A stretch of 56,013 bases of DNA from the NCBI GenBank assembly GCA_030524715.1, contig JAUNGB010000026.1, positions 1 through 56,013 of the forward strand. Reading direction: 5' to 3'. This document shows positions 1 through 56,013 of this stretch, in pieces. Under the pieces are notes generated by a model. That model saw only the letters and a list, made by a program, of their open reading frames with translations, did not search any database and was not told the DNA's origin. Origin of the DNA: Eubacteriales bacterium. Lineage in GTDB: Bacteria > Bacillota > Clostridia > Lachnospirales > Lachnospiraceae. The position numbers and the translations under genes were made by a program. Each line of letters starts with the position of its first letter. Positions within the stretch are counted from its first letter, which is position 1.

Positions 1-1250
1 TAGCTTCCGTCGTCGCCTTCGCTGCTATCATAGCTTCCGTCGTCGCTTCCGCTGTCCCCGGAGTTCTCATCTTCAGAGCTGCCGTCGTCCTCTCCGTCGC
101 CTTCGATTCCGGTCACCCCGGTATTATTGCAGATCGTATTATAAATTCCCTTCACATCATCGGAAAGGACATCCGCATATACATTCTGGATTTCCAGCGC
201 AGCTCCGTCCAGATTCTCCTGCAGCATATATGAATAAGCAGTTAAAAGCGCCTGATAGCTCTGACTTTTCTTCTTCTCTTCTTCAATCTGTCTGGCGGCA
301 GCCTCCGCCGTATCATCGGACTGCTGCGCCTCCCCCTGCGCTCTCGAAAGCTCAGCGCCCTGGCTTGCCAGCGATTCGCTGTATTTTACAATCTGCTGGT
401 TCGCCTCCCGGTAAATCCCCTGTTTGATAGCCGGAACTACCAGCAGCCAGAATGCCGCGGCTCCCGCCGCCACGCCTATGATCAGAGTAACAAACAGGGA
501 TATCCCTGACTTCTCCTTATAGGCAGGCGCATGCAGCACATGCTCTGAACCAGTACTGCTTTCCTCGTTTTTTCCGCCGCTTCCGGTGCGGAAAAATCCC
601 CGGTTCTGTTGTTCAAGCTTCGTCGTAACCCCTGTCTGTTCATCCACCTCTTTAAGGAACCGCAGGGTCGTGGTATTCGTCTTATCGATCCGGATCGCCT
701 TTTTCAGCGTTCTTCTCGCTTTATTCCACTCCCCGTCCTTCATCTGGATCAGCGCCAGAAGGTGATACCCCTTGATCAGCTTGGAATTCTGGGAAAGAAT
801 CTTTTTTAACTGGATCGCCGCCATATCCTCATGTCCCTCACGGCAAAGAGCAAGGGCGTGATTATACTTCTTAATGGTATCATTGATCGCTTCCAGCTTA
901 TTGGGATTCGCCTGCAGCTTGCCGATATATCCGGAGGCCAGGTTCTTCCCCGGCTGAAGGTTTTTGCTTATCACCCACTCGCTTAAGGCAGCCACCACCT
1001 CCCCGGTTTCAAAATAGACAAGCCCCAGAAGATTTCTTGCCTGAATATTCCGCTTATCATAGGCAAGGCTCTGCCGCAGACAGGTGATCGCCCCGGACAG
1101 GTCACGGATGCCGGCTTTTTCCAGTCCCTGATTATAATAATATTTGGACAGGTAATCCACCTTTTTCTGAATCAGCACGTTACAGCCGCAATGGGTACAG
1201 TAATCCAGATCCATATCCGTCAGAAACGCGCCGCAATTCATACAGTTCAT
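1..1250 (-). CDS. Zinc-ribbon, TPR-like single-pass membrane protein (C-terminus cut by window edge)
   Basis: Open from the ATG at 1250 to the left edge (416 codons seen). AAGGAG lies 6-7 nt upstream of the start. The N-terminus has two CxxC-type knuckles (CMNC near residues 3-6 and CTHC near 18-21), a zinc-ribbon pattern. Helical TPR-like repeats follow (about 30-200), then one hydrophobic segment (about 250-275), a charged coiled-coil-like stretch and a very acidic Gly/Ser/Asp tail with short repeats at the edge. It probably sits in the membrane with the zinc/TPR part in the cytoplasm. It is the last gene of the folC group. Its function is unknown; a scaffold or stress-sensing role is a guess. 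Confidence 0.8.
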   Translation of the reverse strand, partial: MNCMNCGAFLTDMDLDYCTHCGCNVLIQKKVDYLSKYYYNQGLEKAGIRDLSGAITCLRQSLAYDKRNIQARNLLGLVYFETGEVVAALSEWVISKNLQPGKNLASGYIGKLQANPNKLEAINDTIKKYNHALALCREGHEDMAAIQLKKILSQNSKLIKGYHLLALIQMKDGEWNKARRTLKKAIRIDKTNTTTLRFLKEVDEQTGVTTKLEQQNRGFFRTGSGGKNEESSTGSEHVLHAPAYKEKSGISLFVTLIIGVAAGAAAFWLLVVPAIKQGIYREANQQIVKYSESLASQGAELSRAQGEAQQSDDTAEAAARQIEEEKKKSQSYQALLTAYSYMLQENLDGAALEIQNVYADVLSDDVKGIYNTICNNTGVTGIEGDGEDDGSSEDENSGDSGSDDGSYDSSEGDDGS

Positions 1251-1260
1251 TCAATTCTCC

Positions 1261-1413
1261 TTATCTTGTCCGTTTGCCGTTCTTCGCTTCCCTGAGCACT
1301 TCCTGAAGCACGTCCAGAATATCCGTCAGCTCCCTGTCATAAATAGCGCCTTCGGCATCCGTCACATCAAGACACGGCTCAAATTTCTTCAGTTCTTCCT
1401 CGTAATCAATCAT
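1261..1413 (-). CDS. Small conserved-looking acidic protein, 50 aa
   Basis: A 50-codon ORF starting MIDYEEELKKFEP and ending NGKRTR, with a strong AGGAGG five nt before its ATG. The ATG overlaps the folC stop (ATGA-type overlap at 1410-1413), so translation is likely coupled to folC. The stop lies 10 nt before the start of the TPR gene, so the three genes look like one operon. It is mostly helical and charged, with no signal peptide or membrane segment. I do not recognise a family. The overlap and ribosome site are the main reasons to call it real. Confidence 0.75.
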   Translation of the reverse strand: MIDYEEELKKFEPCLDVTDAEGAIYDRELTDILDVLQEVLREAKNGKRTR

Positions 1414-2702
1414 TTCATCCTCCTGATGGCGCTCTTAATCTCTCCCACCAGATACAAAGAGCCTACGCAGAACAGCATTCCGTCCCCGCCCTTTGCTTTA
1501 AGCGCCCTTAAAAAAGCTTCCGGAACCTCTTCACAGGCTTCCACTGACGTGCAGCCCTGTTCCCGGAAAATCTCTGTCAGCTTCCCGGCGGCTACCTGGC
1601 GGTAACCGCCCACCTGAGTTACGACCACATGCCGGAAACGGATCTTTCCGCAAATGGTCCGTATCATATCCGTATAATCCTTATCTTCCACTGCGGAAAA
1701 CAGCAGGGTCAGAGGAAATTCCTCCTGAAAATGAGCTGCCGTTTCCACAAACTTCTCCACGCCGTCCTCATTGTGAGCGCCGTCTACGATAACTCCCGGA
1801 AGAACCGTCTCCATTCTTCCCTGCCAGCGCGTCTTTCGCATCCCCTCCTGAATCTTCTCTACAGGAACCGGAAGGATATCCTTTAAGACCTCCATGGTAG
1901 TTAACGCCAGCGCCCCGTTCATCACCTGATATCCGGCAATAAACGGAATAGAAAATACCGTATCTCCATAATACGCACTCTTCATTGAAAAATCAATGCC
2001 GGCCTGTGTATTTCTGAAAATTTCCGTCTGCTCCCGGCGCACCTCGTAACAGGGACTGTTAAGCTCCTGTGCCCTCCTGCGGATGACCGAAGCCGCGGCG
2101 GCATCATTCCCGTCATAGATCACGGGAACTCCCGGAACAATGATCCCGGCCTTCTCCCCCGCGATCTTTTCGATGGTATCTCCCAGATACTGCATATGGT
2201 CAAAGCTGATGGAGGTAATGACACAGGCCACTGGATTTTCCACGGCAGTCGTGGCGTCCAGCCTTCCTCCAAGCCCTGTTTCCAGCGTGACATAATCCAC
2301 ACCGGCCTCTGCAAAAATCACCATTCCCATCAAAAACAGCATCTCAAAATACGTGGGATGATAACTTCCCTCCGCCACGAGCTCATCAGCAAGCTTTTTT
2401 ACCCTCCGGAACGCCTCCAGGAACGTATCGTTATCAATATTTACCTCATTGATCTGGAATCTTTCATTAATTTTCACCAGGTGCGGGGAAGTAAAAAGCC
2501 CGCAGGAATATCCGGCTTCACGCAGGATGGAGGTCAGAAAAGCGCAGGTACTTCCCTTTCCGTTAGTGCCCGCCACATGAATGACACGGAACCTTTCCTG
2601 TGGATTTCCAAGTCTTCTCAGGCATTCCTTTGTATGCTCCAGACTGTTCTTTGTCGTGAACTTAGGAGTCTCTTCAATATAAGCAACCGCCTCTTCATAA
2701 TT
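1410..2702 (-). CDS. folC: Bifunctional folylpolyglutamate synthase / dihydrofolate synthase
   Basis: Cytoplasmic Mur-ligase-family enzyme that adds glutamate to dihydropteroate and folates using ATP. The P-loop GTNGKGST is at about residue 50, and the conserved LGGRLDATTAVENP and VDGAHNEDG motifs are present. I place the start at MNYEEAVAYIEE (2702), giving 430 aa, the usual family length. The frame stays open upstream to 2822, but that 40-residue extension is mostly encoded by a palindromic intergenic repeat (2746-2830), so it is unlikely to be protein. The chosen start has no good ribosome site, so the exact start is uncertain. Confidence 0.9.
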   Translation of the reverse strand, partial: NYEEAVAYIEETPKFTTKNSLEHTKECLRRLGNPQERFRVIHVAGTNGKGSTCAFLTSILREAGYSCGLFTSPHLVKINERFQINEVNIDNDTFLEAFRRVKKLADELVAEGSYHPTYFEMLFLMGMVIFAEAGVDYVTLETGLGGRLDATTAVENPVACVITSISFDHMQYLGDTIEKIAGEKAGIIVPGVPVIYDGNDAAAASVIRRRAQELNSPCYEVRREQTEIFRNTQAGIDFSMKSAYYGDTVFSIPFIAGYQVMNGALALTTMEVLKDILPVPVEKIQEGMRKTRWQGRMETVLPGVIVDGAHNEDGVEKFVETAAHFQEEFPLTLLFSAVEDKDYTDMIRTICGKIRFRHVVVTQVGGYRQVAAGKLTEIFREQGCTSVEACEEVPEAFLRALKAKGGDGMLFCVGSLYLVGEIKSAIRRMK

Positions 2703-2745
2703 CATAAAAAAATTCACCACTTCATCTAATGTATTCGCAGGGTTA

Positions 2746-2830
2746 GAGCGTGTTTGAAAATTCATTCCCGCAATCTGCATCCCCCAATTTGTGGAATACA
2801 TCTTGCAGAAAGCAATTTTCAAACATGCTC
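2746..2830. repeat. 85-bp palindromic intergenic repeat with 17-bp inverted ends
   Basis: The left arm GAGCGTGTTTGAAAATT (2746-2762) and right arm AATTTTCAAACATGCTC (2814-2830) are inverted and match at 16 of 17 positions. The element sits just 5' of folC and creates a spurious N-terminal extension of its frame. The form is that of a small non-autonomous (MITE-like) or REP-like element. Confidence 0.7.
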
Positions 2831-2979
2831 CAGGAGCCGGCAGCCCGGCTCCTTTAAAAACCGCTACGATATCATTATATATGAGTGGCGAAAGATGTCC
2901 AGTACCAATCGTAATATTTTATCCGACAAAATCTGTTTATCTCCGTTCCGGAAGCTGATTTTCCGCTGCTGCGGATATC

Positions 2980-5001
2980 CTATTCATTCCCCTCGGAAAG
3001 ATTCCATTTATTTCCTTCCTGGACAGCATAGCAGGCCCGGTCATAACTCTTGCTCAGCGCCTTCCTGGTGGAGCTGTTGCTTCGCTGAATAACCGCGATC
3101 CTGTCAAAATCCAGAAGCTCTCTTCCCGTGATCATAAGAGTTGTGGGATTTACATAAACCGTATCATACCACTCCCCGTTTATCTGGATCTGGCTGGAAG
3201 GAGTAAAATTCGTTCCCCTGATATAATAAGTATAATCCAGCGACGACACAAGCTGCAGAGAATCCAGCGTCACATCATAAAGCCCAAGCCGCATTTTCGT
3301 ACGTTTAAAGGGATTTTCCCCATCATAGGCATACCTTTCCCCGTAAAGAAGGTCATACTGCAGGGTTTCCAGATCAACCTGATAATTCTTCGTATTTCTC
3401 CGGGCCTGATGATAACGTAAAATCGTTCCCTCATGAATCCCGATCTGATCCATTACCTGTGCGGCGACCTGATAGGCGGCAAGATTTTCGTCCTGCTTTT
3501 CCAGGCCGAAATTATCCCAAATCACATACTCCGTCTGAAAAAGATACTTATTATCCAGATCCTCCACCGTAAGCCCCATGGTCGGCAGATGGTCGCCGTA
3601 CATTACAAGAACAACATCCTCCGGATATTCAGACAATGCCTGTACAAGCTCTTTTATAAAATCATCCATTTCCCGGATCTGATTCACGTAATACTCCCAC
3701 TGATAATTTTTCTCTTCTGTAGCCGCTCCTGTAACCGTAATCTGCGGTTCCTCCAGGATCGGCTCTTCGGGGTATGCCCCGTGGCCCTGCACGGAAATAG
3801 TATATACATAATCCGGACCCTCCGTAGAATCCAGGCATTTCAGGATCTCATCCGTCAGAATACTGTCCTTCACCCATCCAAGCTCGTTCTTCTGATTCTC
3901 CTGGGGCATATATTCCTCAGAGGTAAAAGTATCAAATCCAAGATTTGGAAAGACCGACTTTCTTCCATAAAAGTTGGCCTCGTGATTATGTACGGCATGA
4001 GTGGAATAACCTAATTCCTTCAAAACATAAGGAACGCTCTCACAGGTGGTCTCCGTAAGAATACTCTTGTAGGGATACTCGCCGGGGCCGAAATAATGCA
4101 TACTCATACCGGTGATCGCCTCAAATTCCGTATTTGCCGTACCGGCGCCCACAGAAGGAACCTTAAAATATCCGGATGAATACTCTTCCATCAGAGACCG
4201 GAAGGTGGGAATAGGATCCTCCGAAATATTCAGATAATTTACAAGAGTCGGGTCAAAAAAGGACTCCAGCTGCAAAAACAAAATATTGGGATACTCTCCT
4301 TCCTTTGTTTCCGGCAGGTTTTCCTCCGTACGCTGAATCCTTTTGATCTCGCTTTCCGAATAATCCCTGGGGCAGCTGATACCCGTATTAAAAATCGTCG
4401 TCGCAAGACAATACGGATATCCATAGTCCTCATAGGCAAAGGCAATATTCCCGAAATAATTGGACAGCACTCTTTTCTCAAGGGCAAGATGGGTAACTCC
4501 CGCAAAAGCCAGACAACCGGCAAGGACCAGCGGAATGTTATACCGGTATTTCAGCCTGCCTTTGTACTTCGGGCCTTTGATAAACAGCCAGAGAAGCAGC
4601 AGCAGAAAAATAACGAACAAAATCACAACCGCAACCACCCCTGCCGCAGGCAGGTATCTCTTCGCAAGCTTCATGGCATCTGTGATCAAATGAAGATCCG
4701 GCCCTGTAAAAGGAGTTACACGGGTAGTAAGAAGCACCCCGTTGATAATTCCCAGAGCCAGCCAGAAAATTGCCACCAAAACTCTGAAAAAGCACCTCCT
4801 GCGAAACAGATAAACAATTAACGTGGTAGTAAAAATCAACAACGTATTATAGGCAAATACCAGCGGCCTCCCTGTCATATACTCCCATGCTTTCGTAAAG
4901 GAGTGGCGGCTTATAGCCTCGATCAGAAAGTATCCTGCCGCGCTGGCCAGCATATGAAGAATCAGCGAGATCCAATTAAAAAACTTGTACCACTTCATCA
5001 A
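2980..5001 (-). CDS. LTA synthase-family sulfatase (polyglycerolphosphate/phosphoglycerol transferase)
   Basis: Membrane-anchored extracellular enzyme of the LtaS/alkaline-phosphatase fold, probably moving glycerolphosphate from phosphatidylglycerol onto a cell-envelope polymer. About five hydrophobic segments fill residues 1-175. The sulfatase-type domain starts near 235 (NILFLQLESFFDP). The putative nucleophile Thr is in GAGTANTEFEAITGMS (near 285), with metal-site motifs HNHEANFYGR and MYGDHLP. An additional C-terminal part (about 580-660, with RGTNFTPSSQIQINGEWYD) resembles an IPT/TIG-like beta domain, unusual for LtaS. It begins 9 nt after valS ends, so it is probably cotranscribed with valS. 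The precise polymer cannot be told. Confidence 0.85.
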   Translation of the reverse strand: MMKWYKFFNWISLILHMLASAAGYFLIEAISRHSFTKAWEYMTGRPLVFAYNTLLIFTTTLIVYLFRRRCFFRVLVAIFWLALGIINGVLLTTRVTPFTGPDLHLITDAMKLAKRYLPAAGVVAVVILFVIFLLLLLWLFIKGPKYKGRLKYRYNIPLVLAGCLAFAGVTHLALEKRVLSNYFGNIAFAYEDYGYPYCLATTIFNTGISCPRDYSESEIKRIQRTEENLPETKEGEYPNILFLQLESFFDPTLVNYLNISEDPIPTFRSLMEEYSSGYFKVPSVGAGTANTEFEAITGMSMHYFGPGEYPYKSILTETTCESVPYVLKELGYSTHAVHNHEANFYGRKSVFPNLGFDTFTSEEYMPQENQKNELGWVKDSILTDEILKCLDSTEGPDYVYTISVQGHGAYPEEPILEEPQITVTGAATEEKNYQWEYYVNQIREMDDFIKELVQALSEYPEDVVLVMYGDHLPTMGLTVEDLDNKYLFQTEYVIWDNFGLEKQDENLAAYQVAAQVMDQIGIHEGTILRYHQARRNTKNYQVDLETLQYDLLYGERYAYDGENPFKRTKMRLGLYDVTLDSLQLVSSLDYTYYIRGTNFTPSSQIQINGEWYDTVYVNPTTLMITGRELLDFDRIAVIQRSNSSTRKALSKSYDRACYAVQEGNKWNLSEGNE

Positions 5002-5010
5002 AACGCTCCT

Positions 5011-7665
5011 TTATTTCTTCAGCTGTTCGAGCTGCACCTTCACCTTTTCCATCATTTCTTTGTATTTCACAAGCTTTTCCTTCTCAGCGTCCACCTTTGC
5101 AGCAGGCGCTTTATTTACGAAATTCGGATTATTCAGCATTCCCTCGCAGCGGGCGATCTCCCCGGCAAGGCGTTTCTGTTCCTTGGTAAGACGTTCCTGT
5201 TCTTTTTCCCTGTCGATCAGATCCTCCAGCGGCAGATAGACAACCGCATTGGAAACAACGATGGATACCGCGTCCTCACCAATGCCGTCCCTGTTTTGCT
5301 GTACATGGATTTCCTTTGCAAAGGCAAGGTTTACAAAGGATCTGCTGCTTTCCTGATACATCCGGCAGATTTCCTCATCCCGTCCCACAATATAAATATT
5401 GGTTCTGCGGTTCTGCGGTACATTCATCTCTGTCCTGATGTTGCGGATGCCCCTTACAACCTCCTTGAAGCTTTCTACCGCCAGCTCTGCCCCGGGGAAA
5501 TTACGCTCTTCCTGATATACCGGCCAGTCAGAGATCATGATAGACTCTTCTTCCGGAAGAAGGGTGCAGTAAATTTCCTCTGTGATAAACGGCATAAACG
5601 GATGCAGAAGCTTCAGCCCTTCCGTCAGCGCGGTACGGAGCGTCCACAATGCGTCGTTAGCGGCAGCCGGATTTTCCTCCGCTTTCCACAGGCGAACCTT
5701 GGCAATCTCGATATACCAGTCGCAAAGCTCATCCCATAAGAAATCATAAACCTTCTGTACGGCGATCCCAAGCTCATATTTGTCCATATTTTCCGTTACT
5801 TCACGGACAACCGTATTCAGATGGGAAAGGATCCACTTATCCTCCGGGCAGAGGGCGTTCAGATCTTCCGGCTCTGTTACAGTCTTCCCTTCCAGATTCA
5901 TCATGATGAAACGGGAAGCATTCCAGATCTTATTCGCGAAATTACGGCTAGATTCCACACGTTCCCAGTAGAAACGCATATCATTTCCGGGTGCATTTCC
6001 GGTCATCAGAGTAAGGCGAAGGGCGTCCGCGCCGTATTTGTCGATCACCTCAAGAGGATCGATCCCGTTGCCAAGAGATTTGCTCATTTTACGTCCCTGG
6101 GAATCACGTACCAGTCCATGAATCAGCACATGGTGGAAAGGAGCTTTCCCTGTCTGCTCCAGTGCGGAGAATACCATACGGATTACCCAGAAGAAAATAA
6201 TATCATAGCCCGTTACCAGCACATCCGTGGGATAGAAATATTCCATCTCCGGCGTCTTCTCCGGCCATCCCAGAGTAGAGAAAGGCCACAGCGCGGAGCT
6301 GAACCAGGTATCCAGGGTGTCCTCATCCTGATGGAGATGAGTACAGCCGCATTTCGGACATTTCTCCGGCATTTCGGAAGCGACCGTTACCTCGCCGCAC
6401 TCGTCGCAGTAGTAAGCCGGGATCCTGTGCCCCCACCATAACTGACGGGAAATACACCAGTCGCGGATATTTTCCAACCAGTGGAGATATGTTTTGTCAA
6501 ACCGTGACGGAACAAATTCCAGTTCCCCGTTATTCAGGGCCTCTATGGCTGCCTTTGCCATCTCGTCCATCTTTACAAACCACTGGGGCTTGATCATGGG
6601 TTCCACAGTGGTCCCACAGCGGTCATGGGTACCGACACTATGGTTATGCGGAACTACTTTTACAAGGAGTCCCAGTTCCTTCAGATCTTCTACCATTGCC
6701 TTACGCGCCTCATAGCGGTCCATGCCCGCATATTTGCCGCCCAGAGAATTAATGGTAGCATCGTCATTCATAATATTGATCTCCGGAAGATTATGGCGTT
6801 TTCCTACCTCAAAGTCATTAGGGTCGTGAGCCGGAGTAATCTTTACGCAGCCGGTTCCAAATTCCTTATCTACATATTCGTCTGCGATCACCGGGATCTC
6901 CCTGTCAGTCAACGGAAGCTTCAGCATCTTTCCGATGAGATCCTTGTAGCGTTCATCCTCCGGATTTACTGCAACGGCAGTATCCCCAAGCAGAGTTTCC
7001 GGACGGGTGGTGGCGATCTCCACAAACCGGCCCTCTTCCCCTACGATGGGATAATTGATATGCCAGAAAAATCCGTCCTGGTCCTCATGCTCTACCTCCG
7101 CGTCGGAAATAGAGGTCTGACATACCGGACACCAGTTGATGATTCTGGAGCCTTTGTAAATATAGCCTTTTTCATACAGCTTAATGAATACCTCCTGAAC
7201 GGCCTTGGAGCATCCTTCGTCCATGGTGAAACGTTCTCTCTCCCAGTCTGCGGAAGCGCCCAGCTTCTTTAACTGATTGATGATCTTCCCGCCGTACTCT
7301 TCCTTCCATGCCCAGGCATGCTTTAAAAATTCCTCACGGCCGATCTCATTTTTGTCAATGCCTTCGCTTTTCAGCTTTTCAATGACCTTAACCTCCGTCG
7401 CAATGGCCGCATGGTCAGTTCCCGGCTGCCACAGAGCCTCATAGCCCTGCATTCTCTTAAACCGGATCAAAATATCCTGCATGGTTTCATCCAACGCATG
7501 GCCCATATGAAGCTGTCCTGTTACATTGGGCGGCGGCATTACAATGGTAAACGGCTTCTTGTCCGGATTTACCTTCGCATGAAAATAGCCGTTATCCATC
7601 CATTTCTGGTAAAGGCGTTCTTCAATACCTTTTGGATCATAGGTCTTTGCAAGTTCCTTACTCAT
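5011..7665 (-). CDS. valS: Valyl-tRNA synthetase
   Basis: Class Ia aminoacyl-tRNA synthetase charging tRNA-Val, 884 aa, the normal length. The HIGH-type motif is HMGH in PPNVTGQLHMGH (near residue 55) and the KMSKS loop is intact (near 525, RKMSKSLGNG). The editing domain lies between them (TTRPETLLGDTAV). A C-terminal coiled-coil arm ends the protein (about 815-884, rich in Lys/Glu), as in other ValRS. AGGAGG precedes the ATG by 5 nt. It is controlled by the T-box leader upstream and probably reads through into the LTA-synthase gene. Confidence 0.98.
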   Translation of the reverse strand: MSKELAKTYDPKGIEERLYQKWMDNGYFHAKVNPDKKPFTIVMPPPNVTGQLHMGHALDETMQDILIRFKRMQGYEALWQPGTDHAAIATEVKVIEKLKSEGIDKNEIGREEFLKHAWAWKEEYGGKIINQLKKLGASADWERERFTMDEGCSKAVQEVFIKLYEKGYIYKGSRIINWCPVCQTSISDAEVEHEDQDGFFWHINYPIVGEEGRFVEIATTRPETLLGDTAVAVNPEDERYKDLIGKMLKLPLTDREIPVIADEYVDKEFGTGCVKITPAHDPNDFEVGKRHNLPEINIMNDDATINSLGGKYAGMDRYEARKAMVEDLKELGLLVKVVPHNHSVGTHDRCGTTVEPMIKPQWFVKMDEMAKAAIEALNNGELEFVPSRFDKTYLHWLENIRDWCISRQLWWGHRIPAYYCDECGEVTVASEMPEKCPKCGCTHLHQDEDTLDTWFSSALWPFSTLGWPEKTPEMEYFYPTDVLVTGYDIIFFWVIRMVFSALEQTGKAPFHHVLIHGLVRDSQGRKMSKSLGNGIDPLEVIDKYGADALRLTLMTGNAPGNDMRFYWERVESSRNFANKIWNASRFIMMNLEGKTVTEPEDLNALCPEDKWILSHLNTVVREVTENMDKYELGIAVQKVYDFLWDELCDWYIEIAKVRLWKAEENPAAANDALWTLRTALTEGLKLLHPFMPFITEEIYCTLLPEEESIMISDWPVYQEERNFPGAELAVESFKEVVRGIRNIRTEMNVPQNRRTNIYIVGRDEEICRMYQESSRSFVNLAFAKEIHVQQNRDGIGEDAVSIVVSNAVVYLPLEDLIDREKEQERLTKEQKRLAGEIARCEGMLNNPNFVNKAPAAKVDAEKEKLVKYKEMMEKVKVQLEQLKK

Positions 7666-7743
7666 AATAACCTCCTGTAGTAAAATCAGACTATAGTATC
7701 TCTTTTTGAGTATCTCTTTTTGTGCAAGCAGACTGTTCTATGA

Positions 7744-8010
7744 TAAAGAAAGGCCCCTCACACAAGAGTGTGAAGGGCGATAATTACCGCGGTACCACCT
7801 TCATTATGCGGATAAGCATCCGCACATCTCATTCTCCTTTAACGCAGGATTACGTGGAAGCCTACTTCTTAATATCTGATGTGTTTCTCAGCCTCCCGGC
7901 TCCAAAGCTACCTTCGGCAACCTCTTCCTCAAAATGCCTTCCAGCCTGCGGGCACTCCTCTCTGTCAGGGACAATTGCCTACTCTTCTTCTTCCCAGCCT
8001 TTATCTTGGC
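7744..8010 (-). promoter_or_regulatory. T-box riboswitch leader of valS
   Basis: On the minus strand the conserved T-box core GGTGGTACCGCG (7785-7797) pairs with uncharged tRNA. It is followed by a GC-rich terminator hairpin (about 7748-7779, CCCTTCACACTC with its partner) and a T-rich tail. About 200 nt of structured leader lie upstream. Uncharged tRNA-Val should favour the antiterminator and switch on valS. I did not fix the specifier codon with certainty. Confidence 0.93.
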
Positions 8011-8014
8011 TTCT

Positions 8015-8043
8015 ACTATAATTGGATTTTCGGCTCTTGTCAA
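8015..8043 (-). promoter_or_regulatory. Sigma-A promoter of the valS T-box leader
   Basis: TTGACA (8043-8038), 17-nt spacer, TATAGT (8020-8015) on the minus strand. This is a near-consensus vegetative promoter placed right at the 5' end of the T-box leader. Confidence 0.85.
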
Positions 8044-8060
8044 GCAGGATTTCCGGAAAT

Positions 8061-8258
8061 TTATAAAGCATATTCCTCCAACAGTTCCATTTGGAATCTG
8101 CTGTCCACGATTGAGCGGTTCAAATCCCCTGTACGGTTATCCTCTAACAGCATCTGATTCAGACGATTAATTCGATTTTCATTTAATCCTTGCTGCATAC
8201 CTTGCTGTATCCCTTGTTCCATACCCTCTTTTATCATATCATTGATTGCCTTAGACAT
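8061..8258 (-). CDS. Putative internally initiated RpnS-like C-terminal protein (65 aa), copy 1
   Basis: In-frame with the parent Rpn gene (Met 258). The consensus Shine-Dalgarno AGGAGG at 8274-8269 is encoded inside a Pro-Gly-Gly stretch, 10 nt before ATG 8258. The product would start MSKAINDMIKEGMEQG and contain the 4-aa repeats and the dimerisation-type tail. In E. coli, Rpn small C-terminal products made this way inhibit the full-length toxin. Translation here is an inference from the ribosome site and its exact conservation in copy 2. Confidence 0.55.
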   Translation of the reverse strand: MSKAINDMIKEGMEQGIQQGMQQGLNENRINRLNQMLLEDNRTGDLNRSIVDSRFQMELLEEYAL

Positions 8259-9029
8259 ATCATATTTGCCTCCTGGTTTTTTATTGACTTTTTTCAGTTC
8301 CTTCAGTTTCTCTGTATGTGACATTACACTTAGTAGATCATACGCATCTTCTGCCATATCTGAAAATGCCTCTCTGTGTTCCTTCACATATTTCTCCAGT
8401 CGTTCCTTATCCTCCGCATTTTGCAGAAACCCAAATACTTCCTGTATATCCGTGTGGAAATGTTCCAGGGTTGAACAGGTGCATACCTCAAAAAGATTGA
8501 TCGAATAATCCGCAATCATCTCCCGTATGTTCTCCGGCCACCCTGCTAAATTCATAAGTTCCTTCAAGCTTCTGGCCCCATCCCATGGTTCGCGCCCAAA
8601 ATAGATCACGATAGACACCACTGGTTTTAAGCGGTCTGTTCTTGCAAATCCTGACAGGTATTCCCCGCCTGCTTTCAGATCTTTTGCATGCTTATGTATC
8701 TTTTGTATCTCTTTCCATTGATTATAATAGCTGATAGCATCCTGATTCATCAAGCGTATCGGCATTGCATAGTGAATATCCGTCTGATTCTGCAGCGCAA
8801 TCAGCAGAACCTGACATTCCACACTCACTTCACTCATCAGATCCATGATATTTACATTTGTCAAAAAACTACTTCCCCCTTTCCAGGTTCTGGAAAGTAC
8901 AGGGTTCACCTCATGGATATCTTCCTGCCTTATAATCTCCTGTCCGCTATAGAAGTAACCGTTCAGGAAATCGGCAAAACGTTCCTTATCTTTAAAGTAA
9001 TCAATGGAAACCACATTTTGATTCTGCAT
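8061..9029 (-). CDS. Rpn-family PD-(D/E)XK nuclease/transposase-like protein (family A, copy 1)
   Basis: 322 aa, starting MQNQNVVSIDYFKDKERFAD, typical of Rpn/PDDEXK_2 proteins (recombination-promoting nuclease, shown in E. coli to act as genes-within-genes toxin/antitoxins against phage). The canonical core near residue 85 usually reads ENQ-x-x-I-H-Y-A-M-P; here it is LQNQTDIHYAMP, with Gln where the catalytic Glu is expected. The C-terminus has a 4-aa periodic stretch (EGME, QGIQ, QGMQ, QGLN). An AGGAGG inside the gene precedes an in-frame ATG at 8258 (separate entry). It is nearly identical to the gene at 11563-12531. Nuclease activity is doubtful because of the Glu-to-Gln change. Confidence 0.88.
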   Translation of the reverse strand: MQNQNVVSIDYFKDKERFADFLNGYFYSGQEIIRQEDIHEVNPVLSRTWKGGSSFLTNVNIMDLMSEVSVECQVLLIALQNQTDIHYAMPIRLMNQDAISYYNQWKEIQKIHKHAKDLKAGGEYLSGFARTDRLKPVVSIVIYFGREPWDGARSLKELMNLAGWPENIREMIADYSINLFEVCTCSTLEHFHTDIQEVFGFLQNAEDKERLEKYVKEHREAFSDMAEDAYDLLSVMSHTEKLKELKKVNKKPGGKYDMSKAINDMIKEGMEQGIQQGMQQGLNENRINRLNQMLLEDNRTGDLNRSIVDSRFQMELLEEYAL

Positions 9030-9112
9030 ACCCCTCCTGTTCCGGACGCAGAAAATCCTGCTGTCAGATTCTGAGCTATACCAGATGTGGGATGACTCCC
9101 CATCTGATATAC

Positions 9113-9200
9113 GCTCCGCGAGGATGTGCAGGGATTCGGTTTGGAATTATGTCAGCGTAGCTGACCCGAATCCCGCGCCAAGACTCGCGAGCGAGTCTTG
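9113..9200. repeat. 88-bp dispersed palindromic element (copy 1)
   Basis: It starts GCTCCGCGAGGATGTGCAGG and ends GCGAGCGAGTCTTG. The same 88 bp recur at 48948-49035 with a few mismatches. It contains nested inverted repeats (GGATTCGG with CCGAATCC, and GACTCGC with GCGAGTC). It is present in duplicated module copy 1 and absent from the matching spot in copy 2, so it appears inserted, together with a neighbouring hairpin at 9081-9110 (CCAGATGTGGG with CCCCATCTG). Confidence 0.8.
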
Positions 9201-9433
9201 GATAATGAAAAAGGCGCTTATGGAACGTTTTGCTCTTTCATTATACATGAAAACACATCTGTTCGCAATATTTTCTGTATCCTGAAAATCTGTTTATTGG
9301 AAAATTTGACCGATTGGTCTGAGAAACAGCACATACTGTTCTTTGATGACTTCCATTATAAACCTATAGATCTCAAATATCAATTAAAATTTTATAAAAT
9401 ATTTCCAAATCCACGTTATCAAAAAACACTGTC

Positions 9434-9473
9434 AAAAAAACCTGCAGCTTTCTTTTATCGCTACAGGTTTTTC
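9434..9473 (-). terminator. Rho-independent terminator of the LRR gene
   Basis: On the minus strand the stem AAACCTGTAGC pairs with GCTGCAGGTTT (one internal mismatch) and a run of T follows. It lies about 20 nt beyond the LRR stop at 9494. Confidence 0.75.
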
Positions 9474-9493
9474 TGAAACAGATATGTTTTGGT

Positions 9494-11284
9494 TTACTTT
9501 ACTTTTACAGATTTGATATTCGACCATGGGCTGAACACCTTTGTGTTATTCGCTCCTGTACGGCTGTAGGCATGCAGCCCGGCATAATAGGTTCCTTTTG
9601 GAACATTCTTAAAGGTTACTGTTACTGTGGAACCCTTTGTCGCTTTCTTTACCATCTTTCCATACTGCACCGGACGCTTCTCCCCATAAGCGGTCGTATT
9701 AACCGCTTTTCCAAGTACAACATCATAGCCTGCCGCATAGGAAGCTTTCGTGTAAGTAACCTTTACGGTCTTTCCTGAAACGGACGCTTTGGTGATCTTA
9801 GGTGTGGACGGCGTTAATGACTGCACTTTCACAGAACTCCTGACAGACCACGGGGAATATATTTTTTCTCCATTTACTGTTTTATATGCTCTTGCGTATG
9901 CATAATGAGTCCCTTTTTTGATATATTTAAATTCCGCCTTCAAGGAATCTGTCGAGATTTTTTTCAGCAGGTTTATATCTTTGTAGCAGCTCTTTCCCCC
10001 GATCACAAACTCATAGCCTTCTGCGCCGTCTGTCCCCAACGGCAAAACTGCTGTTACAGTGTTTCCTTTTGCAGTAAGCTTTGGGGCGGCCGGGGAGCTG
10101 AGTTCTTTCTCTCCGTCTGTTACAAGTTCAATACCGTGAGTTTCTGCGTAATCTGCCGCATAGCTTCCCTTTTTTGCGTATATCACTGCATTTTCCGCTT
10201 CAGCAAACGCATCGTCGGCAATACTGGTGACGCTCTCCGGGATCTGAACCTTTTCCAGTCCCGTACACCCGTAAAATGCCTTTGTTTCTATAGTTTTTAC
10301 ACCTGAAGGTATGATAATCTCCGTCACTCCCGTACATTCATAGAAGCACTTTCTCCCAATCTTGTCTACCAGGATCTTTTCGTGGGGCTGAACAGAAACA
10401 GCGATTTTCCCAGATGCATCCGTCTTACAGCTTGCTGCCGTATCATTAAAATATTCCAGGTTTCCTTTTTCAACATAATTAGATCCTTCTTGATCTTCCT
10501 GCTGACAAACATAAATGATATTAAATTTCTTCAGACTAAGACCGCCAGCTTCTGTATAAGCTATAATCTTGTTATCCGGGTCAAAAGCATCCGTATCTCC
10601 TGTCAGACATTCAGCATAAACAAGGCTCTGTAACCTCGGGCACTCTTGAAAAGAAGCGCTACTAACATAAGCGTTAAAGTCCAAAGTCAGAGTATTAAGC
10701 TTCTCACATCCGTAAAATGCCTTTACCCCTACTTTTTTTGCCCCCACAGCATATATCTCTTCCAAATTTTTACATCCCTCAAAAGCACTTTCTCCAATCT
10801 CCAAATATTTTTCCACATACTCGCCGCCTATATATACCTTTGTAACAGCATCATCATGATAGAAAGCTTTGGGTGCAATAGCAGAAATAACCTTTCCATT
10901 AATCTCATCTGAGATCCTTACTACCTGCTGTCCGCTTCCTTTGATTACAATATAAGAATCTGTTTCCGCATCATATTGATATGTAAGGCCATTTTGTTCA
11001 ATGATTCCATCTTTTTCAATGCTTTCTCCATCAGCCGACAAATCCGGGGGGATTGTATCTCCTGTCAGTGTTTCCCCGTCAGAAAAAAAGCTATCCTCTT
11101 CCGCGGGAGCTTCCAATTCCGGAACTTCTGATTCCGGATCCCCTATTTCCAGAGTTTCCTTTTCCGGAGTTTCTGTTCCCGGAACTTCCTGCATATCCGT
11201 AAATTCACCGGCTGCAAAAACGGATGCGTTTCCTCCCATACAAAGACTGAGGATTAATACCGCAATAAAAGCCTTTCTTTTCAT
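9494..11284 (-). CDS. Secreted BspA-like leucine-rich-repeat protein with Fn3-like C-terminus
   Basis: 596 aa from ATG 11284, chosen because AGGAGG lies 6 nt upstream and it opens directly into a signal peptide (MKRKAFIAVLILSLCMGGNA, cut near VFAA). A low-complexity acidic Pro/Glu linker follows. LRR_5 repeats come next (GESAFEGCKNLEEI and TKAFYGCTGLEKVQIPESV types). The end has two beta-sandwich modules; the last (GYDVVLGKA...GTYYAGLHAYSRTG) is shared with the LRR protein at 24558-26078. There is no LPXTG motif, so it may be released or held non-covalently. The promoter carries the AAGGACA direct repeat and is probably LytTR-controlled. A likely adhesin or interaction protein. Confidence 0.88.
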   Translation of the reverse strand: MKRKAFIAVLILSLCMGGNASVFAAGEFTDMQEVPGTETPEKETLEIGDPESEVPELEAPAEEDSFFSDGETLTGDTIPPDLSADGESIEKDGIIEQNGLTYQYDAETDSYIVIKGSGQQVVRISDEINGKVISAIAPKAFYHDDAVTKVYIGGEYVEKYLEIGESAFEGCKNLEEIYAVGAKKVGVKAFYGCEKLNTLTLDFNAYVSSASFQECPRLQSLVYAECLTGDTDAFDPDNKIIAYTEAGGLSLKKFNIIYVCQQEDQEGSNYVEKGNLEYFNDTAASCKTDASGKIAVSVQPHEKILVDKIGRKCFYECTGVTEIIIPSGVKTIETKAFYGCTGLEKVQIPESVTSIADDAFAEAENAVIYAKKGSYAADYAETHGIELVTDGEKELSSPAAPKLTAKGNTVTAVLPLGTDGAEGYEFVIGGKSCYKDINLLKKISTDSLKAEFKYIKKGTHYAYARAYKTVNGEKIYSPWSVRSSVKVQSLTPSTPKITKASVSGKTVKVTYTKASYAAGYDVVLGKAVNTTAYGEKRPVQYGKMVKKATKGSTVTVTFKNVPKGTYYAGLHAYSRTGANNTKVFSPWSNIKSVKVK

Positions 11285-11363
11285 TTTGTTTCCTCCTGCC
11301 ATAAAAAACTTCTCCAGCAAACCTTAACCATTTGCTGAATAATTAATGAATGATTGCTTTTTA

Positions 11364-11424
11364 ATTTTACCACATTTTACAACTGTAATCTGTAAGTGTC
11401 CTTTAACTTTGCCATTTTGTCCTT
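11364..11424 (-). promoter_or_regulatory. LytTR-type direct-repeat promoter of LRR gene 1
   Basis: Minus strand: AAGGACA (11424-11418), 14 nt, AAGGACA (11403-11397), 27 nt, TGG-TAAAAT (-10 at 11369-11364). The two heptamers are 21 bp apart, two helical turns. A second TAAAAT at 11379-11374 gives a 17-nt alternative. No good -35 is present, as expected for an activator-dependent promoter. Confidence 0.75.
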
Positions 11425-11562
11425 TTTCCTCTTAAACGCACAGGAGACGGCTGCAAAACAGCCGTCTTTGTGAATTTTTAAGCAAAAAGAAAACCTATCA
11501 CCATATTTTATGGTCATAGGCTTTCTTGAGAAACATTTTATTCAGGCAGGATTTCCGGAAAT

Positions 11563-11760
11563 TTATAAAGCATATTCCTCCAAAAGCTCCATTTGGAACC
11601 TGCTGTCCACGATCGAACGGTTCAAATCCCCCGTACGGTTATCCTCCAACAACATTTGATTCAAACGATTAATTCTGTTTTCATTTAATCCTTGCTGTAT
11701 CCCTTGTTTCATTCCTTGCTCCATTCCCTCTTTTATCATATCATTGATTGCCTTAGACAT
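11563..11760 (-). CDS. Putative internally initiated RpnS-like C-terminal protein (65 aa), copy 2
   Basis: In-frame ATG 11760 (Met 258 of the parent), with AGGAGG at 11776-11771 and a 10-nt spacer, exactly as in copy 1. The product would start MSKAINDMIKEGMEQG. Conservation of the site while nearby codons change supports function. Confidence 0.55.
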   Translation of the reverse strand: MSKAINDMIKEGMEQGMKQGIQQGLNENRINRLNQMLLEDNRTGDLNRSIVDSRFQMELLEEYAL

Positions 11761-12531
11761 ATTATATTTGCCTCCTGGTTTTTTATTGATTTTTTTCAGT
11801 TCCTTCAGTTTCTCTGTATGTGACATTACACTTAGAAGATCATACGCATCTTCTGCCATATCCGAAAATGCCTCCCTGTGTTCCCCCACATATTTCTCCA
11901 ATCGTTCCTTGTCCTCCACATTTTGCAGAAATCCAAATACTTCCTGTATATCTGTGCGGAAAACCTCCAGAGTTGAACAGGTGCATACCTCAAAAAGATT
12001 GATTGAATAATCCGCGATCATCTCCCGTATGTTCTCTGGCCACCCTGCTAAATTCATAAGTTCCTTCAAGCTTCTGGCCCCATCCCATGGTTCGCGCCCA
12101 AAATAGATCACGATAGACACCACTGGTTTTAAGCGGTCTGTTCTTGCAAATCCTGACAGGTATTCCCCGCCTGCTTTCAGATCTTTTGCATGCTTATGTA
12201 TCTTTTGTATCTCTTTCCATTGATTATAATAGCTGATAGCATCCTGATTCATCAAGCGTATCGGCATTGCATAGTGAATATCCGTCTGATTCTGCAGCGC
12301 AATCAGCAGAACCTGACATTCCACACTCACTTCACTCATCAGATCCATGATATTTACATTTGTCAAAAAACTACTTCCCCCTTTCCAGGTTCTGGAAAGT
12401 ACAGGGTTCACCTCATGGATATCTTCCTGCCTTATAATCTCCTGTCCGCTATAGAAGTAACCGTTCAGGAAATCGGCAAAACGTTCCTTATCTTTAAAAT
12501 AATCAATAGAAACCACGTTTTGATTCTGCAT
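11563..12531 (-). CDS. Rpn-family PD-(D/E)XK nuclease/transposase-like protein (family A, copy 2)
   Basis: 322 aa and almost identical to the gene at 8061-9029; differences concentrate in the C-terminal third. The same LQNQTDIHYAMP core has Gln for the expected Glu. The periodic segment here reads EGME, QGMK, QGIQ, QGLN, equal in number to copy 1 but with different units. The internal AGGAGG and in-frame ATG are kept, and a competing out-of-frame ATG found in copy 1 is lost here (Asn replaces Asp at residue 257). It stands alone, with no partner gene. Confidence 0.88.
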   Translation of the reverse strand: MQNQNVVSIDYFKDKERFADFLNGYFYSGQEIIRQEDIHEVNPVLSRTWKGGSSFLTNVNIMDLMSEVSVECQVLLIALQNQTDIHYAMPIRLMNQDAISYYNQWKEIQKIHKHAKDLKAGGEYLSGFARTDRLKPVVSIVIYFGREPWDGARSLKELMNLAGWPENIREMIADYSINLFEVCTCSTLEVFRTDIQEVFGFLQNVEDKERLEKYVGEHREAFSDMAEDAYDLLSVMSHTEKLKELKKINKKPGGKYNMSKAINDMIKEGMEQGMKQGIQQGLNENRINRLNQMLLEDNRTGDLNRSIVDSRFQMELLEEYAL

Positions 12532-12809
12532 ACCCCTCCTGTTCCGGACACAGAAAATCCTTCTGACAGGTTTTAAGCTATAGAATGAAAAAGGAATTGC
12601 ATAGAACGTTTTGCTCTTCCATTATACATTAAAACACATCTTTTCGCAATATTTTCTGTATCCTGAAATTCTGTTTATTGGGAAATTTGACCGATTGGTC
12701 TGACAAACAGCACATACTGTTCTTTGATGACTTCCATTATAAACCTGTAGATTCCAAATATCAATTAAAATTTTATAAAATATTTTCCAAATCCATGTTA
12801 TAGAACAAT

Positions 12810-12896
12810 GAGGACAAGTCCTCTTGCTCTTCTTTGCGTACCGGATACATGTTGCTATAGGCAACATGTATCCGGTACCATCCTGCTTTGCAGGAT
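12810..12896. repeat. Three consecutive hairpins downstream of the LytTR regulator
   Basis: GAGGAC-aa-GTCCTC (12810-12823), then an 18-bp perfect inverted repeat GTACCGGATACATGTTGC with its complement around TATAG (12838-12878), then ATCCTGC-ttt-GCAGGAT (12880-12896). They lie just past the response-regulator stop at 12902. They may end its transcript, but no long T-run follows, so a protein- or RNA-binding role is possible. Confidence 0.7.
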
Positions 12897-12901
12897 TCTC
12901 A

Positions 12902-13606
12902 TCATGTCCAGAAATCCAGAATTGCTTTCTTCACACTCCCGAATCTTGTCTCTCCCACTGCCAGTATAATTCCGTCTCTCATATACAGCTCACGGCTTTT
13001 CATCTTCATAATATGCCTGATATTTGCCGCATATCCCTTATCTATCAATACAAACTCCTTGGAGGTCAATTCCTGAAGGACCGTAGTGAGAGGTTTACGA
13101 ACCTTACTCTCTCCGCGCTTATGGACAAACACAACATACTTACCTTCTTTCTTTATGTAAAAAATGTCTGAATAGGCAATTTTCTCAACTTCGCCTTTCT
13201 TTTCAATTATGTAATACTGTTCTTCCTTCTCTAAAATAGAAGGGATAATCGTTTCATAAGCAGCGACAAGTTTCTTATCCATTACCTCTTTAGGAATGTA
13301 TCGATAGGTATTTACTTCATATGCCTCCACTGCATAATCAACATAATTAGTAATAAAAATAATCACCGGTTCCGGATAAAGTCTGCGTATTTCCTTTGCC
13401 ACCTCTATACCGTTTTTCCCTTCCATCTCTACATCCAGGATATATAAATCATAGAATTCCTCTTTTAACCCGGCAATAACCCACTCCGCGCTCTGATATG
13501 TATCAACTCTGCAAGGGATCCCTTTCTTTGTAAAATAATCCTCTGTAAGCTTTTTCGCCTTTTCCAGATAAAATTTGTCATCATCCAGAATCAAGATTCT
13601 AACCAT
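12902..13606 (-). CDS. LytTR-family response regulator (orphan-type)
   Basis: 234 aa from ATG 13606, which has AGGAG 8 nt upstream; a GTG two codons earlier is too close to that site. The receiver domain (about 1-115) has DDD near the start, the phospho-Asp in DLYILDVEMEG and a conserved Lys. The C-terminal LytTR DNA-binding domain (about 135-230) contains EKIAYSDIFYIKKEGKY and VLIDKGYAANIRHIMKM. It is a close paralogue of the regulator at 20529-21233. The stop codon of the gene upstream overlaps its 5' end, so the two are coupled. No kinase gene is adjacent, so it may share the kinase at 19046-20524. Confidence 0.9.
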   Translation of the reverse strand: MVRILILDDDKFYLEKAKKLTEDYFTKKGIPCRVDTYQSAEWVIAGLKEEFYDLYILDVEMEGKNGIEVAKEIRRLYPEPVIIFITNYVDYAVEAYEVNTYRYIPKEVMDKKLVAAYETIIPSILEKEEQYYIIEKKGEVEKIAYSDIFYIKKEGKYVVFVHKRGESKVRKPLTTVLQELTSKEFVLIDKGYAANIRHIMKMKSRELYMRDGIILAVGETRFGSVKKAILDFWT

Positions 13607-13611
13607 ATCCA

Positions 13612-14172
13612 CTACTCCTCCAAAAACGTATAAAATTTAAAATTTTTTACATCATAGAAATAAGCCTCAGCCTCATTGATCACCAGCTCGTACACCTCCG
13701 GTTCTTCCCCTATCTTTGGATGTTTTCTCCCATATTGATAAATATACCTGCCCATGCTATGTGAATTTATCTTCTCAATAATATCGTCCACCACTTCTCC
13801 GATAGACATGGGATTTTCTTTAGAAGGTTTCCATTTTCCTATCATCCGCCGAACCTGTACCCGATTCACCTTAATACATTTGCACAACGTCGGCTCTTTC
13901 GGATAAAAATCATTTTTCTCCCGTCCTGTCAGTTCCAGTAGTTCCTTTACCTCCGGTATCCGTTCATCTAATGCAAAACCCATATTGGCATAAGCCTGCA
14001 TATGCAATACTGCAAGATCCAGATATTCCCTGTTTTGAGATTGCCGATACCATTGCAGAAGATTCTTCAAACTGCCATACACTGTTTCTTTAATTGTGAT
14101 TCCCCGGTTATGTAATGTCTGCATCGTATACATCATAACATATAATTCATCTGATTTACTATCATTTACCAT
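13612..14172 (-). CDS. Uncharacterised 186-aa protein paired with a LytTR regulator
   Basis: Soluble, mostly helical, no signal peptide or membrane segment. The ATG at 14172 has AGGAGG 7 nt upstream. The N-terminal half looks helical (SDELYVMMYTMQTLHNRGIT); the C-terminal half is charged and aromatic (VYELVINEAEAYFYDVKNFK). It is the first gene of a two-gene operon with the LytTR regulator and has an AAGGACA promoter, so it is likely part of the same circuit. I do not recognise a family. It could be a modulator of the regulator or a peptide sensor, but nothing in the sequence proves this. Confidence 0.75.
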   Translation of the reverse strand: MVNDSKSDELYVMMYTMQTLHNRGITIKETVYGSLKNLLQWYRQSQNREYLDLAVLHMQAYANMGFALDERIPEVKELLELTGREKNDFYPKEPTLCKCIKVNRVQVRRMIGKWKPSKENPMSIGEVVDDIIEKINSHSMGRYIYQYGRKHPKIGEEPEVYELVINEAEAYFYDVKNFKFYTFLEE

Positions 14173-14222
14173 AATTTTCCTCCTGAAATATAGATATCTA
14201 TTGTTCCTGCTCTTACCCTCTT

Positions 14223-14283
14223 AGTATACACAATCTTTCGTAAAAATTTTTATTGTGTCCTTAAAAACGGCTAAAAAGGTTTT
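14223..14283 (-). promoter_or_regulatory. LytTR-type promoter of the 186-aa/regulator operon
   Basis: Minus strand: AAGGACA (14262-14256), 27 nt, TATACT (14228-14223). The half-site 21 bp upstream (14283-14277, AAAACCT) is poor, so only the proximal box is convincing. Spacing to the -10 is the same as at the two LRR genes. This suggests autoregulation by one of the two LytTR proteins. Confidence 0.65.
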
Positions 14284-14460
14284 TATCTAAAAAAATATAA
14301 AATTTTCTGGTACTCGTCGTTTTTTATGTGAAACGCAAGAAAAAATTCCAATAAATACATAGTGTTTTCCGACAAAATATCTATTCGTATGTTTTTGTAA
14401 AGGCAAAATCAAAGTATTCCGTCTATAATCTCATGTAAAAGCCGTAAAAATCCACTGAAA

Positions 14461-14487
14461 AGTGCCACCGGCTTAGCCGGTGGCACT
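14461..14487 (-). terminator. Terminator after the muramidase-like lysin gene
   Basis: Perfect 12-bp stem AGTGCCACCGGC with its complement around a 3-nt loop, followed on the minus strand by TTTTC. It lies about 30 nt past the lysin stop at 14521. The stretch 14288-14460 beyond it is AT-rich and holds no gene I can support. Confidence 0.85.
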
Positions 14488-14520
14488 AATTATTATCCTT
14501 TCATATAGCTGCGGCAGTTC

Positions 14521-15582
14521 TTATACTTCTGCCAGTTTTTTAAACGTATCACGTCCGGCCATTCCGTCAGCGCTCAATCCATTTCTCTGCTGGAAAGTTA
14601 TCACACCCTGTTTTGTGGAAGGACCAAAATCACAATCTACTGCGCCGGACAGAGAAATATCATGAGCATACAAACCAATCTGCAGGACGCCTACATAAAG
14701 ATTATTAGCTCCCTGACTCAATACATGGGAGGCGCATGCTGATTCCGTATTGCTTCCCCAAATTCCGTCTACACTGAGCCCGGCGCCATAAACAGAATTT
14801 AAAGCTGACTGAATTGCAGAAATATATGCTTTTTTGCTGGCTGGTCCCCAGGAACCATCCACTGTCAATCCTGCATTAAATTTACTGTTCAGTTCTCTCT
14901 GGGCAATCTGGATATTCGATGAAGCCGTCCCTGTATTGCCTCCTGTATTACCGCCTCCGCCAGAAGTTCCGCTGATATATTTTTTTAAGGTTTCGTATAC
15001 CATTTTCTGTCGGCTTCTGTATGCTCCCACCTGATTACCGGTATCTGTCTGACATGCCGCATACAGATTGTCAAGTGTATACGGCTTCTGGGTTTTTGCC
15101 AGAATACGTGTTACCGCTCCATAACCGCCCTGATGCCGGAAGTTTGCGCACATCATTTTTGCATCCATGACAGTAACATTGAGTGCAGCCGCCTCATTAA
15201 TATATTTCTCCATCTGCTCATCAACCAACTGATCCTGACACTTACGTCCAACAGTACTGTTAATAATTTTTACAATACATTTTGCTTTTGCAGAGGTCTT
15301 TAAAATACGGTAAACAGACCAGTCTTTATTGTCCAGATCGCTTGCTACCCCCGCTGTATCCAGACTCGCAAACAAAGCAGAATCTGCTTTTCTTATTCTG
15401 TTAAGAAGTGTTTGCGCCTCCGTTCCATACCACTGTCCGGCTCCGATCGTGATCGCAGTTTCGTTGGAACTGTTAGTGTACGCCTCGGTAAAATCAGCGT
15501 AATCCATCTGGCCGTATACCTGTCCGCCTGTTTCCACAGCATAAATTATTTTTCTTATTACTTCTTTTTCTTTTGCAGTCAT
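14521..15582 (-). CDS. Leaderless phage-type lysin: lysozyme-like domain plus peptidoglycan-binding repeats
   Basis: 353 aa, no signal peptide. The N-terminal part (about 1-200) resembles clostridial phage-type glycan hydrolases, with a candidate catalytic Glu in IYAVETGGQVYG (near residue 13) and an ITIGAGQWYGTEAQ motif. A Gly/Thr/Asn linker (about 205-220) precedes two PG_binding_1-like units (LTVDGSWGPASKKA, LSVDGIWGSNTE) and a third related segment (DCDFGPSTKQGVITFQQ). The same binding module ends the lysin at 26373-27266. It lies 110 bp downstream of the holin gene, but has its own TTTACA-N16-CTCTTT promoter. Without a leader it needs the holin or lysis to reach the wall. Confidence 0.85.
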   Translation of the reverse strand: MTAKEKEVIRKIIYAVETGGQVYGQMDYADFTEAYTNSSNETAITIGAGQWYGTEAQTLLNRIRKADSALFASLDTAGVASDLDNKDWSVYRILKTSAKAKCIVKIINSTVGRKCQDQLVDEQMEKYINEAAALNVTVMDAKMMCANFRHQGGYGAVTRILAKTQKPYTLDNLYAACQTDTGNQVGAYRSRQKMVYETLKKYISGTSGGGGNTGGNTGTASSNIQIAQRELNSKFNAGLTVDGSWGPASKKAYISAIQSALNSVYGAGLSVDGIWGSNTESACASHVLSQGANNLYVGVLQIGLYAHDISLSGAVDCDFGPSTKQGVITFQQRNGLSADGMAGRDTFKKLAEV

Positions 15583-15627
15583 TATTTTTCTCCTTGTTCT
15601 TTTTTAGAATTTGCAAATTCAATAAAT

Positions 15628-15655
15628 AAAGAGAAAAAATCCTGCCGTTTGTAAA
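15628..15655 (-). promoter_or_regulatory. Group V sigma-type promoter of the lysin
   Basis: Minus strand TTTACA (15655-15650), 16-nt spacer, CTCTTT (15633-15628), continuing TATT. It lies 45 nt before the lysin ATG, which has AAGGAG 7 nt upstream. One of four such promoters in the window. Confidence 0.85.
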
Positions 15656-15692
15656 CAAAAGATCCTATGATTTTTATTTACTGTTTTAAACG

Positions 15693-15932
15693 TTACGGCT
15701 TTGCCGCTTTGCGCTTTATCACATATTCCCTGACGTCCTTGGAACTGTCTTCTTCAGGGCCTGCAGCGCCGGACTGCGCTATAAACCAGTGAATAATAGT
15801 CAGGTAATTCTTTTCCCTTTCATCCTGTCTCAACTCACGTTTCTCACTTGTTCTCACGATATAAACCAGTAAAAACAATACAGCCACTATCCAAAGCCCC
15901 TGAGGCCAAGCCGTTTCTAATACTGAAAGCAA
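15693..15932 (-). CDS. BhlA/UviB-family holin-like protein
   Basis: 79 aa from a TTG start at 15932 (AAGGAGG 8 nt upstream). One membrane helix near the N-terminus (GLWIVAVLFLLVYIV, about 12-26) is followed by a charged helix (EKRELRQDEREKN) and a basic tail, the layout of BhlA/UviB. UviB is the holin-like protein tied to bacteriocin BCN5 release in C. perfringens. It is preceded by TTGACA-N16-CTCTTT and followed by the lysin gene, so a holin-lysin pair for releasing or delivering leaderless proteins is the best reading. Confidence 0.8.
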   Translation of the reverse strand: MLSVLETAWPQGLWIVAVLFLLVYIVRTSEKRELRQDEREKNYLTIIHWFIAQSGAAGPEEDSSKDVREYVIKRKAAKP

Positions 15933-15975
15933 TAAAATCCCCTCCTTCCTGTTATTTTTTTAGCCGGCACTTTAT

Positions 15976-16003
15976 AAAGAGAATTATTTTTTGTTTTTGT
16001 CAA
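15976..16003 (-). promoter_or_regulatory. Group V sigma-type promoter of the holin gene
   Basis: Minus strand TTGACA (16003-15998), 16-nt spacer, CTCTTT (15981-15976), continuing ATAA. It differs from the other three by G for T at the third -35 base. The start codon is 44 nt downstream. No sigma-A -10 sits at the right distance. Confidence 0.8.
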
Positions 16004-16041
16004 CTAAAATCCAACAGTTATTAAAGCTAATTTTCCCGAAC

Positions 16042-16094
16042 ATAAAACAAGTCATGCCCTGCAGCAAATTACTGCAGGGCATGACTTGTTTTAT
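16042..16094 (-). terminator. 23-bp perfect hairpin overlapping the lanM 3' end
   Basis: The arms 16042-16064 and 16072-16094 are perfectly complementary (ending CCCTGCAG / CTGCAGGG) with a 7-nt loop holding the lanM stop codon. The last residues of LanM are encoded in one arm. A near copy ends the sigma-factor gene at 21628-21680. Confidence 0.85.
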
Positions 16095-18855
16095 AGAATT
16101 TGATCAAAGCATATCCCACACCTGAAATTCCATTCATGAAAGCAGGATTCAAATATTCAGCAGCACTGAGTTTCTGTTTATCTTGCAGACGATCAAGTAA
16201 ACTGTTTATCCCCTGAACATATCTTCGCTTAAATTCCGGGCTGTCATGGACTTCTAAATACTTCTGCATAATCAGAAGATTTCCGGCAAGACCATGACAC
16301 AGACATATTTGTCCACCGTATTCCCCGGTAAATAACGCCTGCGAAGCACGTCTGATATCTGTAGAAACTTTCTCTGAATCCAGGATACTTTCCAGTTTAA
16401 GCCGTGACAGAAGAATCCCCGGAGCGCCATGGCACCACGCATTCATAGTGTGCGTTTCCTGCTCGGATTCTCTTAAATCAATCCAGTTTCCTGCCTCTTC
16501 CGAATACAGAGAATCTTCGTACTCCAGCAATGAATGTATCTTCTTCAGGTAGCGGACGTCTCCCGATACTTGGTACAAATCCGCATATGCCATCAAAAAT
16601 CCGCTGTTCCCATGGGCCATTCCCGCTAAAGGTTTCTGCATATGCTCCAGCTTCCATCCGCAGCCATGCTCATTTTCCTGTCTGCGGCTCCACAGAGTTT
16701 CCTCTGTCTGTACCGCCAAATCCAGATAGCTTTGATTTTTAGTTATACGATAAAGTTCCAGTATTGCTATGACAGCGCCTGCATTACCGCTGAGATAATC
16801 ATAACCAGTATCTTTTAACAGATCGTATTGTATCCCATAAAAATGTTTCTCAGCATATCGAAGATAACTATTTTTGCCTGTGAGCTTATACAAATACAGA
16901 TATATGGATATAAATGAACTCTCACCGTCAATCAAGCCTGTTTTTCGCGTTACTTCACAGTTCCTTCGAACCTCCAGGCCGTCTGTATACCGCATCATCT
17001 TTTTTACCGACAAATCAAAAATCTCCTGTGCTTTTGAATGTTTGAAAATCCGAAGATACTCTGATAAAAACAAAACAATTCCTGATATACCGCTGTAAAG
17101 ATACATCTCTGACGGCACCAGACGCCATCGTTCTCTGCCGCAAAACTGCAGCCCAATCCATTGGATATCCTCTCCTGCCACAACAGCATTTTCACATATC
17201 CACGTAACAATCTCCTGAATCTGCTCTTTTAAACGATATTTCTGCAAAGACGCAGATGGTGGTTGGCTATTGTATGTTTCCCATTTGTTATCCGGCATTC
17301 TGCGGCAAAGCATTGCTATTGATATCCGTATCAGATCACACTGCTTTTGCATATCTTTTAGCGTCATTTGGTTCATATGCTTTTTCCATCCGTCATATGG
17401 CGTACATGGAAAATAATTTTCATAGTATCCACCGTTTCCATCATAAATACCACGGCCCATCCCTTCCATTTCAAAATACGGAATCTCATTTTGTACAAGG
17501 TCGGAAATCTCATAATCATGAATCTTTCTCTGTAACTGTGTCTCACCTGCTTTGTGAATTACTGATAATAAACTTTTCCTCTGTTCTATCCCTCCCATAT
17601 AATCCGGATGCAAAGACGCTATCCAATACATTACATACTGCTGCGTATGGCGAAGAACAATCCTCGATGTTCCATAAAAAAAGCCGGACAGCAGTTCCTT
17701 TACATAATTGTCTGTAAGTACCGTGAGATATGCAGACTGAAATCCCTGTATCAGTTTTTCCACATAATCTCCGCCATTTACAGCTTGTCCCTTTAATCTT
17801 ACAACGCATTCTTTCATTTCAAATTCCAGCGGCTCATAATCAATATACATCTCGGAGGTTTCCGGTTTCTTCACCACAGGCATACGGAAGGGTGTGGTAA
17901 TTTTCGCTCCATTGCCCATAGCGCTCATTACCACAGTCTGACTTCCCTGTCCCCAGGTAAGTACCGGAAGCATTCCCGTATGGATCACGGAGCCTGCCAG
18001 TATGGTTTCTGTCTTTCTATCTGCACTACCTTCCTCTGTTTGAATAAAATATCCCGGAAATGTTTCCATATCTACAATCACGGGATGTTCTCCATGGGCA
18101 ACGATATTTTCCCCATGAAGATCTGTTGCTGACAGGGCATACCCAATAAAAAGGTGAATGCCCATCCTGAAATAATATCGATCTACCTCCTCCTTTGTTT
18201 TACAACTTCTATTTTCAACATTTTCTTCCCAGCCATAAGTATCCCGGGATAAATATTGAACCTTTTTATAAGTGCTACCTGCTTTTTCACACAGGTATCC
18301 GTATACAGACTGATACTGTTTATTTCTCCGCAGGCTATGCGGTTTATAGTATAAAACAGCACCATTATCCAGCCGCACTCTGGCAGTACGCTTCCCTCCA
18401 TTATGAGAGTCGCCTGTAAACTGCAGCTCCGCTATCCCGGTAAAATCCTGACCGGAGCAGAAGCTTTTTACAATTTGTCCTTTATCTGCCTGAAGATTGC
18501 GGACGATTTCGCTTGCCATAGAATAAGTATTAGATACTTCCAATAAAATCAGACGGTATAATTCAGGAAATTCCTGAAATAAAGCCTGCATATGCGTTTC
18601 CTTATCCATCCACACATTATTATAGTAATCATACTGCTCTTCCGGTGTAGCTCCTAAAAGCCTGCCTTCTTCTTTTTTTCTATGTATATCAAGAATTAAG
18701 GTACGCAGTGCAATGTTACCAATGGATGAAATGAGTTGGTCTTTTACCAATTCTTTTATATCATATTCTATTGATATATTTTCGGCAGTGCTGCTGATTT
18801 TCTGTTCCTGTAAAGGAAATATTTCAGCAGCGTATTCACAAAATTTTTCAAACAT
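16069..18855 (-). CDS. lanM: Class II lanthipeptide synthetase LanM
   Basis: Bifunctional cytoplasmic enzyme, 928 aa: it phosphorylates and dehydrates Ser/Thr of the precursor, then closes (methyl)lanthionine rings. The dehydratase domain (DUF4135 type, about 130-520) shows the kinase-like motif ATDLHGENIVAHGEHP followed by VDMETF (near 243-262). The LanC-like cyclase (about 570-928) keeps zinc-ligand motifs WCHGAPG (near 806) and CHGLAGN (near 852). It starts 33 nt after the lanA stop and is the last gene of RR-kinase-lanA-lanM. No LanT transporter, LanP protease or LanFEG immunity gene is adjacent. Confidence 0.96.
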   Translation of the reverse strand: MFEKFCEYAAEIFPLQEQKISSTAENISIEYDIKELVKDQLISSIGNIALRTLILDIHRKKEEGRLLGATPEEQYDYYNNVWMDKETHMQALFQEFPELYRLILLEVSNTYSMASEIVRNLQADKGQIVKSFCSGQDFTGIAELQFTGDSHNGGKRTARVRLDNGAVLYYKPHSLRRNKQYQSVYGYLCEKAGSTYKKVQYLSRDTYGWEENVENRSCKTKEEVDRYYFRMGIHLFIGYALSATDLHGENIVAHGEHPVIVDMETFPGYFIQTEEGSADRKTETILAGSVIHTGMLPVLTWGQGSQTVVMSAMGNGAKITTPFRMPVVKKPETSEMYIDYEPLEFEMKECVVRLKGQAVNGGDYVEKLIQGFQSAYLTVLTDNYVKELLSGFFYGTSRIVLRHTQQYVMYWIASLHPDYMGGIEQRKSLLSVIHKAGETQLQRKIHDYEISDLVQNEIPYFEMEGMGRGIYDGNGGYYENYFPCTPYDGWKKHMNQMTLKDMQKQCDLIRISIAMLCRRMPDNKWETYNSQPPSASLQKYRLKEQIQEIVTWICENAVVAGEDIQWIGLQFCGRERWRLVPSEMYLYSGISGIVLFLSEYLRIFKHSKAQEIFDLSVKKMMRYTDGLEVRRNCEVTRKTGLIDGESSFISIYLYLYKLTGKNSYLRYAEKHFYGIQYDLLKDTGYDYLSGNAGAVIAILELYRITKNQSYLDLAVQTEETLWSRRQENEHGCGWKLEHMQKPLAGMAHGNSGFLMAYADLYQVSGDVRYLKKIHSLLEYEDSLYSEEAGNWIDLRESEQETHTMNAWCHGAPGILLSRLKLESILDSEKVSTDIRRASQALFTGEYGGQICLCHGLAGNLLIMQKYLEVHDSPEFKRRYVQGINSLLDRLQDKQKLSAAEYLNPAFMNGISGVGYALIKFYKTSHALQ

Positions 18856-18888
18856 GGCTGTTCCTTTTACTATTTATGTCCCCAGTAA

Positions 18889-19023
18889 TTAGCAACACAT
18901 ATATGTAAAAAGCGTACCTCCGCTTGTATATGCTTCTGCTTCCGCCATATCACCTTCTCCTAATTTTTCCACCTCATCCAATTCTTTCATAATATCACCT
19001 GAAACATTTTCTTTATTTTGCAT
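18889..19023 (-). CDS. lanA: Class II lanthipeptide precursor, 44 aa
   Basis: ATG 19023 with AAGGAG 8 nt upstream; TAA at 18889. The leader is acidic (KELDEVEKLGEG) and has a GDM-x-E-A-like stretch reminiscent of the mersacidin leader end. The C-terminus reads TSGGTLFTYMCC: three Thr in the last 13 residues, one Ser and two Cys, enough for at most two rings. A Gly-Gly precedes the last eight residues (TLFTYMCC), so a C39-type cleavage would give an octapeptide; cleavage at the GDM region would give about 14-18 residues. It sits between kinase and lanM. Such a small product next to an AgrC-like kinase could be a signal as much as an antibiotic. Confidence 0.9.
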   Translation of the reverse strand: MQNKENVSGDIMKELDEVEKLGEGDMAEAEAYTSGGTLFTYMCC

Positions 19024-19045
19024 ATTCTTTTCTCCTTATTGTACT

Positions 19046-20524
19046 TTACTCATTTATTATAATTGACGCTTCAAATTCACCCGCGTCATAGTGAAACATT
19101 ACCGAACCACCATACTTATCTACAACATGTTTTACACTTTCTATTCCCCATCCATGTTTATTGGTTTCCGCTTTGTCCGTAATAAACCGTCCATTCTTTA
19201 TATTAGGTTTTGATATACTGCTGTTTTTAAGCTTTAAAAAAAACATTTCATTAACATTTTGTATCGATAGCTCCACTTTTCTGTTTTGGATATCACATTT
19301 TGCGGCGGCTTCGATCGCATTGTCAAATAAGTTTCCGAGTATTACGATAAAGTCTGTATCCTCCATGGGTATATCTTCAATTTTACAGTCTAAAACAAAC
19401 CTTATCTGCAATTCATCCATTTTTCTTTTCTTTATATTCAGCATAAAATCAAGTGTAGAAATTCCTGTCCAGGAACGTTTTTTCTCCTGAGTAAAATTAT
19501 TTTGATAACTTCTGAGAAAATCAGCGGCTTCCTGAATGTTATCGTTTGCAATACATTCCTGTAAATAGGAAACCATATGTTTTTCGTCATGAATTAAACA
19601 TCTATATCTTTCATAGGCATCATTTAATTCATGATATTGACTTCCTACCGTTTCATTTCGAACCTCAAGAAGCCTTTTCTCTGTATCTATCATTTTACTC
19701 GAAGATTTAATATATAAAATTAATAAGACAAAGATAATTGCCACTACTATCGTTAAAGTACCGGTAAAATTTTTATCATTTATTTTTCCTATTCCACTGT
19801 TCATAAGTATATCTAAAACTATAAATTCAATAATTGCCACTATTGCCATAATTCTTTTGTATTTATATAATATCTTATCCATAAGATATTGTACGGGAAT
19901 ATACCTTAATAAAATCAGCAATACTACGCATATTATTAATAAATATACAATTTCACTATACGTATGTATTCTGGGAAAGTAAAAAAAATCCTCAAAATGT
20001 TTACCCTGAAGTATGCCAGCGCAAACAATATAACTTCCCTTTAGCAGCCCCATATTTGTAAGATATAAAAGCTCCCACAAATATGCCTGTAATAACGTAC
20101 ACTGATAAAAGGCAAACAAATAAAACACCGGAAATATATTTCCCAATATTATTGCATTTTCAGATAAAAACGCACTCCAGTATTGGAAACTAATTATAAG
20201 TACCATTTCCCCAAATAAAATAGTAATAACAACATTGGCTTCTGCTTTTCCAAATTGTTTTTTTACTAACTTATTCAGAAGTAAGGCAAGTACGACGGCA
20301 CAATATAATGCAATTACTATTTTCGCACACGCATCTTCGTTTTCAAATTTCCAATAGAATGTCAGAAAGTTGTAAGCACTTGAAATAATAAGCGTCAATA
20401 ATGCTATTTCACTAAAAAGATGTCTTTTTTTCATATTCCTTCTTTTAGGAACCGCCTGCGCAAATGCCCATATCCCGATCCCGGTTTCTAAAAATGCCGC
20501 CAGTCCATATAATATTTGTAACAT
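19046..20524 (-). CDS. AgrC/HPK10-like sensor histidine kinase (peptide-sensing type)
   Basis: 492 aa from ATG 20524 (GGGGGTG 6 nt upstream); an upstream start at 20554 would overlap the regulator. Six to seven hydrophobic segments cover residues 1-270, with no extracellular domain of note. The cytoplasmic part has the H-box RCLIHDEKHMVSYLQ (near 335), the N-box VILGNLFDNAIEAA (near 400) and the G-box KHGWGIESVKHVV, a GHKL ATPase of the HATPase_c_5 kind. These kinases typically sense small secreted peptides and pair with LytTR regulators. It lies 4 nt after the regulator and 22 nt before lanA. Confidence 0.9.
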   Translation of the reverse strand: MLQILYGLAAFLETGIGIWAFAQAVPKRRNMKKRHLFSEIALLTLIISSAYNFLTFYWKFENEDACAKIVIALYCAVVLALLLNKLVKKQFGKAEANVVITILFGEMVLIISFQYWSAFLSENAIILGNIFPVFYLFAFYQCTLLQAYLWELLYLTNMGLLKGSYIVCAGILQGKHFEDFFYFPRIHTYSEIVYLLIICVVLLILLRYIPVQYLMDKILYKYKRIMAIVAIIEFIVLDILMNSGIGKINDKNFTGTLTIVVAIIFVLLILYIKSSSKMIDTEKRLLEVRNETVGSQYHELNDAYERYRCLIHDEKHMVSYLQECIANDNIQEAADFLRSYQNNFTQEKKRSWTGISTLDFMLNIKKRKMDELQIRFVLDCKIEDIPMEDTDFIVILGNLFDNAIEAAAKCDIQNRKVELSIQNVNEMFFLKLKNSSISKPNIKNGRFITDKAETNKHGWGIESVKHVVDKYGGSVMFHYDAGEFEASIIINE

Positions 20525-20528
20525 ATTC

Positions 20529-21233
20529 TCACCCCCAAAAATCCAACATTGCACATTTTAATCCCGGCAGCCTCGACTCCCGCATTACCAATATAGTTCC
20601 ATTTCTCATATATACATCATAACCCGTTATTTTCATGACATGCCGGAGGTTTACGATATATCCCTTATCGATCTGATAAAATCCTCTGGAATTCAGTTTA
20701 TCCAGAACTATAAAAAGAGGGATTTTCTGTTTACTCTTGCCTTCCCTGTGAACAAACACTGAATTATTCCCTTCTCTTTTGATGTAATAAATATCCGAAC
20801 AGGCAATTTTCTCTATTTCTTTCTTTTTTTCAATCACATAATAGTATTCTTCCTTTTCCATAATTTCAGGAAGAAGTGCATCGTAGGATTCCGGAAGTTT
20901 TTTGTCACATACCATCTTAGGAATATAACGGTATGTATTCACCTCATATGCTTCCACCGCATAATCAATGTAATTGGTTACAAAAATAATGACAGGTTCC
21001 GGATAAAGTTTACGGATTTCCTTTGCCACCTGTATGCCGTTCATCCCCGGCATTTCCACATCCAGAATATACAGATCAAACGCTTCTTCTCTTAATCCGC
21101 TAAGGAACCATTCTGCATTCTTATAAGTTTTTGTTTCATAGATAATTCCTTTCCCTCTGAAATACTCTTTTGTAATTTCCTTAATCTTGACTAAACATGT
21201 TTCCTCATCATCCAAAATGGCGATATTAAACAT
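20529..21233 (-). CDS. LytTR-family response regulator of the lanthipeptide operon
   Basis: 234 aa, first gene of the operon. The receiver domain has ILDDEE at the start and phospho-Asp in DLYILDVEMPGMNG. The LytTR DNA-binding domain (about 135-230) has EKIACSDIYYIKREGNN and YQIDKGYIVNLRHVMKI. GGAGA lies about 10 nt before the ATG. It is a clear paralogue of 12902-13606, including the shared stretch VDYAVEAYEVNTYRYIPK (or IDYAVEAYEVNTYRYIPK). It probably binds the AAGGACA repeats upstream of its own operon, giving autoinduction. Confidence 0.92.
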   Translation of the reverse strand: MFNIAILDDEETCLVKIKEITKEYFRGKGIIYETKTYKNAEWFLSGLREEAFDLYILDVEMPGMNGIQVAKEIRKLYPEPVIIFVTNYIDYAVEAYEVNTYRYIPKMVCDKKLPESYDALLPEIMEKEEYYYVIEKKKEIEKIACSDIYYIKREGNNSVFVHREGKSKQKIPLFIVLDKLNSRGFYQIDKGYIVNLRHVMKITGYDVYMRNGTILVMRESRLPGLKCAMLDFWG

Positions 21234-21452
21234 TTTCCTTTTCTCCTTAACTGTATTTGCATATTATTCAATAGTCCTTTCTTATTACTGTCGTCTCATA
21301 TAGTTTCAGCATCACCTCCCTTTTTGCAGTTTTTCCATGATAGCAGAAAGCCCCTCATTATATAGAGAGTTGAATCATTACAGGGAAATTGTTAAAATAT
21401 GGTAATCTGAAAGGAATATTACAAATAATAGCACTTCCTTTCACCGGAACAA

Positions 21453-21544
21453 AGTATAGCATGTATTTTTCAAATTTTCCGAACTGTCCTCCAAATAGGT
21501 CAAAATGTCCTTCAAATACTTATCGCGCAGATAAAGGACAGTTC
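21453..21544 (-). promoter_or_regulatory. LytTR-type promoter of the RR-kinase-lanA-lanM operon
   Basis: Minus strand: AAGGACA (21512-21506), 14 nt, GAGGACA (21491-21485), 26 nt, TATACT (21458-21453). A third box in the opposite orientation, AAGGACAGTTC (21534-21544), forms an inverted repeat with GAACTGTCCT (21481-21490). The untranslated stretch 21234-21452 holds only very short frames, such as a 14-codon one near 21300, that I cannot support. Confidence 0.75.
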
Positions 21545-21627
21545 TGCCGAATATCAGAACGCAGATAAGCATTCCCCTCTTCAAGTGCGCAGGGCGCTAA
21601 GCGGTGGATATGCATTGCTCAAATTCT

Positions 21628-21680
21628 ATAAAACAAGCCATGCCCCGCAGTAATTTACTGCAGGGCATGGCTTGTCTTAT
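21628..21680 (-). terminator. 23-bp hairpin at the sigma-factor 3' end
   Basis: Arms 21628-21650 and 21658-21680 match at 21 of 23 positions around a 7-nt loop; the stop codon is in one arm. The sequence is a near copy of the lanM terminator hairpin at 16042-16094. The stretch 21545-21627 beyond it shows nothing I can name. Confidence 0.8.
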
Positions 21681-22195
21681 GCCCGGGAAAAATAGTCTGT
21701 GATCAATTTCTTTTTCACCCGGTTGACATATTGGCGGGAAACTTGTAATTTCTCCGCAATTTCCGTATCACTTTTATCCTCATAAAAATACATGCACAGA
21801 ATCTTCTTTATACTGTCATTCGGAAGAGTATTTATGTACGAAACAACGTCATAGTAGGTTTCGTCAAATGCAGGCGGCGCCTGGAGCGTAGAAGAACTTG
21901 CTTCAAGATCTTCTATTGTCGGTACAGAAAGATGCTGCTTGCATAAAGCGTAGTAGCGGTTTACCACAGTCGCTTTCATATAATTGACGCATTTTCCCTC
22001 CTTGCGGTTGGTATTCAGATAAGGAAGAGACTCCAGTAAGGCAATGTATAATTCCTGAAGTGCATCCTCATATTCCATACAATGAATTTGTGCCGCATAT
22101 TTTTTTACCAGTGGCGTCATTTGCTCTAAAATCTGGGCGCTGGCCTCAGCAGAACCGGACTGGTATTTCTCAATAAGTGATAAAATGGTTTCCAT
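21677..22195 (-). CDS. Sigma-70-family factor resembling TcdR/UviA/BotR (group V)
   Basis: 172 aa, the size of TcdR and UviA. The region-2-like part (about 40-95) contains EDALQELYIALLESLPYL; the region-4 helix-turn-helix (about 130-168) contains KSDTEIAEKLQVSRQYVNRVKKKL. AAGGAGG is 7-8 nt before the ATG. No anti-sigma gene is adjacent. It is divergent from the 618-aa protein gene. Group V factors direct transcription of clostridial toxins and bacteriocins from TTTACA/CTCTTT-type promoters, and four such promoters are in this window. A generic ECF factor cannot be excluded from the protein alone. Its own promoter is not of that type; an extended -10 TGTTATACT lies near 22312. Confidence 0.8.
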   Translation of the reverse strand: METILSLIEKYQSGSAEASAQILEQMTPLVKKYAAQIHCMEYEDALQELYIALLESLPYLNTNRKEGKCVNYMKATVVNRYYALCKQHLSVPTIEDLEASSSTLQAPPAFDETYYDVVSYINTLPNDSIKKILCMYFYEDKSDTEIAEKLQVSRQYVNRVKKKLITDYFSRA

Positions 22196-22471
22196 AAAAA
22201 CTGCCTCCTTTTAAATGGAAGTAGTGATCGAATCGAAATTCAGAAACCCAAAATAAAAAATATTTAATGCAAAGCATAAAAAGGTGACAATTACTATGTA
22301 AGTATCAAAAGTATAACAAAATTATTTAATAGTTGCTGAAAATGGGAATTAACTATATCTGATTGGGTTTGAAAACCATAAAGCCTGTGTTAAGGGACAG
22401 AAAATCCATTTTGGTAAATAGTCAGGATTGGTTTTGGAATACGAAATATTAAATAAAAAAATAATTTGCTG

Positions 22472-22499
22472 TTTACAATTTGCATCTTTTTTTCTCTTT
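22472..22499 (+). promoter_or_regulatory. Group V sigma-type promoter of the 618-aa protein gene
   Basis: TTTACA (22472-22477), 16-nt spacer, CTCTTT (22494-22499), continuing ATG. It lies 61 nt before the chosen start codon. The rest of the divergent intergenic stretch (22196-22560) holds no other gene. Confidence 0.88.
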
Positions 22500-22560
22500 A
22501 TGTCATGTAAGCGCTTATAAAAAAAAGAAAACTGCAAAAGAAAGAAACGGAGGTACAAAT

Positions 22561-24417
22561 ATGAACTGTACAATGACAAACAATATGCTGACAGTAGTCG
22601 GAAGTCCGGTAGCGGGCGCACTTGTAAAAAACGTGACAAAAGATGGAGCAAGCTTTACTAATGTTGCCGGTGTGGCAGTGGTAAATACCACAAAATACTG
22701 TTTGAAAACTAATTCCAACAATCAATCGATTCTTGTATCAACACCCAAATATAAAACTGTCGATACAGCAATCGTAGATATGGATATTATCGACTATTAT
22801 TGTGTGGGATTAACAACAGACGGAAAAAATCTTTTTATGGTCGGTTCTGAATTGAACGGAAGTAAAAGATATGGACGGCTAATCAAATTTGAAATCAGCA
22901 CAAAGAAGCTTACCGTTTATAACCTGAACAATTCCTCCACAGACGGCGTATATGCGGGAATCGCATACTGTGGTAATAATTCGTTTTATCTGATTTCTTC
23001 TAAAGATTCCAATAAGACGATGGATGTTGTGAAATACAATTTATCAAGCGGCTATAAAAGCGGGGAAGGTTTTACTTTAGTAAACAGCGGATATGCTGAA
23101 ATGCTTCAGGATATTTTCTATGATTCGGCGCACGGTCTTTTTGTTGTAACGAACCAGAAAGACAGCGACGGAAAATATACGCCTTGTAAAAATATTGTTC
23201 TTTTATATGACCTGAAAAATAAGCCGTCCGGAAATCTTCGTGCAACATCCCGGTTCAGAGTGAATCTCAATACGAGTACATATAAACAGTATAATCTGGA
23301 ATCTGTATGTATTATTGAAAAACGGTTGGTTGCCGTAGCAAATGTCGTTACTCAGGCGGGTGCATCCCAGGATAAATTTCTCTATCTGAAGGGAATTGAG
23401 TTTGGTGAACGCGGTACATTTTTTATGGAACATGATGTAACTGTATTAGGGAAGCTTGGAAATAAACAGTTGACGTCAAGCGAGCAGGTAGATCCTGACA
23501 CAGAAGGCACGGTAATCATGACCGGTGCACAGTCTTTATCATGTGGAGTGAAGAATAATGCAAATGTTATTCAGGGCCTGAAAAACGGAAGAGCAAACTC
23601 TGATCCGGAGAAGCAGTATGATTACTTATTTACGCTGAAAAGTGATAATACGGTCGAATGGAATAAGCTGTTTAAATACAGTCCGTTATCTCAGTGCTTA
23701 TGGCATGGAAACAGTATGAACTATTACGATGGGTACTATTATATTGGATGCGCAGAACCCGAGGATGCAGATAAATATACGATTGTTAAGATGGATACAA
23801 GTGGAACTATCAAAACCAGATACACTGCGCCTGTCAGAACAATGGCGGTTGCCGGAGGATACGGTACCAGCAATTATTTTATTCTGATGTCCGGAAATGA
23901 CGGTGAAACATGGTATGATCCGGTGTTAAAAAAGAGTATTAAGCTTAGAATGCTGTATTTAGGTACATTAGAAGGAAGTGGTTCTTCCGCTAAATTTGTG
24001 GTAAAAGAAAAATTCTATTTTAAGGACACAACCGGGACAAATGTTACGCCGGGGACTCATTACATGCAGGATATTTGTTATTACAAAAATTACGGCCTGT
24101 TTGTTACTGTAAGTCTTTTGGAAGATAAGGAATCGGGTGTTGAATATAGAAATGATCTGGTTCATATTAATATTGACAAATATGAAACAATTACCTTAGA
24201 CAGCGGTGAATCAGCAAAAATGTTAGTACCGGACTTTTCTATGGTATATAAAGACCGCACGATTTTTTCTGATATCGAATTTGAGTCACCGACAATCAGA
24301 GAAACCGATGGTAAGATGCTGGTATGTGCCAATGCGCACAAATGGCCTGCGAGTACAGGCGGAAGCGCAGTTAGCTATGACTGTGTACTTCAGGTAGATG
24401 GTATTACCTTCTCCTGA
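22561..24417 (+). CDS. Large leaderless beta-rich protein, candidate toxin or bacteriocin (618 aa)
   Basis: Start at 22561 (MNCTMTNNMLTVVGSPVAGA) because GGAGG lies 8 nt upstream; an earlier in-frame ATG at 22480 falls inside the promoter. There is no signal peptide and no membrane helix. The chain has recurring beta-blade-like segments (KNLFMVGSELNGSKRYGRL, NNSFYLISSKDSNKTMDVV, GLFVVTNQKDSDGKY, YYYIGCAEPEDADKY), suggesting a beta-propeller. No catalytic motif is recognised. It has the strongest sigma-type promoter in the window, lies divergent from the sigma factor, and shares its regulation with the holin and two lysins. By analogy to BCN5 or large clostridial toxins it may be the released cargo; an extracellular binding protein is the alternative. 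Confidence 0.85.
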   Translation: MNCTMTNNMLTVVGSPVAGALVKNVTKDGASFTNVAGVAVVNTTKYCLKTNSNNQSILVSTPKYKTVDTAIVDMDIIDYYCVGLTTDGKNLFMVGSELNGSKRYGRLIKFEISTKKLTVYNLNNSSTDGVYAGIAYCGNNSFYLISSKDSNKTMDVVKYNLSSGYKSGEGFTLVNSGYAEMLQDIFYDSAHGLFVVTNQKDSDGKYTPCKNIVLLYDLKNKPSGNLRATSRFRVNLNTSTYKQYNLESVCIIEKRLVAVANVVTQAGASQDKFLYLKGIEFGERGTFFMEHDVTVLGKLGNKQLTSSEQVDPDTEGTVIMTGAQSLSCGVKNNANVIQGLKNGRANSDPEKQYDYLFTLKSDNTVEWNKLFKYSPLSQCLWHGNSMNYYDGYYYIGCAEPEDADKYTIVKMDTSGTIKTRYTAPVRTMAVAGGYGTSNYFILMSGNDGETWYDPVLKKSIKLRMLYLGTLEGSGSSAKFVVKEKFYFKDTTGTNVTPGTHYMQDICYYKNYGLFVTVSLLEDKESGVEYRNDLVHINIDKYETITLDSGESAKMLVPDFSMVYKDRTIFSDIEFESPTIRETDGKMLVCANAHKWPASTGGSAVSYDCVLQVDGITFS

Positions 24418-24486
24418 TTATAAGCCATCAATATTGAAAAATGTTTGTTGTGTTTCATAAAGAGTAATTAATTGCTCACTATAAAT

Positions 24487-24518
24487 ATCCCCATGCGCCG
24501 TTAGTGGCGCATGGGGAT
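24487..24518. terminator. Hairpin between convergent genes
   Basis: 13-bp stem ATCCCCATGCGCC with its complement around GTTAGT. It lies 70 nt after the 618-aa gene and 40 nt after the LRR gene that converges from the right. T-runs are weak on both sides. Confidence 0.65.
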
Positions 24519-24557
24519 AAAAATTTAAGAGGTTATAGCAAGCAGTAAATCGTTTGC

Positions 24558-26078
24558 TCAGCGGACTTTCACTGTTTTGGCTGCCGACCAGAAGCCGAAT
24601 ACTTTAGAGTTGTTGGAGCCGGTACGGTTATAAGCGTGAAGTCCTGCGTAGTAGGTTCCTTTTGGAACATTAGTAAAGGTTACTGTAACGGTGGAGCCAT
24701 TGGTGGCTTTTTTTACCAGTTTGCCATAATCCAACGGGCGTTTTTCGCCGTTTATATTTCCCATCCGTTTACCAAGGACTACATCATAGCCTGTGGCATT
24801 AGTGCATTTTGTATAGGTAACTTTTACGGTTTTTCCGGATACGGATACCCTGGTGATCCTGGGCTTGGAAGGTGTGGTTGCTGTAATCTTAAATTTTTTG
24901 CCGGCTGACCAGGGGCCATAAACTGTCTTTCCTGTGCTGTCTGTGCGGATACCCCGGCAGAATGCATAATAGGTGCCTTTCTGTAAGTAGTAGAACTCTG
25001 AGGTTTCGCGCGGTGTACGGTAGAACTGGCCTTTGGAAACGCTGTCCGCACTCTTACCAATGGCAAATTGGTATTTTGCCGCATTTTCAGAAGCCTTGCC
25101 GCGTGTAACTGTGGCGGAATTTCCGCTGACTTTGACAGAGGATACGCTTGGAGCAGTCATGGTTTCCGTGTTGGTGGCTTTAAACGGAATACCATGTTCC
25201 TTCGCATAGCTTTCCACATAAGAGCCTTTTGCAGAATAAATTGTAACGGAATCACTGCCGGAAAAAGCCGTAGGGCTGATATAGGTAATGGATGCCGGGA
25301 GAGTGATTTTGCGCAGTGCAGTACATTCTGCAAAAGCATAATCGTCGATTTTGCGCGTTCCATAATTGGGGATTGTAATTTCTGTAATCTTGCTGCAGCG
25401 GTGGAACGCATGATGCCCAATCTCATTAATATATTCTATATCATCATATGGAAATTCAATTTTTACAGAACCGGCTAATGTGCGGGAACCAAAGGCCGCA
25501 GTTTGCAAACCTACATAGTAGATTCCGTTTTTGTTGGTAAATTGGATATAATCATCTACTGCAATATAATGGAAATTGTGGCTTTTGGCAAATGCTGAAA
25601 GTACGCGGGAGCCCGTCTCATAGCTTTCACGGAAGGTTACGCATTCTACGCCCTCAAAGGCGTCCGGCGCAATCACTCCGGCAGGGCTAAAGCATCCGTC
25701 TCCTGTAACGCTATAGACTCCAAGATTATAGCAGCCTGAAAATGCCCGGGATTCAATGTTTTTTATAGAGTCCGGGGCCTCAATGTATTCTAATAAGACA
25801 CAGTTTGCAAAGGCTCCTTCCTTAATTGTAGTAACGGATTTACCGTTGACGCTGTCTTTAAGAGTTACTTTCTGACGGTTATCGCCCTTTTGGATCATGT
25901 AAGCATCCTCAGCGGAGTCATAAGTGTAGGTGACGCCGTCAATAACAACCGTTGCTTCCGGGGCCTCGGTTATTTCTGCTTCTGCCGCCGTAAAAATGTC
26001 AGATGCGGCGAAAGCCGGAATTGTACCGGATATGCTAAGCATACCGGATAATAAAACAGCAAGTAATTTTTTCTTCAT
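24558..26078 (-). CDS. Secreted BspA-like leucine-rich-repeat protein with Fn3-like C-terminus (second)
   Basis: 506 aa from ATG 26078 (AAGGAGG 8 nt upstream), starting with signal peptide MKKKLLAVLLSGMLSISGTI and a cut near PAFAA. The shared N-terminal motif (VDGVTYTYDSAEDAYMIQKG) is followed by LRR_5 units (GHHAFHRCSKITEITIPNYG, DYAFAECTALRKITLPAS) and two beta-sandwich modules. The final module (GYDVVLGKR, GTYYAGLHAYNRTGSNNSKV) is closely related to that of the LRR protein at 9494-11284. The promoter has the AAGGACA box with the same 27-nt spacing. It probably belongs to the same quorum or peptide-controlled surface set. No sorting signal is seen. Confidence 0.88.
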   Translation of the reverse strand: MKKKLLAVLLSGMLSISGTIPAFAASDIFTAAEAEITEAPEATVVIDGVTYTYDSAEDAYMIQKGDNRQKVTLKDSVNGKSVTTIKEGAFANCVLLEYIEAPDSIKNIESRAFSGCYNLGVYSVTGDGCFSPAGVIAPDAFEGVECVTFRESYETGSRVLSAFAKSHNFHYIAVDDYIQFTNKNGIYYVGLQTAAFGSRTLAGSVKIEFPYDDIEYINEIGHHAFHRCSKITEITIPNYGTRKIDDYAFAECTALRKITLPASITYISPTAFSGSDSVTIYSAKGSYVESYAKEHGIPFKATNTETMTAPSVSSVKVSGNSATVTRGKASENAAKYQFAIGKSADSVSKGQFYRTPRETSEFYYLQKGTYYAFCRGIRTDSTGKTVYGPWSAGKKFKITATTPSKPRITRVSVSGKTVKVTYTKCTNATGYDVVLGKRMGNINGEKRPLDYGKLVKKATNGSTVTVTFTNVPKGTYYAGLHAYNRTGSNNSKVFGFWSAAKTVKVR

Positions 26079-26180
26079 ACAGTATTCCTCCTTTGATCTG
26101 TTGGTTGTCCTTCTGATATTATAATACATGAGAAGGATGTTTTATTGCATTGTATTGGGATATTTTGAAATATGATTCAT

Positions 26181-26241
26181 ATTTTACCATATTATTGGCA
26201 TTTGGGGAGAATGTGTCCTTTATCTACGCTTTTTTGGGCTT
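26181..26241 (-). promoter_or_regulatory. LytTR-type promoter of LRR gene 2
   Basis: Minus strand: AAGCCCA (26241-26235), 14 nt, AAGGACA (26220-26214), 27 nt, TGG-TAAAAT (-10 at 26186-26181). The spacing and the TGGTAAAAT context are identical to LRR gene 1 although the spacer sequences differ. Confidence 0.72.
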
Positions 26242-26284
26242 CTGCCAAATGGGGATCACAGTCAAATAATTTCGTTGATTCCAG

Positions 26285-26312
26285 TTTACAAATCCCCTGA
26301 TTTTTACTCTTT
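26285..26312 (+). promoter_or_regulatory. Group V sigma-type promoter of the second lysin
   Basis: TTTACA (26285-26290), 16-nt spacer, CTCTTT (26307-26312), continuing ATAA. The lysin start is 60 nt downstream, about the same distance as for the 618-aa gene. Confidence 0.86.
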
Positions 26313-26372
26313 ATAAGATGTATCACCGGTGAGCAAAACAAATTCTAAAACAAAAATCAGGAGGATTAAAAA

Positions 26373-27266
26373 ATGGCAACTACAAAAACAGAAAAAGCAA
26401 CACAATGGATGATCGATCTCGCAAATGACGACAGTCATGGATATGACCAGATCAACAGATGGGGACCCAATTACGACTGCTCTTCCGCCGTTATTTCAGC
26501 GTGGGAATATGCCGGGGTTCCGGTTAAGACAAACGGCGCAACTTATACCGGCAATATGAAAAGTGTTTTCCTGAAATGCGGCTTCTCCGAGGTAATTTCA
26601 AGCGTAGATATTACCACCGGCGCAGGTTTAAAACGAGGCGATGTTCTGCTTAACACAGAAGAACACACTGCCATGTATATCGGTAATAATCAGGTCGTCC
26701 ATGCCAGCATTAACGAAAATGGTACGATTTCCGGCGGCCAGTCAGGCGACCAGAACGGAAAGGAAATTTGTATCAGAAGCTACTTTAACAAAGAATGGGA
26801 CAGTATTCTCAGATATTCCGACAGCGGCAGCGGCAGTACAGATACAGGCGTTACGCCTTCCGGCAATCAGTATATCCGCCAGGGTCAGACTGCTGCAAAT
26901 AACTTTGCAGGCGCAGGAATTTCCATTACCGGAGTCAGGGATGCCGCTACAAAGAAAGCCGGAATCAAGGTTCTCCAGAGAGCTATGAACCTGGATTACG
27001 GCGCCGGACTTGATGTGGACGGTATCTGGGGGCCTGCGACGGAAGGAGCTTTAGGCAGCCATTATGTAAAAAAAGGTGAAACCCAGTACATGGTTACGGC
27101 CTGCGAAATTCTGCTGCTGACACATGGTTTCAATCCCAACGGCGTGGAATATCCGGGTACTTTCGGAGACGGCTGTGAAGCTGCCGTAAAAAAATTCCAG
27201 CAAAACAAAGGACTTTCTGTTACAGGCGTCTGCAACAGCGCTACCTTTATGAAGCTGGCTAAATAA
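26373..27266 (+). CDS. Leaderless NlpC/P60-like (phage-type) lysin with peptidoglycan-binding domain
   Basis: 297 aa, no signal peptide; AGGAGG 9 nt upstream of the ATG. The N-terminal domain (about 1-150) fits phage-type NlpC/P60 or Amidase_5 enzymes: the candidate nucleophile Cys in GPNYDCSSAVISAWEYAG (near 35) and His in EEHTAMYIGNNQVVHAS. A Ser/Gly linker follows, then peptidoglycan-binding units (LDVDGIWGPATEGAL, FGDGCEAAVKKFQQNKGLS) like those of the lysin at 14521-15582. The pair would cut both peptide and glycan bonds. It has its own sigma-type promoter. Confidence 0.88.
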   Translation: MATTKTEKATQWMIDLANDDSHGYDQINRWGPNYDCSSAVISAWEYAGVPVKTNGATYTGNMKSVFLKCGFSEVISSVDITTGAGLKRGDVLLNTEEHTAMYIGNNQVVHASINENGTISGGQSGDQNGKEICIRSYFNKEWDSILRYSDSGSGSTDTGVTPSGNQYIRQGQTAANNFAGAGISITGVRDAATKKAGIKVLQRAMNLDYGAGLDVDGIWGPATEGALGSHYVKKGETQYMVTACEILLLTHGFNPNGVEYPGTFGDGCEAAVKKFQQNKGLSVTGVCNSATFMKLAK

Positions 27267-27315
27267 ACCAGGCAGACAAGCCTGAACATCTGATATCATT
27301 TCTCATATAACTTCT

Positions 27316-27358
27316 CATATAAAAAACAATGCCGCTTAGCGGCATTGTTTTTTATATG
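27316..27358. terminator. Bidirectional terminator between lysin 2 and the radical SAM gene
   Basis: Perfect 20-bp stem (CATATAAAAAACAATGCCGC with its complement) around TTA; A- and T-runs serve both directions. The radical SAM stop codon lies in the right arm. Confidence 0.9.
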
Positions 27359-28764
27359 GAAAGCGGTATATCTTCCTGCATGCAGCGGTATCCCTCTAAT
27401 GCGCGGGCGGTTTTCTCCACGTATCCTCCTTTAAAATACAGGCACTTTGCAGGGTCTTTCCCAAGCTTGTCTCCTGTATATGCAGTCGCAATGACACGGC
27501 ATCCCCCGCCGCAATAGGAAAATACAGGGCAAGAGGCGCACTCCCTGTTATGTGCCTTCAATTCTCCAAGAGTCGTACACACCTCGCAAAGATATCTGCC
27601 CTCCTGCAGATGTTTTCTGAGGCCGTCTTCTTTTACGTTTCCCAACCGGTCGTTGTGCCGGGCGTAATAGCCGGACATCTGGTTGCAGGGGAGCAGCTCG
27701 CCCTCCGCCGTAACTGCCGCCATTCCCCTGTTGGATGCGCATACAGGGCGGCTGTCACGATAACTCTTTTGGGAATAAGCCACAGGGCGCAGACGATACA
27801 ATTGCTGTTGGGGATACACATCTGCAAACTGCCAGGTAAATACCTTCATACGGCAGTCCGTCTTTACATATTCAGCTAAAAAGGAAAGCATTGCATCATA
27901 ATATTCCCCCAGCTCCAGGCAGACGCCTTCCGCATTCTCCTGCCAGCGGGGAGACTCCGTCGTGCGTATGACCCGCATAACCGCGACCCCCATATCGTTC
28001 AGCAGTTTTGCAGTAGGAAGCATAGTATGGACGTTCAGACGATGGACATTGGTTTGGGACATTACAGTAAACCCGTTCCTGATACATAATTCCATTGCAT
28101 GCAGCGCTTCCTTTTCAGCTCCCTTCTTGTTTCTCAGCCAGTCATGGTATCCGATTCCGTCAAAGGATATTTTCATGACAGGCTCACAGCCAATGGCTTT
28201 CAGCTCATCCAGTACAGCCTGGTCTATAAAGGCGCCGTTTGTATTAAGCTGCCCCACATACATTCCTTTTCTGTAAATCTCTCTTATAATATCCAGAAAA
28301 TGAGGATGCGCCATAGGCTCCCCGCCGGTAATGGTAAACTCGTTGATCCCGCAGGCAGCAGCTTCCTCTATGAAGCGCTTCGCCTCTTCCCATGTAAATG
28401 AGCTCTGCAGATGGCTGTTATCCACTGCGTTGAAGCAGTGCAGGCAGTTATAATTACATTTCCCCGTGATCATCCAGTTCACAGCAGGAAAGTAACGGTT
28501 ATCACAGAATCGGGGCTTCTGCCATTCCGTAAGCTCTTCCCCGGGTTCACAGACATTGATCAGCCCACGCTCTGCAAGAGAATCCAAAAGCTTACTTTCA
28601 GGCAGAGCATGGCGCCCGTCGCATTTGACAAGCAGCTCATATTCTTCCTGCTTTAATCCCGCGGCGTCACGCTTGCGCCATGTATAATAAGCATAGGGCA
28701 CAAGCCGCCACGAGCGCAGGGCAATATTTTTATTCAGCAGATAATACGAAGGTTCAGCACACAT
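27352..28764 (-). CDS. Radical SAM/SPASM peptide-maturation enzyme
   Basis: About 470 aa. The SAM-cluster motif is CNYNCLHC (near residue 102), followed by TITGGEP. The C-terminal SPASM/twitch region has many Cys (LPCNQMSGY, CEVCTTLGELKAHNRECASC, YCGGGCR), giving auxiliary Fe-S clusters. Such enzymes make thioether or C-C links in RiPP precursors. The N-terminal 90 residues may form a precursor-recognition (PqqD-like) domain. ATG 28764 or TTG 28782 can start it; both lie inside the precursor gene, so translation is coupled. The crosslink chemistry cannot be told. Confidence 0.9.
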   Translation of the reverse strand: MCAEPSYYLLNKNIALRSWRLVPYAYYTWRKRDAAGLKQEEYELLVKCDGRHALPESKLLDSLAERGLINVCEPGEELTEWQKPRFCDNRYFPAVNWMITGKCNYNCLHCFNAVDNSHLQSSFTWEEAKRFIEEAAACGINEFTITGGEPMAHPHFLDIIREIYRKGMYVGQLNTNGAFIDQAVLDELKAIGCEPVMKISFDGIGYHDWLRNKKGAEKEALHAMELCIRNGFTVMSQTNVHRLNVHTMLPTAKLLNDMGVAVMRVIRTTESPRWQENAEGVCLELGEYYDAMLSFLAEYVKTDCRMKVFTWQFADVYPQQQLYRLRPVAYSQKSYRDSRPVCASNRGMAAVTAEGELLPCNQMSGYYARHNDRLGNVKEDGLRKHLQEGRYLCEVCTTLGELKAHNRECASCPVFSYCGGGCRVIATAYTGDKLGKDPAKCLYFKGGYVEKTARALEGYRCMQEDIPLSI

Positions 28765-28990
28765 ATCTCTCGTGTTGGTCAAACCCGGCCGTTACGTCAG
28801 ACATACCGCCCACAGCGTTCTCAAGTTCCTCATCCGCAAGTTCTTCGGAAGAGAGTTTCCCGTAAAAGGCCCGGGCTTTTTCCTCTGTAAGTTCGATGCC
28901 GTTTTCCTTTGCAAGGGCTAACAGCTCCTCAGCGCTCTTTGCCTGTTTTGCTTTCTCCAATTGTTCCTTTGTAAGTTTAATTTCTGACAT
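28754..28990 (-). CDS. Nif11-type RiPP precursor peptide, 78 aa
   Basis: The leader (residues 1-62) is a Nif11/NHLP type: TKEQLEKAKQAKSAEELLAL, then LSSEELADEELENAVGG. Cleavage after Gly-Gly by the C39 peptidase of the transporter at 31385-33592 would leave MSDVTAGFDQHERYVC: 16 residues with one Cys at the very end and Asp, Tyr, Phe and Arg as possible crosslink partners. A GGGGAC site precedes the ATG. The 3' end overlaps the start of the radical SAM gene. It lies 187 bp after the transporter genes; a -10-like TGGTAAAAT sits in that gap near 29050. Confidence 0.92.
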   Translation of the reverse strand: MSEIKLTKEQLEKAKQAKSAEELLALAKENGIELTEEKARAFYGKLSSEELADEELENAVGGMSDVTAGFDQHERYVC

Positions 28991-29177
28991 TTCCTGTGTC
29001 CCCTTTCTTTTTTAGTTACAGTCAGATAGTTTCCTGCAGTTCCATTTTACCAGAAAACCGCCGGTTTTTAAAGGTTTATCACTGAATATTCACCGTTACT
29101 GTTCACCAATTCTTCCGGTCCTGTCCATTTCAATAATTTAACGAATAGTTTCCGTGGGTTTTAAAATGAGTCTCTCT

Positions 29178-31370
29178 TTATTCCCTCTCCCCGTCCAGCC
29201 GCTGTCTGGCCACCAGCCCGGCAAAGAATCCCCCTTGTCTGATCAGTTCGTCATAGGTTCCCTCTTCAACAATGCTGCCCTTATCAAGGACGAGGATACG
29301 GTCGCACTGTTTGATGGTGGACAATCTGTGGGCAATGACGATCCTTGTGCATTTCAGGCCGGCAAGAGAATCAGATACCGTCTTCTGAGTCAGGTTATCA
29401 AGGGCGGAGGTCGCCTCGTCAAACATGAGGATCTTCGGTTTTGGCGCGATGGCCCGTGCGATCATCAGTCTCTGCCTTTGTCCGCCGGAAACGCCGCCCG
29501 ACCCTTCGGAGATCACCGTATGCATTCCCATAGGCATATTCCGTATATCCTCTCCCATCCCCGCCATTTCCGCCGCCTCCCACGCCTCATCCTGCGTAAG
29601 CCAGGGAGCGGATATAATGATGTTGGAATAGATATCCCCCTGAAACAGCTTGCCGTCCTGCATCACCACGCCGATCTTCTGACGCAGGGATTTCAAATCC
29701 AGGGTGTTCAAGTCCTTCCCGTCGTAATAGACCGCTCCCTTCTGCGGCGTTTCAAACCCCAAAAGCAGACGCATCAGGGTAGATTTCCCGCAGCCTGTCT
29801 TCCCAACGATAGCCACATACTGGCCGGGGCGGATCTTCAGCGACAGGTCGTCGATCACATTTGGCATATCGTCCGTGTAGCGGAAGGAAACATGATTGAG
29901 CTCAATTGCTCCGTTGAGCCGATCGACAGCCTTTTTGCCGGTTCCCACCTCCGGCACGGTCTTGAATATGGGGTTTAACAGTTCCATCACCGGCCTGATC
30001 TGCGCAAAGCTGCCCGCTATGCCGATCAATGCGGTAAAAGCCCCCATAACCATCCCGTAAGCGGACTGGAAGGAATAATAATCTGCCAGTGGAATCTCTG
30101 TTTTAACAGAAAAATAATATATGACAAGGGCGCCCACAAGTCCGATGCAGGCGGAGACGACCTGGCTGACTTTTAATACCATAGGGGGATCGTATGTCAG
30201 CTTCGCAAGGGGAGCATACGTCTTCGCCCATTTTGCAAAGGCACGCTTCTCAGCGCCCGCCAGTCTGATCTTCTGCACACCTGCCACCAGCGAATAGGAC
30301 AGGCCGTACTCCTTCCCACTCTGTTCCATGATCCGCCTGGAAAGTCTTGCCTGCACAAGAACGCTGACCACCGACACCAACACGGTAGCAAGAATCACCA
30401 CAAGCCCGGGAAGCACCAGCCCCGGTCCATAGTATGCCATCTGCGGGATATACGCAAGGGAAAACACCGACATCAGCCCGATGGAAAGCACCGAGTTCAC
30501 CAGCATGCTGCTGATCTGGCCGATGTAGCTCATGCGGCTTGCCAGATCACCTGCGCTATAGCCCTTAAAGAAGCTTGCCGGAAGGCTTAAAAGCCTCGAC
30601 ATACCCGCCGCCTGAAAGGCGACATTCATCTTCGCAGTCAGCCGCTCCAGCACCAGTGTTTTATATGCTTCGATCAGTGTCTGGGATATGGAAGCGCAGA
30701 GCAGGAAAATAAATACGCTCACAAACACCTGCATACTGTGATAATTTATGACGTCAGAATAGATGATATTGTTGATATACGGCGGGAGCAGCCCTACAAG
30801 GGTTACGGCCAGCGTTGCAAACACAATCAGCAGATAATCGGATATGCGCGTGACAGACGCAATGTATTTCAGCAGATCCTTTATTCCAAGCTCCTTTAAG
30901 GGAAAGGGCTTATAAAAGCAGATCGCTTCGCCATCGACCATGGAGGCGGTCTTTCTGTTCAGCTTTATGCGTTTCCCGCTTTTCACATCAAAAAAATCAT
31001 ATCCCGAAAAGCCTCGGGGGATCAGCGCCACGGCGCTGCCGTCATCCCTTCTTGTACCCAGCATGGCGCCCACGGCGTCCTTATACCATTGGCCTTCTAA
31101 TTCCACCGTACGCCACATGATCCCCGTGGGACGCAGCAGATATTCCAGTTGATCCGCCGTATTGCTGATATTATCAGGAAGCTCCTGAGATTTCACATGA
31201 TAGTATTTTAATATTTCGTCAATGGCGCTTTTGGTCTTGCCCCGATCGTCGTGGAGCATATCGGAAAGCCGCTGCCCCATGATCGCGTCCGCCATACACG
31301 CAAAGCCTTCCGCAAATGCTTCGTCGTCCTGCCGTATCCTCTGTTTGATCTGTTCGTCAAACCATCCCAT
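29178..31370 (-). CDS. NHLM-type ABC transporter, permease/ATPase (no peptidase domain)
   Basis: 730 aa. The N-terminal cytoplasmic region (about 1-170) is characteristic of the second NHLM transporter subunit. Six membrane helices (about 180-450) are followed by the ATPase: Walker A GKTGCGKST, signature VSGGQRQR, Walker B ILMFDEATS and the H-loop AHRLST. It likely forms a heterodimer with the C39-containing transporter 14 bp upstream. The two genes and the HlyD-like gene are one operon with the precursor and radical SAM genes downstream. Confidence 0.93.
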   Translation of the reverse strand: MGWFDEQIKQRIRQDDEAFAEGFACMADAIMGQRLSDMLHDDRGKTKSAIDEILKYYHVKSQELPDNISNTADQLEYLLRPTGIMWRTVELEGQWYKDAVGAMLGTRRDDGSAVALIPRGFSGYDFFDVKSGKRIKLNRKTASMVDGEAICFYKPFPLKELGIKDLLKYIASVTRISDYLLIVFATLAVTLVGLLPPYINNIIYSDVINYHSMQVFVSVFIFLLCASISQTLIEAYKTLVLERLTAKMNVAFQAAGMSRLLSLPASFFKGYSAGDLASRMSYIGQISSMLVNSVLSIGLMSVFSLAYIPQMAYYGPGLVLPGLVVILATVLVSVVSVLVQARLSRRIMEQSGKEYGLSYSLVAGVQKIRLAGAEKRAFAKWAKTYAPLAKLTYDPPMVLKVSQVVSACIGLVGALVIYYFSVKTEIPLADYYSFQSAYGMVMGAFTALIGIAGSFAQIRPVMELLNPIFKTVPEVGTGKKAVDRLNGAIELNHVSFRYTDDMPNVIDDLSLKIRPGQYVAIVGKTGCGKSTLMRLLLGFETPQKGAVYYDGKDLNTLDLKSLRQKIGVVMQDGKLFQGDIYSNIIISAPWLTQDEAWEAAEMAGMGEDIRNMPMGMHTVISEGSGGVSGGQRQRLMIARAIAPKPKILMFDEATSALDNLTQKTVSDSLAGLKCTRIVIAHRLSTIKQCDRILVLDKGSIVEEGTYDELIRQGGFFAGLVARQRLDGERE

Positions 31371-31384
31371 GGCGCGCCTCCTTC

Positions 31385-33592
31385 CTATTCATTGGTTATA
31401 AGCTGCGTATAAACGCCGCCTTTAGCGTAGAGCTCGCTGTGCGTCCCTCGTTCTGCCACCTTCCCCCGGTCAAGCACAATGATCTCGTCGCAGTCCCGGA
31501 TAGTAGACAGCCGATGCGCCACAATGACACAGGTAATGCCCCGGTCATGTACGGACGTGACCACATCATATTCCGTTTTTGCGTCCAGAGCCGAGGTTGC
31601 TTCGTCCATGATGATGATGGTGGGATCCTGCGCAAGAACCCGGGCAATCTCCAGCCGCTGCCTCTGTCCGCCTGAAAGATCCTTTCCGCCCTCAGTGAGC
31701 CTGTATCCATATCCGCCGTCACGCTGAATGATATCGTCATGGATATGGGCGTCCCGGGCGGCAAGTATCACTTCAAAATCCTCAATGGAAGTATCCCACA
31801 TCCGGATGTTGTTTGCTATGGTATCCTCAAATATAATAATATCCTGATCCACCACAGACAGAGAGCCTGTAAATACACTCCGGTTGATCTCGCCGATGGG
31901 CTTTCCGTCAAAAAGAATCTCCCCGCTCCACGGCTTATACAGTCCAGAGATCAGCTTTGCCAGCGTAGATTTGCCGCAGCCTGACGCGCCCACAAAGGCA
32001 ACCCTCTGCCCCGGCTCCACTGTCATGGAAAAATTCTCGATCAGAGGCTTGTCCAGACGGGAGTAACCAAAGGTAACGTTCTTCAGCTCTATTCTGCCGC
32101 GCAGCTTATCATAGATGCCCTCCGTATGCGTATCCTCTGTATACGTATCTTTTGTATGCGTATCCTCCGTATATGTCACGTCGGCAGGATATTCCAGAAC
32201 ATCCTCAATGCGCTCCATGTCCGTGCGCATCTCCTGAAATGTCTGAGTAGATGAGATCAGTTCAGACGCAGGCGCCATAAAGGCTGAAAGGAAACCGGAA
32301 AACGCTGTGATCATACCCACCGTCCACTCTCCGCTCATACACATCCATACGCTGCCCATCAGCACAGCCGTATTGGTAAACACGGACAAAATGGAGGGGA
32401 TCAGCCCCAAATGTGCGTTCATCTCCGCAAATTTCACCTGGCCTGCATTTGCCCCTGCCTGATATCCTGACCAGCGTTTAAAAAATCCGTTTTCCGCACC
32501 TGAAGCCTTAATGGTTTCGATCATTTCGATACCCGCTACCGTCGTTCCCGCAAGCTTTCCGCTGTCACGGGAGGATACTCTTGTCAGATTTATCCGTTTT
32601 TGGGATATCCAATGTGAAACAAAGAGGTCGATAAAAATGGACAAAAGCCCCATGGCGGTCAGGAGCACACTGTAACGCAGCATGACGATCAGATAAAAAA
32701 TCATCATCCCGCCTTTTATCACGAGGGGCGCAAATATCTGTATCAGCGTATTTGCAATGCTTTGATTCTGGGTTTTGCGCCCGAGGATATCCCCCGCCAT
32801 GCGCTGGGAGAAAAATTCCATGGGCATCCGCAGCACATGCCACATATATTCCGAATTTGATACGACGGCCACCTTCCCGTCAGCTTTCAGCATATATACC
32901 TGCTGTATCCATGTAACAATGATCTGAATCGCCGCGATCAGCGCCATTCCGTAAATAAAGGGATAGAACCATTCCGGATTTTTTCCTGTCAGCAGCCGGT
33001 CCGCAAACACATAAGAAAACCCGGGCGTGATAATTCCAATAAGCGAGGTGATGACTGTTGTAATAATAACAAGGGCAAAGGCCGCCCCCGTCCCCCGAAG
33101 CTTCTTTTTTGCAAAGCTCCATACGCTTTTGGGTTTGCCGCCGGGCACAAAAGCTTCTCCAGGCTCGAACATCAGGCAGATACCTGTAAATGCCTTATCA
33201 AAAGCCTCCATGGATACCGAATAGGTTCCTTTGGCGGGGTCGTTGATGACCGCCTTTTTCTTTTTGAATCCGCAAAGCACTACAAAGTGGTTGAAGTTCC
33301 AATGAATGATACAGGGAAAATGTCCTTTTTCTTTCAGTCTTTCCGGCTGATATCGGTATCCCTTTGCTTCCAGGCCGTAGCTTCTTGCTGCTTTTAATAT
33401 ATTTCTCGCATTGGAGCCGTCCCGGGAAACCCCGCAGTCCTTACGCGCCTGTTCCAGCGGAATATATTTTTCGTAATATGCCAGTATCATAGTAAGCGAC
33501 GCTGCGCCGCATTCCAGCGCTTCTAACTGGATGGTAACGGGAACTCTGGCAACGCCGTTTTTTACCGGCTGCTTGATCGTTTTCTGCTTCAC
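31385..33592 (-). CDS. NHLM-type peptidase/permease/ATPase (C39) transporter
   Basis: 735 aa. The N-terminal C39 peptidase has Cys in EALECGAASLTMIL (near 31), His in WNFNHFVVLCG (near 105) and Asp in INDPAKG: it cuts double-Gly leaders during export. A six-helix membrane domain follows (about 165-450), then the ATPase (Walker A GASGCGKST, LSGGQRQR, IIIMDEATS). The linker before the ATPase carries a pentapeptide repeated four times (separate entry). It should process the Nif11 precursor; it might also serve lanA, which lacks its own transporter. Confidence 0.95.
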   Translation of the reverse strand: MKQKTIKQPVKNGVARVPVTIQLEALECGAASLTMILAYYEKYIPLEQARKDCGVSRDGSNARNILKAARSYGLEAKGYRYQPERLKEKGHFPCIIHWNFNHFVVLCGFKKKKAVINDPAKGTYSVSMEAFDKAFTGICLMFEPGEAFVPGGKPKSVWSFAKKKLRGTGAAFALVIITTVITSLIGIITPGFSYVFADRLLTGKNPEWFYPFIYGMALIAAIQIIVTWIQQVYMLKADGKVAVVSNSEYMWHVLRMPMEFFSQRMAGDILGRKTQNQSIANTLIQIFAPLVIKGGMMIFYLIVMLRYSVLLTAMGLLSIFIDLFVSHWISQKRINLTRVSSRDSGKLAGTTVAGIEMIETIKASGAENGFFKRWSGYQAGANAGQVKFAEMNAHLGLIPSILSVFTNTAVLMGSVWMCMSGEWTVGMITAFSGFLSAFMAPASELISSTQTFQEMRTDMERIEDVLEYPADVTYTEDTHTKDTYTEDTHTEGIYDKLRGRIELKNVTFGYSRLDKPLIENFSMTVEPGQRVAFVGASGCGKSTLAKLISGLYKPWSGEILFDGKPIGEINRSVFTGSLSVVDQDIIIFEDTIANNIRMWDTSIEDFEVILAARDAHIHDDIIQRDGGYGYRLTEGGKDLSGGQRQRLEIARVLAQDPTIIIMDEATSALDAKTEYDVVTSVHDRGITCVIVAHRLSTIRDCDEIIVLDRGKVAERGTHSELYAKGGVYTQLITNE
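32117..32176 (-). repeat. 15-bp x 4 coding minisatellite in the transporter linker
   Basis: Encodes TYTED, THTKD, TYTED, THTEG in tandem between the membrane and ATPase domains. Lengths can change in 5-residue steps without frameshift. Confidence 0.85.
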
Positions 33593-33601
33593 GCTTTCAC
33601 C

Positions 33602-34087
33602 TCACTGTATCACAAAGGAGATGGGCCTTATGCTCTCCACTGTAATGTCCGCCATATAGATTCCATCGTCAAGTCCGGAAATATCGATTTCCACCCCATA
33701 GCAGGAATCGCCCGCTTTCAGTCCCACCGCTTCGGTCAGATAGGGGATAAGCTCCCCGTCGCCTGCCGGAATCGGTTTTGCAGACACCTTTTTTATAACG
33801 CCCTCCTGTTCCTTTATGGTCACGGACATGCCCGGCTTCATATCCGCCGCGTCGTCTTCGTTTACATAGCAGACGACAGTTCCGTCTTCCACCAGTGCGC
33901 CTGCGCGCACAACCGTTTCGACTGTGCCGAATATGCCCCATACGATCATACCCACAAGAAGCAGGATAACGGCAGAAAGCATGAGCCACACTCCCGGCCT
34001 TGCTACATGTATGTAATCATTAAGCTGTTCAGGTGATTTCAGTCTGTCCACGCTCTCTTTACGGAAAATAGAGTCTTGCATCATCAT
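33602..34087 (-). CDS. NHLM HlyD-like secretion accessory protein (short)
   Basis: 161 aa with one membrane helix (PGVWLMLSAVILLLVGMIVWGI, about 30-52) and a beta-rich extracellular part with barrel-sandwich character (VVRAGALVEDGTVVCYVN). This matches NHLP secretion proteins but without the long coiled-coil hairpin, so it is shorter than usual family members. It is first in the operon and ends 10 nt before the C39 transporter. A TATACT -10 at 34168-34163 lies about 75 nt upstream; no AAGGACA box accompanies it. Confidence 0.82.
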   Translation of the reverse strand: MMMQDSIFRKESVDRLKSPEQLNDYIHVARPGVWLMLSAVILLLVGMIVWGIFGTVETVVRAGALVEDGTVVCYVNEDDAADMKPGMSVTIKEQEGVIKKVSAKPIPAGDGELIPYLTEAVGLKAGDSCYGVEIDISGLDDGIYMADITVESIRPISFVIQ

Positions 34088-34441
34088 TCCCTCGCTTCCT
34101 TACTTGTATGCGTCCAAAATAAGGCGGCATGTCTTTTGATATGTACTGCCTTTATAGAAAGCAGTATACACCAAAAAAGGCATGATGTCTTATTTTTTTA
34201 AACAATATTTTTTAATTTTGGTAAAATTTTTTTAAGATCATGTCAGACTTCAAATTTTTATCTTCCAGATGTGAAATTTTGTACTAAATTTTTCTTGCAT
34301 TAGTCTGATAAGTATGTTATTGTTTTTCTACAGTTCTAATATAATTTCTTTATCGGCCCATTGGCCATCATCAAAAGCCCACTTGTAAAAACACATCTAT
34401 AAACCATTTCTTTCTAACCATTTCTAAAAGGAGGTTCTCTT
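34088..34441. other. Divergent intergenic region between the NHLM operon and the rpn array
   Basis: AT-rich, 354 bp. It holds the NHLM operon -10 (34163-34168), an inverted repeat around TACTGC...GCAGTA (34144-34166) and, at its right end, the AAGGAGG ribosome site of the first rpn gene. No gene is seen. Confidence 0.6.
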
Positions 34442-35323
34442 ATGACAAAACCAGCTTCTTCATCCTCAAACCGTGAAATCCTTCAAAATCTAAGCGGCAG
34501 ACTCGAATACCGCATGACAAACGCTTATCTCTTTGTTGCCGTCCTTCAGGAGAATCACGAAACCCTGTGTTCTCTGATAGCCGCTCTTCTGCATATCAAA
34601 AGAGAGGATATCCTTTCCATAGAGATTCTGAACCCTATTACCCTCGGGCAGGCGATTTTCCTCAAGGACTGTGTTCTGGATCTTCTCATCCTCCTGAATG
34701 ATAACACGAAGATCAATCTGGAAATGCAGGTTGCTAATGAGCATAACTGGGATAACCGCAGCGTTTATTATTTAGCTTCCAAGCTGACGGATCTTCCCAC
34801 TGGAGCCGACTACAATGAACTGAAGCCTGTCATCCAGATCGGCATCCTGGATTTCAACTACCCCTCCGATAATCAGGAGTTTTACCAAAAAATCATGCTT
34901 ATTAATAAAAAAACAGGGAAAGTTTTCAGTGACAAGGCTGCCATCCATGTGTTATGCTTATCTCAGATCCACAATGCCACGCCCGAGGACCAGGAAAGCG
35001 GTCTTTATAAATGGGCTCAGATTTTCAAAGCCACTACATGGAAGGAGCTGATCGATTTGGCAGATAATAATCCGATTATCGAAGACACCATTGTTACTAT
35101 TGCAAAGCTTTCCGCCGACGAGCGCATCCGGCAACAGTGTGAACGCCGGGAAAAATTCGAACGTGACCGCATCAGTGCTATCAATTACGGGATTTCCAAA
35201 GGTCAGAATAAACTTCTCGAGCTTATCACCCTCATGACCCAGGCCGGTGAAACTGATCTCATTCCCAAACTTGCCCAGGATAAGGCCCTACTGGCACAAA
35301 TGTACAAAAAATATAATCTTTAA
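34442..35323 (+). CDS. Rpn-family PD-(D/E)XK nuclease (family B, copy 1)
   Basis: 293 aa, AAGGAGG 8 nt before the ATG. The nuclease core is near residues 75-125 (LDLLILLNDNTKINLEMQVA, with LEMQ as the Glu-x-Gln motif), followed by LASKL and PVIQIGILDF. The C-terminal periodic stretch is shortest here: a single GQNK unit after GISK. An AAGGAG at 35042-35047 lies 9 nt before an in-frame TTG (35057), a possible internal start for an 88-aa C-terminal product. Nearly identical to the next two genes. Confidence 0.88.
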   Translation: MTKPASSSSNREILQNLSGRLEYRMTNAYLFVAVLQENHETLCSLIAALLHIKREDILSIEILNPITLGQAIFLKDCVLDLLILLNDNTKINLEMQVANEHNWDNRSVYYLASKLTDLPTGADYNELKPVIQIGILDFNYPSDNQEFYQKIMLINKKTGKVFSDKAAIHVLCLSQIHNATPEDQESGLYKWAQIFKATTWKELIDLADNNPIIEDTIVTIAKLSADERIRQQCERREKFERDRISAINYGISKGQNKLLELITLMTQAGETDLIPKLAQDKALLAQMYKKYNL

Positions 35324-35498
35324 CTGCTTTTTTAATGTTCAAAACCCCGGGTTGGCTGTCGCCCTCCCGGAGTTTTCGGCAGCTTCATTTCTTTATCAGT
35401 TCATTGGCTATCATCAAAAGCTCCCCTTGTAAAAACACATCTATAAACCATTTCTTTCTAATCATTTCTTCTAACCATTTCTAAAAGGAGGTTCTCTT

Positions 35499-36404
35499 AT
35501 GAAAAAACCAGCTTCTTCATCCTCAAACCGTGAAATCCTTCAAAACCTAAGCGGCAGACTCGAATACCGCATGACAAACGCTTATCTCTTTGTTGCCGTC
35601 CTTCAGGAGAATCACGAAACCCTGTGTTCTCTGATAGCCGCTCTTCTGCATATCAAAAGAGAGGATATCCTTTCCATAGAGATTCTGAACCCTATTACCC
35701 TCGGGCAGGCGATTTTCCTCAAGGACTGTGTTCTGGATCTTCTCATCCTCCTGAATGATAACACGAAGATCAATCTGGAAATGCAGGTTGCTAATGAGCA
35801 TAACTGGGATAACCGCAGCGTTTATTATTTAGCTTCCAAGCTGACGGATCTTCCCACTGGAGCCGACTACAATGAACTGAAGCCTGTCATCCAGATCGGC
35901 ATCCTGGATTTCAACTACCCCTCCGATAATCAGGAGTTTTACCAAAAAATCATGCTTATTAATAAAAAAACAGGGAAAGTTTTCAGTGACAAGGCTGCCA
36001 TCCATGTGTTATGCTTATCTCAGATCCACAATGCCACGCCCGAGGACCAGGAAAGCGGTCTTTATAAATGGGCTCAGATTTTCAAAGCCACTACATGGAA
36101 GGAGCTGATTGATTTGGCAGATAATAATCCGGTTATTGAAGACACCATTGTTACTATTGCAAAGCTTTCCGCTGACGAACGCATCCGGCAGCAGTGTGAA
36201 CGACGGGAAAAGTTCGAGCGTGACCGTATCAGCGCTATCAATTACGGGATTTCTGTAGGCAGAGCGAAGGGCAGAACAGAAGGACAGAATAAGCTTCTTG
36301 AACTTATCACCCTCATGACCCAGGCCGGTGAAACTGATCTCATTCCCAAACTTGCCCAGGATAAGGCCCTACTGACACAAATGTACAAAAAATATAATCT
36401 TTAA
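35499..36404 (+). CDS. Rpn-family PD-(D/E)XK nuclease (family B, copy 2)
   Basis: 301 aa. Nearly identical to copy 1, with the N-terminus MKKPAS instead of MTKPAS and NPV instead of NPI near residue 212. The periodic stretch has three 4-aa units, GRAK, GRTE, GQNK (36258-36293), two more than copy 1. The possible internal TTG start with AAGGAG is kept at 36114. The catalytic LEMQ motif is intact, unlike in family A. The upstream AAGGAGG is kept, so the gene is expected to be translated. Confidence 0.88.
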   Translation: MKKPASSSSNREILQNLSGRLEYRMTNAYLFVAVLQENHETLCSLIAALLHIKREDILSIEILNPITLGQAIFLKDCVLDLLILLNDNTKINLEMQVANEHNWDNRSVYYLASKLTDLPTGADYNELKPVIQIGILDFNYPSDNQEFYQKIMLINKKTGKVFSDKAAIHVLCLSQIHNATPEDQESGLYKWAQIFKATTWKELIDLADNNPVIEDTIVTIAKLSADERIRQQCERREKFERDRISAINYGISVGRAKGRTEGQNKLLELITLMTQAGETDLIPKLAQDKALLTQMYKKYNL

Positions 36405-36577
36405 CTGCTTTTAATGTTCAAAACCCCGGGGTGGCTGTCGCCCTCCCGGAGTTTTCGGCAGGTTCATTTCTTTATCAGTTCATTGGCCGTTATCAAAAGC
36501 TTCCCCTGTAAGAACACATCTATAAACCATTTCTTTCTAATCATTTCTTCTAACCATTTCTAAAAGGAGGTTCTCTT

Positions 36578-37492
36578 ATGACAAAACCAGCTTCATCCTC
36601 AAACCATGAAATCCTTCAAAACCTAAGCGGTAAACTCGAATACCGCATGACGAACGCTTATCTCTTTGTTGCTGTCCTTCAGGAGAATCACGAAACCTTG
36701 TGTTCTCTGATAGCCGCTCTTCTGCATATCAAAAGAGAGGATATCCTTTCCATAGAGATTCTGAACCCTATTACCCTCGGGCAGGCGATTTTCCTCAAGG
36801 ACTGTGTTCTGGATCTTCTCATCCTCCTGAATGATAACACGAAGATCAATCTGGAAATGCAGGTTGCTAATGAGCATAACTGGGATAACCGCAGCGTTTA
36901 TTATTTAGCTTCCAAGCTGACGGATCTTCCCACTGGAGCCGACTACAATGAACTGAAGCCTGTCATCCAGATCGGCATCCTGGATTTCAACTACCCCTCC
37001 GATAATCAGGAGTTTTACCAAAAAATCATGCTTATTAATAAAAAAACAGGGAAAGTTTTCAGTGACAAGGCTGCCATCCATGTGTTATGCTTATCTCAGA
37101 TCCACAATGCCACGCCCGAGGACCAGGAAAGCGGTCTTTATAAATGGGCTCAGATTTTCAAAGCCACTACATGGAAGGAGCTGATTGATTTGGCAGATAA
37201 TAATCCGGTTATTGAAGACACCATTGTTACTATTGCAAAGCTTTCCGCCGACGAACGCATCCGGCAGCAGTGTGAACGCCGGGAAAAATTCGAACGTGAC
37301 CGCATCAGTGCTATCAATTACGGGATTTCTGTAGGCAGAGCGAAGGGCAGAGCGGAAGGCAGAACAGAAGGGCAGAACAAACTTCTCGAACTTATCACCC
37401 TCATGACCCAGGCCGGTGAAACTGATCTCATTCCCAAACTTGCCCAGGATAAAACTTTACTGACACAAATGTACAAAAAATATAATCTTTAA
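36578..37492 (+). CDS. Rpn-family PD-(D/E)XK nuclease (family B, copy 3)
   Basis: 304 aa. It has lost one Ser near the N-terminus (ASSSNHEI) and has four 4-aa units, GRAK, GRAE, GRTE, GQNK (37334-37381), the longest of the three. The internal TTG with AAGGAG is at 37190. The rest is nearly identical to copies 1 and 2. The graded 1-3-4 unit count in one locus fits replication slippage or recombination acting on the repeat, which in E. coli RpnA lies in the dimerisation helix of the small antitoxin product. Confidence 0.88.
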   Translation: MTKPASSSNHEILQNLSGKLEYRMTNAYLFVAVLQENHETLCSLIAALLHIKREDILSIEILNPITLGQAIFLKDCVLDLLILLNDNTKINLEMQVANEHNWDNRSVYYLASKLTDLPTGADYNELKPVIQIGILDFNYPSDNQEFYQKIMLINKKTGKVFSDKAAIHVLCLSQIHNATPEDQESGLYKWAQIFKATTWKELIDLADNNPVIEDTIVTIAKLSADERIRQQCERREKFERDRISAINYGISVGRAKGRAEGRTEGQNKLLELITLMTQAGETDLIPKLAQDKTLLTQMYKKYNL

Positions 37493-37563
37493 CTGCTTTT
37501 TTAAATGTTCAAAACCCCGGGTTGGCTGTCGCCCTCCCGGAGTTTTCGGCAGATTCTTTCACA

Positions 37564-37600
37564 AAAAATTCCGGTAGCCTATAAAGTTCTCGGAATTTTT
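37564..37600. terminator. Terminator hairpin after the rpn array
   Basis: AAAAATTCCG (37564-37573) with CGGAATTTTT (37591-37600), symmetric enough to work on both strands. A second hairpin, GTTACTGT with ACAGTAAC, follows at 37618-37650 beside the end of the minus-strand gene. Confidence 0.7.
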
Positions 37601-37652
37601 TATCTTGTTCTTTATTCGTTACTGTTCGCACCGTAGGCGTGGACAGTAACCT

Positions 37653-38237
37653 TTATTCCTCATCCAGATACAGAAGCAACCTCCTTACCGCAGCCTCCCG
37701 TGTCCTCCTTATTTCCTCCGGCTGCATACGGAACAGCAGGCACAGTTCCTCCATGGAAACAGGACAGCAGCATGTCAGAAGCAAAATCTGCAAATGTAAT
37801 GTGGGCAGCACTTCAAAAGCCGTCTGCAGAAGGATTCTGTCTGTGGGATCTGAAATCCTGTCAAAGGAAAGGGCATTGACATAATAAGTATTCCTCTGTT
37901 TATCCGCCTGCCCCTGTGCCATAACATACAGCGTTTGGAAAAAATCAAATAAAGGCATGGTCGGCTGTGTGAAGTCCATTTTTCCGCAGGAAAGTGTTCT
38001 GTATGCCTGAATCACAATTGTTTCCGCAGCTTTTCCGTCTCGTAAAACAGAATAGGCATATCCGTAAGCCGCGGCATTCGTTAAAAGATAAACCCTGCGC
38101 AAAGCATAACGGTCGCCGTGCGCTGCTTTTTGAAACCATTTACAAACCCGAATATCCGGCTGCGGCGGGATTTTTACCTCCGCAATTTTGGGTGTTTTAA
38201 TTTTGTGCTGTCCAATAATATGTTTCCCTATTTTCAT
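37653..38237 (-). CDS. Degenerate sigma-70-like protein
   Basis: 194 aa. A region-2-like segment (KWFQKAAHGDRYALRRVYLL, about 33-85) and a region-4-like segment at the end (MEELCLLFRMQPEEIRRTRE) suggest an ECF-type sigma fold. Cys-rich LTCCCPVS precedes region 4. There is no signal peptide. Its start overlaps the upstream secreted-protein gene by 41 bp, and GGAG lies 11-12 nt upstream. It may be coupled to that gene, but no classical anti-sigma factor is present. Function uncertain. Confidence 0.7.
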   Translation of the reverse strand: MKIGKHIIGQHKIKTPKIAEVKIPPQPDIRVCKWFQKAAHGDRYALRRVYLLTNAAAYGYAYSVLRDGKAAETIVIQAYRTLSCGKMDFTQPTMPLFDFFQTLYVMAQGQADKQRNTYYVNALSFDRISDPTDRILLQTAFEVLPTLHLQILLLTCCCPVSMEELCLLFRMQPEEIRRTREAAVRRLLLYLDEE

Positions 38238-39393
38238 TTGTAATCGGCGCTCCTGTTATACCTGCATCCTGAATCTCTTCCCAGTACCCATAACAAACAC
38301 CGTTTTCATCATACCAGTATCCGTCGTCTGCCTGCTGTACCAGAACACCATTGCCGTTACCGTCATACAACATTGCCCCATTCGCACCCTGATATGGAAT
38401 ATCAGAATCAGGAGTATCCCTCTTTGGCACTGTCCAGAAATAAACCTCTCCGTTTCCATTCACTACCGTGGTTCCCCTTATGCCTGCTTCTCTGATTTCT
38501 TCATCTGTTCCGAAGTAAACCCCGTTCTCATCATACCAGTTGCCATCGGAAGCTGCTGAAATAAGTACCTCTTCTCCGTAAACATTATACATCACAGCCG
38601 AATCATCTCTCTGCCGCGCGATTCCGGCAGCGTCCCCATCTGTTTCCTTATTATCATCATAAATGCCGTTCCCGTCCGTTTCTTCCTCTTCTTTCAAAAG
38701 ACAGCTGCTGATATCATCCGGAAATTCCAGATAATCAGCCTTCACATATCCATCCTTTCCATTATAATTCACCTGTGCCCATCCATCAGTCAGATTTCCG
38801 GTAACCCATACCGCAGCATCCTGGGGAATCACCTCTGATACTCTGCTCTCCAGATTATTCTCATCCCTGAAATTTACTGCATCTGTAGTCAACATAGGAG
38901 CGCCTGGATTCCGGGAATCTGCCCCTTTCCAGATTTCCTCCACTTTCTCTGACATTTCCATCCACTCATTCAAAATTGCTTCATCCTTCTGGTATCCATG
39001 CAGATCGCCGGGTACTGTAATGTAATAAACTCCCTTTTTTCCGCTTCCCACCAGATAATAAACAGATGTATTCTCCACAAACTTATAATCCTTACTGCAG
39101 TTCAGCCAGAACAGAGCCCCGCATCCTTCCTCGCCATCCTGGTTTCCTGCTTCCATGGAATCCTTATGGAAAAATCCGATACAATCCCCCTCATCTTTCG
39201 TTTCAAGTTTTCCCTCCCAGTTTTCAGGAAGTTTCAGATTGACTTCTTCAAATGTATACTCGATAAAGCCTTCTTTCTCTGCCTTCGTATACTCCCAGCC
39301 ATTCTTGGCAGGCTCTGCCGCAGCACTCATACCAGCTGTCAAAGTAACGCAGCTAAAAAAAATACCCATTTCTTTCAAAAATCTGTATTTCAT
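38197..39393 (-). CDS. Secreted SH3-domain protein with two C-terminal repeats
   Basis: 398 aa. The signal peptide is at the start (FLKEMGIFFSCVTLTAGMSA). A beta-rich N-terminal domain (about 30-165) is followed by a bacterial SH3 domain (DAVNFRDENNLESRVSEVI then GYVKADYLEF, about 172-230). An acidic linker leads to two imperfect repeats of about 60 residues (each with a WYDENGV core and a YFW or YYW end). SH3b domains usually bind cell-wall peptides, so it probably works at the cell surface. It is in an operon with the sigma-like gene. Confidence 0.8.
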   Translation of the reverse strand: MKYRFLKEMGIFFSCVTLTAGMSAAAEPAKNGWEYTKAEKEGFIEYTFEEVNLKLPENWEGKLETKDEGDCIGFFHKDSMEAGNQDGEEGCGALFWLNCSKDYKFVENTSVYYLVGSGKKGVYYITVPGDLHGYQKDEAILNEWMEMSEKVEEIWKGADSRNPGAPMLTTDAVNFRDENNLESRVSEVIPQDAAVWVTGNLTDGWAQVNYNGKDGYVKADYLEFPDDISSCLLKEEEETDGNGIYDDNKETDGDAAGIARQRDDSAVMYNVYGEEVLISAASDGNWYDENGVYFGTDEEIREAGIRGTTVVNGNGEVYFWTVPKRDTPDSDIPYQGANGAMLYDGNGNGVLVQQADDGYWYDENGVCYGYWEEIQDAGITGAPITNENRETYYWTAQN

Positions 39394-39536
39394 TATACAT
39401 CATCCTTTCTCGCATCGTTTCGATCATCAAACAGAACCCTGATAAAGCTGCCGGGCTTCTGCTGAATTCTATTTTACCTGAAATCAGGCAGTATTCACAA
39501 AATTGTCTTAAAAACCGCCCAACTGTCCCTCTTTAA

Positions 39537-39710
39537 TCTTTTCCACCTGTGCAATTGCAATCCAACAGCACAGGTGGAATTTTTTTAATCCCAAGCTCTG
39601 GTCAAAGAATACCTGAATGCGGAAATGAACCACCCCGCTGCAAGCAACGGGGTATCCGCTCCTGGTTTCTTTTTTAGAACGCTGCAAGCAGCGGGGTATT
39701 AGACCCATGA
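39537..39710. repeat. Repeat-rich intergenic block with paired hairpins
   Basis: TTCCACCTGTG with CACAGGTGGAA (39541-39579), followed by a T7 run on the plus strand, and two related motifs around ACCCCGCTGCAAGC and GCTGCAAGCAGCGGGGTAT. No plus-strand gene precedes the hairpin, so it looks like the remnant of an inserted element. A 66-codon minus-strand frame here (39508-39708) is not called. The rest of 39394-39784 shows no gene. Confidence 0.55.
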
Positions 39711-39720
39711 GCGAATAAAA

Positions 39721-39745
39721 CCCCCCGGTCCTACGGACCGGGGGG
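39721..39745 (-). terminator. Terminator of the ABC exporter operon
   Basis: CCCCCCGGTCC with its complement around a 3-nt loop, then TTTTATT on the minus strand; about 40 nt past the permease stop. Confidence 0.85.
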
Positions 39746-39784
39746 GGGAGTTTTCACAGGTTCCCGTGAATTTCCACGTGAAAT

Positions 39785-42700
39785 TTATTCCACGCTCTTG
39801 AGGGATTCCACCATATCGATCTTCTTTAATTTGAAATGCATGGCCACATTAACGACCACAGAAAATATAATCGTAAACATCGCGCAGTATAAAAAGCTTA
39901 CCGGGCGGATTTCACGTCCGAACATGACCGCATCCACCTCCACTGTCACAATCACAAACCGGTGCAGAAGCACTCCGAACACAGAACCTGCGATCATCCC
40001 GATTATAGTCAGCAGGATATTCTCACGCAGCACGTACTGGGAAACCTCTTGATCAAAGAAGCCCAAAACCTTCAGGGTGGCAAGCTCTCTCTGCCGTTCC
40101 GTTATATTGATATTATTCAGGTTATATAATACCACAAAGGCAAGCATTCCTGCCGAAACGATCAATACCACAATAACCAGGCCAAGAGTACTCAGCATAC
40201 GCTCGATCTGATCTGCAATACTGCTGGTATAGCTGATGCTCAGCGCGGCTGGATACTGCAGGATCTCCAGGCCCACGTCTTCCGTTTCCTCCTTGTACTC
40301 TTCTTTTACGGTAAAGGCAATATCTGCATAATCCGGCGCTTCGCCGAATGCCTCCTCATATACCTTCGGAGTCATATACACATAATGGCCCATATAATTT
40401 TCTGTGATCGCGGCAATGGGAGCGGAATATTTTTTATGATCCCTTTCCAGGGTGATCTCATCTCCCACCTTCAGTCCCAAAAGAGTTGACGTCTTTTCGC
40501 AAATGACCGCTCCTTCATCTGTCAGCTCAATGGCTTCCCCGCTCACACGGTCCTGCAAGGTGACGTCCTTGTGGAAGTTCTCCAGGTTTTCCGGAACATA
40601 TACATAAGCATTCAGGTTAGACTTTCCATTGGGGATCGTCATATTGGAAAACTGAATCGGCGTATAGTGGCTGATCTTTTCATTGGAATCCAGATATTCC
40701 GTTAATTCCTCATACTCTTCTTCCGTTGCATCCTCGTCATTGATGATCGTACCGTCATAGTGCTGCAGTACCGTATATTGACGCGTTCCGATATCGCTGA
40801 CGGAATCCTTGATTCCATAACCTACCAGCATCAGCGCCATACTTCCTGCAATTCCGAAAATCGTCATAAACAGACGTTTTTTATACCGGAACAGATTCCG
40901 CAGGGTTGATTTCCATGTAAAGTTCAGTCTCTTCCACAGGAACGTCATACGCTCGATCAGTACGCGCTTGCCTTCCTTCGGCGCAGGCGGCCGCATCAGA
41001 GCGGCCGGTGTATCGGCAAGCACCTTATAACAGGAAAATACCGTTGCCCCCAGAGTGCAGACCACGGAAGCGCCCGACGCGATCAGAGCATATTTCAACT
41101 CGTATGGAATACGCAGGGCAGTGGCCATATTGTGGTACATAATTCCGTAAGCAGTGATAATAATATATGGAAGGATTTTTTCACCGATGAGGATTCCCAC
41201 AATACTTCCGCCTACTGTGGCCAGAAACGCATAGCCCAGATATTTGGAAGCAATGGCAAATTTCCCATACCCCAGCGCTTTCATGGTGCCGATCTGGGTA
41301 CGCTGCTCTTCCACCATCCTTGTCATGGTCGTAAGGCTGATAAGGGCAGCTACCAGGAAAAAGATAACCGGGAATACCTGGCCGATATTCCGGATACGGT
41401 CTGCATTGTCTCCATAATCCGAATACTCCGGCAAACCGTTTCTGTCTGTCACGATCCATTCCGGAACCTTCAGGTCGTCGATCTCCTTCTGGGCATCCTC
41501 GATTTCCTTCTCTCCGTCCGCGATCTCTTCCTCTGCCTCTTTCTTTCCGTCCTCGTATTCCTTCCAGCCGTCCTTAAGTTCCTTTTCGGCGTCCTTTATA
41601 TCCTGCTCTGCGTCTTTGAGCTTTTCTTCATTTTCTTTAATCTCTTTTTCGCCGTCTGTAATTTTTTTCTCGTTGTCGGCAATTTCCTGTTCGCCGTCCG
41701 TCAGTTTCTTTTCACTGTCGGCAATCTCCTGCTCGCCGTCCGCCAGCTTCTGCTCGTTGGCTGTGATTTCTGCCTCGGCAGAGCGGAGTTTTTCTTCATT
41801 GGCGGCAATCTCCGCTTCGGCGCTGTTTAACCTGGCAATTCCTGCATCCACCTGTTCCTGGCCGGAAACAAGCTCCTTACGGCTGGCCTCCAGTTCCGCC
41901 TGGCCTTCATTCAGCTTCTTCTCATTCTCTTTGATCAACTGCTCGCTTTCAGGTAGCTTTGCTTCCTGAGCCTCAAGCTCTGCCCGGCCTTCCTCGATCG
42001 CCTGCTGACCTGTCTCCAACTGGGCTTCCGCCTCGGCAAGCTCTGCACGCCTGGTTTCTATCTGCGACAGACCGCCTTCTACAGCGGCAAGGCTGCTCTC
42101 CAACTCGCTTCTCTGGGCTGCGAGCTGCTGGCGGGTTCCCTCAAGCTCTGCCCCCTGGCTTTCCACCTGTGCGCGGATCGATTCCAGTTCTGCCGCCATC
42201 GCAGACAGTTCGTCTTCCGACAGTGTCCCTTCAGCGACCGCGCTGTCATACTCAGCCTGCTTCCCTGCAAGCTCTGCCTGAGCGCTTTCCAGCGCTGCCT
42301 GAAGCTCTCTCAACTGTGCTTCCCCTGCTGCAACCCCTGCAAGACCTTCCTCACACTGCTGCTTTTGCTGGGCAAGCTGCGCGGCGCTGGCTTCCAATTC
42401 TGCCTTTCCTGCTGTTACCTGCTCCCGCGAAGCGTCTAATTCCGCCTGCTTCGCTTCAAGAGCCGCTTTTCCTTCTTTGATCTTCTGTTTCCCATCGGCA
42501 AGTTCTTTCTTTGCGGCGCTCAACTGGGATTTTCCCTCATCAAGCTCTGCCTGGGCCTCTTTAAGCTGCGTCCACCCGGCGGAAACCTTGTCTCTTGCCG
42601 GCTGCAGTTCCGCCCAGCCGCTGGCTGTCTGCTGTTTCGCGCTTGCGATCTGACTCCAGCCGTCTGCGGTCTGCGCCCTGGCATCCTCAAGCTGCGCCTT

Positions 42701-43741
42701 TCCATCGGCAAGCTCTTTTTTCGCGTCTTCAAGCTGCGACCTTCCGTCCTCAAGCTCCTTTTTCGCGTCCTCTCTCTGCTTGTTGCCGTCTTCAAGCTCA
42801 TTTTGGGCATCAGCAAGCTCCTTCTTGCCGTCCTCATATTCCTTCCTGCAGTCTTCAAGCTCTTTTTCGCCGTCCTTCAGCTCTTTTTCCGCATCGGCAA
42901 GTTCTTCCCGCGCTTCCTTTTTTCCATCCTCAAGCTCCCTGCGGGCGTCGTCCAGTTCCTCCTGCGCATCTGCGACTACTGTATCATAGCGGAACTGACA
43001 GCGTTCTTCCTCAATGCCCTCCACCTTATTCTGGATTTTTTCGATAAGGTTGTCGTATTCATCTGAGTAGCTGACCAGTTCCTCTGCCCCGTGTACCCGA
43101 AGATAGATCTGGGTATAGACCTCCTGGTCAAAATCCTCCGGAAGCACATACGCAAATCCGCTGACCTCGCCGGAACCAAGAGTGGTATTTCCTCTGTTAA
43201 AGGAAATATATAGCGGGCTGCTTCCGATCCCCACGATGTCAAATTCTTCTCTCAGAAGAAGCTCTGAGTCGCCGTCCTGTATCACGGAAAGCTTATCGCC
43301 CACCTTCAGTCCCATGGATTCTGCAAAGGCATTATCCACAAAGCATTCTCCGCTGTTTTCCGGCAATCTTCCTTCATCTGCTGTCAACTGATTTACCGTC
43401 TCATTCACAGACTCAATGTGAAGCACATTCTGGACATCCTCTTCCTCGCAGATCACGTCCGTAGAATATGCCCCTTCCGCCTCCTGTACGCCTCTGATCT
43501 CCTCCAGAGCCTGCACATCCTCATCTGTCAGTCCCATGGTTCCCACGACCTTGATATCCATCAGACGGCTGGTATCATAATAAGCGTCCCCGGAATAGCG
43601 CATATCCGGAGATGCTGCCTGGATTCCCGAAAAGAAGGCGACGCCCAGCGCCACAATACAAAAAATAGAGATAAATCTTGCCTTGCTTTTTCGTATCTCC
43701 ATCCAGAAATCTTTATGTAATGCTTTTTTCATCCGCCGCAC
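39785..43741 (-). CDS. FtsX/MacB-type ABC permease with giant coiled-coil ectodomain
   Basis: 1318 aa. One helix near the N-terminus, an extracellular domain, then about 500 residues of heptad-like Glu/Lys/Ala-rich coiled coil (about 250-760) made of recurring LEDGKKE- or ELADGKAQ-like units, then two FtsX cores of three or more helices each (about 780-900 and 1190-1310). It partners the ATPase just upstream, the two genes touching with no gap. Start could be GTG 43741 or ATG 43732; neither ribosome site is strong. Mechanotransmission proteins of this type act on envelope substrates rather than moving them through the membrane. Substrate unknown. Confidence 0.9.
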   Translation of the reverse strand: MRRMKKALHKDFWMEIRKSKARFISIFCIVALGVAFFSGIQAASPDMRYSGDAYYDTSRLMDIKVVGTMGLTDEDVQALEEIRGVQEAEGAYSTDVICEEEDVQNVLHIESVNETVNQLTADEGRLPENSGECFVDNAFAESMGLKVGDKLSVIQDGDSELLLREEFDIVGIGSSPLYISFNRGNTTLGSGEVSGFAYVLPEDFDQEVYTQIYLRVHGAEELVSYSDEYDNLIEKIQNKVEGIEEERCQFRYDTVVADAQEELDDARRELEDGKKEAREELADAEKELKDGEKELEDCRKEYEDGKKELADAQNELEDGNKQREDAKKELEDGRSQLEDAKKELADGKAQLEDARAQTADGWSQIASAKQQTASGWAELQPARDKVSAGWTQLKEAQAELDEGKSQLSAAKKELADGKQKIKEGKAALEAKQAELDASREQVTAGKAELEASAAQLAQQKQQCEEGLAGVAAGEAQLRELQAALESAQAELAGKQAEYDSAVAEGTLSEDELSAMAAELESIRAQVESQGAELEGTRQQLAAQRSELESSLAAVEGGLSQIETRRAELAEAEAQLETGQQAIEEGRAELEAQEAKLPESEQLIKENEKKLNEGQAELEASRKELVSGQEQVDAGIARLNSAEAEIAANEEKLRSAEAEITANEQKLADGEQEIADSEKKLTDGEQEIADNEKKITDGEKEIKENEEKLKDAEQDIKDAEKELKDGWKEYEDGKKEAEEEIADGEKEIEDAQKEIDDLKVPEWIVTDRNGLPEYSDYGDNADRIRNIGQVFPVIFFLVAALISLTTMTRMVEEQRTQIGTMKALGYGKFAIASKYLGYAFLATVGGSIVGILIGEKILPYIIITAYGIMYHNMATALRIPYELKYALIASGASVVCTLGATVFSCYKVLADTPAALMRPPAPKEGKRVLIERMTFLWKRLNFTWKSTLRNLFRYKKRLFMTIFGIAGSMALMLVGYGIKDSVSDIGTRQYTVLQHYDGTIINDEDATEEEYEELTEYLDSNEKISHYTPIQFSNMTIPNGKSNLNAYVYVPENLENFHKDVTLQDRVSGEAIELTDEGAVICEKTSTLLGLKVGDEITLERDHKKYSAPIAAITENYMGHYVYMTPKVYEEAFGEAPDYADIAFTVKEEYKEETEDVGLEILQYPAALSISYTSSIADQIERMLSTLGLVIVVLIVSAGMLAFVVLYNLNNINITERQRELATLKVLGFFDQEVSQYVLRENILLTIIGMIAGSVFGVLLHRFVIVTVEVDAVMFGREIRPVSFLYCAMFTIIFSVVVNVAMHFKLKKIDMVESLKSVE

Positions 43742-44458
43742 CTACCATTCTATCTCTTCTACCGGAGTAGGATGCGCATTCTGTGTCATCTGGGATACCT
43801 TTCCGTTTTTGATCCTGATTACCCGGTCCGCCATAGGCGTCAGAGCGGAATTGTGTGTGATCACAATAACTGTCATTCCCCTCTCCCTGCACATATCCTG
43901 CAGAAGCTTCAGGATTGCTTTTCCTGTCTGGTAATCCAGCGCCCCTGTGGGTTCGTCGCAGAGCAGAAGCTTGGGATTCTTCGCCAAAGCCCTTGCGATC
44001 GATACTCTCTGCTGCTCCCCTCCGGAAAGCTGTGCCGGAAAATTAGACAGCCTGTCTTTAAGCCCGACCTCTTCCAGAACGGTCCGGGCGTCCAGAGGAT
44101 GCTTACAGATCTGAAGAGCCAGCTCTACATTCTCCAGCGCGGTCAGATTGGGCACCAGGTTATAAAACTGGAATACAAAGCCAATATCCTCTCTTCGGTA
44201 TCCGGTCAGTTGATGGTTATTATATTGGGCGATATTCCTGCCGTCCACCCACACCTTTCCGGAGCTTGCTTTATCCATCCCGCCAAGAATATTCAAAACC
44301 GTGGTCTTTCCCGCGCCGCTGGGGCCTACGATCACTACAAACTCCCCTTTGGCAATCTGAAAGCTGATCTCGTCCACCGCGACAATTTTTACTTCTTTAG
44401 AGCCATATATCTTGGATACATTCTCTAATTTTACATAATCTTCCCTGTTTTCTCCCAT
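43742..44458 (-). CDS. MacB/LolD-type ABC transporter ATPase
   Basis: 238 aa from ATG 44458 (AGGAGA 6 nt upstream); the frame is open to 44524, but that extension has no ribosome site. Walker [11 protein letters not shown]-loop [11 protein letters not shown], signature [10 protein letters not shown], Walker [13 protein letters not shown] and the H-loop VITHN are all present. Short, with no membrane segment. It powers the coiled-coil FtsX permease encoded directly downstream. Confidence 0.95.
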
Positions 44459-44524
44459 CTTTTTCTCTCCTGATTTGTCAGTAAGTTCAGTATAACATTT
44501 TCGCCATTTTTCTTCAATTATCAC

Positions 44525-44739
44525 ATTCTAAAAAAGATGTGAAAATTTGGACACAAAATCTTTCATTCAGCTATATTGACGGGAGGAAGGATATCTATTA
44601 GAATAAAAGCAGCCTCCGTAAGGTTATAGTAAACGGCAGATTTATGTGTCATTTATTATCGTTTGTCATTTACTATCGTTTGTTACCCACCGCCTGCAGG
44701 GGCGGAATTCCTCTCACCTATCATAAAAAGGACACGCTT
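44525..44739. other. Intergenic region with GC-rich short repeat
   Basis: Divergent promoters are expected here. A short repeat (TTTGTTACCCACCGCCTGC, then a GGCGG-type partner, 44678-44712) is related to copies at about 45680-45711 and 51288-51320. No gene seen. Confidence 0.5.
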
Positions 44740-45606
44740 ATGTTAAGATTAAGAAAAGATATTCCTCTGTTTCCCGGAGGACGCAAAAAAGCCTTCACTT
44801 TAAGCACGGACGACGGCGTCACTCAGGACGGAAGACTCGTCTCATTAATGAAGAAATACGGAATCAAGGGCACTTTTAACCTGAATTCCGGAACCATGGG
44901 GCATAAAGACCGGCTGGTACAGTCGGGAATCGACGTCAGCCATTATAAATATCCCAGGGAAGATATTGCCCGTATCTATGACGGGTTTGAAATTGCCGTA
45001 CATACGGTAAGCCATCCTGATCTGGCCAGGATTCCCTCTTCTGTGGTTTCCTATGAGATCAGCGCAGACAAGAAAGCTCTGGAAGACATTGTGCGCCATC
45101 CTGTCCGCGGAATGGCATACCCCTTCGGTACCTATAATGACAATATCGCGCAAATTGCCGCAAATTGCGGTATTATTTATTCCCGCACTGTAAAAGACAC
45201 CCTTGGCTTTAAGCTGCCTCAGAATTTCCTTTTCTGGCATCCTACCTGTCACTACTGTAATAAACAGCGAACCGCCCTTGGAGAACAGTTCCTTGCCCCG
45301 GTATCGGATGCAGAATATAAGGAGCCTCTTCTGTTTTATGTATGGGGACACGCATATGAACTGGACGCCTATGAAGGCTGGGACTCCATAGAAGACTTTT
45401 TTAAGCTTATCAGCCGCAGGGATGATATCTGGTATGCCTCCAATCTGGAAATCTGTTCCTATCTGAAGGCCACAGAGCATCTGATCTATTCTTCCTCGGG
45501 AGAATACATCACCAACCCCACCTGCCAGGATGTGTGGATGCAGATCGACCATAAGCCATACCGCATTCCTGCCGGCGCGACTATTACTGTATATTGGGAG
45601 AATTAG
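44740..45606 (+). CDS. Polysaccharide deacetylase-family protein
   Basis: 288 aa from ATG 44740 (AAGGA 8 nt upstream), not the earlier in-frame ATG at 44644, which has no ribosome site. NodB-type fold: the Asp pair in LSTDDGVTQDG (near 24), the metal His motif HTVSHPDL (near 87) and RGMAYPFGTYN. There is no signal peptide, so an intracellular or unconventional location is likely. It may remove N-acetyl groups from a carbohydrate. The C-terminal 60 residues form a beta-rich tail. Stands alone. Confidence 0.88.
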   Translation: MLRLRKDIPLFPGGRKKAFTLSTDDGVTQDGRLVSLMKKYGIKGTFNLNSGTMGHKDRLVQSGIDVSHYKYPREDIARIYDGFEIAVHTVSHPDLARIPSSVVSYEISADKKALEDIVRHPVRGMAYPFGTYNDNIAQIAANCGIIYSRTVKDTLGFKLPQNFLFWHPTCHYCNKQRTALGEQFLAPVSDAEYKEPLLFYVWGHAYELDAYEGWDSIEDFFKLISRRDDIWYASNLEICSYLKATEHLIYSSSGEYITNPTCQDVWMQIDHKPYRIPAGATITVYWEN

Positions 45607-45662
45607 AGCGTGTTATCTGTGTTCAGATCAGAGAGCCTGAAAGATCATGCATCCATGATTCA

Positions 45663-45726
45663 ATCCCCATCTGATACAAATTTGTTACTCGCCGCCTATA
45701 GATGCGGGAGTCATCCCCATCTGATA
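45663..45726. repeat. Direct repeat flanking a short hairpin element
   Basis: ATCCCCATCTGATA occurs at 45663-45676 and 45713-45726 (50-bp period) around CGCCGCCTATAGATGCGGG. The CCCCATCTGATA core also occurs at about 9098-9109 beside the 88-bp element, and the GCCGCCTATAGA part recurs at about 51299-51310. Confidence 0.6.
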
Positions 45727-45741
45727 TAAATAATCATTTTA

Positions 45742-45766
45742 AGGGGCGCCCAAATAAAGCGCCCCT
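45742..45766. terminator. Hairpin between deacetylase and deoC
   Basis: AGGGGCGC with GCGCCCCT around a 9-nt loop, between convergent genes. T-runs are weak. Confidence 0.6.
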
Positions 45767-45795
45767 CCTGCAGCAGCCCGTTTTGATCCTCTACA

Positions 45796-46434
45796 TCAAA
45801 TCTCCGCTGCCGAACTGCTTCCGATTCTTTCACAGCCTGCTTCCAGAAATTCCTCCATAGCCTCTGCTGTGCGGATTCCTCCGGCAGCCTTAATTTTCAC
45901 CCTGGGATCTATGTTTTCTTTAAACAGGCGGATATCCTCCATCTCTGCCCCGGCCGTGCCAAACCCTGTAGAGGTCTTGATATAATCAGCCCCGGCTCTG
46001 CTCACGATATGGCAGAGAATCGTCTTTTCTTCCTCTGTAAGATAACAGGTTTCCACGATCACCTTAAGAATATGAGAGCCTGCAGCCTCTCTGATCCTCC
46101 GGATCTCTCCCTCCACTGCGTCAAAATCATGGTTCTTTACATCACAGATATTCGCCACCATATCGATTTCATCCGCGCCGTCCTTAATGGCCTGCTCCAC
46201 TTCCGTCACCTTTGCCTCTGTCACACTGTATCCCATAGGGAATCCTACCACCGTACAGATACGTACCTGATCCTGAAATGTCTCCCTGATCTTGGAAACA
46301 TAGCACGGCGGCACACATACGGAAGCTGTTTTTAGCTTAATGGCCTCTTCACACAGTCTGATTATATCTTCCCACCCGGCAAATGCCTTTAACTGGGTAT
46401 GGTCTACATGCGACAATATTTCTGATTTATTCAT
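45796..46434 (-). CDS. deoC: Deoxyribose-phosphate aldolase
   Basis: 212 aa from ATG 46434 (AGGAGG about 10 nt upstream); the open frame to 46497 enters the end of the IS element. It splits 2-deoxyribose-5-phosphate into glyceraldehyde-3-phosphate and acetaldehyde in nucleoside salvage. The Schiff-base Lys is in GADYIKTSTGFGT, the proton-relay Lys in VKIKAAGGIRT, and the Asp in DEIDMVAN. Normal length. No other deo genes are beside it; the IS element lies about 50 bp upstream and may have changed its promoter. Confidence 0.95.
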   Translation of the reverse strand: MNKSEILSHVDHTQLKAFAGWEDIIRLCEEAIKLKTASVCVPPCYVSKIRETFQDQVRICTVVGFPMGYSVTEAKVTEVEQAIKDGADEIDMVANICDVKNHDFDAVEGEIRRIREAAGSHILKVIVETCYLTEEEKTILCHIVSRAGADYIKTSTGFGTAGAEMEDIRLFKENIDPRVKIKAAGGIRTAEAMEEFLEAGCERIGSSSAAEI

Positions 46435-46591
46435 TGTGATTTTTCCTCCTACTGCGGTTTTCAACTTTCTCTTTATAAACGCTCGTGAACTACCCATTGC
46501 GCTAAAGCCAATGGGCTTCCTGCTTCATCGACCTCGTAACCTACTATCTCCACAGGCGTTAATTCGGGCAGTTCCTGCCCTATAGATTTCT

Positions 46592-47695
46592 TTATGCTAT
46601 TTGCCTTAATCCTTCTGCTAATATATTTTTTGCCGCATTAATATCTCTATCGTGTTCTGCTCCGCATTCCGGACATGTCCACTTCCTCACTGACAAGTCT
46701 TTTGTATCTGTATTCTGATATCCGCAAACGGAACATATCTGGCTGCTGGCATAGAATGTATCCACTTTTATATACTTTCTGCCATTCCATTCCGCCTTAT
46801 ACTCCAGTTGTCTTGTCAGCTCATACCATGATACATCCGTTATAGACTTTGCCAGATGATGATTTTTTACCATGTTTTTTATCTGCAAATTTTCGGAGAC
46901 TATCACTTGGTTTTCGCTGATAATCTCGTTTGATAATTTATGCAGATAATCCTTTCTGGAATTGGTTATTTTCTCATGGCTTATCGCTATCTGTCTTTTG
47001 GTCTTATAATAGTTCCTACTTCTTTTTTCTTTATGCGCTAATTTTCTTTGCAGTTTTGCCAGCTTTCTTTCCATCTTTGATAGTGTTTTAGGATTCTCAT
47101 ATTTCCGCCCCTCTGACGTAATACATAAATCCTTTATTCCTAAATCCAAACCTGTCTTTTTCTCTGCTTTTGGTAATGGCGTATGTTCCGTTTCCACCAG
47201 AATAGAAACATAATATTTTCCACTTGGAACCTGTGTCACGGTTGCTGATTTTATCTGACCTGTAAATTTCCTGTGCAGTTTTGCTTTAACCTGTTTCAGC
47301 TTTGGCAGTTTTATCTTCCCGGACTCAAAATCCACACTGATATTCCCATTCGTAAAATTTGTTGTATAAGACTTATGGTTGTCATGTTTGCTTTTAAATT
47401 TCGGATATCCTGCATGTTCTTTGAAAAATTTCTGATAAGCGGAATCCATGTTATAGATAGCGTTTGTAAGGGCAAATTTATCCACTTCCCTCAGCCACTC
47501 ATTCTCTGCTTTTAATTTTCTGTTACAGTAATTGTTGCAGTCAGTTCTGCTCATGGATTTCTTTTCTTTCTCATATTTTTCCTTCCTGTATGCCAATACC
47601 TGATTGTATACAAAACGACAGCAGCCAAATGTTTTTGCCAGAAGTTCTTCCTGTATTTTATTGGGATAAATTCTATATTTATATGCCTTTAACAC
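46592..47695 (-). CDS. tnpB: TnpB (IS605 OrfB), RNA-guided nuclease family
   Basis: 367 aa from GTG 47695, chosen because AAGGAGG lies 9 nt upstream and it opens with [16 protein letters not shown], the usual TnpB start. The RuvC residues are in place: Asp in GLDLGIKDL, Glu in [10 protein letters not shown], Asp in [10 protein letters not shown]. The zinc finger CSVCGYQN ... CPECGAEH is complete. TnpB cuts DNA guided by the omega RNA made from the element end. The element likely cannot transpose alone because tnpA is broken, but TnpB could still cut. Confidence 0.93.
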
Positions 47696-47712
47696 CCTGT
47701 GCCGCCTCCTTG

Positions 47713-48162
47713 TCATCCCTGGTTTTCTATGTATTTGCGCAACATTTCTTCTGACACATTGCCAACACTGCACGCAAAATATCCGTCCGTCCAAAATGTA
47801 TGTTCTTTCCAGAAGTGTTTCCGCAAATATGACGGATACCGTTCCCATATATGGTATGTCGTATAACTTTTCATCAGATTTACAATTTTACTGACTGACA
47901 TTGTCGGTTCCGTTTCTATCATGTAATGGATATGGGTCTACGCTCCGCTTCGGTCGGGTCAAAACAGAGGTCTCCCAGACCTCTTTCCCCTTTATCAGTT
48001 TCCATATATTTGATGGTTACATGATGTTTTTGACTAAGAAAACTGTTTGACATCAGCCGATAACTGTTTTGATATCAGTAATTTCTTCCTATATTTGCAC
48101 ACAAAAATAATATGGTATTGCAGTAAATACTTGCGCCTGTTTTTTGATTTCCATGTTCCCAT
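47713..48162 (-). pseudogene. tnpA: Broken tnpA (Y1 transposase of IS200/IS605)
   Basis: ATG 48162 opens MGTWKSKNRRKYLLQYHIIF, a typical TnpA start, but the frame stops after 42 codons (VKQFS then TAG). The continuation KHHVTIKYMETD is in another frame. An insert of about 52 bp (about 47938-47990, with hairpin AGAGGTC ... GACCTCT) then splits the region before the HUH motif HIHY. The last part ([20 protein letters not shown] to the catalytic Tyr in KYIENQG) remains open at 47713-47922. Confidence 0.85.
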
Positions 48163-48270
48163 AACGAAAGTATAGCATAAACCACCACTTTTGGCTACCT
48201 TAACCCACCGTCTAAACCCAGTGGGATTGCGGTAGCCCTATTTCAAGACTGATTTTTTTTATTATATCAC

Positions 48271-48306
48271 AAAAAAGCATTGTCTGGTACTAATTCCTGA
48301 CAATGC
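48271..48306 (-). terminator. Terminator downstream of the SASP gene
   Basis: GCATTGTC with GACAATGC around a 14-nt loop, followed on the minus strand by TTTTTTG. It lies about 75 nt past the SASP stop. Confidence 0.75.
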
Positions 48307-48381
48307 CTTCGTTTTATTTCATATTTCGTATTCCACTGCCGTCAGCATACAGACAATCATACACGTAAAGCATTCCGCAGA

Positions 48382-48612
48382 TTACTCTTGCTCAGCAACC
48401 ATACTTTTTTTCCTTCGTGTCATGAGTCCGCCGATACGTCCTGTTTCTTTTGCCGAAAGGCTCTTCCATCCTGTTTCCAGAACCTTATCAAGAACGCCCA
48501 GTTCTTCCGCGATCTCGTACTTCAGCATTTCTTCCGGGGAAAGCTCTCCGTTTAAGTAAGCTTCCACTTCCTTCTCTTTTTTCAATGTCCTCACACTCCT
48601 TTTCTGTTTCAT
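48382..48612 (-). CDS. Alpha/beta-type small acid-soluble spore protein
   Basis: 76 aa. The SASP core is visible: KYEIAEELGVLDKVLETGW (the GPR protease site region) and SAKETGRIGGLMTRRKK, the DNA-binding helix pair. Such proteins coat spore DNA and protect it from UV and heat, and are made in the forespore. The N-terminus is longer and more charged than the classic Bacillus form, as in many Lachnospiraceae. It is the best sign that the host can sporulate. Single gene with its own terminator. Confidence 0.85.
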   Translation of the reverse strand: MKQKRSVRTLKKEKEVEAYLNGELSPEEMLKYEIAEELGVLDKVLETGWKSLSAKETGRIGGLMTRRKKSMVAEQE

Positions 48613-48729
48613 TTGAAGTATGGACAGATCATCAGAGGAATATACCTCTTACGGAAGGTTTCCTGCGCTTTCCCCGGGTCCTCATTACCAGTGTCCCCGC
48701 ATTCTTAGCGGAATAATGCGGCGCCTGAT

Positions 48730-48912
48730 TTATTTCGGTATAATGATCGCCGCAATGATATACGCCCAAACGCCTGCGCCGCCGAAACAGGTCAATGCCA
48801 CCCAGGCAAGACGGACCAGCGTCGGATCGATATCAAAATACTCCGCGATCCCTCCGCAGACTCCGCATATCATACAGTTTACAGATGATTTATACAACCT
48901 TTTATTACTCAT
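48730..48912 (-). CDS. PspC-domain membrane protein
   Basis: 60 aa from ATG 48912 (GAGGA 6 nt upstream). PspC pattern: LYKSSVNCMICGVCGGIAEY, FDIDPTLVRLAWV and a C-terminal membrane helix (GVWAYIIAAIIIPK). PspC proteins report envelope stress in phage-shock-type systems. It follows the PadR-HAAS-DUF4097 genes on the same strand, as in other Firmicutes, but the 88-bp repeat separates it from them. The 117 bp before the SASP gene holds nothing I recognise. Confidence 0.9.
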   Translation of the reverse strand: MSNKRLYKSSVNCMICGVCGGIAEYFDIDPTLVRLAWVALTCFGGAGVWAYIIAAIIIPK

Positions 48913-48947
48913 AATGATTCCTCTCTTTCTCATTTTTCATGATAGAT

Positions 48948-49035
48948 GCTCCGCGAGGATGTGCAGGGATTCGGTTTGGAATTATGTCAGCGTAGCCGAC
49001 CTGAATCCCGCGCCAAAGCTCGCGGGCGAGTCTTG
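48948..49035. repeat. 88-bp dispersed palindromic element (copy 2)
   Basis: Matches 9113-9200 with few mismatches and the same length. It starts GCTCCGCGAGGATGTGCAGG and ends GGGCGAGTCTTG, 2 bp before the DUF4097 stop, so it sits between that gene and the PspC gene. Confidence 0.8.
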
Positions 49036-49037
49036 AA

Positions 49038-49913
49038 TTATTCTTCCGTAAATTCCACGGAAATATTGCCCAGCCCGCATTCCAGCTCCACTGTTTTTGA
49101 GGTGCTTTCGTTCTTTATCTTTTTATTGCCAAGGATAGAGCTGTAATCCTCTCCGTTAATAGAGATATTTCCCATTGCGCATTCCAGCTTATAGCTGTAA
49201 TCGGATTCTCTTCCGGAGATTTCCAGTTCCATGTTGCCAAGTCCGCACTCTCCGTCCACCTGATGGGCAGTCAGGCCGGAAATTTCCACATTTCCCGTAC
49301 CGACCTCAATGTCCGCCTTCTCTGTAATAAGAGCTTCCCCATTAATAAACTCCCCTGCGCCTACGGTCACCTGAAGTTCCCGGACGCTCAGCTTATCTCT
49401 TACTTCAATGCTTCCCGCATCCACCTCAAGCTCCATCCTGGAAAATTCCTTATCCCCCGGATAAAAGACAGTAACTGTTCTGTTCTGGATTTTTTTGCTG
49501 CTTTCGATCTCCAGCTTCCCTGAATCGCACTCAACCTTTACATTGCCGGCGCTGTCATTTTCTACGGCAACCTGAATATCATCACTATCATGGGCCTGCA
49601 GGATCAATTCGTCATACCGCAGGTCGATCTCAACCTCATCCACAGAATCTGCCGTATATACCTGCTGTCCGCTTCCTGATGAAACAGCGGAAGAAGCCGT
49701 ATGGTCATGGTCATCATGGTCGTCGTCCCAATCATCATCCCAGTCGTTATCCCAGAATATGTTTGTGACCCTTTTATAATGCGTCTTAATCCCCTGTACG
49801 GCGTCCACGCTGTCTACCGTAGCTCCCATGGCCACACCGCCGATGGAAAATCCCAGTCCTACGATAACCAGCAGCCCTGCTATCCCAAGCATTATCTTTG
49901 TAAATCTTTTCAT
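49038..49913 (-). CDS. DUF4097-family beta-helix surface protein
   Basis: 291 aa. One N-terminal membrane anchor (IMLGIAGLLVIVGLGFSIGG). A His/Asp-rich stretch (DDDWDDDHDDHDH near 60-72) could bind metal. The repeated beta-strand array (ECDSGKLEIESS, EVGTGNVEISG, ECGLGNMELEISG, ECGLGNISVEF) is the DUF4097 pattern. Its ATG overlaps the HAAS-protein stop by 4 nt. Role unknown; this set is linked with envelope-stress responses. Confidence 0.88.
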   Translation of the reverse strand: MKRFTKIMLGIAGLLVIVGLGFSIGGVAMGATVDSVDAVQGIKTHYKRVTNIFWDNDWDDDWDDDHDDHDHTASSAVSSGSGQQVYTADSVDEVEIDLRYDELILQAHDSDDIQVAVENDSAGNVKVECDSGKLEIESSKKIQNRTVTVFYPGDKEFSRMELEVDAGSIEVRDKLSVRELQVTVGAGEFINGEALITEKADIEVGTGNVEISGLTAHQVDGECGLGNMELEISGRESDYSYKLECAMGNISINGEDYSSILGNKKIKNESTSKTVELECGLGNISVEFTEE

Positions 49914-50827
49914 GCGCCTGCACCATCCTTTCTTTCCCGATGAAGAAGATTATTGCAAAAGCCTGTAAAGGCCCTGATAAGCCTCGGCAGAAGCCTGCCT
50001 GCCGCCCATATCAGAAGAATCAACAGCAAAATTCCCACTGCCATGATCAGACATCCGATCCCAATGGTGAGAACTCCTCCCGCCGGATTTGTAAAGCACG
50101 CGCCTATCCCGCCTGCCACGCAGACAATGCCTGCGATAACCAGAGCCAGGACGGCGGCGCCCAATCCGAAAATGATCAAAAACGGCAGCAATGCAATGGT
50201 TACGATAACGCCTATGATTCCTCCTACTGCCCCTTTAAGGAAAGGGGAGATAAAAACCAGAAGAATAAGGAGAAGAATCACTTTTCCGCTGCTTTTCTTT
50301 TTCTCCGCATGATATCCGCGCTCAGCTCTGCTGCGGGCTCTCTCCCCGCGCTCATCCCGTCCCCATGCGTTCCCTTCTGACGACTGCCCGGCACGCTCCC
50401 GCCAGGATCTGCGGCCCGTTCCGGAAAAAGGGCTCCCGGTTTCCTCCCATCCGTCCCCATTGGCCCTGCCGTTGTCCCGAGCATCTTTGGATCGATCCGC
50501 GTCATCTTTTCCCCCGTCCTTTGCGCAACCATTCCCAACAGAAACTGCAGTATATTTATCCGGCATCTGTCCCTGCTCCTTCATGCGGGTGTCCTCATAT
50601 CCCCATTCCGTATATTCCGCAAATTTATCGTTGCTCTCCTTCAGGTCGGCCTTGATGATCGCCGCAACCTTACCCGGGCTTCCAAGTTCACGGATGACCG
50701 CTGCCTCCTGATCCTCTCCGGCATCGTCAAAATAGCTTTCGTAGTAGTCAAGAGCTTCCTGCCTTTCCTCTTCCGAAAGATCTGAAAGCAATCGTTCCAG
50801 CTGCTCCATAAATATCGCTCTGTCCAT
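49910..50827 (-). CDS. HAAS/DUF1700-domain membrane protein
   Basis: 305 aa. The N-terminal HAAS domain (EQLERLLSDLSEEERQEALD then LGSPGKVAAIIKADL, about 1-62) is followed by a charged low-complexity linker (about 90-185) and three to four hydrophobic segments (about 185-290). HAAS proteins commonly follow PadR genes and may sense or sequester the regulator at the membrane. GGAGG lies about 8 nt upstream, and the PadR stop is 2 nt before the start. Confidence 0.88.
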   Translation of the reverse strand: MDRAIFMEQLERLLSDLSEEERQEALDYYESYFDDAGEDQEAAVIRELGSPGKVAAIIKADLKESNDKFAEYTEWGYEDTRMKEQGQMPDKYTAVSVGNGCAKDGGKDDADRSKDARDNGRANGDGWEETGSPFSGTGRRSWRERAGQSSEGNAWGRDERGERARSRAERGYHAEKKKSSGKVILLLILLVFISPFLKGAVGGIIGVIVTIALLPFLIIFGLGAAVLALVIAGIVCVAGGIGACFTNPAGGVLTIGIGCLIMAVGILLLILLIWAAGRLLPRLIRAFTGFCNNLLHRERKDGAGA

Positions 50828-50829
50828 AC

Positions 50830-51147
50830 CTATATTCCTCCCTCAAACATCCTGGAAATCTTAGATGAATAATTCTTCCATTCTATCTTATATAATTGTA
50901 ATTGAGCGGCGCCCTTTTCTGTTATCTTGTAATAGCGGCGGTTCCGGCCTGCATAGGCCATATCGTAAGCTTCCAGGCAGTTGTCCTTCTGTAAACGCCG
51001 GAGCACCGGATACAGTGTGGATTCCGAAACCTCCAGAACGCCCCGTACATCCTGCGTAATCTTATACCCGTAGGTTCCTTCCTGTTCCTTGGAAACAACG
51101 GCAAGCACGATAGCGTCCAGAAGGGCTGCACCTGTATTAAATACCAT
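50830..51147 (-). CDS. PadR-family transcriptional regulator
   Basis: 105 aa. Winged helix: TYGYKITQDVRGVLEVSEST, then LYPVLRRLQKDNCLEAYDMA and RRYYKITEKGAAQL. First gene of the PadR-HAAS-DUF4097 operon. An AT-rich palindrome overlaps its promoter, so autorepression is likely. AAGGAAG precedes the ATG. The signal it responds to is unknown. Confidence 0.93.
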   Translation of the reverse strand: MVFNTGAALLDAIVLAVVSKEQEGTYGYKITQDVRGVLEVSESTLYPVLRRLQKDNCLEAYDMAYAGRNRRYYKITEKGAAQLQLYKIEWKNYSSKISRMFEGGI

Positions 51148-51210
51148 AGGCTCACTTCCTTATTATTCGATTTGCATTATTATATTTTCATCCAATATTG
51201 TTTCATTAAT

Positions 51211-51250
51211 GATATTATATATTATATAATATATAATATAGTTTTGTCAA
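51211..51250 (-). promoter_or_regulatory. Promoter and AT palindrome of the PadR operon
   Basis: Minus strand TTGACA (51250-51245) and TATAAT 18 nt later. The -10 lies inside the near-perfect palindrome TATATTATATAATATA and its extensions (51211-51241), a likely PadR operator. Confidence 0.7.
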
Positions 51251-51340
51251 TAGTATTTAACGAAATCCCATTATATTTTATAATTGATTTGTTGGTCGCC
51301 GCCTATAGAGGCGGGAATTATTGTGAATTTCCAGAAAAAA

Positions 51341-51498
51341 TAGCCCTAAATACCTATAAATGCCAAGAAACCCCGTAAAATCAACGGATTGTGTATGCTT
51401 TGCCAAGGAATTATTTAGGTCTATAGTAGACCTAGAAAATTTGAATCCAAAATGCTATAAATTCAACAAATACAAGCATTTTCTGCTATTTAGGGCTA
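51341..51498. repeat. 158-bp MITE-like element
   Basis: Perfect 12-bp inverted ends TAGCCCTAAATA (51341-51352) and TATTTAGGGCTA (51487-51498), with inner hairpins AGGTCTA-tag-TAGACCT and AATGCT/AGCATT. No coding frame. It fills most of the gap 51321-51585; the preceding 51288-51320 holds a GCCGCCTATAGAGGCGGG hairpin. Confidence 0.7.
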
Positions 51499-51585
51499 AA
51501 ACTACTGGAAATTAACCATATAAGCAGCATTTCATATAAACAGTGACATGAATCTTACAATATTATAGAAGGGAACCCATCAGAT

Positions 51586-52995
51586 ATGAGTGAACAGATA
51601 CGGGGAGTAAAGCTTCCGGAAGCATTTTGCAGCAGAATGGAAACCATGCTCGGACAAGATTACCAACCATTTATAGAAAGCTATACAAAAGCAAGAACCT
51701 TCGGCCTTCGGGTGAATACCTCAAAGATCAGTTGTGAAGAATTTGAAAAAATCGTGCCTTTTCCTGTAAAAAGAATCCCCTGGACAGAAAACGGCTATTT
51801 TTATGAAGAGGACAGCCGTCCTGCAAGATGCCCTTATTATCAGGCAGGCTTATATTACCTGCAGGAACCCAGCGCCATGACTCCCGCCTCCCGCCTTCCC
51901 ATATCCCCCGGGGAATATGTACTCGATCTGTGCGCCGCTCCCGGAGGTAAGGCTACAGCTCTGGGGGCAGAACTTAAAGGCCAGGGACTTCTGGTGGCAA
52001 ATGATATCAGCACTTCCCGCGCAAGGGCATTGCTCCGTAATCTGGAATTGTTCGGCATTCCCAACGTGTTTGTGGCAAATGAAACTCCCGCTAAGCTTGC
52101 AAAGACATTTCCGGAATTTTTCCACAAGATCATCCTTGACGCCCCCTGCTCCGGAGAAGGCATGTTCCGCAAGGAAGAAGCTCTGGCAAGGGACTGGTCG
52201 CCGGAAAAATCAGCGGAGCTTGCCAAAATCCAGAAAGAGCTTCTGATGCAGGCCGTCCATATGCTCCGCCCGGGAGGCATGCTTTTGTATTCCACCTGCA
52301 CCTTCGCTCCTGCTGAGGATGAAGAGGCAATTTCCTTCTTATTGGAAAACAGACCGGATATGCAGCTTCTTTCCCTTCCCGGCTATGAAGGTTTCTCACA
52401 GGGCATTCCTGCGTGGGGAAACAACGATGAACGCCTGAAGCACTGTGTACGGATTTTTCCACACAGAATGGATGGGGAGGGTCACTTCCTGGCGCTTCTT
52501 CAAAAGGACGGCTGCGTCTTATCTGAAAGCCGTCCCGTCCGGACGCGCCCGGACGCCAACACCCACAAATGGCTGGATGCGTTTTTTCAGGAAATCGGCC
52601 TCCATTCCCTGGGCGGACTTCCTTTTGACTGGAACCGCGTGGAAACCAGAGGGGAAAAAGTCTACTATCTGCCGCCTGTCAATACAAATTTCAGGGGGCT
52701 GACCTTTTTACGCAACGGACTCTATCTGGGAGATTTAAAGAAAAACCGTTTTGAACCCAGCCAGCCTCTTGCCCTTGCCATCCGCAAAGGGGAAGCAGAG
52801 GCCGTTATCTCGCTTCCGGTTTCCGACGAAAGGCTGACGCGCTATCTCAAGGGAGAAACATTGACCATAGAGCAGGACGAAGCCGCCCACAAAAAAGGCT
52901 GGCATCTCCTGTGTGTGGACGGCTATCCCCTCGGCTTCGGCAAGCTGGTAAACCAGACCTTCAAGAACAAATATCCTGCCGGATGGAGGATATGA
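51586..52995 (+). CDS. rsmF: rRNA (cytosine-C5) methyltransferase, RsmF/NSUN type
   Basis: 469 aa. SAM-dependent Rossmann domain: VLDLCAAPGGKATALG (near 107), motif IV ILDAPCSGEGMFRKE with one catalytic Cys (near 188), motif VI LYSTCTFAP with the second (near 240). The C-terminal PUA-like part (about 300-469, with LPPVNTNFRGLTFLRNGLYL) is typical of bacterial RsmF/YebU-like enzymes. It methylates a 16S rRNA cytosine. Single gene; GGGAA lies before the ATG. Confidence 0.92.
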   Translation: MSEQIRGVKLPEAFCSRMETMLGQDYQPFIESYTKARTFGLRVNTSKISCEEFEKIVPFPVKRIPWTENGYFYEEDSRPARCPYYQAGLYYLQEPSAMTPASRLPISPGEYVLDLCAAPGGKATALGAELKGQGLLVANDISTSRARALLRNLELFGIPNVFVANETPAKLAKTFPEFFHKIILDAPCSGEGMFRKEEALARDWSPEKSAELAKIQKELLMQAVHMLRPGGMLLYSTCTFAPAEDEEAISFLLENRPDMQLLSLPGYEGFSQGIPAWGNNDERLKHCVRIFPHRMDGEGHFLALLQKDGCVLSESRPVRTRPDANTHKWLDAFFQEIGLHSLGGLPFDWNRVETRGEKVYYLPPVNTNFRGLTFLRNGLYLGDLKKNRFEPSQPLALAIRKGEAEAVISLPVSDERLTRYLKGETLTIEQDEAAHKKGWHLLCVDGYPLGFGKLVNQTFKNKYPAGWRI

Positions 52996-53075
52996 TACGA
53001 ACGTGCCGATTCCGTTTCAGATTCGATCCATTTCTATTACTGACAAACAGACATCAGCAGTTCAATATTTTTTCT

Positions 53076-53119
53076 TATGATAAAAGGATCATGTATCTCT
53101 ACATGATCCTTTTATCATA
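53076..53119. terminator. Bidirectional terminator
   Basis: Perfect 20-bp stem TATGATAAAAGGATCATGTA with its complement around TCTC, between convergent genes; the PIN-gene stop lies in the right arm. Confidence 0.9.
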
Positions 53120-53771
53120 TTAACTTACTTAATACCGCCAGTTTCATCTTTATATTCACATTATTTTCGTCAGCAAGCTTCCTAATCCATTTTGTATCCT
53201 CAGCTCGATATGGATCTTTAAAAAAACGTTTAATAAACTTTTTCAATTGGCTACTGAATGTCCAGTTCAATTCCGATGAGCAATTAATTAAATTGAAATC
53301 CTTTACTGTATGCTTTTCATCTGCAGCACCAAGAAGATATCTCAAAATTAAAACATCTGCAAAAGTAAAGGGCATAACATCATCCTCAAACTGCAGCAAT
53401 GACATATACGGCCCACCTTGTTTGGTATCGTCTGTCACAAGTGAGTACGCACCAAGTGTTTGTGCTAATGAGATTGCATATATCTCACCCAAATCTCCAA
53501 CACTATATAAATTTATATTCTCATTGACATTATTCTCAAAAATCTTATAGACAGCCAAATCCTTTAATTTTTGATCCGTATATAATTCTATTTTCCCGGC
53601 GGCAATATCATTATCTACTTTATCAAGTACATCCTGTCCATGATTCTCCAATTCTATATTTCGAATCTGCTCGTAAATAAATATGCCCTCTTTAAAAAAA
53701 TCAAATAATATATTCTGAAGGCCTGCCCTGTAGAAATGAATAATAACATTTGTATCCAAAGAGGCTCTCAA
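53115..53771 (-). CDS. PIN-domain ribonuclease-like toxin candidate
   Basis: 218 aa from a TTG that overlaps the upstream stop (TTGA). PIN acidic residues: Asp in SLDTNVIIHFY (near 6), Glu in NIELENHG (near 40), Asp/Glu in GDLGEIYAIS (near 93), Asp in LVTDDT (near 113). PIN proteins usually cut RNA. The C-terminal 80 residues are basic and helical. Last gene of an Xre-ImmA/IrrE-PIN operon. It may be a toxin released when the regulator is cut by the protease. Confidence 0.75.
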   Translation of the reverse strand: MRASLDTNVIIHFYRAGLQNILFDFFKEGIFIYEQIRNIELENHGQDVLDKVDNDIAAGKIELYTDQKLKDLAVYKIFENNVNENINLYSVGDLGEIYAISLAQTLGAYSLVTDDTKQGGPYMSLLQFEDDVMPFTFADVLILRYLLGAADEKHTVKDFNLINCSSELNWTFSSQLKKFIKRFFKDPYRAEDTKWIRKLADENNVNIKMKLAVLSKLI

Positions 53772-54589
53772 TCGTCTAAACCTCCTATCAAATCTTCCAG
53801 ATCATCGTCATTATTATCGGTATGTTCAATTAATTTGTCACCAACATCTTCTATGCTCAGATGATAACACGCAAGAACTTTTTCTAATGTTTCTCTCGGA
53901 ACAGCATTATGATTATAATTATAAATCACATAATCAATATACTCATGTGGTATATCTATTTCATTCGCAGGAGCATTTAACCCTGCATTACCACCTACAC
54001 TTCGGAGTAAATTTCCAACTCTCTTCTCAACTTTCTCATTATCGAGACGAAATTTTTGATTTGCATCAATAATCCCAAGACTCTCTAACCGATTTAATGC
54101 CATGTCAAAACTCACATTAAATTCAGACATTATTCGAGCAATATCCATAGCGGATAAGCCTTTATTTTCAAAACACTGTATTTCTAAATCAATAAATCTG
54201 CGGATATCATCAGATGGCATCAACAGGCATGCAGCAAAATAATTTGCCTCTTGTTCCTTCTCATCTGTACTTCTCCCTGTAATAGTCACATTATCATCAA
54301 TAAAAGATATATCCCCTTCTAAATGAAGAATAATATGACCAAGCTCATGCGCAAGCGTAAAAATTTCTCTTGACAACCTACTGCAACTATTCGTAAAAAT
54401 AATGATATCATTATCTCTTTTTACAGTAAATCCAAGATCTGCATTTTCCCCAAGTGGATATCTGAAAAGTTTGTAACCTAATCTCCGGCATTCTTTAAAC
54501 AAATCAATAATTCCATATCTGCTTATCTTACATTTCCCTCTGAAAGAGTCCGCTTTTATTCGAATCTCTCTCTTTCTACACTCCTGCAT
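53768..54589 (-). CDS. ImmA/IrrE-family metallopeptidase
   Basis: 273 aa. Zinc site HELGHIILHLEG (near 87) with the distal Glu in KEQEANYFAACLLMP (near 120). Family members cut Xre-type repressors, such as ImmA on ImmR. The C-terminal part (about 170-273) is acidic and helical and may hold the sensing surface. AGGAGG is 7 nt upstream; the 3' end overlaps the PIN gene. It likely cleaves the Xre protein encoded upstream. Confidence 0.9.
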   Translation of the reverse strand: MQECRKREIRIKADSFRGKCKISRYGIIDLFKECRRLGYKLFRYPLGENADLGFTVKRDNDIIIFTNSCSRLSREIFTLAHELGHIILHLEGDISFIDDNVTITGRSTDEKEQEANYFAACLLMPSDDIRRFIDLEIQCFENKGLSAMDIARIMSEFNVSFDMALNRLESLGIIDANQKFRLDNEKVEKRVGNLLRSVGGNAGLNAPANEIDIPHEYIDYVIYNYNHNAVPRETLEKVLACYHLSIEDVGDKLIEHTDNNDDDLEDLIGGLDD

Positions 54590-54600
54590 GCAGGCACCTC

Positions 54601-54933
54601 CTAAATCATATCCTTGCGCTGAAGTTTTTCATACATATGTTTATTCGCATAAAATAAATCGAGCATATCAAATATTTTTTTTGAAGACCCGCTTTCTTCT
54701 CCTGCTCTATATGCAACTACCGGAGTTTCATCCAAAACTCTTGTTATATCTCCCACAGTTACTCCAAAAACTCCTGCAATTTTAGAAAGGATATCCAATG
54801 TAATACTATTCACTCCACTCTCAATTCTAGCATATTTCTGTCTGCTAACTCCAATTCTATCAGCAACCTGCTCTTGAGTAAAGTTGTTTGCAGTTCTTAA
54901 TGCCTTAATACGACTACCTAACAATTTATTCAT
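54601..54933 (-). CDS. Xre-family HTH repressor
   Basis: 110 aa from ATG 54933 (GGAGGG about 6 nt upstream; the ATG at 54939 touches the ribosome site). HTH: ALRTANNFTQEQVADRIGVS then RQKYARIESGVNSITL (about 8-60). The C-terminal tail (about 60-110) likely mediates dimerisation or protease recognition. It starts the three-gene module and lies below a palindromic operator. Confidence 0.92.
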   Translation of the reverse strand: MNKLLGSRIKALRTANNFTQEQVADRIGVSRQKYARIESGVNSITLDILSKIAGVFGVTVGDITRVLDETPVVAYRAGEESGSSKKIFDMLDLFYANKHMYEKLQRKDMI

Positions 54934-54961
54934 TATCATCCCTCCATTTCTATATGTTATG

Positions 54962-55020
54962 ATTTTACCACAAGATATGTTATTGTCAATATTAAATGTT
55001 ATATTTTTATAACATTTAAT
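54962..55020 (-). promoter_or_regulatory. Promoter and operator of the Xre-ImmA-PIN module
   Basis: Minus strand TTGACA (54989-54984), 16 nt, TAAAAT (54967-54962). Immediately upstream is a perfect inverted repeat, ATTAAATGTTATA with its complement around four bases (54991-55020), a likely Xre site. Confidence 0.75.
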
Positions 55021-55040
55021 ATTTTCTCTTAGACTCTAAT

Positions 55041-55075
55041 AAAAAAGTTCACCGTCAGGTCACGGTGAACTTTTT
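55041..55075. terminator. Terminator between the surface protein and the Xre module
   Basis: AAAGTTCACCG with CGGTGAACTTT around an 8-nt loop and T-runs on both strands; about 40 nt past the surface-protein stop. Confidence 0.88.
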
Positions 55076-55115
55076 AATGATATCGTTTTGTTGGTTTCTG
55101 CCTGTTTCTTAAAGA

Positions 55116-55955
55116 TTAGTTATGCTCCAGGGCATCTCCTTTGTATTTCATCTGTACAGCTTTACTGGAATTACCTGCGCGGTCTTTCAGTTTTACCTGA
55201 TAAGTCATTGCTCCCCGGGAAGTATCGACCAGCACTGTGCTGCCGCTCTTATCTAAAACGGTTCCCTGATATTTCCATCCGGCGCCGTAATTAACATACA
55301 CGTAGCTGTATAATTCCCCTTTTACATTAATGACGGCTCCTTCTATATCCGTCCTGGTTACCTTCGGTGTTTTCGGGGCGGTCTTGTCCTGTACCTGGCG
55401 GACGGTAAGAGGGCTTCTTTTATTTCCGGCCTTTTCATAAAAATACAGATAATTCGTATCAGCCGGAATGCTCAGCCTGATACTTTGGGAACCCGTTTTT
55501 GCGTAAACTTTCTGTCCCAATACCTTTGCTTTATCTGTTTTGACAACCAGCGTTGTATTTTTCTGCGCATTTACTGTAACAAGTTTGGTTGTATTCGTGA
55601 TCGTTTTCTGTACCCTGGGCGCTTTCAGGGAGGTACTCTGTTTTTCCCCGCACAGATTGATTACCTTTCTGGTAACAGCTTTTCCCGTTTTCCCATATGA
55701 CGTCACGAGAGAAAAACTCAGGGTTTTCCCCGCATTCTGCGGCTTAATGCTAATATTCTTAAAACCATCCTTTGCATAAGTCTGTTTTGCCAGCGTCGTA
55801 CCGCCGCACTTTACATGAAGCGTAGTTCCTTTAAAGCCATATACGGTTACCCTTTTCGTCTCGCTATTTACGGGCGTTACCACATAAGGCGTGTAGGAAG
55901 CCTCTTCCGGAGGGATAATATCTGCCGATACAATAATCCCCGACAAAGAAACCAT
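55116..55955 (-). CDS. Ig-like beta-repeat surface protein fragment, possibly frameshifted
   Basis: 279 aa without a signal peptide. It starts MVSLSGIIVSADIIPPEEA, which reads like the inside of an Ig-like protein, then has two beta-repeat units (KRVTVYGFKGTTLHVKCGG, KLVTVNAQKNTTLVVKTDK) and a final Ig-like unit (APKTPKVTRTDIEGAVINV). The start ATG overlaps the stop of the upstream frame (TAATG), and no ribosome site precedes it. Most likely it is the C-terminal part of a larger secreted protein split by a 1-nt indel, or a translationally coupled second chain. Confidence 0.6.
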   Translation of the reverse strand: MVSLSGIIVSADIIPPEEASYTPYVVTPVNSETKRVTVYGFKGTTLHVKCGGTTLAKQTYAKDGFKNISIKPQNAGKTLSFSLVTSYGKTGKAVTRKVINLCGEKQSTSLKAPRVQKTITNTTKLVTVNAQKNTTLVVKTDKAKVLGQKVYAKTGSQSIRLSIPADTNYLYFYEKAGNKRSPLTVRQVQDKTAPKTPKVTRTDIEGAVINVKGELYSYVYVNYGAGWKYQGTVLDKSGSTVLVDTSRGAMTYQVKLKDRAGNSSKAVQMKYKGDALEHN

Positions 55956-56013
55956 TAACCTGAATTATTCACGGTAATATAATCGTGTGTGAAATCTACC
56001 GTAGTTATCGCTG
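55955..56013 (-). CDS. C-terminal end of an upstream frame at the window edge
   Basis: Frame reads TTVDFTHDYITVNNSG then TAA at 55957-55955, beta-strand-like and of the same style as the following 279-aa frame. Only 59 nt are visible, so this is weak. Confidence 0.4.
   Translation of the reverse strand, partial: AITTVDFTHDYITVNNSG

Follow-up and report, generated by a model that had tools for sequence, protein, structure and literature searches.

The window, which comprises positions 1 to 56,013 of contig JAUNGB010000026.1, probably (with a probability of roughly 0.72) carries a UviA/UviB-like release module with a new cargo built of ~290-aa units. A gene for a small sigma factor and four promoters of one type, preceding the genes of a holin, two lysins and a leaderless 618-aa protein, make up the locus (Table 1). 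The kinship of the sigma factor, the promoter set and the recurrence of such sets with holins and lysins elsewhere can be read from sequence comparison, and from them we infer that the sigma factor reads the four promoters and that the module exports the cargo. The initial annotation had proposed a complete release system with new cargo; these three lines of evidence support it, with release itself as the step deduced from them.

Table 1. Features of the putative release module (positions in the window).
Feature	Position	Strand	Basis
Lysin 1, 353 aa, C-terminal PG_binding_1	14521..15582	-	Pfam
Palindrome GAATTTGCAAATTC, between lysin 1 promoter and start	15607..15620		
Promoter of lysin 1, TTTACA-N16-CTCTTT	15628..15655	-	motif search
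79-aa BhlA/UviB-family holin, TTG start	15693..15932	-	Pfam Holin_BhlA
Promoter of holin gene, TTGACA-N16-CTCTTT	15976..16003	-	motif search
GHKL histidine kinase and LytTR response regulator	19046..21233	-	
172-aa TcdR/UviA-like sigma factor, SRQYVN in region 4.2	21677..22195	-	profile searches, tree
Promoter of 618-aa cargo gene, TTTACA-N16-CTCTTT	22472..22499	+	motif search
Palindrome TAAGCGCTTA, 8 nt past -10 of cargo promoter	22508..22517		
618-aa leaderless candidate cargo	22561..24417	+	no family; repeat units
BspA-type LRR protein (LRR_5), signal-like N terminus, beside cargo gene	24558..26129	-	
Promoter of lysin 2, TTTACA-N16-CTCTTT	26285..26312	+	motif search
Palindrome TCACCGGTGA, 10 nt past -10 of lysin 2 promoter	26323..26332		
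Lysin 2, NlpC/P60-like	26373..27266	+	Pfam

All four TTKACA-N16-CTCTTT sites reported in the initial annotation were recovered with their coordinates and strands. In every one of them the spacer is 16 nt and the sequence runs on as CTCTTTAT after the -10 element. The distance from the end of the -10 element to the start codon, claimed as 44-62 nt, is 44 nt for the holin, 46 nt for lysin 1, 62 nt for the 618-aa ORF and 61 nt for lysin 2, counted to 15932 (TTG), 15582, 22561 and 26373, respectively. The -35 element is TTTACA in three promoters and TTGACA in that of the holin. The sites are nearly identical and intact, and lie within 11 kb in both orientations; 100 dinucleotide shuffles of the window yielded a mean of 0.05 sites (maximum 1). 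A looser search with three mismatches adds little (18 sites against 9.35 expected; sd 3.05; maximum 17 in 100 shuffles).

In the host genome (5,275,956 bases, 210 contigs), the motif occurs at 7 places, 4 of them in the window, and the reversed pattern at 5. With the trailing AT, exactly 4 places remain, all in the window, and allowing one mismatch gives 11 places versus 11 for the reversed control. Across 16 genomes, TTTACA-N16-CTYTTTA was found at 29 places, as compared to 30 for the reversed control. Given that these counts do not exceed the control while the sites are bunched in the window, the signal lies in the clustering, not in the genome-wide number. The assignment of TTTACA/CTCTTT to the group V promoter type stood in part. 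Only the -35 TTTACA is described as a conserved promoter part for the TcdR-related sigma group in the available part of PMC4031146, but the -10 elements reported there for botulinum clusters are GTTATA, GTTAAT or GTATAT. As far as can be told, a -10 element of CTCTTT or CTTTTT is peculiar to the Lachnospiraceae branch; outside it, CTCTTT precedes one PG-binding gene on a Clostridiaceae plasmid, whose other genes have ATCTTT or a longer spacer.

The sigma gene is divergent from the 618-aa gene, as its position confirms. Region 4.2 of the protein carries SRQ, which may mark factors related to TcdR (PMC4031146, in part). At this position, [S/T]RQ is found in 19 of 20 TcdR-like factors (strict SRQ in 15; SKQ in the remaining one) and in none of 11 control sigmas, and SRQ is not exclusive, as it also occurs in a 128-aa YlxM-like protein of the host genome. 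The BotR model matched residues 28-157 of 172 with 30.8 bits, far below its equivalog cut-off of 138, and the factor is therefore not BotR itself. The same model matches 6 of 15 sigma relatives at E 0.001, and two unrelated sigma models match more. In a tree made of rows other than TcdR, BotR and TetR themselves, the window sigma falls among holin-linked factors, beside the clade that holds uviA of the Terrisporobacter plasmid pTVTCOM2. The ECF controls separate at 100/99; the SigH/SigK rows lie on the TcdR-like side, and the TcdR-like rows are all on one side of a branch with support of only 76/33. The SRQ motif, the BotR match below cut-off and the tree position beside a published uviA clade are in keeping with a TcdR/UviA-like kinship. 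Searches with the window sigma against genome contigs and with the sigma of L060 against plasmids gave no match.

TcdR has been described as auto-regulatory (PMC11237016, in part). An own-type promoter site lies upstream of the sigma gene in 12 of 19 other loci, and no significant one was found upstream of the window sigma gene (p 0.60). The GHKL/LytTR pair, which follows the sigma gene on the same strand at a distance of 444 nt, is a possible input to the sigma factor.

The 618-aa protein is composed of two copies of a ~290-aa unit and has no signal-like hydrophobic stretch, in agreement with its description as leaderless. At E 0.1 it matched nothing in Pfam, NCBIfam or PHROGs, and it has no significant PDB relative; no family or PDB match supports a Bcn5-type bacteriocin or a large clostridial toxin. 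A single-sequence AlphaFold model was unusable (pLDDT 33). Among 397 genomes, the cargo profile matched outside the host only the broken copies of G027 and, marginally, G264, and searches of genome contigs and viral contigs returned nothing. Since the cargo searches overlooked known copies (C181 and the 309-aa copy), absence elsewhere is weak evidence. The paralog C181 (851 aa), found because the palindrome GAATTTGCAAATTC stands upstream, has the promoter TTTACA-N16-GTACTT. The same -10 element is seen at the holin of C20, which also holds the 309-aa cargo copy. A second TcdR-like sigma of the host for GTACTT was sought; of 17 further hits 7 were inspected, none of which resembles such a factor and in which SRQ was confined to the YlxM-like protein. 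For a 419-aa protein of plasmid CP026603.1, a relationship with the cargo was unsupported (hhalign probability 1.6%).

The holin was confirmed as BhlA/UviB-like by Pfam Holin_BhlA (49.8 bits; cut-off 22.6); its gene is ~5.7 kb from the sigma gene, and the two do not form one operon. Lysin 2 matches ELLD, NLPC_P60, Amidase_5 and PG_binding_1 in Pfam, consistent with its NlpC/P60-like annotation. The N-terminal part of lysin 1 has no Pfam family match; by eye, it resembles L062:9017-9613. The BspA-type LRR gene has no promoter of the TTTACA-N16-CTCTTT type, and similar LRR genes, as judged by eye, adjoin other cargo copies.

Palindromes follow the promoters of the cargo gene and both lysins (Table 1), and TAAGCGCTTA resembles a CcpA cre site. 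DNA palindromes of at least 10 bp follow the -10 element in 9 of 26 cases (shuffle mean 1.8, maximum 7 in 1000), as compared to 7 of 193 control windows. RNA hairpins were considered for the same region and rejected, as their free energies were overall no better than those of shuffles, with L065 the one clear exception.

The comparison covered 20 related sigma loci, the 12 best and 8 lower-scoring ones. All of the 12 best have a holin close by, 11 of them above the Pfam cut-off: BhlA holins at six (L060, L061, L063, L067, L068 and L071) and Phage_holin_4_1, which we take to be TcdE-like, at five (L064, L065, L066, L069 and L070). The holin of L062 (Phage_holin_1) is below cut-off. Four of the eight lower-scoring loci (L073, L075, L077 and L079) lie, by eye, in ordinary neighbourhoods, and L074 combines a sigma factor and an amidase with two holin-like proteins of small size. 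A 44-aa precursor-like ORF precedes LanM. Conversely, 13 BhlA holins exceed the cut-off in 397 family genomes; nine are at such a sigma locus (the window included), three lack one within 1.5 kb, and the last adjoins a cargo paralog where there is no sigma.

Promoters of this kind stand before 33 of 49 module genes and 6 of 223 other genes, with a Fisher p of 2e-24 that is only descriptive because the upstream sequences had already been inspected when the list of genes, the -10 rule and some of the start codons were fixed. The count is 23 of 38 module genes once L109 and L116, which had been chosen by the motif, are excluded together with the window. Since the -35 element served to select the sites outside the window, those sites are not an independent test of TTTACA. 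The promoter type precedes holin, lysin, sigma and cargo genes, and the cargo position is held by different leaderless genes (538/534 aa in L109; ~175 aa in L069, L072 and L078; in G344 a leaderless 3,205-aa Rhs-like protein with Fn3/Rhs repeats). Similar sets with other cargo occur in further genera as well as on a plasmid. Rather than being restricted to the host genome, the module recurs across Lachnospiraceae. The statement that no such set is described in this family agrees with the open-access literature searched, in which no account of this recurrence was found, but the module is not confined to this genome.

The closest published counterparts are the UviA/UviB/Bcn5/amidase loci of Clostridium perfringens and C. 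algidicarnis (PMC9527704, available text). As in these, a sigma factor, a BhlA-family holin, an endolysin and a large signal-peptide-less protein occur together: the window has the BhlA-family holin at a sigma locus, two PG-binding proteins (one also NlpC/P60) as the endolysin trait, and a leaderless 618-aa ORF under the shared promoter type. Unlike these, it has unrelated cargo, two lysins, a distant holin gene, the -10 CTCTTT and a Lachnospiraceae genome with housekeeping genes alongside. The TcdR/TcdE/TcdA-TcdB locus, for which CcpA and quorum inputs are reported, shares the group V sigma, the holin, a lysin or lysin fragment and cargo without export signal (PMC4885068 and PMC9527704, both in part), whereas the window holin is BhlA-type, not TcdE-type, and the cargo is unrelated. 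The UviA-like sigma of Clostridium baratii F7 resembles that of the window in its SRQ in region 4.2, the -35 TTTACA and a uviAB-like operon, but its -10 elements are GTTATA and GTATAT and its uviB-like gene overlaps the sigma gene (PMC4031146, as excerpted). Plasmid pTVTCOM2 carries named uviA/uviB (PMC11253131, in part). Its sigma is homologous to that of the window (tblastn E 1e-3, 94% of length), and it also has an annotated BhlA/UviB holin and two glycoside-hydrolase-domain proteins. No TTTACA-N16-CTYTTT lies within 170 nt upstream of its sigma, holin or adjacent glycoside-hydrolase (lysin) gene; TTTACA-N16-CTATTT precedes only a 362-aa ORF.

In the mechanism that we propose, the sigma factor would be made on some signal, perhaps via the nearby GHKL/LytTR pair, and would guide RNA polymerase to the four local promoters, yielding the holin, two peptidoglycan-cutting enzymes and the large leaderless protein. 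The holin may open the membrane or pass the lysins across it, and the lysins would then breach the wall. The 618-aa protein would exit without Sec, whether or not the cell survives. Such an exit has been proposed for the pair of Bcn5 and UviB, and for TcdA/TcdB with TcdE it has been reported.

The strongest competitor, plausible while having the odds against it, is programmed lysis, likewise controlled by the sigma, in which a few cells die and the 618-aa protein is one of many spilled molecules. It overlaps our reading, which allows either cell survival or death. A holin and two lysins suffice for lysis, and both routes are left possible for UviB in the accessible text of PMC9527704; passive spilling, however, needs no cargo gene under a private promoter, and lysis-free TcdE-dependent secretion is reported in the same source. 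A rather unlikely variant retains sigma control of the four genes and lets the 618-aa protein work inside the cell, for instance in partnership with the BspA-type LRR protein or in protection from the lysins. The lack of a recognised domain would fit this, and the LRR genes beside other cargo copies make a pair function possible, but the unrelated leaderless genes in the cargo position of other modules argue against it.

We consider it improbable that the locus is a leftover lysis cassette of a decayed prophage, with the sigma as late-gene activator and the 618-aa gene as a moron. The holin and lysins are phage-type. Among PHROGs, the sigma hits families of sigma factors and regulators and, weakly through its HTH (E 0.004), a terminase small subunit family, and the lysin domain of lysin 2 gives matches to virion and tail families. 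Distant relatives of the sigma also occur in two gut records that were deposited under the name 'Bacteriophage sp.'. Beyond those domain matches, however, none of 15 proteins in the 9.5-38.2 kb part of the window hits a structural PHROGs family; the intact, nearly identical promoters in both orientations and the similar sets in other genera and on a plasmid also speak against decay. Very improbable indeed are chance or housekeeping promoters in T-rich sequence: the motif is not enriched genome-wide over the reversed control, but four exact sites in 11 kb stand against 0.05 expected for the whole window, and other loci show the same element before the same kinds of gene.

The release module is thus our preferred reading. 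More broadly, and with slightly less than even confidence, TcdR/UviA-like sigmas with a holin and wall hydrolases might constitute a release system that is general among gut Lachnospiraceae and takes exchangeable cargo. It would export large leaderless proteins, including the polymorphic-toxin-type 3,205-aa Fn3/Rhs protein and a new family of one-, two- or three-unit proteins, from TTTACA-N16-CTYTTT promoters often with a palindrome just downstream. In the literature consulted, dedicated-sigma holin release is described for a small number of clostridial loci that encode toxins or bacteriocins. Given that the promoter is distinctive, candidate cargo can be listed from sequence; promoter and palindrome have already led to an unannotated paralog and the giant Rhs-like protein. 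The module would also allow the question of lytic versus non-lytic holin release to be tested outside pathogens. If it is common in commensal Lachnospiraceae, it would be an overlooked gut secretion route with unknown cargo, and, should the broader proposal be true, an ordinary secretion system of the gut would have given rise to the clostridial toxin loci as pathogenic derivatives.

The window carries four exact matches to TTKACA-N16-CTCTTT, as compared to a mean of 0.05 in shuffled sequence. The initial annotation had placed these sites 44–62 nt ahead of start codons, and the measured distances from the end of the −10 agree (44 nt for the holin, 46 nt for lysin 1, 62 nt for the 618-aa ORF and 61 nt for lysin 2). 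Across the 5.28-Mb genome, the pattern occurs at seven places, four of them in the window, and the reversed pattern at five. With the trailing AT, exactly four places are left, all in the window; with one mismatch allowed this extended motif is found 11 times, the same number as its control. The weight rests on the clustering of the sites ahead of start codons.

The holin belongs to Pfam Holin_BhlA, and both lysins have peptidoglycan-binding domains, lysin 2 also possessing ELLD and NlpC/P60 domains. A LanM lanthipeptide synthetase gene lies upstream of the holin and lacks a promoter of this type; just upstream of LanM lies a precursor-like ORF of 44 aa whose last residues are CC. By eye, the LanM tail and its terminator recur beside the sigma gene at its 3′ end, pointing to duplication or recombination. 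The window also contains an NHLP/Nif11-type RiPP cluster, comprising a Nif11 leader peptide, a radical SAM protein and two NHLM transporters, and an ordinary T-box leader ahead of a valyl-tRNA synthetase gene.

The 172-aa sigma factor scored 43.2 bits against the general sigma-70 model and 30.8 bits, across most of its length and far under the cut-off, against the BotR model. Among 15 relatives, the general model matched 14, TIGR02985 nine, PRK09648 seven and BotR six, so such scores do not settle the group. The window factor carries SRQYVN, and SRQ is a marker proposed for the TcdR-related group in PMC4031146. In a tree of 31 factors, it belongs to a 12-member starred clade (95/92) in which the factor of locus L060 is its sister (95/95), and a clade of eight (94/90) that includes the published uviA of the Terrisporobacter plasmid pTVTCOM2 adjoins this clade. 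The ECF controls separate at 100/99, the SigH and SigK sequences fall on the same side as the TcdR-like factors, and the branch holding all TcdR-like factors reaches only 76/33. The proposed TcdR/UviA-like grouping is likely.

Sigma matches at E 0.001 occurred in 56 of 397 family genomes, the window's own included, and 20 neighbourhoods were fetched. A holin lies nearby in all of the 12 best, which include one locus in two genomes (L060 and L061); its score exceeds the Pfam cut-off in 11 and falls short of it in L062. Among the other eight, L072 and L078 carry BhlA holins and lysins; L074 and L076 show by eye another arrangement of the module that lacks a BhlA holin, consecutive genes for an SRQ-bearing sigma factor, a pair of small holin-like proteins and an amidase; and L073, L075, L077 and L079 appear by eye to be ordinary neighbourhoods. 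Conversely, BhlA holins are rare in the 397 genomes, with 13 over the cut-off. Nine sit at such sigma loci, including the window's, one adjoins a cargo paralog whose contig has no such sigma factor, and three have none within 1.5 kb.

At these loci, TTKACA-N15–17 with a CTYTTT-like hexamer was found upstream of 33 of 49 sigma, holin, lysin and cargo genes and 6 of 223 other genes, a comparison whose p value is descriptive because the choice of genes, the −10 rule and part of the start codons were fixed after the upstream sequences had been viewed. One of these six is in fact a lysin, and the overlap of L065 and L116 led to a gene being entered twice. Excluding the window and the two loci picked by motif (L109 and L116), the count is 23 of 38. 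In 16 genomes, TTTACA-N16-CTYTTTA occurs at 29 places, 16 of them at module loci by our own count, versus 30 for the reversed control. A looser pattern over 29 loci gave 29 rows, some duplicated, 28 of them module genes, in a scan reporting only sites with a close gene start or a palindrome. In 12 of 20 sigma genes, the best site lies 40–56 nt upstream, where two were expected, and 12 of 20 have a site at p ≤ 0.05, with a matrix built from 29 sites, seven of them from sigma genes; the site of the window's own sigma gene is not significant (p 0.60). The −10 varies among CTCTTT, CTTTTT and CTCCTT, in agreement with PMC4031146, which remarks on a lack of conservation of region 2.4 within the TcdR-related group. 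On pTVTCOM2, with its published uviA locus, neither the sigma gene nor the holin or adjacent lysin gene there is preceded by the element.

Three of the four window promoters are followed, just 3′ of the −10, by perfect palindromes of differing sequence (GAATTTGCAAATTC, TAAGCGCTTA and TCACCGGTGA), and the holin site by one of only 6 bp. One resembles a CcpA site. Palindromes of at least 10 bp occur at 9 of 26 sites (shuffle mean 1.8), and L151 has a perfect one of 26 bp just after the −10; RNA folding after the −10 was not supported on the whole. GAATYTGCARATTC was found at 11 places in 16 genomes, as compared to two for its reversed control: six precede module genes (window lysin 1, the cargo paralogs on contigs C72 and C181, lysins of genomes G149 and G072, and the giant gene of G344), and five lie inside other ORFs. 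Similar palindromic elements occur in other genera.

Coordinates of features in the window and at related loci
Feature	Location	Strand
Palindrome after −10	window 15607-15620	
Palindrome after −10	window 22508-22517	
Palindrome after −10	window 26323-26332	
T-box leader	window 7770-8004	minus
LanM region	window 16069-19023	
44-aa precursor-like ORF	window 18889-19023	minus
Repeated LanM tail and terminator (by eye)	window, about 21590-21680	
NHLP/Nif11-type cluster	window 27352-34087	
Sigma, holin-like proteins, amidase (by eye)	L074:8155-10345	minus
Sigma, holin-like proteins, amidase (by eye)	L076:3360-5558	
Fn3/Rhs-repeat gene (G344)	L131:7261-16878	minus
Window-like BspA-type LRR gene near cargo (by eye)	L022:6155-8035	
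Window-like BspA-type LRR genes near cargo (by eye)	L023:1582-2973, 7307-8677	
Window-like BspA-type LRR gene near cargo (by eye)	L129:12328-14163	
Window-like BspA-type LRR gene near cargo (by eye)	L163:7342-8649	

The 618-aa protein has no Pfam, NCBIfam or PHROGs family and no significant PDB relative; the best PDB matches of its profile, DUF4374 proteins, are not significant (E 0.77 and above). As first described, it is leaderless, with no signal-like stretch in a test that reveals one in its LRR neighbour and in the holin. Five members of this cargo family were found at four places in the genome, with one repeat unit (309 aa, on contig C20), two (618 aa in the window, 624 aa on C72 and 601 aa on C20) or three (851 aa on C181). 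The C181 copy, missed by the earlier cargo search, was revealed by its palindrome and its kinship then by BLASTP. The 601-aa gene lies behind a BhlA holin, and the C72 gene has a Phage_holin_4_1 holin and a CHAP lysin 6–7 kb away. Promoters at these copies are weaker than the window's: TTTACA-N16-GTACTT on C181, TTTACG-N16-GTACTT at the C20 holin and, by eye, TTTCCA-N16-CRTTTT at both C20 cargo genes, with none of this type seen at C72. BspA-type LRR genes lie near the copies by eye, the window's alone being confirmed by test. Outside this genome, the cargo profile found a marginal match in G264 and, at two G027 sites, broken copies; the G027 homologs (L163 and L164) contain a stop or frame break and are apparently decayed.

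Related modules carry other cargo. In G157, locus L109 encodes a second TcdR-like sigma factor, with its own CTCCTT site, and four CTCTTT promoters preceding a biosynthetic-looking operon (ACP and AMP ligase by eye), two lysin pairs (the one protein tested is Phage_lysozyme2) and a further two proteins, 538 and 534 aa long and leaderless. A leaderless protein of ~175 aa is common to L069, L072 and L078; when 368 genomes were searched with its profile, nothing was found beyond these three copies and a fragment located at the same G320 locus. In G344, about 3 kb from a sigma factor and a Phage_holin_4_1 holin, a 3,205-aa leaderless protein with Fn3 and Rhs repeats, which we take to be polymorphic-toxin-like, is encoded behind TTTACA-N16-CTTTTT and the palindrome GAATTTGCAAATTC; at E 0.001, no Pfam family was matched by the last 500 residues of this protein.

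A sigma factor, holin, endolysin and leaderless cargo are described together for Bcn5 and the large clostridial toxins in PMC9527704 and PMC4885068. The window module represents a variation on the UviA/UviB type, with new cargo. Among the papers listed in searches of the open literature on TcdR or holins in Lachnospiraceae, on UviA together with Rhs and on holins together with leaderless proteins, none reported these loci. By eye, at least one gene of Agr-like type (AgrB-like, GHKL kinase, LytTR regulator) lies near the sigma or BhlA holin gene in L064, L066, L070, L174 and L176, AgrB not being seen in L070. Support is good for the set of promoters and for its association with holins; the module would serve to release its cargo, and the Agr-like genes at those five loci suggest quorum control of release.
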